Of a DNA stretch of 64,000 bases, positions 1-64,000 are shown piece after piece. The notes below the pieces were generated by a model. It was not told the origin of the DNA, ran no database searches, and was given only the letters and a program-made list of their open reading frames with translations. The number at the start of each line of letters is the position of its first letter. Position 1 is the first letter of the stretch. A program made the translations under genes and the position numbers. Origin of the DNA: Oscarella lobularis (taxonomy: Eukaryota; Porifera; Homoscleromorpha; Homosclerophorida; Oscarellidae); NCBI RefSeq assembly GCF_947507565.1, contig NC_089176.1:3410001-3474000 (forward strand), in the 5' to 3' direction.

Positions 1-7
1 TGTGTAG

Positions 8-527
8 GCCGGGGACAGGATAAGCATTCTGGACAGTCCCGACTCGGGAATTTGGTACGGTCGTCTGCGCGGCCGTGCCGGTCGATTGAATTTCAGCGAC
101 GTGAAGCGAGAAACGACGGGTGACCGCCGATCGTCGGCTGCGAAACAGCCTCCGCCATTGCCGCCGCCTGCTGATACGACAGCGCCGCCTCAAGTGCGCC
201 CGCTTCCCAGATCCGATCCCGCAAGTTTTTCTTGGCTCTGCGCCTAAAGTTTTTTCACGTCTCTTATCGTTTTAGATGACTAGAAGGAGAATAACGCCGG
301 CGGTAACGTATTCGCCGGCTTCTCGCTCTCTCGTCGACGAGTTGAAGGGGAAGAGTCTTCCGCGCACCGGTGCGTCCGGTCACTCGGCGTGGGGCGGCGG
401 CTCGCCAATGAGCTCGCCTGAAGCGTCTCGCAGCGAGCGTCCACCTGCTCAACTGCCGCGCGGCGGAAGGCACGGCAGCCCGCAGCCGGCAAGGAGGCGC
501 CCCAAGCCTCCGCCCCATCATCAGTAG
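8..527 (+). CDS. SH3-domain protein, 3' exons (partial)
   Basis: Two exons, 8-193 and 276-527, joined in phase 0 across an 82-nt GT-AG intron. An acceptor (tgtgtag) occupies bases 1-7, so the gene enters from the left. The first exon gives the end of an SH3 fold: GDRISILDSPDSGIWYGRL, with the invariant W and a following G-R-x-G-R-L stretch. The LNFSDVK ending resembles the SASH/SLY type (usually KFIYVDV) as much as caskin. A proline-rich linker (QPPPLPPP) follows, then a basic, low-complexity tail that ends in PPHHQ at TAG 525-527. An AATAAA at 668-673 is a plausible polyadenylation signal. SH3 domains bind proline-rich peptides, so this is probably a signalling scaffold. The family cannot be named from the C-terminus alone. 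Confidence 0.72.
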
Positions 528-857
528 TGCGTCAAGCTAAAGTAGCTGTGGCTGAAACCGTACGTTTTTGACTTGCTTTGATTAGTCTATTTTTACCGGT
601 TGAGATTCTCGCGTTGTTTCCTTCTCTTTATACCGTACCTATTATAGTAACTGTTATTAGTTTCGTAAATAAAATTATAGAGATTTAGAATGTATGACGC
701 GCGGGGAGAGGGGGATCAAACTAGCTTTAAGCTGACCGTGCGTTGGCTTGGGCTAAAGTGAATGGTTTCTTGAAGACGTGTTACCTGCCAGCAAGTAAAA
801 AACACAGAGCAAACAAAATACGCTTACAAAAATATGACGAAAGAGGATGTGTCGCAA
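528..857. other. Spacer between two convergent genes
   Basis: This stretch holds the presumed 3' UTR of the SH3 gene, with AATAAA at 668-673, and the 3' flank of the minus-strand beta-helix gene, whose stop is at 858-860. I see no coding frame or repeat in it. Confidence 0.5.
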
Positions 858-3800
858 TCACATGCCGAGCTTCGCTCTAGCCATCTCCAAAATCTCGGTA
901 TTTGTTATTTTAGAGCTTATAGTCGATCCCTGCAGACAAGTTGCATTACAACGTTCTTTATGTCAAATCAAAGGCAGGTACCTGGTCATGTCCGTCTTTC
1001 TGCCATTCTTCTAAGCTCTTTATTTCCTTCTTGTAGCCGGGCACGACGAATGGCAAACTTGCATTGCCAGGTGTGAAATAATGATTGTTCATCTGTCAGA
1101 ATTAGCCAACTCGCAAAAAAATACAGTTCCATCATATCATAGTTACCGTTTCGGGAAAAATATTGCCGTCTAGCCAAGCGGCATCTTTAACAGCGATGAA
1201 GGTCCCAGAATGACTTACAATAGTATTGTTTGAAAAGCTGTCAGAGCGTCTTGTGTAGTGGGAATGCACATGAGCTCCTGTAATAAAAAATAAATAAATA
1301 CGAACAGTACTCTTGTACAATTCGCACCCATGGGACCAAGAAAATACGGCTGCAAAATTCCAAACGAGGCGTTGAAGGTGTCGGCATAAACCTGGATAAA
1401 ACATATCATACCATTAATTAAACCGCAGCAGCAGCAAATCTTACAATTAAATTGTTTGATGATTGCCTTCTGTTTCCATCTCTATTCTTAATGCCACCAT
1501 AAACTACATCAAATCGTGCGGCACCTTCTACCATAGCCCTTTTAGTGACGTACTTAGAACGTTGTTGGTATCGATGTAAGATGAACTGCCATCATCTAAG
1601 ATGTACGTCGAATTCTGAGTCTCTACCGCCCTTCTCTAATTCATGTACCGTGATCAATGAGTTTGTCTGAGTTTGAATGGCCAAGACCGAAATTCCGATT
1701 AATGAGAAAATTGCTAATAACATGCGGTTGTTGTGTGCTGTAAAGAGTCAAAAAAAATTACTGACCTGTCCAAATGACTATATTCAGGTTCCGTAGTAAA
1801 ATTACCAGAGGAATCCTATGACCAATGCTGACACCTTGTGAATCAAATTCATCCACTACTAGTAGTTACCTTAAAATAAAATATTTCGCGATCCCAGCTA
1901 TTAAAAGGTCCATGATCCCTAAAGAACACATAAAATAAATACATAGAATTTAAGCTCAACGCACCAAGTTTCTCGAACGACGTTAAAAATAAGATTTCCC
2001 TGAAGGAGATTTCCACCGCCAAATCCGTCGTTGAAATTGACGCCGGCTCTGGGTCCTCGATACATGACGTTGTTTCTAAAGTGTGCATGTTGTCTGCAAA
2101 GCCAATCACAAACATTGTCTATCACACCTTATCATATTGAGACGAGCAACAGCTTGAAAGTACATTGACGTCTAAAAAGGCACCGTCTTCAAAAATATTT
2201 CATACATTTTTTTCCTGCACCTGTTTTCCATATATACCGACTCCTGCCATGTGGTTATTCGCTATAAGATTGTACGACGGTTGCGTGTCTGCGGTCCCGT
2301 CTATGTACCTAGCAACGCTATTCAGTTTTTTTAACTCGTTTGTGATTGGTTTTATTTAGCACATTGTTGAGCCGACAGCTGCTACGGCATTGTCACCGCA
2401 GTCAAGAATGTTGTTGTATTTCACTGAGCAGTACTTGACATGATTGCTTAGAAATACTGCATTTCCACCAGGCTGCAGGTACAAGTGGCAAAACCAGAGC
2501 GTTTCCCTATAATGAGAAAACTAACCTGATCGAAGATACAATGCGAAATAGTTATATTTTCTGCTCCATCCAAAAACACCATTCCTAGATGAATAAAGGA
2601 ATCGGGGGCCGTGCTTATCGTCTGCCATCAATCAGTACCTCCTCTATGTATAGCCCAATCTCCGCTCGGTGGGGGCTCATAGCTGCTCATAAACGTCGGC
2701 GTCGAATGACGGAAAGTTAGCCCGTCAAACGTAACGTGCTTGACAGACATACTATGCAGAAACTCCATGATACAAGTCATTGAGTGGGTTGCTTCTGTAC
2801 TTGGCGGATCCTCTAAATGCGACCAAGGTCTCCAATAGCGGCGTCTCAAACACAGATTGTCGCGGATCTTTTTCGCTGTACAAGTACAGAGTGCGATTGG
2901 TCGAGTCGTAGTAGAATTCACCTAGCAAATAATTAATTAACCGCGAAGCCGTTTGCCACCCATCATTTTGATACCCTCGTCGTCAAGCTCTTCAAAGACA
3001 TTCTCCACATAGAAAAGATTCTTTTGAATCGATCCTCCGCGAGCCTCTTGAAATCCACCCCGACTCAATTTCACGAGATGGCTGCTCGTGTCAATGGAGT
3101 CAACGTCAAATGCCCAGCTACACGTAGCGACGCTAAGTACTCATCTCAACGGAGAAGATATAAGCTTACCCGCCCCAGAAGTGAGTGTGAAACATATGTA
3201 CTGTGGCCTCGTGGGCATTGGCCCATTTTCGTTTTGTCCACGTTGACGGATCATAATGAAACGCCTAAAAAATGCACTTTACATAGAAGAAGCTTCATAG
3301 AGAGGGAAAATTTCACCATATCCACTTTAGAATTCCACAGTGGCCTATTCAGCGACGTGTTGTACCGCGAAAGAGCTCCGCCTTCAAACGCTTCAAAATA
3401 AGCGCAGGATCCCTGTCAAAAGAAACATATTAAAAATCAAAAAAAGTCGCATCTATGCTCACCTTATGATACATAGGAGTATCAACGTACAACGTGTGGT
3501 TTTTATTGAGAGGAAGCACCGTGCCTGCAGGCATCATATAATCCATATATCAATGTGCCTTCCTTATTTCCCACCGGTGCTGATGACTTCATTATTGTGC
3601 TTGTTGATCACCTTCGTATTGACAGGCACCATCGTTCCCGCTTCGCCGCTGCCACCTCCACTGCCGCCTGCATTGATATAACCCTCTGGTTGTGGAACCG
3701 ACGCGTCGCCGTTGGGAAATCTCGCCAGTTTGAGGCGATTTCCGTCTCGAAACAATGAAGAAATTTTGACGTCATCGGAAACAATTGCTCGATAAACATC

Positions 3801-4557
3801 GTTTCCCTGCTTCGTCCAGTCCAAATCGAGTTTAATTCCCCCAGACACGACGACGGATTCGCCCTAAACGGAAATGAAGTTGAGAGGAAGTGCAGTCGGA
3901 CCTGCACGTGCCTGGTAGGCTCGATAGGTGATTGGCATTTCGTCGGAGACGCCGGAATCCTGTGGTTCAAGAAACAACGTTCCGTTCAAATAATACGTTC
4001 CTTCTCTCAATATAACAGATATGGACTTTCTTTCGTTTGCTGCACGACGAGACATGCGCATTAAAAAGTCTTTCTCGCTCTAAGCTCTCTTTCCCACCTG
4101 ACGTCTTTCGTATTTCGTCACGAGCTCTCACTATCGTACGAAAAGGGGACCCCTCCGTTCCGCTATTCGTATCGCTTCCTTGCGGCGAAACGTAGTATTC
4201 TGTCGTCGTTGCGTCGTATCGACTCGCTTCGAAAGACGACGACAAAAGATATTTCCACGCGTGCACGTCGCCGATCGAAGCGCTGCACGTTTTCAACTGG
4301 AGCGCGTCGTGCACTTGCACCAGCGCCTGCTTCGCGTCGGGAACGTCTTGGAGAACCTTGGACGCGTACTCCAAAGCGAGTTTTCGAACGCCGCAGTCGA
4401 ATTCGGCGTCGATCGGATAGGTGCGTTCGTTGGAGGCTTCATCCCAATCGGAAATCCTCGTCGCGTCGGCGAACGAGGCACCCGGCGGCGTCGGCTGCGG
4501 GCATTGGGCAACGAGGAATGGAAGAGACCCAATAAGAGCGAAAAGGGCTTGATGCAT
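858..4557 (-). CDS. Secreted right-handed parallel beta-helix protein
   Basis: The gene starts at ATG 4557 with a signal peptide (MHQALFALIGSLPFLVAQC) and stops at 858-860. I could read about 23 short exons in one consistent frame. Family landmarks in order are: YYVSPQGSDTNSGTEGSPF (exon 1), ITYRAYQ/GESVVVSGG, YFEAFEGGALSRYN, EELDDEGEFYYDSTNRTLY, VTFDGLTFRHS, GDWAIHRGG, FNDGFGGGN, DHGPFNSWDRE, DDGSSSYIDTNN, VYGGIKNRDG and NNHYFTPGN near the C-terminus. This pattern belongs to large extracellular beta-helix proteins of bacteria and marine invertebrates, which relate to polysaccharide lyases and epimerases; the substrate is unknown. Exon 2 appears to use a GC donor (CAG|gcacgt, intron 3911-3864). 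One inferred intron near 1545-1575 is only about 26 nt. No disabling change was needed to read the frame. The fold call is firm; the function is inference. Confidence 0.85.
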
Positions 4558-5187
4558 TCTCCTTTGACCAGAGCGCGCTAGTTCCTACGTTATTTTTATT
4601 CGCATTTTATTTTTCGCCGTCATGCAGTGTCCTCAAAAACGCGTTCGTTCGACGTATTGTGTATTCAATATCTAAGCAAAAATAGGCAACACTGCCGTCT
4701 TGACGAGAGGGAGAGATCGAGAGAAACTTTGAAGGAACGCGACTCGAAATCGTCCAGATTCGCTTCGCTACTCGAAGCAAACAACTAAGGTGTTAGCGAC
4801 GATCCCATATGAAGCCTTGTAGCACAAACGGGGTTCCCTTTCTCTCGAAATCGATTTAGTGACGTCATAACGGATGTGTGAGGGTTGTCGTTCACATCAA
4901 ACACGAGTCATACATGTGCATGCATCTAAACTAGATAATGATGGCCTTTCGTGAGCCATCATGAGATCCCCGAACACCCCCAGCACATTCTTATTACACT
5001 AATTTTTGTAAAGCCTTTTTGCATAATTTGCATCGCACTGCCTAACCACGTGAAGTGGCATGCTTTATTCTCGGCAAAAGCCTACAATTTGGCCTCTTAT
5101 GCAAGCGTGACACAGAGCTATACCTCTCCTAACCCTAACCTCTGCCCCTTTGGGTGATCGTGTCACGAGGCCCATTATCAGCTCGCA

Positions 5188-5235
5188 GTTGGGTTTGCGT
5201 GCTGCGAGCGCAGCTCGCAGCACGACAAACCCAAC
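5188..5235. repeat. Near-perfect inverted repeat (hairpin)
   Basis: The left arm (gttgggtttgcgtgctgcg...) and right arm (...cagcacgacaaacccaac) are reverse complements of about 22 nt. They differ by one inserted A and are separated by a loop of about 3-4 nt. It lies about 600 bp upstream of the first lectin gene. It could be a small foldback or MITE remnant, or an RNA hairpin. Confidence 0.75.
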
Positions 5236-5590
5236 GTGCTCCTTTACTGCGTCCCTTTATGAACGTTACTGATAAAGCTCATTGCTATGTGCCCATTATG
5301 TTTAATAGTATTTATTCTCGATGATGTAGCCTGTAATATAATATGCTTACTGTACCACTGTACTCCTTCCTGAAAAGTTTTGAACACAATCCGGGGTTCC
5401 TATTTACTGTGACGTCACCTTTTTATGCACATTCAGGTTTGTTCAAAATACGGGAGAGTATGACATCACAATGAATGTGATGTCATAAAGGCACCTGTGT
5501 GCGTGATTGGCCTAAGAGCGATTGTGACGTGAGCGTTACCGACAGACAGACAGACAAACACTTTGGTTTTTGGGCGATCACGTTTGAGAG

Positions 5591-5622
5591 CCCCTCCCAC
5601 CAGGGCGCCCTGGTGGGAGGGG
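5591..5622. repeat. Perfect 32-bp GC-rich palindrome
   Basis: The two 16-nt arms (cccctcccaccagggc and its reverse complement) abut with no loop. It lies about 210 bp upstream of the first lectin ATG, inside the putative promoter. It may be a dimeric protein-binding site or a foldback relic. Confidence 0.85.
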
Positions 5623-5829
5623 AATCATTCGACAAAAAGATCACCTCTTCCTGAAAAGCCAATTCAGCTAGTGGAGAGGACGAGACTTTGTCTTTGCTTT
5701 TCCGCCTTATTTAATTTAATTAAGTTCAAAACCTGTCAGAACCGGAAAAGCTGGGTTTCTACGTCAGTTCTACCACATTGCAGACCGGAAAGGCGTTTCA
5801 CTGCTTTTCCGGCCGTCAGTTGTGCCACA

Positions 5830-7760
5830 ATGCTGTTGGAAGTCGCAATCTCTTTCGTGCTTCTAGCTTCGACCCTCGACGCGTCTCCGGCTCCGCAGAA
5901 CTACGAAGCCAATCCCTCCGCCAAAGTGAGTCAACTACCAGCCACGTCTAGACCGGCGGCATTTTTTTTCTTTAGGAAATAGCCGACGCCGTGAAGGAGT
6001 TCATCTCAGGCGGTCCGGGAAGCGTAGGAGCGGGAGCGAAGGTTTGTACAACGATGATATCATAACACCGATCGATGTCAGTACATGATGTATTATGAAG
6101 GCTTTGGCTGCGGAAATAGTGAGCCTCGTCAAAGACCAGTGCAACATAAACGGCGGCTATGACAACGGCGATGGAGAAGGCGCCGGCGCCGGCGGAGAAA
6201 TAACAAACATCGCTTTGGGAAAAGTAGCCGTGCAAAGTTCTGTCTGCTGCGGCAACGCGTTTGCTTCGCGCGCCGTCGACGGCAACACGGAGGGTAACTA
6301 CAACCACGGCAGTGTGACGCACACGAACAACGAAGACCAGCCCTACTGGCGAGTCGATCTCGGTCGTTCGTGCGTCGTTCAAAAAGTCGTCGTTTTTAAT
6401 CGAGTTGACTGTTGCGGCGACCGTCTCCAAAATTACGACGTCTTTCTTGAAGATTTTGCTTTCCGGCCTATCAAGACCTACTTTCACGGATCGGGAGTGC
6501 TGGAGAAAATCGAATTCGGCGGCGACGCTCTCGTTCGCGGCGTCGAACACGTGCGCGTGCAATTGCGCGGAAAGAATCCTCTCAGTCTCGCCGAAGTTCA
6601 AGTGTTCGGGCACTGCAACGTCCCACGAACCGGCTTCGATAACGTCGCCTTGGACAAGTACGCGTTCCAAAGTTCGACGATCAACCACGCCCTTAAGCCC
6701 GTCGCCGCGAAGGCCGTCGACGGTAATATCGACGGCAATTTTGGGGTTGGAAGCACGACGCACACGAATAACAATAATGGGGCCTGGTGGGAAGTTGATC
6801 TTGGTCATACAGCCGAAATAGCCACCGTTCTCGTCTTCAATCGAGTCGACTGCTGCGGCGACAGACTCGCCAATTTCAAGGTGATTCTCTACAATTTCGC
6901 TCATCAGACGGTGGATACGCTTCACGAAGCGGGCGGCGGAGAACTCGAGTACGGATTCGTCGTCGCTCCTCCGAAAAATGCGCGATTCGTTCGAGTCCAA
7001 TTGCTTGGAACGAACTCTCTCCAATTGGCCGAAGTTGAAGTGTTTGGGAAGCTACTGGGAGGTGAGAGGAAGCGAGTCCCGTTTTAGCCTGAAATATATA
7101 CACAACGTTCTTTCAGGATATGAAAACGTTGCGGTGGGTAAGGCAGCCTCACAAAGTTCGACCCTTGCCAATGCTTACAATCCAATTGCGGACAAGGCCG
7201 TCGACGGTCTCGTCGATGGTCAATGGGACGTTCGAAGCACCACCCACACGAATCATGAAGCAAAGCCTTGGTGGGAGGTCGATTTGGGAAAAGACGAGAT
7301 TATTTATGGCGTTGCAGTTTATAATCGACTTGACTGCTGCGGTGATAGATTGCAGAATTTCGACGTTTCGCTGACGGATGCATCGGGACAGGTAACCAAG
7401 ACTACTCATTTTGGAGTCGGAGTTCTCGTCACCTATCCTGTGCACATTCCAAACGGAGTTGTAGCAAGAAAAGTCAAAGTTCAACTGCGGGGAACCAATT
7501 CTATGCAGCTGGCTGAAGTGGAAGTTTGGGCCGGTAATGGCTTCCTTTTCCCCGGCTTCAGGTTATTTTGACACTCCTGTTTTTTCATAGGAAGTCGCAC
7601 GTGCGGAGGCACAGGAAATGGAGGTCGCTGTGCTTTTCCTTTCACTCACAAGGGCGTAGAGTACAGCGCCTGCACCTCCGCTGGTGGCAATCGCCCGTGG
7701 TGTGCTACCAAGCCGGGCGACTTGAGTATTCATAACGAGTGGGGCTTCTGCTTTTGCTGA
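5830..7760 (+). CDS. Triple F-type lectin + fibronectin II protein, copy 1
   Basis: Five exons: 5830-5925, 5976-6041, 6101-7061, 7117-7533 and 7591-7760, about 569 aa. Exon 1 is a signal peptide (MLLEVAISFVLLASTLDAS). Exons 2-3 begin with a short helical N-region. Exon 3 holds two F-type lectin (fucolectin) domains, exon 4 the third, and exon 5 a fibronectin type II module with CAFPFTHKG and a GFCFC end. All three lectin domains carry the eel-agglutinin fucose motif H-x26-R-x-D-C-C-x-x-R: THT plus NRVDCCGDR, NRVDCCGDR and NRLDCCGDR, including the paired cysteines known to form a vicinal disulfide in that family. Secretion and fucosylated-glycan binding are inferred from family. Exons 4 and 5 each begin after phase-1 introns, the classic phase for module shuffling. 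This is the first of five tandem copies. Confidence 0.93.
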
Positions 7761-7931
7761 GAAATTAACTTGGGTTTGATTGGATGGACTTATTTGCTGG
7801 TCTCTGTTTTTCTTTGCTCTATGTCTCTGCGCACGCAATGTACTGTCTATGTATGCTTTGATGTTTATTAAAAAATTGACTTCCCATATAACTGGTCTCC
7901 TCGGCTGGCTGGCGTCACAGAGAAACAAAAA

Positions 7932-9855
7932 ATGCTCTTGGGAGTGCTGTCTCTCGCGCTTCTCCTAGCTGCCACACCTAAAGCGTCGCCAATTCTGCAG
8001 GGCTATGAAGGCAACGGCCCCTCTGCCAAGGTGAGCCGAAGAGCGTTTGCAGGCTAATTAGCTAAATAAGAAAGATTTTCGCAGGAAATAGCAGACGCTG
8101 TACAAGAGTTCACGGAAAGCGGAGTGAAGGTTTAGCGATTGATTTTCTAAGTACCGTATAAATGACGTACCTGTTCAGACCGTGGCGGAAGAAATATTCA
8201 ATCTCGTCAAAAAAAAGTGCAATGTCAGTGACGAAAACGGAGGTTCACCGCCTGGCGAAGGCGGAGGCGCCGGCGGAGAAATAACAAACATTGCTTTGGG
8301 AAAAGTAGCCGTGCAAACTTCTATCTCTCACGAACACGCGTTTCCGTTCCGCGCCGTCGACGGTGAAACGAACGGTGACTTCTCTCACAACAGCGTGACA
8401 AAAACGAAGATCGAAGACCGGCCTAGCTGGCGAGTCGATGTCGGTCATTCATGCGTCGTTCAAAAAGTCGTCATTTTCAATCGAGTCGACTGCTGCGGCG
8501 AACGTCTCCAAAATTTCGACGTTTCCCTCGAAGATTTCGCTTTCCGGCCTATTAAGACCTACTTCTACGGATTGGGAGTGCTGGAAAAATTTGAATTCGG
8601 CGGAGACGATCTTATTAGCGGAGTCGAACACGTGCGCGTGCAATTGCGCGGAAGGAACGTTCTCAGTCTTGCCGAAGTTCAAGTGTTTGGGCGCTGCAAC
8701 TCCCAGCGAACCGGTTTCGACAACGTCGCCCTAAACAAGTACGCGTTCCAAAGTTCGACGCACACACACGCCGTTAAGCCCGTCGCCGCGAAGGCCGTCG
8801 ACGGTAACATCAGCGGGCGATTTTTCACTGGAAGCACGGCGGTTACAAATAAGGATGATAGAGCCTGGTGGGAAGTTGATCTTGGCCATACAGCCGAGAT
8901 AGCGACCGTCCTCGTCTTCAATCGAATCGACTGCTGCGGCGAGAGGCTCGCCAATTTCAAGGTGATTCTCTACAATTTTGCTCATCAGACGGTGGATACG
9001 CTGCACGAAGCGGGCGGCGGAGAACTCGAATACGGTTTCGTCGTCGCTCCTCCGAAAAACGCGCGATTCGTTCGAGTTCAACTTCTTGGAAAGAACAACC
9101 TCCAGTTGGCCGAAGTTGAAGTGTTTGGAAAGATAATTGGAGGTGAGAAAGGAAGCGAGTCTATATGTTTAACCAGATAATTATGTATACCAATACGACA
9201 TTTCCAGGATATGAAAACATTGCGGTAGGTAAGGCGGCCTCACAAAGTTCGACCCGTGACAATGGTTACAATCCAATTGCGGACAAGGCTGTTGACGGTC
9301 TCGTCGATGGTCAGGTACTAGAAAGCGTTACCGTAACGAATAAAAAAGCGGGAGCTTGGTGGGAAGTTGACTTGGGAGCGAACGAGATTGTCTATGGTGT
9401 TACCATCTATAATCGACTCGATAATTGCTGCAGAAGTAGATTGCAGAATTTCAACGTTTCACTGACGGATGCATCGGGACAGGTTACCAAAACTACTCAT
9501 TTCGGAGTCGGGGTTTTTGTCACCTATCCTGTGCACATTCCAAACGGAGTTGTAGCGAGAAAGGTCAAAGTCCAACTCCGAGGAACCAACTATTTGTCGT
9601 TGGCTGAAATGCAAGTTTGGGCTGGTAACATTCTTTGCTTTTCAGCGTTTCTTGAATATAATGATATTTTTAATTTTAATAGGAAGTCGTGCCTGTGGCG
9701 GCACAGGAAATGGGGCTCGGTGTGCTTTTCCTTTCACTTACAAGGGCGTCGAGTACAGTGCCTGCACCTCCGTGGGTAGAGATCGCCCGTGGTGCGCTAC
9801 CAAGCCAGGCGACTTGAGTACTCACAACGAGTGGGGATTCTGCTTCTGCTCATAA
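7932..9855 (+). CDS. Triple F-type lectin + FN2 protein, copy 2 (His-less)
   Basis: Five exons: 7932-8030, 8085-8129, 8179-9142, 9208-9624 and 9683-9855, about 565 aa. Architecture and intron phases match copy 1, and it begins only about 170 bp after copy 1's stop. The signal peptide is MLLGVLSLALLLAATPKAS. The frame is intact, but the fucose-coordinating histidine is absent in all three lectin domains: SVTKTKIEDRP, STAVTNKDDRA and SVTVTNKKAGA replace the THT context of the sisters. The R-x-D-C-C-x-x-R half persists in domains 1 and 2. In domain 3 it reads NRLDNCCRSR, with one extra residue between Asp and the second Arg. The FN2 module is complete (CAFPFTYKG ... GFCFCS). It is probably expressed and secreted, but with altered or lost fucose binding. 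Confidence 0.92.
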
Positions 9856-10366
9856 GTCAAAACTTGCTTATTGATTCGCTGTTCTTCGTCTCTTTTGTCT
9901 GTGTGCGTGCGTGTGTTTTGATCAGTATCTCTTCTATGCGCTGTATGTGAAACAGAACGGCAACTTCTTCGCATATATCTCGATCAAACTGCTCAAAATG
10001 CTCATACACTCTGATTTGATCAATTATTGACCCAGACGATAGGTTGACGTCGTAGTAGGCACGTACGGCCAAAACCTTCTCAGAACAGTCTTCAGCTAAC
10101 GTAGTGACTATACACGTCTAGCTGTGGGTAGTGCAGCAATCGCTCGCCGTCACGGTGCCGTATATACAACCAAGACAGCTAGGCGTGAAGCGTTATAGCT
10201 TCTGCTGAGCCAAACTTGGTCTTCCGAGGCTCTTTGTTTTGTTATCTCCTAACTAAACAACGTCCGGGGAAAATTCAGGTAAGCATCCGCCTACGGCGTG
10301 GATCGAATGTCCACTCAACGGAAAGGCGTTAGCCCGTGACCCAGGTAACTCGGATCAGTTGACAAA
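9856..10366. other. Spacer between lectin copies 2 and 3
   Basis: About 510 bp. It contains the 3' end of copy 2 and the promoter of copy 3; a TATA-like tatata lies near 10156. I see no gene here. Confidence 0.4.
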
Positions 10367-12292
10367 ATGTTCTTTGGAGTGCTGCCTCTCGCGCTTGTCC
10401 TAGCTACTACACTTGAAGCGTCTCCAACTCTCGATGAAGGCAACAGCCCCTCTGCCAAGGTACGTGGGCCAAAAGATCAGCAACTTCCACAGGATACAAA
10501 AATTTCCGTAGGAAATAGCGAACGCAGTGAAAGAGTTCACGGGAAGCGTAGGACCGGGAGCGAAGGTTGAGCGATACATATTCATAAAATCTCGTATACT
10601 AAATTTAATGACGTACCGGTTCACAGGCATTGGCAGCGGAAATATTCGATCTCATCGAACAGAAGTGCACTAACAATGGCGGCGGCGGCGGCGGCGCATC
10701 GCCTGGCGAAGGCGGAGGCGCCGGCGGTGAAATAACAAACATCGCTTTGGGAAAAGTAGCCGTGCAAACTTCTGTCTGCTGCGGTAACGCGATTGCGTCG
10801 CGCGCCGTCGACGGTAGCACGGATGGGGCTTACAGACACGCCAGCGTGACACATACGAAGAACGAAGATAGGCCTTACTGGAGAGTCGATCTCGGTCGTT
10901 CGTGCGTCGTTCAAAAAGTCGTCATTTTCAATCGTGTCGACTGCTGCGGCGAACGTCTCCAAAACTTCGACGTCTCTCTCGAAGACTTCGCTTTCCAACC
11001 TATTCAGACCTATTTCCACGGACTGGAAAGGAAGGCTAAATTTGAATTTGGCGGCGACGCTCTTATTAGCGGAGTCGAACACGTACGCGTGCAATTGCGC
11101 GGAAAGAATTATCTCAGTCTCGCCGAAGTTCAAGTGTTCGGGCACTGCAGCGTCCAGCGAACCGGCTTCGACAACGTCGCCTTGAACAAGTACGCGTTCC
11201 AAAGTTCGACGCTCAACCACGGCCTTAAGCCCGTCGCCGCGAAGGCCGTCGACGGTAACATCGACGGAAAGTTTAACGTTGGAAGCACGACGCACACGAA
11301 GAACGATAACGGGGCCTGGTGGGAAGTTGATCTTGGCCATACAGCCGAGATAGCGACGGTTCTCGTCTTCAATCGAGTCGACTGTTGCGGCGAGAGGCTC
11401 GCCAATTTCAAGGTGATTCTCTACAATTTTGCTCATCAGACGGTGGATACGCTGCACCAAGCGGGCGGCGGGGAACTCGAATACGGGTTCGTCGTAGCCC
11501 CTCCGAAAAATGCGCGATTCGTTCGAGTTCAACTTCTTGGAAGGAACTACCTCCAGTTGGCCGAAGTTGAAGTGTTTGGAAAGTTAATTGGAGGTGAGAG
11601 GAGAAACGATTCCAGTTGTCCTGATAAGTTATGTACACAACGTTTTTAGGATATGAAAATATTGCAGTAGGCAAAGCGGCCTCACAAAGCTCGACCCTCT
11701 CCCATGCCGCCAATCCGATTGCGGACAAGGCCGTCGACGGTCTCGTCGATGGTCATTTCAACGTTCGAAGCACCACACACACAAATCGTAACGCGAGAGC
11801 TTGGTGGGAAGTCGACTTGGGAGCGAACGAGATTGTCTATGGCGTTACAGTCTATAATCGACTTGACTGCTGCGGTGAAAGATTGCAGAATTTCAACGTT
11901 TCACTGGCGGATGCATCGGGTAAGGTTACCAAAACTACTCGTTTTGGAGTTGGGGTTCTTGTCACCTATTCTGTGCACATTCCAAATGGAGTCGTAGCGA
12001 GAAAGGTCAAAGTTCAGCTCCGAGGAACCAACTATTTGCAGTTGGCTGAAGTGCAAGTTTGGGCTGGTAATATTCTTTGCTTTGCAGAGTTTTCTGAATA
12101 TAATGTCTATATTGAATAGGAAGTCGTACCTGCGGTGGCACAGGAAATGGAGCTCGGTGTGCTTTTCCTTTCACTCACAAGGGTGTAGAGTACAGTGCCT
12201 GTACCTCCGTGGGTGGAAATCGCCCGTGGTGTGCTACCAAGCCAGGCGACTTGAGTACTCACAACGAGTGGGGCTTCTGCTTCTGCTCATAA
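10367..12292 (+). CDS. Triple F-type lectin + FN2 protein, copy 3
   Basis: Five exons: 10367-10459, 10512-10565, 10627-11593, 11650-12066 and 12120-12292, about 567 aa. The signal peptide is MFFGVLPLALVLATTLEAS. A glycine-rich linker (GGGGGG, encoded by GGC/GGT runs near 10680) precedes lectin domain 1 and is longer than in the other copies. All three domains keep the fucose motif: SVTHTKNED/NRVDCCGER, STTHTKNDN/NRVDCCGER and STTHTNRNA/NRLDCCGER. The FN2 module ends GFCFCS. By eye this is among the closest relatives of copies 1 and 2. It is a secreted glycan-binding protein, with the ligand inferred from the motif. Confidence 0.93.
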
Positions 12293-12491
12293 GTTAAACT
12301 TAGTCTTTGACTGATTTGTTGTTCTCTTTGCATGCTTCTCTGCCGTGTCTTGCTTTCTAGTGTCTCTTCTGCGATGTGTGGCTGCTGTTGCAAGTGTCCT
12401 CGATGTCGATTCCCACCCCTAAATTAGTAATGTCCCTGGATCTCCCTGGATCACTCCCTGGATCCACATCTGCAGCGCACGCTAAGCGACA

Positions 12492-13596
12492 ATGACATCA
12501 GAGTTGAGAACGGAGCATCTTTACTACGAGGACACATACTTATTCGAATGCACGGCTAAAGTTCTGCACATTTCCGAAGCAGATGCCGATGCCGGAACGC
12601 AAATTGTCGTAACAGATCGCACTGTGATGCATCCGCAAGGGGGTGGGTGGAGCAAGAGGAAAGGAGCAGAACTCGAACGACGTTTCTAGGCGGGCAGCCT
12701 TCCGACGTAGGAACAATTGCAAGCAAGGACGGCTCCTGCGTATTCGAGGTAGAGAAGAACTTTCATTTCCGCATCGACCCTGGAGCCGTGTAGGTCAGTC
12801 ACGTGCAAAAAACAGCACGAGACAGCGAATACGTTCAGCACGTGGGAAAATATAGGCCTGATTCTGTGGGCAGGTCTGTGTGCACGCACGTACGTAATAC
12901 ATTTTGAACTTGGTTTCTTAGCTTTGGAGATGATCCTGTAATAATATCAATCAACGAGGAAAGGAGACGACTAAATGCAAGGTTTCCCCAATGAGTTCTC
13001 CTAGGCGTGATAAAATCTTTGCTTCTACAGATTGCACAGTGCTGGGCACTTGCTTGATTCTGCTTTTGAAAAAATTGGGTGGACGCAAGATCAACTGGTT
13101 CCAAATAAGGTTAGATAAAAACGTGAATGAACATTTGTAATATAATCCTCTAAAGGGTTATCATTTTCCTGATGGGCCCTATGTTGGTAAGACGAGAGCA
13201 CAATAGTTATAGATTTGATAAGTAGTCTACTGTAGAATACACTGGAAACATTCCACCGGAAGAAAGAGGAAAGGTTATAGAGCAGCTAAATGACTCGTCA
13301 AATGCTCTTGTCAAGGTTCAAAAATTTTTTGGACAAGGTACGAATATATGCTTATTATCCTTTTAGATGGATATTCCAGTAAGTGTGGCAAAAGATGAAA
13401 AAGGTTACAATTTTTATAATAAAAGGAGGCAATAGAATTTGAAAGATATTCAGGTGGAAGGATTGTGAATGTTGGCGGAACCAAATGTCCTTGTGGAGGG
13501 ACGCACGTAAAATCAACAGGAGAAATAGGATGCATAAGAGCAACGAAGATCACAAAGAAGAAGAAAATCATAAGAGTTTCGTATGTGGTTGAGTGA
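12492..13596 (+). CDS. AlaX-type alanyl-tRNA editing protein
   Basis: Multi-exon gene starting at ATG 12492 (MTSELRTEHLYYEDTYLFE) and stopping at 13594-13596, roughly 250 aa. The signature order of AlaX/AlaRS editing domains is present: DRTVMHPQGGGQPSDVGTI early, LHSAGHLLDSAFE (the HxxxH zinc ligands) in the middle, and CPCGGTHV (the C-x3-H zinc ligands) near the end. It lacks an alanyl-tRNA synthetase catalytic core, so it is a free-standing trans-editing enzyme that hydrolyses Ser-tRNA(Ala) or Gly-tRNA(Ala) in the cytosol (family knowledge). Introns are 36-60 nt. One junction, PGAV|EYVQHVGKYR at about 12793-12830, needs a 36-nt intron and is the least certain. The gene sits on the same strand inside the lectin array, between copies 3 and 4, with no evident functional link. 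Confidence 0.85.
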
Positions 13597-14187
13597 AAGT
13601 GAACGAAAGAATGTACTGTAGGCTGCACTTGTAGTAGGCTGTGTAGTTGATAAGACAACGTTGTAGCTGTTGTAGCACTGATGAAAAGTATACCGTGCTA
13701 AAAGCCTCTGGTTATCATTCGGAGGAACTAATTTTATGCCTGTGTAGACTTGCGTGCTCCCTCAGCTGGCGACTAGCCAGTTTAGAGGAAGTGATAACCT
13801 ATAAAGTATTAGAAAGTAAACGAGACTCCGGGCGGCTAATTATTAGTGATGATCAGACTTGCGATCTGTTAGCTTCAGTGGTGTAATACGATGTTCTTGA
13901 AAGTTATACTCTCTTACATACGCTCCACCTCTGACTTCGCCGAGCCATAAAACGTCAAACGTGAAACTGCTGCTCGGAGAACGCCGTCAGGTGGATAAGT
14001 TCCGTCACAATTAGAGCAGCCCGTACAGGGGAAGTAATTAGCTGGAAGCCAAACCTTGCTTGCGACCGCGATTCCAATATGCAAGGAATCAAAGCTGACA
14101 AGCATGCGTCAGACGCTGATATTCCATATTCGCCGGGTTGTGCACGTAGAGTCGGCGACCGGACCTGTTGGCGTCAGTCGTGCCACA
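13597..14187. other. Spacer upstream of lectin copy 4
   Basis: About 590 bp with no supported gene. The last bases before the ATG (gtgccacaATGCT) match those of copy 1, so a shared initiation context and perhaps promoter was duplicated. Confidence 0.4.
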
Positions 14188-16095
14188 ATGCTCTTCAAAG
14201 TCACTGTCTCTCTCGCGCTTCTCCTAGCGGTTTCTACCCGCACTGAAGCGTCACCGAATCCAAACTATCAAAGCAGTGCTTTCATTACGAACGTTAGTTG
14301 AAAAGGCTGTTCGGCAGTCGTACGCGCCTAATCGTGAATTTCTACAGGAAATAGCGAACACCGTCAAAGAATACGTCAACAGCTCTGACGACCTAGAAAT
14401 GAGAGTGACGGTGGATAAAGTTTCCGTAGACAAGGCTCAATGACATTTGATTGTCTCGGTTTAGGAGCTGGTTGCAAAGGTTTATGATCTTCTTCGATAC
14501 AAGTGCGACCTAAGCAGAGAGGTCCCCAAAATGAGCAACATCGCTTTGAACAAAGTAGCCGTGCAGACTTCCGTCTGCTGCGGAGACGCATGGGCGTCGC
14601 GCGCCGTCGACGGCAACTCGGACGGCAACTTTTTTCACGACAGCGTGACGCACACGAATAAACACGAGCAGACCTACTGGCGAGTCGATCTCGGTGCTTC
14701 GTGCGTCGTTCAAAAAGTCGTCATTTATAATCGAGTCGACTGTTGCGGAGAGCGTCTGCAGATTTTCGACGTCACTCTCGAGGATTTCGCCTTTCGCCCG
14801 TTAAAGAGCTACTACTTCGAATGGGGAGAATTGGACAAATTCGAGTTCGGCGGCTCCGATGCGCCGCTCGTCGGCGGCGTCGAGCACGTGCGCGTACGGT
14901 TGCGTCGCAAGGATTTTCTCAGTCTCGCCGAGGTTCAGGTGTTCGGACGCTGCAACGCGGCGCGCACTCGCTTCGACAACGTCGCCTTGGGAAAGTACGC
15001 TTATCAAAGTTCGACGCAAGAATTAGTTGAAGGCGATCCTCCTGTCGCTGCTAAGGCCGTCGACGGCAACACTCTTAAACGTAGTAGCATGACGCACACA
15101 ACCAACGAGGCAGGAGCCTGGTGGGAAGTCGATCTTCGCCACACAGCCGAAATAGAGTCTATTCTATTGTTCAATCGATTTGACTGTTGCAGAGAAAGGC
15201 TTGCCAATTTCAACGTGATTCTCTACAATTTTGCCCACGAGACGGTGGCGACGTTTCACGAGGCGGGCGGCAGCAAGGATCAGTTGGAGTACGGATTCGT
15301 TGTCGCTCCGCCAAAGAAAGTGCACTTCATACGAGTCCAATTGCTCGGAACAAACTATCTCTCCTTGGCCGAAGTCGAAGTGTTTGGGAAACAGCTCGGG
15401 GGTAATTAAAAACGACTGAAAGTGAATTTTTACGCTGACGTTTTCTTCTCAGGATATGAAAACATCGCAATAGGAAAGTTGGCTTCACAAAGCTCAGACT
15501 TTAATAGTCCTTACGATCCGATTGCGGACAGAGCCGTCGACGGTCTCGTTGAAGCCCAGATTGAGTCTAAAAGCAGTACGCACACTAACAACGAGAAAAA
15601 CGCTTGGTGGGAGGTCGATTTGAGAGCAGAAGAAATTGTCTACGGCGTCACAATCTATAATCGAGTCGATTGCTGCAGCGAAAGATTGCAGAATTTCGAT
15701 GTTTTTTTGACGGACGAGTCGGGAAAAGTTACCCATACAACCTATTTTGGGGCTAAGACGCTTGTCACCTATCCTGTCTACATTCCGAGCGGAGTCGCAG
15801 CGAGGAAGGTCAAAGTTCAACTCCGAGGAACCAATTATTTGACGTTGGCCGAAGTGCAAATTTGGGCTGGTACGTAATAAAATTCTTCCCCCACTCTTGA
15901 ATGTAATACGCGTATTCAATAGGAAGTCGTACGTGCGGCGGCACAGGAAATGGAGCTCGTTGCGTCTTCCCTTTTACTTACGATGGCGTGGAGTACGACA
16001 CCTGCACTACTGCAGGCGGCAATCGGCCGTGGTGTGCTACCAAGACGGGCGACTTGAGTGCTCACGACGAGTGGGGATTTTGCTTCTGCTCATGA
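14188..16095 (+). CDS. Triple F-type lectin + FN2 protein, copy 4
   Basis: Five exons: 14188-14292, 14348-14419, 14465-15401, 15453-15869 and 15923-16095, about 567 aa. The signal peptide is MLFKVTVSLALLLAVSTRT. It is more diverged than copies 1-3 and has its own N-terminal linker (DDLEMRVTVDK). The His-Arg-Asp-Cys-Cys-Arg fucose motif is kept in all three domains: SVTHTNKHE/NRVDCCGER, SMTHTTNEA/NRFDCCRER and SSTHTNNEK/NRVDCCSER. The FN2 module (CVFPFTYDGVEY) has an intact WCATKTGDL segment and ends GFCFCS. It is probably a secreted fucose-type lectin, separated from copies 1-3 by the AlaX gene. Confidence 0.92.
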
Positions 16096-16734
16096 ACTCA
16101 TAAGTCAAACTGTGTGTTCCTTTCGTTCCCTTTTTGTTTTCTTGATGTACGTGGTCTGTGATATCAAATCTGTGTAGTGTGACGCACGAGAGCATCGCGG
16201 AGAAATCGCGACCGGGATGGCGCTAGTCAGCATAATCGGATTCTGCTTTCTCGCAACTGAAACCTCACTCTGACCGTAATAGGACGTCGCCTTTCTCGTC
16301 GCTTCCACCTCACAACTGCAAAATTCAATACAACGGTGGCTGCGAAAAAATGCGTCAGCCTGAGAGTCAGGTGGTCAGCAATTCGCAGCTGATAACAACC
16401 TAATTTTTATGAATGATCCAATTTACTCGAGACCACTTGGTGAATTTGTTGGCTTTAGTTGCGGCGGCAATGCTCTCAGTGGAAGTTGGCGCACAATAAG
16501 CGAGACTTCGTAGTACAATAAAACGTCTCTGATTCCGCAGAGCTATTAATTAATTAAGCGAGCGATAACGCCACTTCGCGGAAGGTGAGCGTCAGGTGGT
16601 GGAGCACAATTTTGTGCGATATGAATAATTCTGTCTCAAAGCCGGCGAGCGTGTGCATGTCTTCCATATTCGACTGCGGCTTTGGACGTGGATGAGTGTC
16701 CGTGACTGGACCTGATCCCTTCAGTCGCAACATA
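16096..16734. other. Spacer between lectin copies 4 and 5
   Basis: About 640 bp. I see no coding frame with family support and no clear repeat. Confidence 0.4.
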
Positions 16735-18644
16735 ATGCTCCTACCAGTCACACTCTCTCTCGCGCTTCTCCTAGCGTCTACCATCGAAGTGTCTTCGGCT
16801 CCGCAGGACTATCATCCTATTTCCCAAGTCGGTGAAACTATTCTGCGCACAATGTAGTCGACTCACTCGAAATTCTATTTTCAGGAAATAGCCAACATTG
16901 CCAGAGACTACCTAAAGGACGGCCCTGTCGATGCAGAAACGGGAGCGACGGTTAGTTTTCTTCCGCCAGGGTTCCTTATTTCGATTGGCTTGTAGGAATT
17001 GGCTGCAAAGATCTACGAAATTGTCAGAGACAACTGCGATACAGACTACGTCAGATTGCCTGGTCGCCCAGGCCCCAACGGATATATCTACAACATCGCT
17101 TATCAAAAAGTAGCCGTGCAGAGTTCCGTCTGCTGCGGCGATGCGATTGCGGCACGCGCGGTCGACGGCAACAGAGATACGTACTTCCCCCACAAGAGCG
17201 TGGCACACACGGACATAGAAGACAAGCCCTACTGGCGAGTCGATCTCGGTGGTTCGTGCTCCGTTAAAAAAGTCGTCATATATAATCTGGTTGACGATTC
17301 GGGAGAGCGCCTACAGAATTTTGACGTCACTCTCGAGAATTACGCCTTTCAACCCATACAGAGCTACTACTACGGACTGGGCAAGCGAGACAAATTCGAA
17401 TTTGGCGGCGAAGAGCTCGTAGGAGGCGTCGAGCACGTCCGCGTGCAACTTCGCGGCAGGAACTATCTCTGTCTCGTCGAAGTTGAAGTGTACGGTCACT
17501 GCGAGGCCAAGCGAATAGGTTTCGACAACGTCGCTTTGAACAAGTACGCGCGTCAAAGTTCGACGACGTTTCCCGCCTCCAACGCCGTCAATGGTAACAG
17601 CGATCCCTATAACACCGCTTCTGGCAGCATCACGGCGCACACTCAGAGCCAGTATCGCCCCTGGTGGGAGGTCGATGTTCAGGACACAGCCGAAATAGCG
17701 TCTGTGCTTGTGTTCAATCGTCTCGACTGCTGTCGCGAAAGACTCTCCAATTTCAACGTGACTCTCTACAATTTTGCTCACGAGGCGGTGGAGACGTTTC
17801 ACGAGGCGAGAGGCGGACTAACCGAGTACGGATTCGTTGTTGCTCCGCCGAAAAAAGTCAAGTTCATTCGAGTTCAGCTACTTGGAACGAACTATCTCAC
17901 ATTGGTTGAAGTCGAGGCGTTCGGAAAGCAACGCGGGGGTGAGAGCGAGGTACTGAACGCGAACTCGGCGTTGATCGGAGTCTTCGTTTTTTTTGCAGGA
18001 TACGAAAACATCGCAGCGGGCAAGGCTACGTCACAAAGCTCGACTCTTGTCCACTATTTTCTCGCTGTTGCGGACAAAGCCGTCGACGGCGACGTCAACG
18101 GCGACTTCAACGCTGGTAAAAGCAGCCACACATACAATGACGCACAAGCTTGGTGGGAAGTTAATTTGGGAGCGGACGAGATTGTCTACGGCGTCACAAT
18201 CTATAATCGAATCGACTGCTGCGGTGAAAGATTGCAGAATTTCGACGTTTCTCTGATAGATACGTCGGGTTCAGTTACCAAGAAAACCTATTTTGGGGCC
18301 GGCGTACGGGTCACCTATCCCGTGTACATTCCGAATGGAGTTGAAGCGAGGAAGGTCAAAGTCCAACTCCGAGGAACCAACTATTTGACGTTGGCTGAAG
18401 TGCAAGTTTGGGCTGGTAAATACCCTTCTTCCCTTAGAGAAGCATATGAGTGAGTAGATTTGTTTATGCAATAGGACGCCGTACATGTGGCGGAACAGCG
18501 AATGGAGCTCGTTGCGCTTTTCCGTTCACTTTCAAAGGCGTAACGTATGAGTCCTGCACTACTGTCGGTGGCAATCGTCTGTGGTGTGCTACCAGGCAAG
18601 GCAATGTGAGTACTCACAACAAATGGGGCTTCTGCTTCTGTTAG
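16735..18644 (+). CDS. Triple F-type lectin + FN2 protein, copy 5 (degenerate first site)
   Basis: Five exons: 16735-16827, 16885-16950, 16996-17938, 17999-18415 and 18475-18644, about 562 aa. The signal peptide is MLLPVTLSLALLLASTIEV. Intron 3 (17939-17998, 60 nt) has no stop and is a multiple of three, so read-through would stay in frame. Lectin domain 1 keeps the histidine (SVAHTDIED) but the second half of the site reads NLVDDSGER: the first fucose-contacting Arg is Leu and the vicinal Cys-Cys is Asp-Ser. Domains 2 and 3 keep NRLDCCRER and NRIDCCGER with AHT and SHT. FN2 is intact (CAFPFTFKGVTY ... GFCFC). This copy is therefore predicted to have two, not three, canonical fucose sites. 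Confidence 0.92.
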
Positions 18645-19100
18645 TGAGTCAAAATGATCCTTTGCTGTTCTTTCGTATCTTTCTTCTGTCTGTTCAGTTG
18701 TTTCCTCACGTATATGATTCATTATTATGTTTGACGTATGACATATCTTCTCAAGGTCAGGTGTAAGGAATGATAAAGCTGTGGCCAATAGACTGTACAC
18801 TACATAGGGTAAAGGAGAGACTAGGGGTGTGTGGCTCCGAAAAGTTGATCCATTGGCTGAAGCTCCATAGGCTCGTTTCTGTTAAAGGACTAGGTGGTAG
18901 CACTTTCTCTGTGGTCTTCAAAGGGGCGGTGTCTTCTGATTTCGCTGTGTCTAGCCCTTGCGTACCTACCCAAACACCAAATATCGGCGTTCTTACCTGA
19001 TAATTATATCAATTCATTTTTTCCCGCTCAATGCCTCGCGGCAGAGACTAATCTCTGGTCTCGTCTCGTCACCTAGACATCGCCCACACGAACACGTGAT
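18645..19100. other. Spacer after the lectin array
   Basis: About 456 bp between the last lectin copy and the aldo-keto reductase. I recognise nothing in it. Confidence 0.4.
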
Positions 19101-20069
19101 ATGGCTCGCCTCAATAGCGGTCATTCCGTACCTCGAATCGGCTTCGGAACGTGGAATGCGAACGCGAACGCTGAGCAGTCGCTGTCCGACGAGACGCTAG
19201 TCGAAGAAGCGATCCGCGCGGGAGCACGCTCTCTCGACACGGCGATGATCTACGGAAACGAAATCGACGTTGGTCGCGCGATAAAAACGGTCGTAGACGA
19301 AGGAATCGTGCGTCGCGACGACCTCTTTGTCTCCACGAAGCTCTGGTCGACGTACCACACCCATGAAGGTGTTGTCACAGGCTGTCGCGAGTCACTGCGC
19401 CGACTCGGAGTAGAGCGCGTCGATTTGTACTTTGTCCACGCCCCTTGGGCGTTCAAAGCTGGCGCGCCGACGTCTCCGCTCGACGTGACGCCCGAATGGA
19501 TACGAAAGTGGGATCCGGACGAGTTCCGGCACGTTTGGACGGGAATGGAGCGACTCGTCGACCTCGGCTTGGCTCGATCGATCGGCGTGTCGAATTTCAG
19601 CGTGAAAAAATTGAACGACGTCCTCGCGCGCGGAGTTCGAATCCCGCCCGCCGTCAACCAAGTCGAATCGCATCCGTACTTGCAGCAGAACGAGATGCTC
19701 GAGTATTGCCGTCGCAATGGCATCGTTATGTCGGCGTTCTCGCCGCTCGGCTCGCCGAGTCGAGGTCCGTCGAATAGACGCCCGGACGATCCGGTCCTTC
19801 TCGACGATCCGCTGCTCGCGCAGATCGCCGAGGTGCGTCGTTGCACCGTCGCTCAAGTGGCGCTTGCCTGGGCAATGCATCGAGGCGTCGTGCCCGTGAC
19901 GAAGAGCTCGTCGCGACGGCACGTAGAGGAGGATATCCGAGCATTTGATGTCGCTCTCACGAGCGAAGACGTGTCGCGACTGAGCGAGCTGGATTGCAAT
20001 TTTCGCTACTTGAGAATGGAATCGTTTAGAGCCGTGGGAGAAACGACTGCTGATCTTTGGGATGAATAG
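19101..20069 (+). CDS. Aldo-keto reductase (single exon)
   Basis: Uninterrupted 322-aa frame from ATG 19101 to TAG 20067-20069. It is a (beta/alpha)8 NAD(P)H-dependent oxidoreductase of normal AKR length. The catalytic tetrad is visible: Asp in SLDTAMIYGNE, Tyr in the same motif (IYGNE), Lys in VSTKLWS and His in YFVHAPW. SIGVSNFSVKKL and VNQVESHPYLQQ are signature strands, and PVTKSSSRRHVEED is the cofactor 2'-phosphate loop. The gene is intronless while its neighbours are richly split, and it is more GC-rich than its flanks. That fits a retrocopy or a transferred gene, but AKR genes vary and this is only suggestive. The substrate cannot be told from sequence. Confidence 0.93.
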   Translation: MARLNSGHSVPRIGFGTWNANANAEQSLSDETLVEEAIRAGARSLDTAMIYGNEIDVGRAIKTVVDEGIVRRDDLFVSTKLWSTYHTHEGVVTGCRESLRRLGVERVDLYFVHAPWAFKAGAPTSPLDVTPEWIRKWDPDEFRHVWTGMERLVDLGLARSIGVSNFSVKKLNDVLARGVRIPPAVNQVESHPYLQQNEMLEYCRRNGIVMSAFSPLGSPSRGPSNRRPDDPVLLDDPLLAQIAEVRRCTVAQVALAWAMHRGVVPVTKSSSRRHVEEDIRAFDVALTSEDVSRLSELDCNFRYLRMESFRAVGETTADLWDE

Positions 20070-20249
20070 AAGACGAAGTGAAAAAATCAGTTTTTTCCAA
20101 CTAAATTCATTCAGTATGACAGCTGTGTGAAAGCAAAGGCCCCTCCCAGAGAACAAACCTTGCTATTGCTGGAATCTTGCTGTACCGAATTTTCATTCTG
20201 TTTTGCGCTGCAGTAATTCCCTAAATTTACAGACAAACTAATTTTTGTA

Positions 20250-21736
20250 TCACAATCGAATGGTAGTTTTAGCCTTATTAGATACGCCTGTAAAATGCAC
20301 CGTCAAATGTAGAAATAGTTGATTCCACACGAAATCGAACGTCGTTTCATCAATTTGTCCCGCTACCAAAGTGCTGGTCATAGAACGACTCTGCATTTGC
20401 TGAGTGACGATTGCGACGCACGTCACTCACAGCCAAATGCGTCATTTGTCTATCTAGAGCTCCAATCTGCAAATGGAGACAAACATTTTTTCAGGGGGTC
20501 CATCAAGGACACGACTGTACTCACGGGTTCCTTTAGATGAGCAACTTGGCGTTTTAGGAACTGATTCTCCAACTCAAGAATCTACAAGGGTAGTGCAGTT
20601 TATCAATCGCTCTAGCTAAAGATTGCACAAAGGAAAAAGGTACCTTCATTTTATTAATCTCTACGGTTACGTTCTTCATGCCATCGACCTAAAATTCATC
20701 CCCAAACTATCTTGCCATGCACACGCACACCAGCGTTTTCACCAACCATATGTTGAAGACAGCGATTTTCTTCTTCCAGTTTGTCAATCTTTCTTTGGAA
20801 CAACTGCAGAGAGTCAAAGTCAGCTCATTGCACAAAAAAAACTTCAAATGAACCTTGCATGACTCTGATTGACGTGTTAAGCTCTAAACGTCAATGAACA
20901 AGGACGTTAGAAATATTAGCAATGACTAGTCTATCGCTCACAAACCCCAGCAAGAACAGCAACCGCCCCATCCATCTCCTACAACACAACATAGGAAAAA
21001 TCAGCTGACCAAAAAGAGAAGCTCTTCGCACTTGATTCTTTTGACGCAGAGCGAGCTTGAGCTCCTGCACTTCACGTTCTAACTTAGATATTTCTAAAAT
21101 GAAGTCATAACACGAAACAATTTTTTATGCAGCGAACCGAGCTAACCGTCTGTTTTAGACTGTGATTCTTGTACGCCACTAAAGGACCTGCTCAATTCGG
21201 AGCCACGTCCATTCAAAGGACTGAAATCTAAAATGCCTGCGGGTTTTGTAGCGAAAAACATACGCACACATTACGCTCACGTGAAGACTGAGGTCTTTCG
21301 CCTTCAGGAAACAGCAGGCGGATTGGTTCAGAGGGAAAGTGCTCACGACTGAACGCCCCCGAATGATCTTCATAATCTAATGCATCGGATTTAATTAATG
21401 AACAAAAGACGAGTTAGTTCTTCACTGCTAACCCCGGTTAGAATTCTGTTGCAAATACTCGACTATGAATTTTCGACCGGACCTCTCAAAAGCCGCAAAC
21501 AATTTTTCATGCACATCACCGCCTTTTCCTCGAAGAATCGTAAAGAAGAGTTCGTGGACTTTGCGTCGAGATTCCCGAATGATTTCGAGGTTTTCAATGT
21601 CCTCCGCAGTCAGAAGATTCTCGGACATGAGTTCCTGAAGTATGGGCAAATCCAAGGTGAGATTGTCGCCCAGCCACGATATGTTTGGCTTTATGAACGA
21701 CATCAACCACTCGGGACCACCGTCGATGAAATCCAT
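20250..21736 (-). CDS. CARD-coiled-coil adaptor, copy A
   Basis: Starts at ATG 21736 (MDFIDGGPEWLMSFIKPN) and stops at about 20250-20252. Exon 1 encodes a CARD-like death fold of about 90 residues: PNISWLGDNLTLDLPILQEL, ENLLTAEDIENLEIIRESRR, HELFFTILRGKGGDVHEKL. Helix spacing and the RGKG turn fit a CARD. After a polar linker come several short exons rich in heptads (ISKLEREVQELKLALRQ, LFQRKIDKLEEENRCLQ, ILELENQFLKRQVAHLK). The C-terminal exon is unrelated to anything I know. CARD plus coiled coil is the layout of CARD9/CARMA/BCL10-type adaptors that nucleate filaments, but orthology is not shown. An upstream in-frame ATG at 21790 is possible; I prefer 21736 because it aligns with the start of copy B. 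Confidence 0.72.
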
Positions 21737-22228
21737 TGCGACGAACAATTCAGTAGTCCATCGACGGCGTCTTATGCCTGTTGTGAACACTAATGGAATT
21801 CAAAAACGAATGTGGTTTTTCGGTTTTTGCTTCAGCATCGAACGTGGTTTTTCGGTTTTTGCTTTCAGCATCGAACGTGGACCCATAGTGCCTTATCTAA
21901 GTCTTCTAAGAAGGTTTTATCACTAGGAAACGGGAAACAGGTACTCGTCGAGGTGATGTCGAACACATTTTTTTTCAACGGGGTCGTTTCGCGAATGCTG
22001 AATTGCATCGGTCGTAAATTCTGACCTTTCTAATCAACTCGGCCCGTGTAGACTCGACAAAAAAGGGGTGGAAAATCCCGTTTCTGGCACCTTCCCTTGG
22101 ACGTTCGATGTCAACGTGCGCTACAGGTCCTGACGTCAGGACCACAAACTTCCGGAGTTTCGATTATAACGACGCTAGTACCTGAATGCTTTCTTTCGTC
22201 ATCTGTACAGTAGGTGTGCTAAAATAAA
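21737..22228. other. Spacer between the two CARD-coiled-coil genes
   Basis: Contains the presumed promoter of copy A and the 3' end of copy B. It includes a two-copy direct repeat at 21812-21876. No further gene is supported. Confidence 0.45.
21812..21876. repeat. Two-copy 32/33-bp direct repeat
   Basis: Units 21812-21843 and 21844-21876 (gtggtttttcggtttttgct...) are identical apart from one extra T. They lie just upstream of the copy A start. Confidence 0.8.
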
Positions 22229-24087
22229 TCAGAATGTTGCCCACGGACCACTCTCTGAGCGTTCTCGGTGAGTTGCACGGTTAGAATCAATTTTGGAGTC
22301 TATTTTCTGCTGATCATCTTGTTCTCTAGAAAATGCTTCATCTGGCAAGTCCGGTTCTGGGGGTAGTGGATGACACTGGCCAAATCCCTGGGATTCCTGT
22401 ATGCAGCCAAACATAAATTCTGATCACTGCTAATGGCGCTAAATTCTTACTCGGGTAGTAAAAGCACCACCGTGACCGTCTAGCTCTGTCTTGTATTGAA
22501 ATTGCTTCAAGTAGTTTAGCTAGAATTTCGTCCCTATTATGATATGATGTATAGCGCAAGTCATACCTCGTTTGACATTGTTCTATTATCCTGAAATTGA
22601 AATTCAATGTCAAGAGCACATCTACTGTACTTCTAATCTACCTTACTTACACGATATAAGTCGGACACCTACGGTAAACACAAACATTACAGTCAATGTT
22701 TCATGTGCCGTTAGCAGTACCATATTTTCCATCTTCACCAATTCATTTTTAAGCCTGGAATTTTCATTCTTCAAAGAACGTAAACACATGACGCTCTCAC
22801 ATTAATTTAATTTTTCTACTGTATATACTACTTTTGCCTCCTCCAGCGCTTCCTCTGATTCCTTTCTGGCCTTCTGTTCTTTAGCCAATGCATCCTAAGA
22901 AGGCATAGCACATACCGCTAGTTGATTAGACAAAATCAAACCGTTGAATCCGTTTCAAGATCGGTGTATTGCTAACAAAACAATTAAAAATGTAATCGTT
23001 TAGCCTAAATCCCTGCTTACTTTGCAAAAAAGAGAAGTAAGTGATCTCTTCTCCTATGGAATAAAACATTAGTTAATTTAGTGCAATAAGATCACTACAT
23101 ATTTGCCTCTTTCAGCTTCTTCACTTTTTCTTCTGCCTCTCTCATCACTTTATTCATACTTTTACACTGACTGCACAGCTGCTGGTCTTCCCTTTTTGTC
23201 TGTACCTAGATGGAAAGAGAAAAGAGAGTAACAAGCCGTTTATTTTTTCTAAAAGAGAAATCACCTTTTCAGCAGCATCTGTTATGACCTGACTGCCCCC
23301 AGCAGCAATCGTTCTATTCAAACGTTCACCTGACTCGTGTGCTTGGGGTTGAAATGAGTTTCGATACCCTCAAGAGCAGTTCACTTACAGAACAAGAACT
23401 AAATAGGTAAGAAAAACTAAGGCACCTCCAAAATAAGGAGTACAATCAGGCGAAGAATCTCCAACAGTAAAACGCACGGTTTTTTCTAAAACTCCTTTCG
23501 AATTATTTCATAGCTTAAGCAAAAATCAAACTACCTTCAAAACCTGGGTTAGGCGCTGTATGATAAGAACGTTGACGTTGTGATGACGACAATGACGGGA
23601 CGACGTGCGGAGCAGTGCGAGAATATGACCTACTAGAAGCAACGTTTCTCCCGTGATCTGCCGGAGTAGGCAAATTAGGAAGACTGTTCAAATATAATTC
23701 GGGCTCATTGACAGTCAAAGGCCTTTCAAACGACATCGTCGGTGTTCCCGTTGACGAATCGCCGCTCGTTGTTCTGCGTGCAAACCTGTGAAGATGATCC
23801 ACGACAAAAGGGTATGAGGCCTTTCTAAGGGCATTGCAGAATCGTCCGAACGTGTCCTGGCCCTTTCCTCGAAGGTGCAACGAAAAGAGAGAATGCACCT
23901 TTTGCTCGTGGGCCAGAGTATCGACCTTCAGTTTGTCAACCTCTCCAAAATCCAATAACGATTCTTCCATAAGACAGTGTAAAAATTTTAGGTCAATTCT
24001 CAGCGCTTTTGTCAGGTAGGTGATGTTGGGAGTGATGTAAAGATTGATCCATTCGTGCTCCGAACTTTGATCGGTGGCAAAGGCCAT
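22229..24087 (-). CDS. CARD-coiled-coil adaptor, copy B
   Basis: Starts at ATG 24087 (MAFATDQSSEHEWINLY) and stops at 22229-22231, with about ten exons. Exon 1 gives a CARD-like domain aligned with copy A: EWINLYITPNITYLTKAL, LMEESLLDFGEVDKLKVD, HSLFSLHLRGKGQDTFGRF. A Ser/Pro-rich linker follows (SSRSYSRTAPHVVPSLSSSQ). Later exons are heptad-rich: TKREDQQLCSQCKSMNKVM, EEKVKKLKEA, LAKEQKARKESEEALEEAK, LKNENSRLKNELVKMENM. The tail ends with GPWATF. It is a tandem paralogue of the downstream copy A on the same strand. The likely role is a scaffold in innate or stress signalling, by analogy with CARD9/BCL10 modules. That is inference from layout, not orthology. Confidence 0.75.
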
Positions 24088-24278
24088 TGGATAGACTAGA
24101 GACTAGAAACCGTGGTCCAGCGATGGCTCAGGAACCTGTAGCTACTAGTGGTAGTCTACTAGTGGTAGGAAAACTATACGGTGACGCACGTTAGATTGCT
24201 GCTAACCACGCCCACTAACTTTTAGAGTGACATCTGTCAAAAAGAAAAAAGCGACGTATCCAAACAGGCAAAGAAGTT

Positions 24279-27144
24279 TTAGGAATGACTTCTCTTCAAA
24301 CCATCCATGTCAAAAGTGACTTGTTTATTTCCCACGAGCTCAAACTGAGCTCTAAGCCCGCCAATTTGTACTCCATACAAACCAGGTAAAATGGCTTCCA
24401 CGCCTCGCTTATCGACTTGAGAAACGACCGAAGGCGGAACAGACAAGTGAACGGTAGTCGACTCCCCGGGCTGAAGAAAAACGCGCGAAAAACCGTACAA
24501 TTCCTTCAGAGGAGCGTCGGGATGAGCGGTGAGATCGTTCGTCAAGAAAGCGAGCACGGCATCACTGCCAGCCAGACTACCGGTATTCCTGACAGTCACA
24601 GTGTACTGAATGGGAGTATCGTGCACGTTCAATGCATCTTCGGTCGTAAAGGTCGAGTAGAGTCGCGTGCTGCTGTCCCACGTGTAGTTGAACGTCGTGT
24701 ACGACAGCCCAAAGCCAAATTCCCACAAAGGCTTACCGGTGTAGTGACGATAGGTAATACCACCGTTGTCTCGCAAACTCATGTCGAACATGCTCCTCTT
24801 CGACACGAAATCGGACGGGTAGATCGTGTACGGAAGCCTACCGGCCGGATTCACTTTACCCAACAATACGTCGGCAATAGCATCGCCGCCCATTTCGCCC
24901 GGATAGAACGCTTCCACGATAGCCGGAACGTGTTTGGCTACCCACTCGATTGCCAATGGGCCTCCGTTTATCAATACGACTACAGTTGGCTTTTTCGTGG
25001 CGACGACTTTTTGAATGAGCTGGGTTTGAGCTCCTGGTAAGTCGAGAGTCGTTCGATCGAGACCTTCTCGTTCCTGCGTCTGATGAAGACCGACGAACAC
25101 AACGGCGACGTCGCTTGAAGCGGCGGCGGTTGCGGCGGCGTCGATCAACGACGTGTCATTGTCGTCGATGTTGCATCCCTGAGCGTATTTGATTCGTTGG
25201 GCGCCGAGCAGAGCGGTCAGCGCCTGAAGCGGAGAGTGCGAATCGACGAGCGTGTTCGTTCCGTGGTAGTTGCTCAGCAAGTCTTGAGTCGCGTTCGCGT
25301 GGGGACCAATAACGGCTAATGTGTGAATCTACGCTCAGAAATAAAATTCGAAATAGATTCGCTTTTCTTATTCACCTTTCTTTGATCAAGCGGAAGAAGA
25401 TTATCGTCGTTTTTCAGTAAGACAATCATCTGCTGAGCGGCTTCGTATGCCAGTTGCCGCGACGCTGGAGTATCAACCGACTCCGGGCCAAGACTCTAAA
25501 CACAGGGGTCAGATAAATATAATAGAGATGCATGTACCTTATAGGGAACCATCTCTGGTGGATCCATCTCACCGAGTCGAAAGAACTCTCTATAAATGCG
25601 AAACAACGCTTCGTCGACAGCCGCTTGCGGCACGAAGCCGCCGTTGACGGCGTCAAGCAAGTACGTATTGTAAAAGCTTCCGCAGTTGAGATCGCATCCG
25701 CCAAGAAGGCCCGCTTTGCACGTATCATTGCTATTATTCGTGTAGTGATGTCTGTTCTGAATGACGCTGATCGCGGAGCAATCGCTGACGATGAAACCGT
25801 CAAAGCCCCACTCGCCGCGCGCGATCGTGTTCTGATAGAGCGAATTGGCGCAGCTCGGAATGCCGTTCACCGCGTTGTACGAGCACATAATTCCCTGAAC
25901 GTGAGCGCGTTCGACGCAACTGCGAAACGGAACGAAGTAATATTCAACCAAATCCTGATCGGATACGATGGCGTTGAAGTCCATTCGACCCGTTCCATTC
26001 CAGTGCTCCAAGTCGTAGGCGCTGAAGTGCTTGCACGCGGACACAACTTTGAGATAGCGTCCGCTATTCATTGACTGGAGTCCCGTCGAGTAGTGAGCGA
26101 CGTATTCGGCCGTTAGGAACGGATCTTCGCCCGGTACTTCTTGCCCGCGACCCCAGCGCGGATCTTTGAACAGATTGACGTCCGGCGCCCAGAATGCGAT
26201 GCCCGTCACGCCCTGGTTGTGCAGCGCGCGAGCTTCGGTTGAGACCGTCTCGCCGGCTAGACTCCACAGAGTGTGATTGAATGTCGCCGCGAGGCCGAGT
26301 GCGTGCGGAAACGACGTCGGGCAGCCCGTGCTACCGCTCGCCGCCGTTCCGCAGCGACTACGAACGCCGTGTAGACACTCGGCGAATTTAAATTGCGGAA
26401 CGCCAAGTCTTGGCACTCCTGGATTTTTATTCTGCATATTTTGAATCTAAAAATAAAACGAATGAATTTGTGAGCCCCGTTCAGTTGTTGCCTCACAAGC
26501 ACACTTATACCTTTTCAATCAGTTTCAATCGAGATACCAGATCCTTTGCTCTTGTCTCCGCATCGAGCGTGTAATTGCAGTAAGCATAGGTGTTATACGG
26601 AGCAATGGTGCAGTTCACACTATCACCGGCGTCCAAGCACAAGTCGTCGTTCGCTTTCGAGCGAATTGTTCTATCGGTGGCATTGTAGACAAAAGACTGT
26701 TCGACGCTTCCCGAGCACGGCCACATCTCCACGTTGGCGCCGCTGAAGTTGGTCGAAGGAGCGGCGGCAACGCATTTTCCGTTCATGAGGCTGACAATTT
26801 CCCCGCTGGTTGTATTGTAGGTGAACTGCTCATTCCACGGCGTCTTTGACGGCCCGAAGACCTGAATGCACGACAATATTGACGTTGGTTTTCTGGCTTG
26901 CTGTATCTTCTACCTGAACGTTTGCTCCCGTATCATTCCTGTAGTTCGCTATGTCGAGCACTCTTCCGTTGATTTTGAGCTGAATGTGATCGTTTGGAGG
27001 ACCCTTCTGAACGATCTTCCACTGCTGACGAAAACCGCCGTTGCAAGTCCATAATTGGACGTTGGTGGAGCCAGGAACAGGGTCATCTTTCCCCCGAGCT
27101 GTAGCGGTCAAGAGAAAGAGGAGGCACAGTAGAGTCGTTCTCAT
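24279..27144 (-). CDS. Secreted GH3 glycosidase with ricin-type lectin region
   Basis: Five exons read in a closed frame: 27144-26914, 26861-26511, 26446-25538, 25495-25376 and 25328-24279, totalling 886 aa. The signal peptide is MRTTLLCLLFLLTATARG. Residues about 25-170 form a ricin-type beta-trefoil-like region (VQLWTCNGGFRQQWKI, VEMWPCSGSVEQSF). The GH3 N-domain has WAPDVNLFKDPRWGRGQE, KHFSAYD and the nucleophile Asp in GFIVSDCSAI. The GH3 C-domain has QEREGLDR, supplying the expected acid/base, and GEMGGDAIADVLLG. A fibronectin-III-like tail closes the protein. This is the layout of plant and fungal beta-xylosidases and arabinosidases plus a lectin module. Secretion and xylan- or glycan-type substrates are inferred. 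Its ATG lies 143 bp from the end of the aconitase gene. Confidence 0.92.
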
Positions 27145-27287
27145 CGTTGATCTCAGCTATGCAAAACAGCTAGTGTAGGGGGTATATCCACGTGAGACCG
27201 AATATACTATCATCACACGAGCGAATAATACATCGCGCTACAACTTAACAGCGAGGGGTCTTTGTCTTGGCTTGCAGGCGTTTCTCT

Positions 27288-30200
27288 CTATTTGCCGGCA
27301 GACACTTCGGCCATGCGATTGAGTGCACTTCCCGCTTGAAACCACGAAAGCTGCAAGTCGTTCATGGTGTGATTCAACAGAAACGAGTCGGACGAACCGT
27401 CAGAATGACGTACAGTGCATTGAACAGGCTAAGGACGCGTTGCGAGAGAAGAAACACTACGCTTCTAACTCTAGATACCTTTCCAGGTGCCATATCTTTC
27501 AGATTCGTCAAAGAAAGTCGGTCGTCGGGACGAATTTTGTCGTAGTCAGCCGGATCGGCGAATGTGAGAGGCAACATGCCTGTTAAAAAATTAACTCAAC
27601 AAAAGGACTCCTCAAAGACCAAACCTTGCTTCTTCAAGTTCGTTTCTAAAGAGAAAAAAATCAATAGAGAAGCATTACGGTCTCAACTAGACGCACGAAC
27701 CGTGAATTCGCGCAAAGCTTCGAACGATTACGGCGCGTCCGCCGAGATGCCTCGGCTCCAAGGCGGCGTGCTCGCGACTGCTTCCTTCGCCGTAGTTGTC
27801 GTCACCGACCACAGCCCAAACGGTGTTGTGAGCCTAGAAACTCCGATTTTCGACTCAAAATCAACGAAAGCGGATCTGAGATTGATTACCTTATAGTATC
27901 TGGCAGTGCCCGGAACATCGCCATACTCGCCAGTCAGCTGATTCTTGACGCAATTCACCTTGTCGTTTTCCGCATTGACGGCTCTGGAGACTCAAATTCT
28001 GGTATAAGAAAATCTCATTTTCTTAATGTGCTAACCCGAGGAACATGTTGTTGGAAATGTTGTCCAGGTGACCACGGTATTTGAGCCACGGACCGCCGGC
28101 GCTAATGTGATCCGTCGTGCATTTTCCCTTCACCTTGAACAGCGAGGCTGGAGGGGAAAAAACTAGATTTTAGGAGCTCTCCTATACTTTAATCAGTATT
28201 GGCATGTCCGTCAAGTCCTTTCCATCCCACTTGTCGAAGGGTTCCAAAAGCTGCAGACGTTCACTGGAAGAGAATATCTATAAAGCTCCTACTAACATCT
28301 AGCCTATAACCCAAACCTCTTGGGATCAACATTAACGCTAACGCTGCCATCTGACGGAGCCTAGATATCAAATGATTTTTCTTCAGCGACTACGAAAGCA
28401 GAGAAACAAACTTGATAAGTTTCCTGACCCGGATCAAAGCCCTTGATATAACCACCAGTAAGGCAATTTCACTAAGAGAAATCTCTTGTACCATATACCT
28501 TTGCTGGGAGCTCGTCGCCATACGGACTCTTCAGTTTAAACTTTTTTCCTAAAGAAATAAACGTGAATCTCATTATAAATAAAACGTAGTTCCAGTTCAC
28601 CGTCAGATCCTGTCAGTTCATCAGTGAGAGGATTGAATGACAAATCGCCGGCCAGAGCTAAGGCAGTGACAATCTACGAAAGACATTTAACCTAAATCAC
28701 ATTTTAGAACATTCCACTGACTTCAGGAGATGCAACGAAAGCGTGAGTCGCCGGATTCGCGTCATTGCGACCAGTGAAATTTCGATTATATGACGTCACG
28801 ATAGTGTTCTTCTCGCCTTTCTCCACGTCTTTCCTACGTTCAATATAATAGCTGACGTAGCGTAGAGACAAGAGTGCTCGCACCTTTTCCACTGTCCTAT
28901 GCACGGACCACAGGCGTTGGCCAGCACCACGCCACCTACAGCTCGCAAAGTCTCGCTCTGTAGAAGAAAACGGCGATGCAACACCATAAACGAGTCGAAA
29001 AAAAATTGACGTACCAAGCCGTCGCGTTCTAAAGTAGCCCTGATCTGTTCGGATCCAGGAGTGACAGTGAACTTGGACCTGAAATAAGAAGTCAGAAATG
29101 AATTATTATCTCCGTAGAGACGTTTTTTTACTTCGCTTTGACTCCGTGATCAAGTGCCTGCTTGGCTATGCTAGCAGATCGGCCCATGTCTTCATAGCTG
29201 CTGTTTGTACAGCTGCCAATCAGAGCTTACATGAAAGGGAGATGAATAAAGATATACCAACGTTTTTGCGTTCATTTACCAACTCGGATATCCGTCGGCC
29301 AACCGGCGGATTGCGCATTTTCGCCAAGTTTCGAAATCGGATGAGCCAAGTCCGGCGTGAAAGGACCATTGACGTGGGGTTCAAGCTTCAATAGACACCA
29401 ATAACAAATACCAAAGTGACGCAGCAATAAAACGATACCTCACTCAGATTGATCTCTATCACTTGATCATAGTGTGCACCCTTGTCAGAGACAAGGTTCT
29501 CCGAAAACGCTTCAGCCAGAGAAGCAATGCCTACCACAAGAAAAGATCTTAGTTGCCACAATGTGGATCAACGACTTTACTTTCTCTCCTAGTTGCCTTC
29601 AAATAGTCGCCCATTCGGCTATTATACGGAAATATAGACGTCGTCGCGCCAATCTCCGCACCCATATTACATATGGTTCCCATGCCTAAAAACAAATAAA
29701 TAAAAGATGAGAAAAAAGAAAGCTCATTAGATTCTCTTGACCAGTGCATGAGATAGAATCGACGCCTGGTCCAAAATATTCGATGATGGCACCTGTTCCA
29801 CCCTTGACCGTCAAAACCCCGGCAACTTTCAAAATAACGTCTAAATAAACAAAAAGTACCAATGCTTGTTCTTATAAAAAAATTATTTTCTTACCCTTTG
29901 GTGACGTCCAGTCTTTTAGTTCACCAGTGAGCTTGACGCCAATAACCTTGTTTGAGGACGAAATGAAGGTGTTCTTCTCCTTGAAACTCTCTTGCTTACC
30001 TTTGGACACTTGAGTTCCCAAGGTATGTCGGCCATGACGTCGACGGCATCGGCTCCTCCAACGCCAATACAAACACCAGCCAAACCGCCTTGCAGGAAGA
30101 AAAACGAAAAGATTACAGACACGAAAGGCCTATTTTTTCCCCCCCGGTACCTCCGTTCGGAGTATGACTGTCTGTGCCAATCATAAGCAATCCCGGAAAA

Positions 30201-31135
30201 ACGTAGTTTTCCAGAAGAATCTATTTGAGTGTCAATTAAAGGCTGGATGCATTTCGTAAGAAAACATATGTGGTACCTGATGAATAATTCCACTGCCCGG
30301 TCGCCAGAAACCCACTCCATAGTTGGAACTAGCAGTTGACAAGAAATTGTAGACTTCCTTGTTGAGATCCTTAGCAAAACGCAATGAGATTTTGCCACCC
30401 ACCGAGGTACCATTACCTTGGCTGACGCCAAATCTTTGTCAGCTCCAACCTGAGCTTCAATCAAATGGTCACAATGTATAGTCGACGGAACGGCAACCTA
30501 AAGTCAAACCTCAGTGTTGTACAAATAAAATCCTCAATTAGAACGACCTTTGGCAAACCGCTGGAGATAAACTGCAACATGGCCATCTAAGAGAATCAAT
30601 ATACAAGCTCACTAATAAATGATTCTATGTTTACCTGAGCCGTGGCATCCTGCATCGCTACTCGATCAGGCCGAAGACGCAGGTAACTTTCTCCACGAAC
30701 AATATCCTAGACAATCACAAGAAAAAAGTTTTTAGTTATCCAGCAAATAAGAGCGTACTGTGTACTAGGACTTGCCTGCGTCTCCGGCGAGTCCAGATGA
30801 CCGTAGAGAATCTTCTCCGACAGCGTTAGTGGTCGATTGAGAGATTTTCGAACTGTTTTTAAATTGCGGTCGATTCTCTCGTAGTTGATGTGAGCGTTCG
30901 GCTCGAAATGGCTCATCGGGACCTTCATAGGGTGGATTTTCTCGCTTGATTTAACTACTGCTTTCTTTTTCGAACCGTTTGCGCCGCTGCCAAAGCCGAT
31001 AGGCGTCTCGTAGCCACGGAAACGACCTGCATGAGAAGAAGTTTCCAAAAGGGGCCTCGATTGTAATTTTCTGCTTCGAGACGTTTTTAAAAATAATTGC
31101 GCTTCTCTTACGTGGTTTCTCGCGAAGCGTAGCAT
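27288..31135 (-). CDS. ACO2: Mitochondrial aconitase
   Basis: Many-exon gene from ATG 31135 (MLRFARNH) to stop 27288-27290. The conserved ACO2 order is clear: [91 protein letters not shown] and [12 protein letters not shown] (the iron-sulfur cysteine regions), [29 protein letters not shown] and [14 protein letters not shown]. It interconverts citrate and isocitrate through a 4Fe-4S cluster in the matrix. The first intron after GHLDSPETQ uses a GC donor (CAG|gcaagt at 30774) and the acceptor before 30706. The basic, Ser/Arg-rich N-terminal stretch fits a mitochondrial presequence, though a GTAAGA after MLRFARNH could be an alternative donor, so the exact presequence is uncertain. Confidence 0.95.
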
Positions 31136-31890
31136 TGTCGAAAAGCCGGCTTTCGCGTAAATGAATCTTGCAGCGGACGCGTGCGCATGCGAGCTCCTCG
31201 AAGGCGGAGCCTATATATAACAAAGCACTGGATGACGTAACGACTGATGAAACCGAGCAAACGCAACTCTGCATTCAGTTGCGTAAGCTCCCACTCCAGA
31301 ACCAAATGTTGTGCATACCTATTTAGGATTCTTAATTAGGCACAAATTTGACCTACAGCGCTCACATTGGGGACTCCATTGCAGCGTGCGGCGTGCGCTA
31401 GGCAGCAGTTTCAGCCTGAGCCCCTAGCCGCCTGAGTGCCTGAGCCTCCAGGAGGAATAATGGAAGGCAACACAACTGTCAGCCAGCCTACGGCAGTAGC
31501 GTCTAAAGCCACGGAGGACAGGGGAAGAGCCAATCAAAAGAGGCAAGAGTTGCGGGCGCACGATTTATGCACTTTCACTGATACTGCGGTTGTTTTTTTT
31601 GTAGAAAAAGTGATCATTTTGTTGATAAGGATCCTACAATTACAATTAGCGTGAAGTAATTGCTTCTTGTAGTGACGTTGTTGCTTCTCTACTAGTTCCG
31701 CACTGTATTTTAGGCCACGACGCCGATGCCTTATTCTCTGATAGACATCCTAACGCTGTGTTTTTATAGAATTTCTTGCACATGTAAATATTCGTACATT
31801 TGAATCACGTGACTGCGCGTGATTGTTTAGACGTGCGCATGCCAAGAAGCTATTCTACACCATTCTACACACGGATCCGTGGTACAGCGC
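31136..31890. promoter_or_regulatory. Divergent upstream region, ACO2 / kelch gene
   Basis: About 750 bp separates the minus-strand aconitase ATG from the first usable kelch ATG. Leader exons of the plus-strand gene may lie here: an ATG at about 31458 opens a short frame and acceptors precede 31831. I could not connect them convincingly. No repeat is seen. Confidence 0.35.
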
Positions 31891-33531
31891 AATGGGTAAG
31901 CACGCACTTTGCCGCGACAGCAGGCCCATAACTCATCGTGTAGGTGCATCTGTTGCTCACTACCCTCCTGTGCAGCAGCACTCGGCTGCAGTTGTAAGTA
32001 GTAAGGCCTACATCATTGGAGGCTTGCGTCATTACCCGTCGAAGAAAGATGAGCTCTACCCTTGGTCAAGCATCTTTTGCGTTGATTTCAAGTCAAAGAG
32101 CTTTGAGATGCCATCGAGTGTCATTAGCGAGCCTTTGCCGTCTTCTTTTGCAGCCGGGTGTGCTTCTGTTGACGAAACAATCTATTTGTATGGGGGCGAG
32201 ACCAAGACTGGCGCTTCTGAAAGTGAACTTTCTGACCAGCTCTTTGGGCTAAACGTTACCACCATGGCATGGTTCACCGTCGAGTCCGGTGGGTCTCAGC
32301 CAGTTGCTCGAACGGGCCATGCTATGTGTAGTGTCGGGAATCAACTGGTGCTTTTCGGAGGGTACGGCCTTGAGCCACCTCCAGGGATATTGGCAGAAGG
32401 ATCCAGGTGGAAGCCTAGACGTGGAGCTAGAGGATGGAGCAGCGAGTTAGCCACGTTACAAGTACATCCTTTACCAGGTATATAGTGCGCTTCACAAACT
32501 GTACCTTAGGGAGAAAGGGATGCATGCCTTTGATGTTTTAGGAAATTGGTTTCGACCAAAGTGCATTGGAGCTTGGCCTGCTGAAAGAGCCTGCCATACT
32601 ATGACAACTGTTGGTGAAAACAAAGTCGCTTTGTTTGGAGGTTGGAACGAATCTGGTACTCTTAACGATTTGCATATTTTGTCAATTGCTAATGAATGGG
32701 TAATTGTTTTTCCTAAAGTCCTTCTTGACAATGATACTGTTCCCTTTTAGACTTGGTCACGCGTTCGTGGAGCTTCAGACGACCCAAAGCTACCGTTTGT
32801 TTTTAATCACACCGCAACGTATTTGAATCCAGAACCGGAATTTCATTTACTTCTGTTACTTGGAGGCATGGAAGGCTCCAACAATAAAGAGTCCAAATTT
32901 AAGCAGAACTGTTACCTCATAGATGTTCAGACAGGCCTAACAACACAAGTAAGATAGTGATAGATTTCAATGCATTGTGTCAAGTCTTCTAATTGCAGCT
33001 ATCTGACTGTCAAGTTGCTAGAGCGGGACACTCGTCGTCATGCGTAACTAATCCCGATGGAACGGCTGTTATCTACGTGCATGGCGGAATTGGCGAAAGT
33101 GGTGGAAGTGTCAACAAGTCATTGGTCTTTTGGTGGAGTAAGCTGCTTTCTGCACTGTGAAAGTTTACCTCAGAAAATTTCTAGGTCCTGGGTGTTTTAC
33201 CACGCTGAAAAGACTTTCGTCTCTTGAAGAAATACCATCTTTAGCATTTGAAGAAAGGCATCGTTTAGAGAGTGCAAGCTTTCGTGCCACAGTGCTTCAG
33301 AAGCTGGTCAGGAAACGGGATTCTTTGACCTCCCAAGAGAGGCCAAATAGCTCTAGACAACAAAAGACAACGTCAGTAATTTGTGGAAAGTGCAAGAGAT
33401 ATTATTAATTAATGATTATTAGATTCCCTCTTTCTATTGCTCCTGACTCAGCAAGTCATGCCAGCGGATCAGTAGCTTCCTCTGAAACTCCTCGCAGTAA
33501 CGACCACGACGAAGAAGAAGACTACTTTTAA
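31891..33531 (+). CDS. Kelch-repeat protein
   Basis: At least six exons ending at TAA 33529-33531 (DHDEEEDYF). Kelch blades are visible: HSAAVVSSKAYIIGGLRH, VDETIYLYGGETK, GHAMCSVGNQLVLFGGYG, ACHTMTTVGENKVALFGGWN, LLLLLGGMEGSN and GHSSSCVTNPDGTAVIYVHG. It has no BTB, F-box or kinase domain in the part I can read. A helical, charged segment after the blades (LEEIPSLAFEERHRLESAS) leads to an acidic tail. The start is uncertain: ATG 31891 is used, but a GTAAGC immediately after it could be a donor, with the true start further upstream. It is convergent with the kelch receptor kinase and only 144 bp from it. The role is unknown; it is probably a beta-propeller interaction scaffold. Confidence 0.75.
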
Positions 33532-33675
33532 CTAGCCAAACCAGCTGAGCTACGGTACGTTGTACGTTGAACGTCTCTCCAAGCTTCTATGCTGAGCCAG
33601 TTATACAAATAAGAAAACGAATATGTGATCAGTAACGCATTGCCATCCATAAATCCTATAAACAGTACATACCTT

Positions 33676-36600
33676 TCAGAAAGATTCTATGTTCTCTCTG
33701 AGTTGATGCGAAACTTTGGAAAATGGTGGCCTTTCATCGGGATTCTCGCTCAGACACAATGTTGTTATATCTTTGTAAACTGAAGAGGGGGGCGCCGTTG
33801 TGGGTATCTGTGGCGTGGAACTCGGCTCTAGGTCGTTCTTCCACATTGTCCAAAGAACAACACCAAAGCTAAAACAAACGTCCAAGCCGGCTTTATCTAG
33901 ATCGTTACATTCGTCTACCTGTATACATCCAATTTCGTATACTGAACATTTCTTCTCTGTTCATTACTTTCACGAAGTTCTGGTGCGCAGTAGTTTCCAC
34001 TTCCACCCAGATTTTTCCTGTCTAATAGCCACGCAGTTTCACTATTAACACCGTGGTGGTCAGCACTCTTAAGATAATCCACATTTCTTTCCTTATAAAC
34101 GAATCGGGTAGCAAGTCCAAAATCACCGAGTTTGACTATTTCCTTGTGGATCAGAAAATTCGACGGCTTGAGATCCAAATGAATCATTCCTAAATAAAGT
34201 TCTTTTCGTTTCTGATGAAACGTGGGAGTTAATGCTGTCAGATTGTGCATATAATTCATGGCATCTGCAATTCCAGCAGCAAACTTCAACTTTTGGCGAT
34301 CGTCCATTGTCTTTGACTCTATTCTTTGATACAGATTTCCACCAGCACAATACTCCATAACAATGAATGGACAACGTTTTTCTTGCGGATACCGAAATCC
34401 GCCGCCTATCACGCGTACGACATTAGGATGCAAAGCTTTGGTCATTGTTTTCAGTTCCACTAGTTCAATGCTGTCTTTCAATTCCTTAAGAGCAACTCGT
34501 TTTCCGCCCCAAAGAGCTTTTGATACAACCCCATAATTGCCTTCGCCTATTACTTCTTTACTCTCAAGGTGATCATATTCCATTTGACGGGATCTCTCGT
34601 CTTCTTGGCGTTCAATCCTTAGCATTTTGCTGTTCTGAATGCTGTTCTGAATGAAAATCGCAAGTAATACCGCGGCTACAGTTACAAAACTAGCAACCAA
34701 TACTGATCCCAATACCCAGTTTCTGATTTTTTTTCTTTCACTGTTTATGGTGCAGTTTGATTTGTGATCAAGCTTGTAACCACTAACACAGTCGCAATTT
34801 ATTGACTGACTGTACTTTCCTAACGCAACGGATTGGGCGTCAACGCGGCATGTTCCTTCACCGCAATAATACTTGTCATCTGAGCACAGCGTGCAGTTTA
34901 GAACACTAGTTGCAGTGCCCAGCGAAGAAAGATAACTTGGACATTCTGTGCAACTCACACTGCCACCACTGGCATAGGTGCCATTATGACAAGGTCTGCA
35001 TACATCAGTCGCAAAATTGGCGGCAAAGTAACCTTGTGGGCATCCAACTCGAGCCAAGGAGAACAGGCTGTTTCCTTTGTCGGTCCACAGTCCTCCAGCT
35101 GCAACCAAGTAGGGTAAATTCTGCTCCGGCGTAGAAGAAGGAAAATTCCACAGAGCGAGAGCAGCAAATGGGCCTGGCTGTACTGGGCTACCGGATTCAA
35201 TCAAAAGAAACCACTTGGAAGCGTCGATTTGTGTCTCTTCAAGTGAAAACAACCACAACCCAGACAAAGCCATTTTGCAGTTTTCTGCGTAGTATAGGCC
35301 AAAGTCATTGAGTGATTCGCAACCTCCAGTTAAAAACATTTTTTGCCCAAAAGTGGCAACGGAGTGGAAGCAGCGGTTTCCAGGATAAATAGAATTTGGC
35401 TGTCTCGTTACTTCTTTCCATCCACCGCCATCAGAATCGTAAAGCAGCCACATGTCGTTATGACACGGACCGGAAGATTGATTAAGACCGCCGTAGACAA
35501 TCATTGCGCTTCCAACTTTTGCCGCACTGTGGCCACATCGAGCTGGGGGAGGGTTTACTTGAGAGATGTTTATCCATCTACCACTGACACCCATACTGTT
35601 GCTTGAATCAACAAGAGTAAAATTCCACATGTCGTTTGAGCAGTGGTATGAACTACATCCAACTAGTCCGCCAAAAATGATTGCAGTTTCTGCAGAAACT
35701 GCTGTGGACGAGTGGAAAAATCGACAGCTTGGGCCTTCTAAGTGGTTCTCCTCATTTTTCCAGGGGAAAAAGATTGACGTTTGGCTTGTTGAGGCTCGAT
35801 AGTTTTGGACTCCACCATAAAGAACCAAAAACGGTTTGCTTCTTAATTTGAGAGTTACTGCTGAGTAGCCAATAGCTGGCCTATTTACAGCTATACTTTG
35901 ATACCATTGCCCTGATTTGAGGTTAAGCATCCAAATTTCGTGAATAGTTTGGTCTGTAGATACTGGTGACACATTTCCAATTGCAATCATTGTGGGCCTG
36001 AGATCTTCACTGACAGTTGTCACAGTTAATGCAACCTGCTGAGTAAAAACAGCCGTTGGGGCTGTTTGGGGCTGCACCAGTTTCGTCCACGACATTTGAT
36101 ACTTTGATTGAAATGTGAAGGAAAGATTCCAGATAGATCGCTGATTGTCATTGGTGAGAATGACAGCATATTCATCAAAAGAAGACAAAGAAATGTTTGT
36201 AGTTCCTTTATCACTGCCCGGAGGATGCGGGCCCAAATCAGGGTATCCTAAAATCCGCAGATCGCTTTTAGTCAAGACAGTGCCATCATTTGGATTATAG
36301 ATAACAGGGCAAGAACTGCAGCACATTATTGCCACATTGTGCTCTCCTTTGCTATCTCTAAATTTGGCGTAAGATCCAGTAGTTCGAACGATTGACGAGG
36401 TATTGTGAAGGCAGGGAAGTTTAGTGCTAAGCTTGCTCCAGCGCTGATCAGTCACCCAATAAGTCCAAAGTTCGTGTGAAATTTCAGAATCATTTCCATA
36501 CCCTGCTGCAACAATAATACCATTGATATGAACGCTTGAAATGAGAGCATGAAAATATCTGGCCTGAGGTGTTTCGCCAAAAGATTTTAGTTCGTTCCAT

Positions 36601-37238
36601 AAATATAACTCATTCCCATCTCTCAGTACGCATTCTAACCTCCATAGATCATCAAAAACCCTGCCATCAATCCCCTTCCCACCAAACATTATTACTGATT
36701 GCTCACATCCGCAACGACTTTGAGTTGTAGTTACAGCAGCGCCGTGTCCATATCTTGATTCAGGTGCTTTCGACGTTGAAGACAGATACCATGTCTTTGA
36801 CGTCCCGCTGAACACCCACGTCTGATTGAGAGGGCGGCCTGAATGCATCTCGTGACCACCAAAGAGCACGGCCGTAGTGCTGCACAACGTCGTCAGACTG
36901 TAGTGCTGAATGTTGGGAATAGAAACGGTTGGCATAAAGAGAGAGATCCATGAGTTGAGCGCTGGCTGGAATATCCATGTAGTCGACGTGTTTTTGTCGT
37001 CAAACTGGTGACCCGGCGACACCATAAGGAGTTGCTGACCTTCAAGACCTGCAACAATGATGGGTGTTGTAGCGTAGAGAGCGCCCATTTGGGAGGGCCC
37101 GTTCTTGTTCCAGTTCGAGAACGGCTGCCACTGGTTGAAGACATTCACTGACGGCTGGAACGAGTCACTGAAGACTTTTCGTAGGCTAACAAAACCCACG
37201 ACAATAGAAAAGACAAGATTTATTGTGAGCACGCTCAT
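33676..37238 (-). CDS. Receptor kinase with kelch ectodomain
   Basis: Two exons: one very large one from ATG 37238 down to about 33930, and a last one ending at 33676-33678, about 1170 aa. A signal/anchor (SVLTINLVFSIVVGFVSL) leads to kelch blades (AVLFGGHEMHSG, VIMFGGKGIDG, LVLYGGVQN, AIIFGGLVG, MIVYGGLNQ, MFLTGGCE). An ephrin-receptor-like cysteine region follows (CPQGYFAANFA, CRPCHNGTYASGG). The membrane helix is VLVASFVTVAAVLLAIF. The kinase has GEGNYGVVSKA, the Lys of VALKELK, HLDLKPSNFLI, LGDFGLA and CAPEL. HLDLKPSN and overall look suggest a tyrosine-kinase-like (TKL) Ser/Thr kinase rather than a classical RTK. Residues needed for catalysis are all present. The ligand is unknown; kelch propellers outside the cell are unusual. 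Confidence 0.88.
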
Positions 37239-37520
37239 CTTGTCTGTAACTCAAGGACAATCAGAGCCTCATGTGACTCTGGTTTCGGTCACGTGAGTAG
37301 AAACTCAATTCTTTTAGAAGCCCTTTACAACAATTCAAATAAATTGTAAAGCAAATCGGGCAGTGAGACACTTCCTGGCTCTGGGAAGCCTGGGGACTCC
37401 GGAGGGACTCCCGGGACTCCCCGGACTCCAGGGAAGAAAAAAGGGACGTCGTTCTAGCGTGCGCACCATAGAGTCTGCGTTCCCTGCATCATCCCCTCAC
37501 TCGTCCTCTCTGGACTTCTG
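37239..37520. promoter_or_regulatory. Divergent promoter with GGACTCC repeats
   Basis: A 282-bp region between the kelch receptor kinase (-) and COX11 (+), likely a bidirectional promoter. Around 37392-37432 the octamer gggactcc and close variants recur about four times. Confidence 0.5.
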
Positions 37521-38430
37521 ATGAGGCCGCTGTATGCGCAAGCGTGCCTTCTTTCCGCTGGCCGAAGCTCTCTTCGTATCCTTCGTCGAGAGCTGTCGGC
37601 TGGAGAATCGGGATGGAAAAAGCGAAATCGCACTACGCTAACCTACATGTCAGCTATTGGAATCGCCGTACTCGGAGCGTCCTACGCCGCAGTGCCACTG
37701 TACCGGCTCTTCTGTCAGGTGAGATATCACTTCAAGTCGAAACTTATGATCCATCCATCATGGAGACAGGCTTCCGGATATGGAGGAACAGTCGCAGAAA
37801 CACGTGATTCGACAAAAATTGAAACCATGGTACCGGTGGCCGAACGCCAGTTGACCATTAGGTGAAACTGCTAATGAATGTCCACCTATCGGTGCACCAC
37901 TGAATCTACAGATTCAACGCTGATCGAAATGCTGGGATGCGATGGGCCTTTAAACCACATCAGTCAGAAGTGAAAGTAAGCCTTTTCAAATTTAAATTTT
38001 ATCTGGCAATGTTTTCAAGGTGGTTCCTGGAGAAACTGCCCTCGCTTTCTACTCAGCCACGAATCCCACCGATGAGCCTGTCACTGGCATATCAACATAT
38101 AACGTGATCCCTTTTGACGCGGGTCAGTACTTTAATAAAATTCAGGTACGAGCACAGGAGGGGGAGAGAAAGGGGGCTGTAGCTAGTTATGATCAACCGT
38201 AGTGTTTCTGTTTTGAGGAGCAGAGGCTGAATCCCCACGAACAGGTACAAAAGATCGGTTCTACGAAACCCTAGTTATTTCTTCGTCAGGTCGACATGCC
38301 CGTCTTTTTCTACATTGATCCGGATTTCGTGAGCGATCCCGCAATGGCCAGAGTGGATACGATCACTCTCTCGTACACGTTCTTTGAAGCCAAAGACGGC
38401 GAGTCCTTTCCCACGATGTCGTCGCAGTAA
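37521..38430 (+). CDS. COX11: Cytochrome c oxidase copper chaperone COX11
   Basis: Six or seven exons from ATG 37521 to TAA 38428-38430. Conserved landmarks: a presequence, RNRTTLTYMSAIGIAVLG (membrane helix), SYAAVPLYRLFCQ, MVPVAERQLTI, VVPGETALAFYSATNPTD, GISTYNVIPFDAGQYF, then CFCFEEQRLNP across an exon junction and VDMPVFFYIDPDFVSDP. COX11 sits in the mitochondrial inner membrane and delivers copper to the CuB site of COX1. The membrane-proximal Cys (LFCQ) and the CFCF pair that bind Cu(I) are all present. The frame is intact, with introns about 45-70 nt. Confidence 0.95.
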
Positions 38431-38796
38431 GCTATCGATCACTAAACAATTACTAGCTTGCTTCTCTACTGACGCACTTAAAAGTCCATATTGGACAGAT
38501 AAGATAATTGATGCACACAGTACCTTTAATTCTCTTCCGTAGTTACGTACGGTTACGTTGACTCTGTCTGTCAAAAACGGCCACGTTCTAAACCAAAGCG
38601 ATCTTATAAATGAATGGTTGTGGGTTGCTTAAAAAATATTTACTTTGTTTGTACCGGTATTGGCCTTTCCTTACTGTGGAAGGGAGTGCATAAAAACATC
38701 CGGTGAGTCACCGGAGGGGGAAGAGGGATCAGCCTCTCAAACGCAATTAAAAGTAATACGGCGTCACTACGAAGCAGTTGAACGACATCCGCAGTC
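38431..38796. other. Spacer between COX11 and the TRPC-like gene
   Basis: A 366-bp gap holding the COX11 3' end and the upstream region of the channel gene. I see nothing coding. Confidence 0.4.
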
Positions 38797-41700
38797 ATGC
38801 TGGGGCAGTGGAAAGACGACAAGGCGACCGAGCCCGCCACCGAACTCTTTTCTTTTGCGCAGCCGAAAGTGGGCTCAGATCAAACGTCGCCAACGTCGTC
38901 TCTCTCGATCAAACGATACGTCTCTGAACCGAAGGGCGTCGTCGACTCGAACTCCGGCCGCTTTGTCAATCAAAACGCGACGTTACACGAACTGTTTATT
39001 AACTTCGAGACAAACGCCGTCGTCGATCGTCGCCAATCTTCGATTGCGTGCGTCGATTGTACGTAGGAGGGGCGAAAATAACGGCTTCTTCGCATTCCAT
39101 TTTGTTTTTTTGCTGTAGTCGTTCAGGCTCTCATCGCTCGAGGAGCCACCGTCGATTGCCCCAATGCCGTCACCGGTCGAACGCCGCTTCACGAAGCGGC
39201 GGCGGCGACGAGTCGGCGTCATTTGCCCATCGGAGCCGTCGAGGCGGTGGTCAAAAGTTCGACGGCGATCAACGCGAAAGACAAAGCGGGCAATACGCCG
39301 TTACACGTCGCGGTATTTCGCCCCCTCGAAGTCCATTGAAATAGTACGACTTCCGTCTTTTTCTTAGATGGACGTTCTTGCACCTGACGCTGCTCGTCTC
39401 ATCATCGAAGCCGGCGGACGACTCGTCTCTGTGAACGATCAGGGACAGACGCCCGTCGATTTGTTCGTGCAAGCGTTGGAAAGAGACGAGTGCGACGTCG
39501 ATGCCGACATGGATCGTCTCGTCCAGTGCGGTCCTATTGTCAGTCTGATTCTGCAGAATCGTAGCTACTTTTCCGAAAAGCACATGAGCGCTTTTCTCTG
39601 GATAGCCTCACTCAGTTGTCCAGTGCAAATAGTGAAGGTAAGCTATATAGTCAAAGCAGACATTTCTTGGAGAAATAGTCTCGAACCCCAACGTCCGTTC
39701 CTTGCTAGCGGAAGAAGCCCCATCACCGTGTGTAACATACCGTACCATATAAAGCGCATGCACTATGCAATTACGTTGCGTTGTACTTTGGTTAATTAGA
39801 TTGATTGATGCTTTAGAAGCTACTCGATTTGGGAGCCAAAGTCAAGTGGAGCTGTCGACTTTCCAAGGACTTGCCTCACATCATAGCCGCCCTTCAAAAT
39901 CCCGACTTCAATCCAGGCAAAAAATTCGACCTTCTATTTCGCGCCGATGCGGACGTGAACGCAGTCAGCGTCAAGGGCCGAACCGTCGTCCACTGGGCGG
40001 CGGCGAAGGGAGACTTGCCCCTCTTGGAACAAGCCGACAAATTCTTGGCTAAATTGACGCTGACGGACAACAACGGCAACAGTCCGGTTCACGAGGCGGC
40101 ACGTGCCGGCGTCAAAGCGGCCGCCTGCCTCCGTTTTCTCATCAAAAACGGCGCCGACGTTCAAGCGGCGAACGCGCGCGGCGACACGCCGCTCGTGCTC
40201 GCTCTCAAGTCTCGCAACGCGACGGGATGCGCGGCGATCGTCAGCGCGAGCGAATCGCTGACGAGCGTGAATCCGCACTCGATGTCCGACGACCTACTGC
40301 CGCAACTCGTCGTCATGCGGTACGATCAGCTGCGCGTTCTCGCCAACGAGAACGCGATACTCGACTCGCCGCGTCCCCTGCGTCTGTGTCTCGAGCTGAA
40401 TCGCGTGTTTCGCGGCGGCAGTCGCATGGACACTGCCCATCGGAAGGATTTTCGCGAGCTCGCCGACGACATGGAGGCGTTGGCCATCGACTTACTGAAC
40501 AGCTGTCCGTCAACGAACGTCAAATACGTACTCGACAATCACCTGATTGACTACGCTTTGGAAAGAAATAGGAAACTGGTAAGAGAGCAAACCATGACCT
40601 CGGTCATTCAATAGGCTTATCTTTTTACTAGTTTATTGCCAGTTCTGCTGCACAGAAATATGTTGAACAGGCTTGGTACGGCGACATCGGCGGCTCGACA
40701 GAAATGCGTCACAAAGTCTTGTGGGGCATCTTTGTCGGCGTTCTCTTTCTCATCTTTGCGCCGTGTCTCACCGAGCGAACGGGCTTCTTGCGAAGCAATC
40801 CGCTCGTCGTCTTCGTCGGCAACGTCATCTCGTACGTCGTCTTCATCGCGCTGCTCGTCGCCAGCGTCGCGTACAATCACGCCGTCGAACGATCGGCGCT
40901 GAGTCCCATTGATTGGTTCGTTTTCATCTTCGTCGTCGGATTGATCGTCGAGGAAATACGCCAATTCTGGCTCTTTCGTCGACACGGAAAACTCAGGGCG
41001 TACACGTCGAGCTGGAGCAATCGCGTCGACGTTCTAATCCTTAGTCTTTTTATCGTCTATTATATTCTCGTCTTCGTCGCTTTCTCCGATCTGAAGAGGT
41101 ACGACCAGGTGTTGCGTGCCTCGTATCACGTCTACGCTTTCGCCGCGCTTTTTTCATCTGTGCGTCTTCTCTCGTTTCTGCAAGCGCATTCCGTCTTGGG
41201 ACCCATGCAAGTGTCGTTTGTCGCTATCTCCAAGGTCACTCTCATGTTTCTCGTCATATTGGGTATGTTCATGGTCGGATTCTCCCTCGGTATAACGAGC
41301 GTCTACTCGGCGACAATTCACCTTTCAAATCAAACGCAGAGCGGGACCGCAGATTTGAAAAATTCTCGTTTTGGGTAAATTTTTAGCCTGCAGTTTTGAT
41401 TACGTTGTTTTTGGTAATTCTGTCTAGGATGTGGGGTTCGCTGATGAGTTTGTTCTGGGCTCTTTTTGGCATGCGAGAAGTCGAGGACTTTGAAGCGGAT
41501 CTAAGCGCAGAAACGGTCGTCGGTTTGAGCCTAATTGCACTGTGGCTCGTCGTCTCAGTGATCGTTTTACTCAACATGTTAATTGCGTTGGTGAGCAACG
41601 CTTTTCAGACCGTGCAGGTACGATAGATAGACTGCGATATACGACGGAGACTGAATAACAGTCTGCTTTTTCTAAGGACAATGCTGATATTGAGTGGAAG

Positions 41701-42583
41701 TTTGCTCGAGCGTCGATCGTTCGAGAAATCGCCACGTATCCTGTCGTTCCCGTCCCAGTGAATTTGATCAGTTTCCCCATTTCTTTGTGTCGGCACCTTT
41801 CAGCAAGAACCGGCGGTAAAATTCGTTGCTGTTGTGATTCTCCTAACTTCCTCGTCGACAACGCAAGCGTGCACGTATTGGAATTTCTCCTAGTTTTTTT
41901 TTCCGAATCTCTCACGTTTGTTCTAGGAGGAGGACGATGTTGCGTGGTTGGAACTTTGTCGTGAGAAATCCGAAGACATGGTAAAGCGCTATAGAAGACG
42001 AAAGAAGAAGGCGACGAGGGGCGTCATATCCAAAGACGATCTGACCGAAATTCAAAGAAAAATTGCCGGTCTCACCCGAAAAATTGACGACGTCGTGGAT
42101 ATCTGTAAACGATGTTTTGAGGTAAAAAGATTTATTGCCTACATTTTTAAAAGAATGATAGTTGCATGTTTGGCTCAGGCGCAAAAGAACTCGTTTAGAC
42201 ACGATATTACCGGAACTTTGTATAAGATCATGGGCCAGCCACGAAGAAAGACGTCGGATAGAAGCAAGGAAGTCGAAGTTAGGTCGGATTCCGAGTCTGA
42301 GGATTTATTTCAAATCGAGTCTGTCGACGAATTGGAACGCGAAGACGACGAAGGCATTTTGGACAAGGTGCTGAGCAAGTGGTTTAGAAAGAAGAAACCG
42401 TCGGAATCAAGTGCGCCATCGGAAGCCAAGTTGAAAAGGTCTCGAGATAAGAAAAAGAAGAAAAAGAGGAAGAGGGCGTCCAAGAAAGGCTTCAAATCAA
42501 CCAATGGTTACGAAACGACAGGCAGCATCGAAACAATAATTGACGTACGCGATGATGACTATGATGAAGAATTGTTATGCTGA
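38797..42583 (+). CDS. TRPC-like ankyrin cation channel
   Basis: About nine exons from ATG 38797 to TGA 42581-42583, roughly 1000 aa. The N-terminus carries ankyrin repeats (GRTPLHEAAAATSRR, AGNTPLHVA, GRTVVHWAAAKGD, NGNSPVHEAARAG, RGDTPLVLALKSR). Six membrane helices follow, with RLLSFLQAHSVLGPMQVSF before S5. The pore exon has MWGSLMSLFWALFGMREVED, whose SLFWALFG is the TRPC pore-helix signature, followed by VLLNMLIALVSNAFQ (S6). Just after it comes NADIEWKFARASIVRE, the TRPC EWKFAR motif. The C-terminus adds a coiled coil (IQRKIAGLTRKIDDVVDIC) and a very basic Lys/Arg stretch. It is probably a Ca2+-permeable plasma-membrane channel gated by phospholipase C signalling, as in TRPCs. The donor after NFLVDNAS is the least certain junction. 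Confidence 0.9.
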
Positions 42584-42775
42584 GAAAACCATCAGAATAT
42601 GTGGAGCCTGAAGTGCAAAGATTATTGTAGTGCTGATATAATAGATTTAGTGCTGTGCAGTGTAGAAGCCGAAGCCATAGAATTCGTTGTTTTTGTCGCC
42701 AAAAACGGTACTTGGCGCTATGACAACTTCCCGGTGAGCAGTGCTCCTCACGTGATCGTATCACGCACCGTTAAC

Positions 42776-44460
42776 ATGGCCTCTCCTGTTCCTCTCGATT
42801 TTATTTACAAATCAAGTCTTTTTGAGGGTTGCAGTGACGGGCTTAGTACGTTGGTATTATGCTTATTCGCCCGGTTTAAGTGGCTACCGCGGTGCGGCAA
42901 GATTTCGATCGCCGATTTCGCTAATGTACTCCTACGGCGTGCATATCGGAAAGACGCCCCCAAAGACGACGCACCACGTCTAGCAGCGCTCGCTCTGCAA
43001 GAATCCTTCGAAGATATCGCCGAGGCGGGGGCGGACGCCTGGCAGACAAAGGTCGACGATGTGAAACACGCTTGCGAGGAGCTGGAGAACCTGTATCGCG
43101 AGAGCAAGAGTGAAGACGAGACAGAAACAGAATCACAGAGCCGCACTTCGACCGATAATGATTGGAAGTGGATCAGTCAACTAACCAATGTTGTTCGCAA
43201 CCTAACGTCAGTGAAACATCCTAATTAGGACGCGTGCAACACGTACTGTATCTTAATTTAGGTTTGCTGAGTCGAAGGCTGGAGAAAATCTCGACCCTGA
43301 GCCCGACGCTGAGGCGGCTTCCAAGGCGGCCTCCGAGGCGGCCTCTGGCACCCAACATTCCTCCACCAGGACAAGTCAAGTGAGAACTAACCAGGGAAAG
43401 GCTTTCTTACAACCTTTTTACTAATTTCGTGTATCCAGAGGCAAAGAGCGTCAAAAAACGAATCATTGGCGGGTTTTCCTGTACGTGAATCGACCCAGAC
43501 TCGTCCGTTTCAACCTCTAGTAGTAGCAACGGCGCCAGCAGCGCCGCTTGGGGGCGTGTGCCCAGAAAGTACCAACGCAGTGAGGCAAGTTGACAAGAAA
43601 ATCTAATTGCAACTTTTAGAGCTAAGATTGTTCTATAAAAATGAAATTATTGAAGATAACCCAACTGAAGGTATACTAACATAACGACGTACTTAAACAC
43701 CATACGCTTAGAGGCTTTTAATATGGAGATGTACAGTACTCAGTAAAGATACTTTATAGTGGCTGTGTGTTCAAACCACTTTGAAGATTTTACAATTGAA
43801 TCGCCAAGCGGTGAAAATCAATCTTATGCTGGTTTGGAAACTGCCGTGAAGTGCATACGTCGTCAAATTTCAACGGCGGTGGTATACCTTGAAACCAGAA
43901 TCCGTCTACATCAAGGTGAAACGTCGCTGCCCCTAAAAAAGTTATGGCAAGAATCCGGGCTTGGCATTCTAATACTAAAAGCAGCCTATGCATCATTGGC
44001 TACATCTGGCGACAGCCTCGTTATTGGTAACACACGGCTTAAAGACTCGGAAATACGCGTTATGGCTTGTCAACGCTGCCGACTGGGTCGACTTGTGAAA
44101 CGAATATGCAAAGAATTTGTTACAGCTTTGCGTCGGCATAGCTTTTCAGTCGAAAAAGTGGTTTTCTTTGAAGAGATGTTATTCACAAGTTTTCTTCGCA
44201 AGCCAACATGTCGTAATTCTGCTGATATTGATGAAGTGCAAAAACGTCAGGCGTCGCTTCGAAGTGTTCCAAATGAATGTCTGATTGAGGAGTGGAAGGA
44301 AGGCATCTCCGACCTAAGCCAAATTTTACCACCTCTTGTTGCAGATTTAGCGCTGTGTCTGTGGGAAGCTGCTGTTCAACGTGAAATACCAGTTGAACAT
44401 AGAAAACTAATTAGACAGCTATGTACTGACCTGGGAGTTGATCAACACCTACCACACTGA
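42776..44460 (+). CDS. Unrecognised protein
   Basis: Starts at ATG 42776 (MASPVPLDFIYKSSLFEGC) and stops at TGA 44458-44460, with about four exons. The first part is helical with a charged, Ser/Glu-rich end (RESKSEDETETESQSRT). The middle is Ala/Glu-rich (AEAASKAASEAASG) and disordered. The last exon (from about 43760) encodes about 230 aa of regular helical protein (YAGLETAVKCIRRQISTAV, RLVKRICKEFVTALRRH). The last junction (phase 1, about 190-nt intron from about 43572) is the longest intron in this area and the least certain, so the two halves could be separate genes. I recognise no family. An AATAAA at 44691-44696 could end it, only about 100 bp before RRN3. Confidence 0.5.
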
Positions 44461-44793
44461 TTTTGCACGTCTGTCACCAGATTTTATCTCTGCTGTCTGT
44501 CTGTCTGTCTGTCTTTTGTAAACTTGTGACTCCGCAAGAGCATGCTTAATTCTAAGTTAAATGTATCCGCTGCTGCTATAATTTCTGTCTGAGAACTTGT
44601 GAGACTCGGATTTAGAACATGCTTCGTACGTTTTTAGTATTCGCTATTTTTCTGTTCAATTATTAATTAATTAGCTGAGGAGCAACTGTAAATAAAGTGT
44701 GACATCATCTATTCCATTATCAGGTCAACACAATGAACGGCAAAATTACAATATCTGCTGGTAGTTTAACGTACGTTAGCAACTCGTTGGACG
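44461..44793. other. Spacer with CTGT microsatellite
   Basis: Holds a CTGT tandem run at about 44493-44513, the AATAAA at 44691-44696 and the RRN3 upstream region. An ATG at 44734 opens a different frame and is not used. Confidence 0.5.
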
Positions 44794-47569
44794 ATGAACG
44801 CCGACGAAGCCGACGCCGTTTTCGTGGAAACACTTACCAAAGCACTGCAAGAAAGAGCCCATGTTAGACTAGAACTGATCTTCATGCGTCCAATTGTCCA
44901 CATTACTCTCGAAGGGATCGTCGGAAAACTACGCTCTCGTTCTCAAAGAATTTGGTCGAAAAGACGCACCGGTACTCTCTGTCGACTCGACTTGATTCTA
45001 TGAGACCTCCTTGCCTGCGTCTTAGGACGCCACTTTGGCTCAATGGCTCAGAGCGCTGAAAGTCTGTTCGTCTTTGCTCGACAAAAAACTCGAACCTCTC
45101 GTCGGTTTGACACTGGTACGATAAGGGTGGGTGCATGTTTTTGGTTATTTATTTCCTTGAACTGGCTCTAGAAAATTGATTGGACAAGAAAGGACGATGC
45201 TTTCGTTCTTGTTTATATGGACTATCTTGTGGAAATCGTGTCGACGAAGCCGATTTACGTGGGTCCGTGTGTCGACTCGCTCGTTGCCCTATTTGCTCGA
45301 AGTATGTTAGAGAGAAAAAATGCGGTTCTTTACTGTGGATAAACTAGGGGTTTTTTAGGTGACGAGAAGGATGATGAAGAAAGTAGGATGTCTGAAGAAA
45401 ATCTCGTGTTTGTTTTCGACGTCTTTCCTTCTTACCAGAAGCGAATATTGTTTTTGGTCATGTGCACGAGGCAATACAGTCTATATTGACTGTCGTTCCA
45501 AGGTTTTAACTTCTTTTCTTGATACTCTTTCGAATTCATTTTTTTTGTAGAGCTGTTAGTCACATTCCAGCAGCTGTCACAAAACGATTTCCTTTTCGGA
45601 CAAAGAATGCCGCTGTTCATGTCAGTCTTTGTCACTGCGCCTCTTTGCTGCTTAGACTTTTGTTTCAGGATTGTTATTTGAAGAATGTCTTGCTTTTAGC
45701 CGACTACGTTTCCGGCGTTCTACTGCCCATTCTCGAGTGTGTATTCTATAAAATGATCGAGATGGACGTGAGCACTTAAGCATCCAGCATTGAGTTAAAT
45801 TCACATTCAGTTTCATAGGCGGAATTGCCTCGAGAGACGGAGGAAACTCAGTTCGATGTTGAACTGGTAATGTGATCCCAAGTCTGATTGACTCTATTTT
45901 GTATCAGCCTCTTTTTAGTCAGGATCCAAAGACGAGAAGGAAGTGCTATTAGAAAACGTTGACGTCATGATGAGTCGTCTCTTGGCCTACTGCAAAAATC
46001 GCTGCTGTCCAGGAGATGCAGGTTCGGCGTTGGACAGTACAAATGCTACAGTTGACTAATTTTTTTTCTAGAAGAATTCCTAGAAAAGGCCGCCTGCGAA
46101 TTTTTCGAAATTCTTCTTGAGGTTATACGCCTTGGATGTTCGCCTTTGTTTCTACTTTCCGCTGCAGGTGTTTATGAATTGTCTGCTAAAGATCCACGGT
46201 TCTTGTCATGTACAGTTCGTCATCTTCTACACGTGCAGTTTGAGTGAAGTAAGCCGTCGCGCACAGCATCTTAATACTTGGTCGCTTCTACCACAGAAAC
46301 TCTTTGCTGCTTATCTCGAGAGAGTGTGGGCAAAGGTTTGAAATTTAAACGTTTTTTTAAAACTTATCTCACAGCTTCTGCTTTAGGTTGAATCTCTTCA
46401 TTCGTCAAGTACGTTTTCCTAATGCTTTCTTTGCTACTCGATGATCTCCGTTTCAGTTATTGAGAGGCAATCTGCGGCCATGTACATAGGCAGTTTTATT
46501 GCTAGAGCAGTCTATCTACCCATGCCGTATGATGATTGACGTACCGTAGCCTGTCACGAGAATGTCCGATTTTAGTTATGTAAAAGAGATGATGTCCTAT
46601 ATGGTTGCTTGGCTGCACAGGTGAACTAATGTTCTTCGGATTGATCTTCATATTTCACGGATAGTTATAGATACATAGAACACCACGATCGATCATCTAA
46701 TATTGCTGCGTCTTCTCACGGTCCTTTTTATGCTGTTAGTCAGGTGAGCCACTCAGAAGGTATAAAGGGAGGAGTATAGCGAACGAATACCGTAGGCTGT
46801 ATTTTGTGCTTTTATTTTTTGCCATCAATGTATCATTGACATGGACGATTCAGGTATAAGAGTTCTAATTTGGCTAGAGTTGCTTGATTTTTTTTCCAGG
46901 ACTGGCCTATCTGCAAAGTCTCAATTTGGCGAGGATTGTTCAATGCCGGCTTAATCCCCTCAAAGTACTCAATTTGTCTCTCCGATTCTATTTTACACTA
47001 CTTTTTTTCCTAGTTTTGCGCTTCAACCGTCGTTGATATGTTTGCTTTGATTTCAAGGTTCACTGAGTAATGAAGTCTTATTAGTTAATTAATTAATTCT
47101 TTCTCAGGCGTTATCAACTAGCGTTCTGCTACACAGTGATTGAGCACAATCAACGACTGGCTGCGCTTTCTCTTGTCAAGGAAACGGAAGACACCAAAAC
47201 GCTCTATACCTTTAAGCATTTTTTCCCTTATGATGTTTACAACTTACCCAAGTGCGTACCGTACCGTACATTAACTGCCTTCATAGGTTGCATTTTTTTC
47301 TTATCTGCAGATCTGGTCAGATTGTTCGACCTTTGCAAAGGGATTTTCCCGCTCTGCAGCATGACGTCGACCACCATGAAGAGGTATAGCTTGCCTTTGG
47401 ATGCGAGGTAACTATAGGGTGGTGAGATTTTGTTTTTGACTAGGAGAACATGGTATGTTCGGTTGAAAGCAATAAATCGCACTCGTGGCCAGAGAAAGAC
47501 GAACGTTACTCGCTGCTAAGCACTTCTAATCACAGTAGTCATCTTTCTCCAGGCATTGAGATTATTTGA
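44794..47569 (+). CDS. RRN3: RNA polymerase I initiation factor RRN3 (TIF-IA)
   Basis: Many small exons from ATG 44794 (MNADEADAVFVETLTKALQ) to TGA 47567-47569. The order follows human RRN3: KIDWTRKDDAFVLVYMDYLV, VSHIPAAVTKRFPFRTKNA, LLLADYVSGVLLPILECVF, ELPRETEETQFDVEL, KIHGSCHVQFVIFYTCSL, QSAAMYIGSFIARAVYL, HGPFYAVSQAV, YLQSLNLARIV, CRLNPLKFC, RRYQLAFCYTVIEHNQR and FKHFFPYDVYNLPK. RRN3 is a HEAT-repeat protein that bridges RNA polymerase I to SL1 and tunes rRNA synthesis in the nucleolus. The C-terminal tail is shorter and Ser-rich compared with the vertebrate protein. All junctions could be read in frame. A polyadenylation signal AATAAA lies at 47609-47614, 50 bp before the next ATG. Confidence 0.92.
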
Positions 47570-47663
47570 TAACGTAATTATTAATTAATTCAGAGATGCA
47601 GAGAAATTAATAAAGTGCTTCGTTAATCGTTAGTTAGATTCGTTACGTGCCCGGATAAAAAAG

Positions 47664-48030
47664 ATGGCGGAGGAAGAACGCCGAAGTGCCGAACCGATCA
47701 TTCGGCCGTTCTTCAAGGATCTGAGAAACCGTCTCGACCCGACGTCTCTACTCGATCGTTTTTACGAAGATAACATAATCGAAATGCGCGAGAAAGAACG
47801 AATCGAAGTCGTTTTGAGCACGAAAGGTCGCTACGAAGCGGCAAACGAATTCTTGAAGATCATCGTAACGCGGAGCTGGAATGATGGGCTGCTTTTTGCT
47901 GAAGAAGTGAAACGGTTGCCCGGCCAGAAGGACTTGGGCGAAAAGATGCTTGGGTCTGTGGCCAGAGAGGGTAAGTGAACTCTGTACCGTGGTGTACAGT
48001 ACTGAGGAAACCTAATTTTTAGATTATTAA
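47664..48030 (+). CDS. Short CARD-domain protein
   Basis: Exon 1 is 47664-47971 and encodes about 102 aa that are almost entirely one CARD-like death fold: IIRPFFKDLRNRLDPTSLLD, FYEDNIIEMREKERIEVVL, ANEFLKIIVTRSWNDGLLFA. It ends at a phase-1 donor (gtaagt). With the acceptor at 48021-48022 the protein stops at once (GAG G|AT TAT TAA, stop 48028-48030). With the acceptor just before about 48036 it gains about 45 residues and stops at about 48167. I list the shorter form. It is a tandem paralogue of the CARD in the next gene, and a CARD-only protein could act as a decoy or nucleator for it (inference). Confidence 0.65.
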
Positions 48031-48282
48031 ACCTAGTGCAGTTGGTAAGCGGCACTACATACACGTATCTACATTCCAATTATTTTCACGTGGACACTGA
48101 AAAGGTTGGAAGTTCTGATCTTACTGTAGATGTATATACGAGAACTGACAGTCCTTTTGTTCAATGACTAATGTATATGGCAATGCTAGTTTTTGCAGCA
48201 TCTCACGTGCAAATGATGATATTGTCACGTGACAACTTAAGATATTTGGGGACTCGCATTGCGCAGTTTCAGAGAGACTTGA

Positions 48283-49823
48283 ATGATGGCGTTTGCTGGA
48301 GATCTTCCCAAGCTGCCACGGGGCAGTCGTGATGCTGAAACTATCATACGTCCTTTTTTCGACGAACTAAAACAGCGTATCGATCCGTTGTCACTAGTTG
48401 ACTACTTTTACAAAAACGAAATAGTGGAGATGGGCGTCAAAGAGCGCATCGACGCTATCGAGAAGAGTGAGGGCCGTCTAAAAGCGGCGAATGAGTTTTT
48501 GAAGGTTATGGTAAGAGCAAGCTGGGAACACGGAATAACGCTTGCTCAATTGCTGATGAAGACGGGTTACCTTAGAGACCTGGGCCAGAATATGCTTTTT
48601 ACCGCAGGTAGGTTGCTAGAACAAAGTCGCTACTACTATATCCGTGTATCCATCGAGACCTGTGTAGAAAAAAATGGTATGAATCTGTCCATTTATAGGT
48701 TGGGGTGTTGACGCTCCCATTGATACCAAAGTTCTTGCTGATGAAAACGTTGCTCTTCGTGAGCAGCACGCAAAAGATGCAGCAGAGCAACTTTTGCTCA
48801 TGGGATTTCGGAATAAGATGTGCTGCGACGCTAGAGAAGGAGAGAAGGTGTAGCAAAGTTTGAAATTTTTATGATTAATATTTAATTGGCGGTTTGTAGG
48901 CGAAAAGTTGGAAATCTCCCGTCGTCTCGAGACCATTTCGTCGACTATTGATACCCGCTGAACCTCATCTGAGAGTTCTTACTGCCAAGGACTACATTAT
49001 TGCCGTGGACGGCGTATCAAATAGCGTGTGCGTCTACGATTCGCATACTGACGACTGGTCTCTTCATCCAAGAGAAAGGGAAGGTTTTGACAAAGTGTGT
49101 CGACTTTTTCCCCAAAAAGAGTCGCTCAATCAATTCATGGGCATAGTAAAAACTAGAGACACTCACGAACACTATCTCGTTGACTACGACATTACTCATT
49201 ATATCGGCAAACGTCTTGTAAAGCTACCTGAAAGCCATCAAGTAGATTGGGCATCGGCTGTTGTTTCTGACGACAAACTTTACGTTCTCGGTGGCAGAGA
49301 ACCGAGCACATACAAACTTCTTGACGCAATCTCCGTATTCAATCTTCACACCATGCAGTGGAGCTCTCTTTCTACTCAAATGCCAACGGCACGCTACGGA
49401 TGCTCTGTTTTTATCGGTAGTGATAGTACACTCTACGTTGGTGGTGGAGTGAAGGCAACGGAACTTGACAGCTATCAGCCGAGCTTAGAGCCCTGTTCTG
49501 ACTTTCAGGCGCTGTCATTGAAAGATCTGAGCTGGCGATTCCTAAAGCCGACGAGTGCCGGCAGAGCTCAGTTTGTTTGTTACTACGATCAGATTATTGC
49601 TACTGGCGGTTTTGCAGAGAATTTTACCGAGGATTTTTCTGATAGAGTTTCTATTTACGATTCTAAATTGGATGAGTGGTTAGATTTGTCTTCAATGAAC
49701 GCCAAGAGAGTTGGCCATGGGCTTTGCGTTTTTAACAATGAACTTGTTGCTATTGGTGGAAAGACGGTAGAAACTGAGTGGGAGCCGACATATACGGTAG
49801 AAGCCATAAAGTTGCAATTTTAA
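48283..49823 (+). CDS. CARD-kelch protein
   Basis: Three exons: 48283-48607, 48699-48847 and 48900-49823, totalling 465 aa in a closed frame. The N-terminal about 100 aa is a CARD-like domain close to the upstream gene (IIRPFFDELKQRIDPLSLVD, AANEFLKVMVRASWEHG). A helical linker follows (ENVALREQHAKDAAEQLL). The last about 300 aa form kelch blades: YIIAVDGVSNSVCVYDS, LYVLGGREPSTY, LYVGGGVKATELD, IIATGGFAEN and LVAIGGKTVETEW. There is no BTB or BACK domain. The layout suggests an adaptor that senses a partner by its propeller and assembles by CARD-CARD contacts. Its expected partner is the CARD-only neighbour 0.25 kb upstream. I know no well-described CARD-kelch family; the function is inference. 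Confidence 0.82.
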
Positions 49824-49939
49824 GTTTATGGTAATTTTATTGATTTACACTCTTTTGCGAATTATAGTAACTTTATTGATTTATACCCTTTTCCCCAACA
49901 GTGGAAATCAGCTCTCTAACGCGCGCACCTTTGCTGAGG

Positions 49940-52463
49940 ATGGAGAGTAGGATGGAGTGTCTTCTCTTCAGCCACGAGCGAAGGCACGAACCGATTCCTC
50001 TCAAGCACAATGCAAAGACGATTATAGGAAGAGGTCGTGCAACTCAAATAGAAAACCAAGAGTGTTCAGATAGACAAGGTACTGTAGACAATCGCTCTCT
50101 AATTTTACACGAATCGACGTCTTTTCTGCAGTTGAATTGAAAGCCGACTTCGAAAAGCAAGAAGTTCACTTGCGACAAGTGAGTCAAATTCTAATTGTTT
50201 GACCTGTAATAGTTCCCTTTTCAACAGCTGGGATCTAATCCATGCACCATTGCCGGCAAAAGACTTGAACAAGATGAAGAGTACACTCTCGGTCCTGGAG
50301 GCACCTTTTGTCTTCTTTTTGACGACTACTGCTATCACGTTCACTTCTCTGCAAAACAAGATGATGATACCGAGATGGAATCATCTAAAAAGAGGCTGAA
50401 ATTGGACGACGACGACGGAACGGCCGTCGAAACTTCGGGGCCAATTTTGAAGTTTTTTCACAAGCGATCGAGAAGACGTGATGACGACGACGGCGGCACC
50501 CAGACAGGTGTGACGTCAAAAATTGAAGCAGTTCGAGGATTGCCTCACGAGAAAGACGAATGGCGTGTGCATGACGGATCTTTGCTCGTTTTTATGAAGA
50601 ACGGTCTAAGGAGTAGTAACAAGGTGAGGCACGATGCCCATGGAAAATGTCATATTTTTTATTTTTGTAGATCGCTGCATTTGATTTGGACGGTACTCTA
50701 ATTGAGACGAAGAGTGGAAAAGTGTTTGCGACTGGTCCTAATGACTGGAAGTGAGCTCTTTTTATAAACCGGGGACAGCAGATGTAGGCTTTCACTAGAT
50801 TGAAATTTGACAATGTCAAGGCTAAACTGAAGTCTTTAGAAGAGGCAGGATATAAGGTACTGTATGGATGGGAATTTTTTGCATGAACTAATTTACACGG
50901 TATGTGCAGATTGTAGTTTTTTCAAATCAGGTGGGTGAAAAGCTCGACGGTTTATTTCTGTAGAAGCGTCATTTCTTATGTATAGCGCGGATTAAAAAAC
51001 AAAGCGCTTGAATCGGATTTTAGAGCAAAATTGACAGAAATCACGAAAAAAATAGAAGCACCATTGCAGGTTAGTTTGAAAAAATTGTAGAGTGGTTAGA
51101 GAAAATGGCATTCTGTAGCTCTTTGCCTCAATGTCTGGTATAAAGTATAGAAAACCGTGTATGGGCATGTGGGATTATTTAGTCGAAAAGGTAGGCAATT
51201 TAGTAACACCACACATAGAAAATTAACTTCTTTAATTAGTGTAATGAACACAGCATAGATGTCGGCAGTAGTTTCTTTGTAGGAGGTACAGTACTACGTG
51301 AAAGACTTCGGCATTTAATTAGAAATGTATCTCTTGTTTCTTAAGATGCTGCTGGGCGACCGCAAGGTTGGGCACCAGGAAAGAAGAAAGACTTTTCTTG
51401 TTCTGATCGAACGGTGAGGGCTCTTTATTTGGGACAATTCAGATGCTTTTCATATCGTACACACAGTTCGCCATAAATATTGGACTAGAATTTTTTACGC
51501 CTGAGGAATATTTTCTTGGGCAAAAGAAGGCGCCGTTCAACCTTTCTTCCTTTGATCCTGTAAGAAGCGATAGCATGCACACTATAAATACTGGTAACTA
51601 ATTTTTTGACAGCGTCGTGTTCTTACTGATGCCACTCAGCAGCTGGATCCTCCTTCAGCAAAAATTGTACTAGAAAAGCAAGAGGTAGAGTTCAATGTCT
51701 TGTAGAAGGAGAACTGAACTATTCTTCTGTATCAAGCTCGTGATATTGGTTGGCTATCCTGGAAGTGAGTCGATTAGAGTAGATCCACTAAATTAGGCGA
51801 CGATTTGCTCAGGTGGAAAATCGACCTTTGCAAAACGGCACTTTGTTTCCAATGGATACGTTACCGCTAGCAGAGTAAATTGGAGAAATATCTCTTTTTG
51901 TGTCTTTCCCTCTTTATCTCTACACACAGGACGTTCTCAAAACGTGGCAGAAGTGTGTGCAGGTGGCCACGGACGCTCTAAAACAAGGGAAAAGCGTTGT
52001 TATTGACAACACCAGTCCAGACGTCGAATCACGTGCAAGGTGGGCTAAGAGACTGCAAACAAAGGAAAGGCTTATTTTCTTAACTTTCTAGGTATATTTC
52101 TGTGGCAAAGAAAGCGGGGGTGGAGATTCGCTGTTTCCTGTTTGACCTTACAATAGATCAAGCTAGACATAACAATGCAGTAAGAAACTTGGAGAGAGCA
52201 ATTGAGTTGCTCATGTGTCGTTAGTTCAGAGAGCTCAAGGGAGGTCCAGAAGCAAAAAGTATTAAAGATCAAGTTTTGTTTACGTACAGGTGAGTAAATC
52301 CCTTCTAAGATCGAGAAGCAGGTGCCTTATGTTTATAAAAAAAAGATCAAAGTTCAAAAAGCCTGAAATAGGAGAAGGCTTCAGCGAAGTTGTCCTAGTT
52401 AAATTTATAGGAGAATTTGAAACTGAAAAAGACCGCGAATTGTACTCGAAATTCCTTTGCTAA
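49940..52463 (+). CDS. PNKP: Bifunctional polynucleotide 3'-phosphatase/5'-kinase
   Basis: More than twelve exons from ATG 49940 (an in-frame Met at 49952 is also possible) to TAA 52461-52463, about 500 aa. Domains in order: an FHA domain (TIIGRGRATQIENQECSDRQ), a charged linker with a nuclear-type basic patch (HKRSRRRDDDD), a HAD phosphatase (AAFDLDGTLIETKSG with the DxDGT motif; VVFSNQ; FVGDAAGRPQGW), then a P-loop kinase (VGYPGSGKSTFAKRHF; VVIDNTSPDVESRA; FLFDLTIDQARHNN). It repairs DNA strand-break ends and is recruited by phosphorylated XRCC1/XRCC4 through FHA (family knowledge). All catalytic motifs are intact. The next gene's ATG is only 54 bp downstream. Confidence 0.95.
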
Positions 52464-52517
52464 TTGCACGCCTCTCTCTTACGTAATGATCAAGTACGTT
52501 AGCGATAGAAGCGAAGC

Positions 52518-55085
52518 ATGGGAAGCGCCTCCTCGGTTCCTAGCTCTCCTTCGGGCTCCAACCGAGTCGAAACAGGTTCCGACAGACGCGAAGAGACGAG
52601 TCTCGGCGAGGAGAACGTCATACTGAAGGCCGAAGTCGCTCGTTTGAAAATCAAAGTCTCGAATCTTCACGACGAGGCGAACGAGCTGCGCTCGACCGCC
52701 AAAAGCCAAGCGGACGCGACGCGCGACGCCAGAGCTGATCGAAAGAAGCTGCGCGCCGAAGTGCAGCGATTGAGAAACGATTTGCGACAGGCTTCGGCGA
52801 AAACGAAGACGGTCGCCGAGGTGATCGCTTGTTAGCGTGGGCGTGGCAACACTACTTGTCAAATCGAGTGGGTGTGTCGCAGAAAATCCAAAAGGAGGCG
52901 GAGAAAATCGAGTTGGAGCAGGAAATACGGGAGCTGAATAGCGAACTTGACGCGGGAAAAGAAGAAAGAGAGCGATTGGAGTCTCGCTTGGCGTCAAGCG
53001 TAGGCGAAGTCAAAACCCTAAAAAAGGCGTTGGAAAAGGTGAGAAATAATATACGCAGTCAGTAGAAGGTGATCTTAATTAGCAGAGACTAATTACCTAA
53101 AGGTGATCAATTATTTTATTATTTAGTCTCGCGAAGGAAGTCCGACTGAGATGGAGATCCTTCGCGACAAGGTCGCCTCGCTGGAGGAGACCCTTCGCAC
53201 GTACGAGCAAATCACGTCGCCCGGCCACATGGCCACGAAGGCGCGCATCGAATTCTTTCCCGTGCCGCGCTACGAGGTCGGCGCGCGCGTCGCGACGAAG
53301 CTCGGCTATCGCGGCGTCGTGCGATTTTGCGGCGAGGTGAAATTCGCCACGGGGATTTGGGTGGGTCTCGAGCTGGATTCGGCGCACCGGCACGCGGACG
53401 ACCTGTCGCTCCAGCGACGCCGTTCGTCGTTTCGGACGAGTCGCGTGCAGGGAGTGACGTATTTCGATTGCGACGAAGATCGCGGTCTTTTCGTGCGCGC
53501 CGAAGACGTGATCGTCGTCCTGCGAAACGGCGACGACGGCGTTCGCAGAAAAGGTGCAGTACATGGGTTGAATAATATAATAAGTTTTGCTGTACTTGCA
53601 ACAATAGTGACGTCGTTCAAATCGTTTCGCAGCATCGTTTTGCTTCAAGTCCTGTTTCGACGTTTTCTGAAGAGGAAGCGGTTGGAAAGACAGCGACGAA
53701 ATCAATTGAGAGCGACCGATTGCGGCTACAAAGAGCTGGACGACTACGCTCTATCTGTAAGTAGTAGCTATATTTATCAAGTAAATTAATCTTCTTTATT
53801 TATTAGGCTCCGACGACGATTTCTCTCGCCGCTCTCGCCGATCATTTCAAGCGACACACGACGAACGAACGCTCGCTTGCTCGCCTCGTCTTCCGCTGGA
53901 TCACCGCCAACATCGAATACGACGCAGTCGCGTACTTCTCTGGCGGCAGCGGCAACGACGACGATCTCGACGTCATCTATCGAACGCGCAAGTCGATCTG
54001 CAGTGGTTTCGCTCGACTCTTCAAAGCGCTAGCACAGTAAAGAAATCGTAGATTCAAATAAATAACCTTATTCTCATGATATCATCAGAGCCGTTGGACT
54101 TGAAGCTCACAGCATTCGCGGCTACTCGAAAGGCTACGGCTACAGAGCCGGCGACACGTTCAAGGGCAAGCAACCGTCGCACGCGTGGAACTCGGTGAAA
54201 ATCGACGGCCACTGGCATCTCGTCGACGTCACGTGGGCGTCCGGTCACATCGGCGACAAGTGCGAGTTCGTTCGCCGGTTCAACGATTATTACTTTCTCA
54301 CGCCGCCAAGTCAATTCGTATTGGATCATTATCCCATTGACGACGATTGGCAGCTTCTCTCCGAGCCGATTAGGTTGAATCAGTTCGAGTTGATGCTGAC
54401 GCTTGGTGAGTCCTTCTTCGAGAATCGTCTCGAAGTCGTTAGTCATCCAAACGCCGTCGTCGACGTCGATCGGTCGGGTCAAGTCGACGTCGTCTTTGGA
54501 AATCGAGAAAATGCCATGCTATTGGCTCGTCTCTATCGCCTCGATGCCGGAAGTGGGACGGATGCCAAGAGTCGTGTCGAAGTGTCGCACGGCGTTCTCG
54601 TTCAAACGCGCGATAGTCGAACGACGTGCGTCGTTCCGTTTCCCAAAGCCGGTCGATACGAACTTCGGCTCTACGTCAAAGGTAGGACGATGTCGGGGAA
54701 TTTTTCGCATTTTGCCACGTACAAAATTACGTGTCACAATGCCAAGCGAACCTATCGTACGTTTCCCGAGATCTATAGCGAGTTTCAGAAGATTAGTGGA
54801 TATCTTCATTCGCCGCTTTCCGGCGCACTTCGACTTGGCGACGGCAAAGCCGTCGGGTTTCGCGTGGACGTGCCCGGCGCCGTGCAGGTCGTCGTTCAGC
54901 CCGGGTGGAATGCGTTGAAGCGAGAGAAGACGGACGAGTTCACGTGGACAGGCGAAGTGACGTTCGGGGAGGACGAGGTGGAGGATTACGTGTCTGTCTT
55001 CGCGCAGTTTGACGAAGACTCGAATCGCTATTCTGGACTATTGAAGTATCGCGTTGAGAAGAAGTCAGCTAGATTAGGCCGTTAG
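52518..55085 (+). CDS. Coiled-coil / CAP-Gly / transglutaminase-like (KY-type) protein
   Basis: About six exons from ATG 52518 to TAG 55083-55085, roughly 720 aa. MGSASS at the N-terminus could be a myristoylation start. The first about 180 residues are a long coiled coil (VARLKIKVSNLHDEANEL, EIRELNSELDAGKEERERL). A CAP-Gly microtubule-binding domain follows: GYRGVVRFCGEVKFATGIWV, GLELDS, GVTYFDCDEDRGLFV. Then comes a KY-type transglutaminase-like core with the catalytic triad visible: Cys in KSICSGFARLF, His in SHAWNSVKIDG and Asp in WHLVDVTWA. A long C-terminal region like the kyphoscoliosis peptidase tail ends it. The KY family acts at the cytoskeleton and Z-disc; CAP-Gly would direct it to microtubule ends (inference). 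The intron after VRRK is the least certain junction. Confidence 0.85.
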
Positions 55086-55227
55086 ACGAAATACGAAAAG
55101 ACAGCCAGTCTGGCTTTTCTGGTTGTATTTGTTCCGGCTCTGGGATTTTCGCCGCGTGTTCGACGTCAGATCGATCGCTCGGTACGGTTTTCGTCGCCAA
55201 ATAGGTCATCGGAGAGAGAGGGTAAGG

Positions 55228-55645
55228 ATGGAGGTCAAGTTCTAAATTAGTGAGGCGTGCGCTTTTCACAATTCACAGCAGCCATTGCCAGCCAAGCACG
55301 TTTGTGCGTACCCTCACTTTTCTCCCGTTTCTCAACGTCGCGCAGTCGTCAGCTTCTTTTGGATCCATGCCAGTACGTAGTCTATATGATACAGCATCAT
55401 ATTCTTTAGTTTACAGGGCTTTTTTGCTATTAGAAAACACGAGTTCGAGTCACCACCGTCGTGAGACGGTTCGGATCTATCCCTGCGAGTGCGACGTCTG
55501 CCTGAAGTGCTTGGATAAAGAACTTGAAGTGCACCGCCGCGTGGTCCTCAGTTGCAGGCGTTGTCCGAACTGCTTTGAGCCAGGAACGCACGACGGCTCA
55601 AGTCCGTATAATTTCTGGCGTATGCCACCATCACATCATATATGA
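55228..55645 (+). CDS. Candidate small cysteine-rich (zinc-knuckle-like) protein
   Basis: An open frame from about 55272, with an inferred 45-nt intron (55375-55421), ends at TGA 55643-55645. The C-terminal part has a treble pattern typical of zinc binding: YPCECDVCLKC followed by SCRRCPNCFEPG, that is C-x-C-x2-C-x2-C ... C-x2-C-x2-C. I recognise no family. A methionine start could not be fixed; ATG 55228 is followed by an early stop unless spliced. A spurious frame cannot be excluded, but the spaced cysteine pairs argue for a real exon. Confidence 0.35.
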
Positions 55646-56010
55646 TCACATCACCATCATGATTATTATCTTTGTTATCAAAATTGTGTGTATTCAAAAG
55701 GGGCTCGGACTGTGGTGTCGTAAATTATCTCCACGTACGTGTTCTTCGCTTATCCTTATGAGCCAGAAGCAGCGGACAAATAAATATAAATTCTTTTTGG
55801 TTGCGACTGTGCCAAAGCATGTCACTAATTGGATATACACCCCACATAGTTCACGGTTTGTTCTGTGAACTATTGGGGATGGCGATTTGCGTGTGTAAAT
55901 GCTTTCCAAACGGTGATCGGATTAACAATTTATTTGAACACATCAACGTACATGCGAGGTTCGTCGAGCTATGAGCATATCATCCTCAAATTCAAAAGTT
56001 TTCTCTTCTC
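55646..56010. other. Convergent 3' region
   Basis: AT-rich and low in complexity at the left (tcatcat/atgatc runs near 55625-55670). It contains an AATAAA near 55790 and the 3' flank of MEIG1. No gene is seen. Confidence 0.4.
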
Positions 56011-56370
56011 TCAGTAGACATATAGCTTGCACTTGTACACGTCTTTGTCCTGGCATTCTCGAGCTCGGTTGAAGTAGTAGTAGTAACCGTCTTTTCTCTG
56101 CAGCTTCTTCACGAAGCCGTTGTCCGGCCATCGATCAACCTAGGGAGCACACATAGTCTACAGATTCGAAAAGAAAAGAGACGTACTGTTGTGCGGGGAT
56201 TGTGGCTAAGATAATCGCGTTCGTCTCGAAATCCGGCCAACTGAAATCTGTAGGCTGCAAGCTCAAGAAAATCAGTATAATGTCGCTGTAAACGCTTGAG
56301 AATGCCTACCCTCTTCAACATCTTCGTTCCAGCGCTTTGGGCGGCTCATCGACTTCGGCTGGAAAGCCAT
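56011..56370 (-). CDS. MEIG1: Meiosis/spermiogenesis factor MEIG1 homologue
   Basis: Three exons from ATG 56370 ([20 protein letters not shown]) to stop 56011-56013, about 85 aa against 88 in human. Matches run the whole length: [51 protein letters not shown] and KCKLYVY at the end, paralleling human YRFQQAGYRDE, VDRWPETGYVKKLQRRD and KVKIYAY. In mammals MEIG1 binds PACRG and carries cargo along the manchette for sperm flagellum assembly. In an early animal it probably serves ciliary or flagellar assembly. Introns are about 45-50 nt. Confidence 0.93.
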
Positions 56371-56572
56371 CGTAGCAACGTTTGTGTCAGTGTTCCGTAT
56401 CGTAGGCAGTATCGTAGGCAACAAGACTCGGTCCCGGATAATAACATGGCCGTCTACTGGAACGAGAAACTTCCCTACACTCTTCCCTACAGAGAGCCGA
56501 CGCACTCGAGAATATACTCAAAGAGGTTGCGAAAGCATGTTTACGCCAGGTATTGAAGCTCCACTGTCTAAA

Positions 56573-57005
56573 ATGACAATCTCGAACTCGGTCAGAAAAC
56601 TCGGACTTGTGAGAAAGCATCGACACGAAAAGAAGGCGAAAGGCGTTGAAAGTAAAGATAATTGACAGAAAGAAACAAAACAGAATGTTATTCTAGAACA
56701 ATCATACGCTTTTCTAATCGTCTTGGATTTCGAGTCAACCTAGTCAGCCTACTCGACCAGAAATTAGTTGAGCATGATCTCATCTCGAGTGCGAGCTTGT
56801 TTTTTCTTCATTCGAATTTCCCGACGTTTTTTTAAAAGATTGAATTCGAATTTCAAGAGTGCACGTCCACCCAACGTGAAATCCTCTCACCTGAGTGAAT
56901 TCTGTCAAAAATTCAGCAGGTAACCGTGGATGACTCTAAGTATTCGCACATGTACGTTAGAGGTTCCTTGGGCAGTAGTAGGCTTTGTCTTTTGAAAGTG
57001 TGCTT
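56573..57005 (+). pseudogene. ERI2: Truncated ERI2 exonuclease copy
   Basis: This stretch is clearly homologous to the first three exons of the intact ERI2 gene at 61690-62795. The first exon is conserved (MTISNSVRKLGLVRKHRHEK). The second keeps QSYAFLIVLDFEST and then hits a stop where the intact copy has Cys-Trp. The third carries an internal deletion and frame loss, though SEFCQK is recognisable. The fourth to sixth exons, which complete the exonuclease core, are missing: homology ends near 57005 and the region then passes into GPCR promoter sequence. It is therefore a decayed duplicate. It lies divergent from MEIG1, about 200 bp from its ATG. Confidence 0.88.
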
Positions 57006-57311
57006 TTAAAACGTGATCTCAAACTGTACGGCTCTGGGCACGTGAATTCGCATAATCTGCCGCGGTGATCTCACCACGGTCTTACAAATCAGTCGCTTAG
57101 AAATCTTTTCACAGTAAAACTGAAATCCTGGGCTTGTAATGACCTCTAATGGAACGGAATTTTTTCACAATTTCCTAAAAATTTTCTCCTTTTAACGGAC
57201 AAAGCTTTTCATGCCATACACCGCCGCTGGGCGCAGGACGCGTGGGCATGTATCGTTTGTTTGTCACAGGTCATTCCATAGGTGTTTCATTTTCCGGTCT
57301 GGCGTGGCGAC

Positions 57312-60300
57312 ATGGCGACAACAGTGATCCTACTGCTGCTACTCATCGGATACATGGCATCGTCAGTGGGCGGCGCCTGCAATGAACCAAGCACAAATGA
57401 TTTGTACAATGAAGCGCACAACGTTATCGGACTTCCGCCAGGATCATGGCAAGGCGTTCAGCGCTATAACAATTGCCTCGCGTATGACGCCCAGCGAGCC
57501 TTTCGCAGTCTTGCCGCCACTATCGTTCTTCATAACGTGAATACACCGATGCAGTTTCCCGTTCGAGTTCAAGCGGCTTGCGTTGGTTCGACTGTGAAGT
57601 TCAACGTGACGGCGAATCAGAGAGATTTGATTTTGCGCAACGAGACGAGCTACTGCGGCGAATGTTTGCCATTTCCGACGAACTCGAGCGATTCGTTCGT
57701 CGCTCCGTGCGTCCGTAAGTCGAGGGGTGGGAAGGCGCTAAAGGCGGCAGTTTCGATGGGCGGCAGTTTCGAAGGGGGCGACAGTTTCGAAGGGGAGGCG
57801 AGACAGTTTCAAAGGGGGCGACGACAGTTTCGAAGGGGGCGACAGTTTCAAAGGGGGCGACAGTTTCAATGAGCGTTTCTTTTCTTCCACAGCTTGCCAC
57901 GACGATTGCGCCGGCCCCTGCTCCGGCTTGACAGCGTCGGACTGCCTCGCTTGTCGGAACAACACAAACGACGACGTGTGTGTGAAGTGCGGCGCAAACG
58001 AGCGCCCCGCCTTGAACGGCACGTGCGTGTGCGCCGGCGCTTGGGCCGGCCCCCAATGCACAAGTAAGATTTCACATAGAGGTTTTACATAGAATTTTGC
58101 AAACAGTCTCTCGTAATTCTAATTCTAATTTGTTTCATCTCTTCTTCCCTCAAGCGTGCACTTTGTCTTGCTTCAACGGCGCGGTGCCGCAGTCCGATTG
58201 CAATTCGTGTGCGTGCGCATTCGGCTATACTGGTCGTCTCTGCGAGACGAAAGTGGACGAATGCGCCTCGCAACCGTGTCACAACGACGGCACGTGCGTT
58301 GCCGGCTATTCGTGCATATGCTTCGCCGGGTTTACAGGATTGCACTGCGAAACGAACGTCAACGAGTGTGCGTCGACTCCCTGCGCCAACGGCGGCACGT
58401 GCATGGATTTAACCGACGACTTCGCGTGTTCGTGTGTCGCCGGATATACGGGAATGCTCTGCGAGACGGAACTGCGACCATCTATGCGACCGTGCGAGTC
58501 GAATCCTTGTCTAAACAACGGCACGTGCACGGCGAGTGGCGCCGATTTCGTCTGCACCTGCCCGAATCAATTTACCGGCACGTCGTGTGAGACGAATGTG
58601 CTGAGCTGCGAAGCCAATGCCTTCCGATGCAAGAACGGGTCCGCGTGTTCACCCGATTGCGTCGTTTGTCGGGCTGTTGAAGAAAGCACGCCGTATGGAA
58701 ACTTTTCGTGGCCTGACGTTTCTCTTGGTCAAGTCCACGCTCTGCCTTGCCCTGACAACAACCCTGCTGCGGGCGTTGCTACGCGAACTTGCGAGGATTC
58801 AATTGTAGGCTTTCCGCGTTGGAGCGACACGAATATCGAAGGTTGCCGTAATATCAACGACACGTCCAAGTCTCTGGAACTTTTGGCTGAAGTGAGATGG
58901 TTGCATTTTTTCGATGTCTTCTCAATTATTTGTGCAGGTGCAAATCTCTAATCAGACTGTTCTCTTTGTACTTCAAGCGACGTCGGGAGCGACAAGGAAT
59001 AAGGAAAATCTTGTGGAAACAGACGTCGTTAACGTAGGACTCATTCTTTCCAACGTTTCTGTTCTTAAAACGTTTCAGCAGAACGTAAATATTAATATTA
59101 TTTTTCAGTTTCCCCCAGTTACATATCTGCTGGGATTTTTAGGTTGTAGAAAACGTTGTGGAGATTGTAAGCAACATTCTTGAAACGAGCAATGATGTAC
59201 TGTTTAATGCTCAACTGAGGGATCAGTCAAGCACCAGGTGAGCGGCGGAGAAAAACCGTTCGTTTTTTATAGCTATAGTAGCAATTTTTTAATTTATAGA
59301 ATTTACCGTTCTGTTGAACAAATTGCGACCAGAGCTGTTCTTCCAAAGAACGTTTCCTACGTGTCTTTGACTGGACGAAACTTTGCTATTGACTTCTATG
59401 ATCCTTCAACCACTTCCGACGGCGGATTTTCTGGTTATTCGTTTGGCTTGAAACGACCTTCACCCAGTATTCCTCTCTCTCCCACCGACGAACTGAACGA
59501 CGATCAGCTCTTTCGACAGTCAGGTCCCTTGAATAGTGACATATCGTTTGAAGCAGCGATCTACCTACCGAATGATGTTTTTCAAGCTCCCAATGCCAAC
59601 GGCAGCGTGACTAAAGAGCGTCTAACTTTTTTCTATTACCAGAATAGCAAGCTTTTTCAACCAACTGAAATCAGTCCGACTGAAAGAAACGCTGGTGACG
59701 GTAACGGCGGCGGTGGCGGCGCACCTGACCTTCGCCGAATTCAATCAAACAGGACTGTAGCAACGCGCGTAATTGGAGCAATTGTGGGAACGACAGAGAA
59801 GTTGAATCTTTCGTCTCCGATCGAGATTACGTTTGCGGCGTTGAATTTGGTACATGTGCATACCCCCATTGAATGTCTTTCTTCACTTTGTTCCTGTTAC
59901 TGCTATTTTTTAGACAATATCGTATGCAAACGATTCCTGCTCGTCTTGGAGCGCCAAACGCGATAGTACGCACAAAACGCCGCAAGCGATTTTTTGGTTA
60001 ACATTTTGTATACGTAGACGATTATGGTGAATGGACTGACTATGGCTGCACTTTGATCGGTTCGAATGGCAAGGAATTTACGTGCAGTTGCACTCATCTG
60101 ACCAACTTTGCTGTACTCGTTGTACGTTTTGGGTTGAAAGTTCGAGGGCGGCGGCGAAAATCTTATACTGTGCTCTTCTGCAGGATCCTTACGAAGGCAA
60201 AGGAATAAGCAAAGAAAGCGCTTTTGCGCTTTCTATCATTTCATACATTGGTTGCTCTCTGTCGCTGCTCGGGCTCACTGTTACCGTCATAACCTATCTC

Positions 60301-61396
60301 TCTATAAAGTAAGAGAAGAGTACAGTTTAATTGTTGTTCCTAACTTCGTTAATTAAAAAACTTTCTTTAGAAAGTTGCGAAAAGAACGACCGGGTAAAAT
60401 TCTTATCAATCTGTGCATAGCAATGATTTTTGGCTTGGCTTTCTTCGTCGCTTATGCCGTAAATTGGGGCAATAGTGCCATGTGCACGGCGACGGCATTT
60501 CTTCTGCACTACTTTTGGCTGGCGTCAATCTGCTGGATGGGCGTTGAGGGAGTCAACATGTACATGAGCCTCGTTAGAGTTTTGGGCACCTACGTTCATC
60601 GATTTGTTTTGAAAGCGGGCCTTGTCGCTTGGGGTATGTATTGGCCGCCGCTACACGAGCTGCCGCACGCCTGTTAGAAACTGAAGTCTTTATTTTTAGG
60701 TCTTCCTCTTCTTGTGATTGCTGCAACAGCCGCAGGTGACTATGACAACGGATACAAGAAGACCGATGAAAGCGTAATGTAAGAGTTTATCACGACAGCT
60801 AGTTCTTCCTGGAAGGATGGCCTTTTTTGTTTAGCTGTCGTCTGAGCGTTCCATTATTTTACGGCTCTTTCTACGGTATCTTGGCCATCATTCTTATATT
60901 TGACATCATTATTTTTGTATTGGTTATGCGAACGATAACAAAGCGAAGCAAAGCTCTTGGTATAGCCAAACGAAAAAAGCAGAACAACGCAAGACGGGCC
61001 ATAGCTGTCAGTATTCTTCTTGGCTGCAACTGGATATTTGCCGTGACGGCTTCGGACGACGAAACTGGTGCCACAGTTCGGCTTGTCTTTGACTATCTAT
61101 TTGCCATTACGGCGTCATTTCAAGGATTCCTGATTTTTGTTTTTCATTGTTTTTTGCGTGAAGAGGTGCGTCAGGCATGGAAGACGATGCTCTGTTTTCG
61201 ACGAAGCGTCTTGGATTCTAGTACGGATACGGGAAAGGCTCTCAATTTGTCGCACACTCCTGCTTCTCACTCAAATTTGGGTACCACAAGCATTTCGTCG
61301 CCTGGCTCAAACTTAGCGGTAGCCAATCCTGTGGCAATTGAGATGGCCAAGATGAAGGAAGATGGAGCGCTTGGAGATTCGGACCAAGCCGCCTAA
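57312..61396 (+). CDS. EGF-repeat adhesion GPCR, copy 1
   Basis: About twelve exons from ATG 57312 to TAA 61394-61396. The signal peptide is [20 protein letters not shown]. An unrecognised module of about 110 aa with paired Cys follows ([15 protein letters not shown]). Next are a Cys-rich segment (CHDDCAGPCSG) and four to five EGF repeats (DECASQPCHNDGTC, NECASTPCANGGTC, PCESNPCLNNGTC), a hormone-receptor-like stretch (CPDNNPAAGVATRTC) and a GAIN domain closed by a GPS motif (CSCTHLTNFAVLV, autoproteolysis expected at His-Leu/Thr). Seven helices follow: the first is SIISYIGCSLSLLGLTV, the third HYFWLASICWMGVEGVN, the sixth ISILLGCNWIF-like. The tail is Ser-rich. It is a family B2 receptor. 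Intron 1 holds a minisatellite (57748-57870). It is the tandem partner of the gene at 63147. Confidence 0.92.
57748..57870. repeat. Intronic minisatellite
   Basis: About seven imperfect units of an 16-22 bp G-rich motif (cagtttcgaagggggcga) lie inside the first intron of GPCR copy 1. The equivalent intron of copy 2 (63553-63617) has no array, so the expansion followed the duplication. Confidence 0.85.
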
Positions 61397-61689
61397 TTTT
61401 TTAGCACACATTGCGCACGTGACTTGCATGTTGGTGACCTCGTTTATTGGATGGTTTTAGTTGTTTTGTTTTGTACGGCTGCGTGTAGCTTTGTTATCTT
61501 GCTACAAGTTTATTTCTGCAATCTAAAAATAGCAGTTCGTAGAGCCCGGATAACTTCAGAAAAAGATGGCCGTTCACTAGAACGTTGGTACACTAACAGA
61601 GAGCCGGAACACTCGAAAATATACCCGAAGAAGTTACAAAAGCATGTCTACGAAACGTCTAGCCAGGTATTGAAGCTCCGATGCCTAAA

Positions 61690-62795
61690 ATGACGATCAA
61701 CTCGAACTTGGTCAGAAAACTCGGACTTGTGAGAAAGCATCGCCACGAAAAGAAGGCGAAAGGCGCTGAAAGTACAGTAGTAAGATAACGACGAGGAAAA
61801 AACGAAACGAAGTCTTGTTTTAGAGCAATCGTACGCTTTTTTGATCGTCTTGGATTTCGAGTCAACCTGCTGGAAGAATCGCAAAGAAAAGCGACCAGAA
61901 ATCAGTTGAGCACGCAGGAATCGTCAACGATCTCATCTCGAGCGCGAGCCCGTTTTTTTCTCCAGTCGAATTTCCCGCCGTTTTGCTAAACGTCGCTAGC
62001 GGCGAAATCGAATCCAAATTTCAAGAGTACGTCCAACCAACGGAAAATCCTCACCTGAGTGAATTTTGTCAAAAATTCACCGGAATTCAACAGGTAACCG
62101 TGGACCACTCTATTCATATATGTATGTACGTTAGAGGTTCCTAGTAGTAGGTAGGCTAGTAGGTTTGTCTTCTGAAAGTGTGCTGGCCCTCAAACTTACT
62201 CGAGTCACAATTTTCATAGAATCAAGTTACTGATAGTGCTCCACTGTCAGCCGTCTTGCGATTGTTCCTCGACTGGATAAAACGGCTGGAAAGAGAAAAG
62301 GACTTTGTGTGTGCGGGAAGCGACGGGCAGAGCGAAAACGAGAAGCGGTGCACACTTGTCACGTGGTCAGGTAAGGAAAACCTCGAGGACGAGTGAACGA
62401 AAATTCGCCATACGTATTCCAGACTGGGATTTGGGCGTCTGTCTTCACTACGAATGCAAGAGAAAGCAAATACGTAAGCCCGCTATCTTCAATACGTGGA
62501 TTGACCTCCGTGCCACCTATCGAGTCAGTGAGCTCATTTTCTGGTCTAACTCTAAGCCAAACGTGTGTGCCGTATTCAGAGTTTTTATGAGAGAATTCCC
62601 CGTGGTCTTAATGGCGCTCTTGAGGATCTTGGATTAGAGTTTGAAGGCCGGCAGCACTCGGGACTGGACGATGCAAAGAATACGGCGAAACTGTGTTGGC
62701 AAATAATTCAGGACGGCTGCATTCTTTTACCGACCGCCAGTTCGAATCCACCGGCGCCAGTAGTACAGCGACCAGCACTGAAAGAGAAGCAGTAG
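61690..62795 (+). CDS. ERI2: ERI2-type 3'-5' exoribonuclease
   Basis: Six exons read in a closed frame: 61690-61771, 61824-61904, 61966-62093, 62220-62370, 62423-62523 and 62580-62795, totalling 252 aa. The N-terminus (NLVRKLGLVRKHRHEK) matches the ERI2 start (LARQLGLIRRKS in human). The DEDDh core is present: LIVLDFESTCW (first D and E), EFPAVLLN, YVQPTENPHLSEFC, TGIQQ, DWDLG (second D) and GRQHSGLDDAKNTA (His and last D). It ends IIQDGCILLPT plus a short tail. ERI-family enzymes trim structured RNA 3' ends. Human ERI2 carries a long C-terminal extension with a zinc finger that is absent here. This is the intact partner of the pseudogene at 56573-57005. Confidence 0.92.
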
Positions 62796-63146
62796 CAGAG
62801 CAGATCTTGAGGGCGCGGTTTGTAGCAAATTGAGTGCTGGAGCAAAAGCAGGTAAGAAGGGCTAGAGATACAGTAGGATCGATCATGGCAGTGATAGTCA
62901 AGACTAAGACACGCTAATGAAAATTTTATAGCCATAGAGAGGAGTCTATAAATGGACTCATTGTAATGGACCTCCAACGGAAAGGAATTTTTTCCCAAAT
63001 ATCTTTTTCTAACGAACGGAAGTTCTGATGTCATACACCTCCACTGGTACAAGTGCGCACGACGCGTGGGCATGCATCGTTGTTGTGTACGGACGTTGCG
63101 TGGGGGAGCTACATTCATAGGTGTGGCCCGGTCCTGGCGCGGCGAC
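62796..63146. promoter_or_regulatory. Upstream region of GPCR copy 2
   Basis: From about 62950 this matches the sequence upstream of GPCR copy 1 (from about 57140), including the gacgcgtgggcatg block and the tggcgNggcgacATGGCG start context. The shared promoter segment was therefore duplicated with the gene. Confidence 0.6.
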
Positions 63147-64000
63147 ATGGCGGTGACAACAACAACAACGATCCTACTGCTGCTACTCATCGGATGCATG
63201 ACGTCGTTTGTAGACGGCACCTGCAAAGAACCGAGCACAAACGATTTGTACAATGAGGCGCTGAACGTCAACGGACTCCCGTCAGGGTCGTGGCAAGGCG
63301 ATCAGCGCTATAACAATTGCCTCGCGTACGACGCTCAGCAAGCCCTTCGCAGTCTTGCCGTCACCGTCGTTCTTAAAACCGTGAATGGACAGATGCAGTT
63401 TCCCGTTCGAGTTCAAGCGGCTTGTGTTGGTTCGACTGTGGAGTACAACGTGACGACGAATCAGACAGCTTTGCGCAACGAGACGAGCTACTGCGGCGAT
63501 TGTTTGCCGTTTCCGACGAACCCGAGCGATCCGTTTGTCGCTCCGTGCGTCCGTAAGTCTCAAGGGGGCGGGTTGGGGGGCGGCATTCGATGGGCGTCGC
63601 TTTTTTCTCTCCCACAGCTTGTCACGACGAATGCGCCGGCCCCTGCTACGGCACGACGGCGTCGGACTGTTTCGCTTGTCGAAACAACACGGACGACGGC
63701 GTGTGCGTTTCGAAGTGCGGCGCAAACAAGCGTCCCGCCTCGAACGGCACGTGCGTGTGCGCCGACGCTTGGGCTGGACCCCAATGCCAAAGTAAGAAGA
63801 AAGAAAATCAGAATCATAATAATTTTAATCTATTCTTTTCTCGAAGTGTGCACTTTGTCTTGTTTCAACGGTGGGTCGTCGCAGGCGCCGTTGAATTGCT
63901 ATTCGTGCTCGTGCCCATCCGGCTATACAGGTCGCCTCTGCGAGACGAACGTCGACGAATGCGTCTCCCAGCCGTGTCTCAACGACGGAACGTGCGTTGA
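63147..64000 (+). CDS. EGF-repeat adhesion GPCR, copy 2 (5' part)
   Basis: Three exons are visible: 63147-63552, 63618-63791 and 63847 to the window end, in the same phases as copy 1. The signal peptide is [19 protein letters not shown]. The N-terminal module is strongly conserved with copy 1 ([49 protein letters not shown]), as is the Cys-rich segment ([11 protein letters not shown]). The EGF repeats begin with [19 protein letters not shown]. The gene is cut by the window edge, so the GAIN and membrane parts are not seen; identity as a receptor is inferred from copy 1. Confidence 0.85.

What the first reader, a model, noticed from the sequence alone, without database searches (positions are those of the whole stretch)
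5830..18644. Five-gene tandem array of triple F-type lectin + FN2 proteins
Five same-strand paralogues with an identical exon plan (signal peptide, short linker, two lectin domains, one lectin domain, FN2) give 15 F-type lectin domains in 13 kb. F-type lectins in threes joined to a fibronectin type II module are an unusual architecture, and both module-bounding introns are phase 1, the phase used in exon shuffling. The array looks like a diversifying secreted glycan-recognition system. Domain identity rests on the His/Arg-x-Asp-Cys-Cys/Arg motif; the role is inference.
Basis: partly seen in the sequence, partly recalled or inferred. Interest (0 to 1): 0.75.

Follow-up and report, generated by a model that had tools for sequence, protein, structure and literature searches.

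The report
Five-gene fucose-lectin array, one rewired
An animal-type genome carries five neighbouring genes for secreted proteins, each with three fucose-lectin domains and a fibronectin type II end; they are real lectins of a known family in an unrecorded combination, and one copy has a rebuilt sugar-binding site in all three domains.

Summary
Five intact five-exon genes lie on the + strand at 5830-18644, each coding signal peptide, helical segment, three F-type lectin domains (FTLD) and one C-terminal FN2 module. The window holds exactly 15 FTLDs and five FN2 modules. FTLD identity is firm by sequence, by profile and by a pLDDT 96.5 model. All copies are old (whole-gene dS 0.29-0.90) and constrained (framework omega about 0.2), so they are not pseudogenes or assembly duplicates.

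Two corrections. The fucose motif HX26RXDX4R is intact in 11 of 15 domains, not all. An unrelated AlaRS-editing-like gene interrupts the array between copies 3 and 4.

The new point is copy 2. It lost the sugar-binding His in all three domains (K, V, V) yet kept Arg-x-Asp-Cys-Cys-Arg. Its lineage concentrates replacements in the pocket loops (18 of 42 codons against 13 of 240 in the framework); copies 1 and 3 show no comparable burst. I read this as pocket re-specification on a conserved scaffold. Positive selection proper is suggested, not proven.

It is a new variant of a known kind. Organism, expression and ligands are unknown.

The parts
5830..7760 (+). Gene G1: five exons (5830-5925, 5976-6041, 6101-7061, 7117-7533, 7591-7760); 569 aa; FTLD x3 + FN2; fucose motif intact in all three domains
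   Evidence: splice model; Pfam; motif
7932..9855 (+). Gene G2: exons 7932-8030, 8085-8129, 8179-9142, 9208-9624, 9683-9855; 565 aa; FTLD x3 + FN2; motif His replaced by K, V, V in D1, D2, D3 while R-x-D-C-C-R is kept; Asn inserted before CC in D3; CDR1 Cys pair of D1 lost
10367..12292 (+). Gene G3: exons 10367-10459, 10512-10565, 10627-11593, 11650-12066, 12120-12292; 567 aa; FTLD x3 + FN2; motif intact in all three domains
   Evidence: D3 modelled at pLDDT 96.5
12493..13600 (+). Unrelated gene interrupting the array (approximate extent); first part reads MTSELRTEH...HPQGGGQPSD, alanyl-tRNA-synthetase editing/AlaX-like
   Evidence: sequence; Pfam tRNA-synt_2c E=6e-6, 25.5 bits, below the curated cut-off of 30.3; 3' extent not modelled
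14188..16095 (+). Gene G4: exons 14188-14292, 14348-14410, 14465-15401, 15453-15869, 15923-16095; 564 aa; FTLD x3 + FN2; motif intact in all three domains
16735..18644 (+). Gene G5: exons 16735-16827, 16885-16950, 16996-17938, 17999-18415, 18475-18644; 562 aa; FTLD x3 + FN2; D1 lost the motif Arg and the Cys-Cys pair (NLVDDS) but kept His; D2 and D3 intact
6206..6634 (+). G1 lectin domain 1 (type D1; the same domain at 8287-8715, 10738-11166, 14537-14971, 17092-17520)
   Evidence: coordinates; D1 clade support 100/99
6635..7060 (+). G1 lectin domain 2 (type D2; also 8716-9141, 11167-11592, 14972-15400, 17521-17937)
   Evidence: 100/99
7119..7532 (+). G1 lectin domain 3 (type D3, on its own 1-1 exon; also 9210-9623, 11652-12065, 15455-15868, 18001-18414)
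   Evidence: (100/100)
7591..7757 (+). G1 FN2 module (also 9683-9852, 12120-12289, 15923-16092, 18475-18641); six Cys in each, the four usual FN2 Cys plus one more near each end
   Evidence: fn2 41-48 bits in all five; best solved relative MMP-9 FN2, E 9e-22; Cys counts
6101..6205 (+). G1 helical segment and linker with one conserved Cys (LAAEIVSLVKDQC; equivalents in all copies), candidate inter-chain disulfide site
   Evidence: invariant Cys in alignment A2; total Cys odd, 17, in G1, G3, G4; role is inference

Best explanation
This is a tandem family of secreted, soluble, multivalent F-type lectins. Each subunit offers three fucose-type binding sites at the tops of three jelly-roll domains. 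It is probably linked into oligomers through a short N-terminal helix with a conserved unpaired cysteine, and it carries a C-terminal FN2 module that could dock on collagen or another matrix or cell-surface partner. A three-domain ancestor formed first and was then duplicated in tandem. G1, G3 and G4 keep three canonical fucose pockets each, and G5 keeps two. G2 has had the pocket loops of all three domains rewritten, losing the 4-OH-coordinating His but keeping the Arg-x-Asp-Cys-Cys-Arg floor, on an otherwise conserved scaffold; it most likely binds a different ligand. Likely role: recognition of fucosylated (and, for G2, other) glycans on microbes or own cells. Shown: gene structure, domain identity, motif status, paralogy, constraint, loop-focused change in G2. 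Inferred: secretion, oligomerisation, FN2 partner, sugar specificity, biological role.
For: Intact genes and domains. The PDB search with domain 3 alone hits only F-type lectins. The 15-domain profile scores F-type lectins at 82-152 bits and the next family, CBM32-like, at 22. The model matches lectinolysin and pneumococcal fucose-binding modules at Z about 25 and eel and bass lectins at Z 21.5-22.2, with other folds at 19 or less. Motif HX26RXDX4R is intact in 11/15. Framework omega is 0.16-0.26 between copies. D1, D2 and D3 each form one clade across genes. On the G2 lineage, loops have 18 nonsynonymous and 1 synonymous codon changes of 42 against 13 and 19 of 240 in the framework, Fisher p 2e-9; G1 gives p 0.71 and G3 p 0.03. 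At residues named as sugar contacts in eel agglutinin (PMC5712786) G2 replaces 8/24 against 32/338 elsewhere, p 0.002. Loop omega on the G2 branch is 1.42 against 0.40, p 0.006. His-less, RxDCCxxR-keeping domains recur in bacteria, so that state can persist.
Against: No expression, ligand or localisation data. Loop omega on the G2 branch is not significantly above 1 (p 0.42) and pN/pS there is 1.09, so relaxed constraint on the G2 pocket is not excluded. G2 was singled out after inspection: about five branches could have been chosen, so p 0.006 becomes about 0.03. The loops were first drawn after seeing the alignment, although the contact-residue test uses published positions. The full exon-3 model was poor (pLDDT 45.6), so domain arrangement and helix are not modelled.
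Confidence: 0.7

Rival explanations
1. G2 (and G5 domain 1) simply lost sugar binding. The pocket is under relaxed selection while the scaffold is kept for another job, such as FN2-mediated binding, hetero-oligomer assembly or acting as a non-binding decoy.
For: Loop omega on the G2 branch does not differ from 1; pN/pS is 1.09 in the loops; the framework remains constrained (omega 0.35, below 1 at p 0.0017). Published F-type lectins with a replaced basic triad are thought possibly inactive (PMC5712786).
Against: The floor residues R, D, C, C, R are kept in all three G2 domains while all three His are gone, which is patterned rather than general decay. The nonsynonymous rate in G2 loops (26/97 sites) exceeds the synonymous rate of its own framework (21/171), p 0.004. 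His codons changed at two or three bases. His-less domains with the same floor form arrays of up to five in one bacterial genome.
Confidence: 0.3
2. The G2 loops were pasted in by gene conversion from a divergent, unsampled paralogue, rather than changed step by step.
For: Changes are clustered, 11 of 18 replaced loop codons differ at two or more bases, and total nucleotide change in the loops is raised (33/126 against 38/720).
Against: No better donor exists in the window: most loop blocks match best the same position in G1 and G3, and the D3 CDR2-3 block matches nothing above noise. Three or more separate short tracts would be needed in one gene.
Confidence: 0.2
3. The proteins are gamete-recognition factors, like oyster sperm bindin, rather than immune or symbiont-handling lectins.
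For: Oyster bindins are 1-5 tandem FTLDs with change focused on the pocket, and some repeats lack the basic triad (PMC5712786).
Against: Five separate genes with fixed domain number, no intron inside the FTLDs, and an FN2 module, none of which is described for oyster bindin. No sperm expression data.
Confidence: 0.2
4. The domains are ordinary discoidin or CBM32 galactose-binding domains and not F-type lectins.
For: Pfam names them with the general F5/8 type C models.
Against: All nearest solved relatives by sequence and by fold are F-type lectins, well separated from CBM32; the diagnostic motif is present in most.
Confidence: 0.02

Closest known systems
MsaFBP32, striped bass tandem F-type lectin (PDB 3cqo)
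   Same: Secreted soluble tandem FTLDs; best sequence match in the PDB
   Different: Two FTLDs, no FN2; introns split each FTLD (PMC5712786), whereas here no intron falls inside an FTLD
Eel agglutinin AAA (PDB 1k12)
   Same: Fold, His-26 residues-Arg-x-Asp-4 residues-Arg spacing (His52, Arg79, Arg86), vicinal Cys pair, CDR-focused variation among isoforms
   Different: Single FTLD; all eel isoforms keep the His (PMC5712786), G2 does not
Oyster (Crassostrea) bindins
   Same: Multiple FTLDs per protein, changes focused on the pocket, some repeats without the basic triad
   Different: A small number of genes with variable repeat number by splicing, an intron in each FTLD, and no FN2 described (PMC5712786)
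FTLDs of bacteria (lectinolysin lectin domain, pneumococcal fucose-binding modules; arrays in Bryobacterales MAG PMTT01)
   Same: Closest fold matches (Z about 25) and, for the fetched loci, 36-49% identity; arrays of up to five; a His-less subset exists
   Different: Bacterial proteins, no FN2 found in the 77 loci
Mannose receptor group (C-type lectin domains + FN2)
   Same: Lectin domains combined with one FN2 (PMC3269628)
   Different: Different lectin fold and membrane-bound; FN2 lies before, not after, the lectin domains (own knowledge)

Membership tests
F-type lectin (FTLD) family | FTLD jelly-roll fold, nearest to solved F-type lectins rather than other galactose-binding-like domains | tested here: met
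   G3 D3 model pLDDT 96.5; top 10 Z values 21.5-25.4 all F-type, next 18.9; profile 82-152 bits against 22
F-type lectin (FTLD) family | Fucose motif: His, then RXDX4(R/K) | tested here: met
   Intact in 11/15 domains. Not met in G2 D1-D3 (His lost) or G5 D1 (Arg lost). The review prints HX24R but its own residue numbers His52 and Arg79 give 26 intervening residues, as found here
F-type lectin (FTLD) family | Cation-site motif h2DGx (AVDGN-like) | tested here: met
   A-V-D-G in 14 of 15 domains, A-V-N-G in G5 D2
F-type lectin (FTLD) family | Binds L-fucose | not testable with these tools
   Needs protein and a glycan array
Fibronectin type II module | Four-Cys FN2 profile | tested here: met
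   PF00040 41-48 bits against cut-off 22.2 in all five; MMP-9/MMP-2 FN2 best relatives
Fibronectin type II module | Collagen/gelatin binding | not testable with these tools
   Known for MMP and fibronectin FN2; not implied for every FN2
Oyster bindin-type gamete lectins | Intron inside each FTLD and variable repeat number | tested here: not met
   No intron inside any FTLD; three FTLDs in all five genes
Oyster bindin-type gamete lectins | Sperm acrosomal expression | not testable with these tools
   No expression data

The most novel reading that the evidence does not exclude
An early-branching animal keeps a secreted three-site lectin family in which one paralogue, G2, has switched away from fucose by parallel replacement of the same coordinating His in all three domains, driven by positive selection. 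That would give a natural set of fucose and non-fucose readers on one scaffold.
Probability: 0.3. Interest if true: 0.65.

Novelty: new variant of a known kind. Interest (0 to 1): 0.45.

Why it matters
FTLD joined to FN2 is absent from the family review read here (PMC5712786) and from full-text searches, so the domain combination appears unrecorded in open literature; the main database survey of FTLD architectures could not be read. The G2 copy is a clean natural experiment: three pockets in one protein lost the same key residue while sister proteins kept it, so the contribution of that His to sugar choice can be tested with natural sequences.

Tried and rejected
Generic discoidin identity: rejected. 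Pseudogene or recent assembly duplication: rejected, since dS between copies is 0.29-0.90 with intact frames. Further copies in the window: none. Positive selection across the whole array: not supported, omega well below 1. A statement that omega exceeds 1 on the G2 loops: not significant, so withdrawn as a proof. Argument that losing His but keeping R/D/C/C/R is by itself improbable: weakened, because 83 of 145 bacterial domains with R, D and R kept also lack the His, mostly from one MAG. Window genome search: none held. Single-protein scan of genome contigs, viral scans and phage tblastn: no relatives; the alignment scan of genome contigs found 318 relatives, all listed ones bacterial. Whole exon-3 structure: low confidence, not used. 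tRNA and Rfam searches to place the organism: nothing. Literature on FN2 with F-type lectins, and on F-type lectins in Oscarella: nothing relevant. The Glycobiology 2015 survey of FTLD architectures is not held, so 'unrecorded' is limited to open-access text.
Full report
Observation. I rebuilt all five genes from the sequence. Each has five exons, GT-AG introns of 45-65 bp, an ATG, one open frame and a stop, and the outer coordinates agree exactly with the finding. The intron phases are 0, 0, 1, 1. No intron falls inside a lectin domain, and domains 1 and 2 share an exon.

Identity of the modules. Pfam gives F5_F8_type_C_2 and F5_F8_type_C in two or three stretches, plus one fn2, in each protein. 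These Pfam models are general. Using domain 3 of G1 alone against the PDB returns only F-type lectins: bass MsaFBP32, the lectin domain of Sm-hPAF/lectinolysin, pneumococcal fucose modules and eel agglutinin. A profile of the 15 domains scores these at 82-152 bits and the next family at 22 bits. A model of G3 domain 3, built with 117 relatives, has mean pLDDT 96.5. Its ten best structural neighbours are all F-type lectins, Z 21.5-25.4, with a drop to 18.9 for the next fold. The FN2 module is closest to FN2 repeats of MMP-9 and MMP-2 and has six cysteines in every copy.

The array. The window holds exactly 15 such domains and five FN2 modules. A tree places all 15 in one group (100/98), and D1, D2 and D3 each form a clade with support 100/99 or better. 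The triplication of the domain therefore came before the duplication of the gene. Synonymous distances between genes are 0.29-0.90 and framework omega is 0.16-0.26. The copies are old and conserved, not fresh or decaying. An unrelated gene whose first part resembles the alanyl-tRNA synthetase editing region lies between G3 and G4; its 3' end was not modelled.

Binding sites. Eel agglutinin holds the fucose 4-OH with His52, Arg79 and Arg86, with Asp81 and a Cys82-Cys83 disulfide in CDR4, and CDR1 and CDR2 around the pocket (PMC5712786). The spacing H-26-R-x-D-4-R is intact in 11 of 15 domains. Exceptions: G2 has Lys, Val, Val in place of His in D1, D2, D3, with one Asn inserted before Cys-Cys in D3; G5 D1 has Leu for Arg and Asp-Ser for Cys-Cys. 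In D1 a second Cys pair sits in CDR1 in G1, G3, G4 and G5. G2 lost that pair and kept the CDR4 pair, whereas G5 did the opposite, so each pair probably closes on itself (inference).

Copy 2 in detail. Comparing only codons where G1 and G3 agree, the G2 lineage has 18 replacing and 1 silent codon change in 42 loop codons, and 13 replacing and 19 silent in 240 framework codons (Fisher p 2e-9 for replacements; silent changes do not differ, p 0.33). The same test gives p 0.71 for G1 and 0.03 for G3. At contact residues named in the literature, G2 replaces 8 of 24 against 32 of 338 elsewhere (p 0.002), while G1 replaces 0 of 16 and G3 1 of 17. A codon model gives loop omega 1.42 on the G2 branch against 0.40 elsewhere (p 0.006, about 0.03 after allowing for five branches), but omega 1 is not rejected (p 0.42). 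In the framework G2 has omega 0.35, below 1 (p 0.0017). Counting bases along mutational paths gives pN/pS 1.09 in the loops. Against the framework's own silent rate the loop replacement rate is about twofold higher (26/97 against 21/171, p 0.004). The burst is therefore real and aimed at the pocket. Whether it is adaptive, relaxed, or pasted in from another copy cannot be settled from one genome; no donor is visible in the window.

Control from relatives. A scan of genomes of 84,980 prokaryote species found 318 relatives, of which 77 loci were kept. Among 164 domains in these loci R, D and R are kept in 145, and the His is absent in 83 of those, largely in one Bryobacterales MAG with arrays of up to five His-less domains. 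This weakens any claim that G2's state is improbable in itself, but it shows that the His-less, RxDCCxxR-keeping form can persist in arrays, which favours a working alternative pocket. None of these loci carries FN2. In the tree the window domains group with bacterial ones rather than the fish lectins, but invertebrate lectins were not available, so no transfer is claimed.

Mechanism, marked by basis. Shown: three FTLDs plus FN2, intact motifs in 11 domains, constraint. Known for the family: FTLDs bind fucose through the triad; multi-domain and oligomeric FTLs cross-link glycans (PMC5712786). Inferred: secretion (hydrophobic N terminus and no later membrane segment, judged by eye), oligomerisation through a short helix ending in an invariant Cys (odd total of 17 Cys in G1, G3, G4), and FN2 docking.

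Organism. Not identified. Neighbouring EGF repeats, a secretin-type 7TM receptor, a KY-like domain, a kelch-kinase protein and introns of about 50 bp point to an animal or a close relative with a compact genome; a sponge would fit but this is not shown.

Verdict. A real, well-formed lectin array with a domain combination not found in the open literature I could search, plus one paralogue whose three pockets were rebuilt together. New variant of a known kind, interest 0.45.

Noticed in passing
window 12493-13600 (+, approximate): Gene with an alanyl-tRNA-synthetase editing/AlaX-like start sits inside the lectin array between G3 and G4.
   Followed up: partly
window 33918-37250 (-): Single 1111-aa open frame joining kelch repeats to a protein kinase domain.
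   Followed up: no
window 24282-26446 (-): Glycoside hydrolase family 3 enzyme in two open frames, N- and C-terminal domains.
   Followed up: no
window 58016-61393 (+): EGF-like repeats followed by a secretin-type 7TM segment, possibly one adhesion-GPCR-like gene.
   Followed up: no
window 7761-7931: Only 171 bp separate the G1 stop from the G2 ATG; one ATTAAA lies in between.
   Followed up: partly
L001, L003, L004, L006-L009 and others, contigs PMTT01 (Bryobacterales MAG palsa_130): Large expansion of F-type lectin-like domains, up to five per open frame, nearly all lacking the fucose His but keeping RxDCCxxR.
   Followed up: partly
PMC5712786 motif text: The review prints the fucose motif as HX24R, while its own residue numbers (His52, Arg79) give 26 residues in between.
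   Followed up: yes
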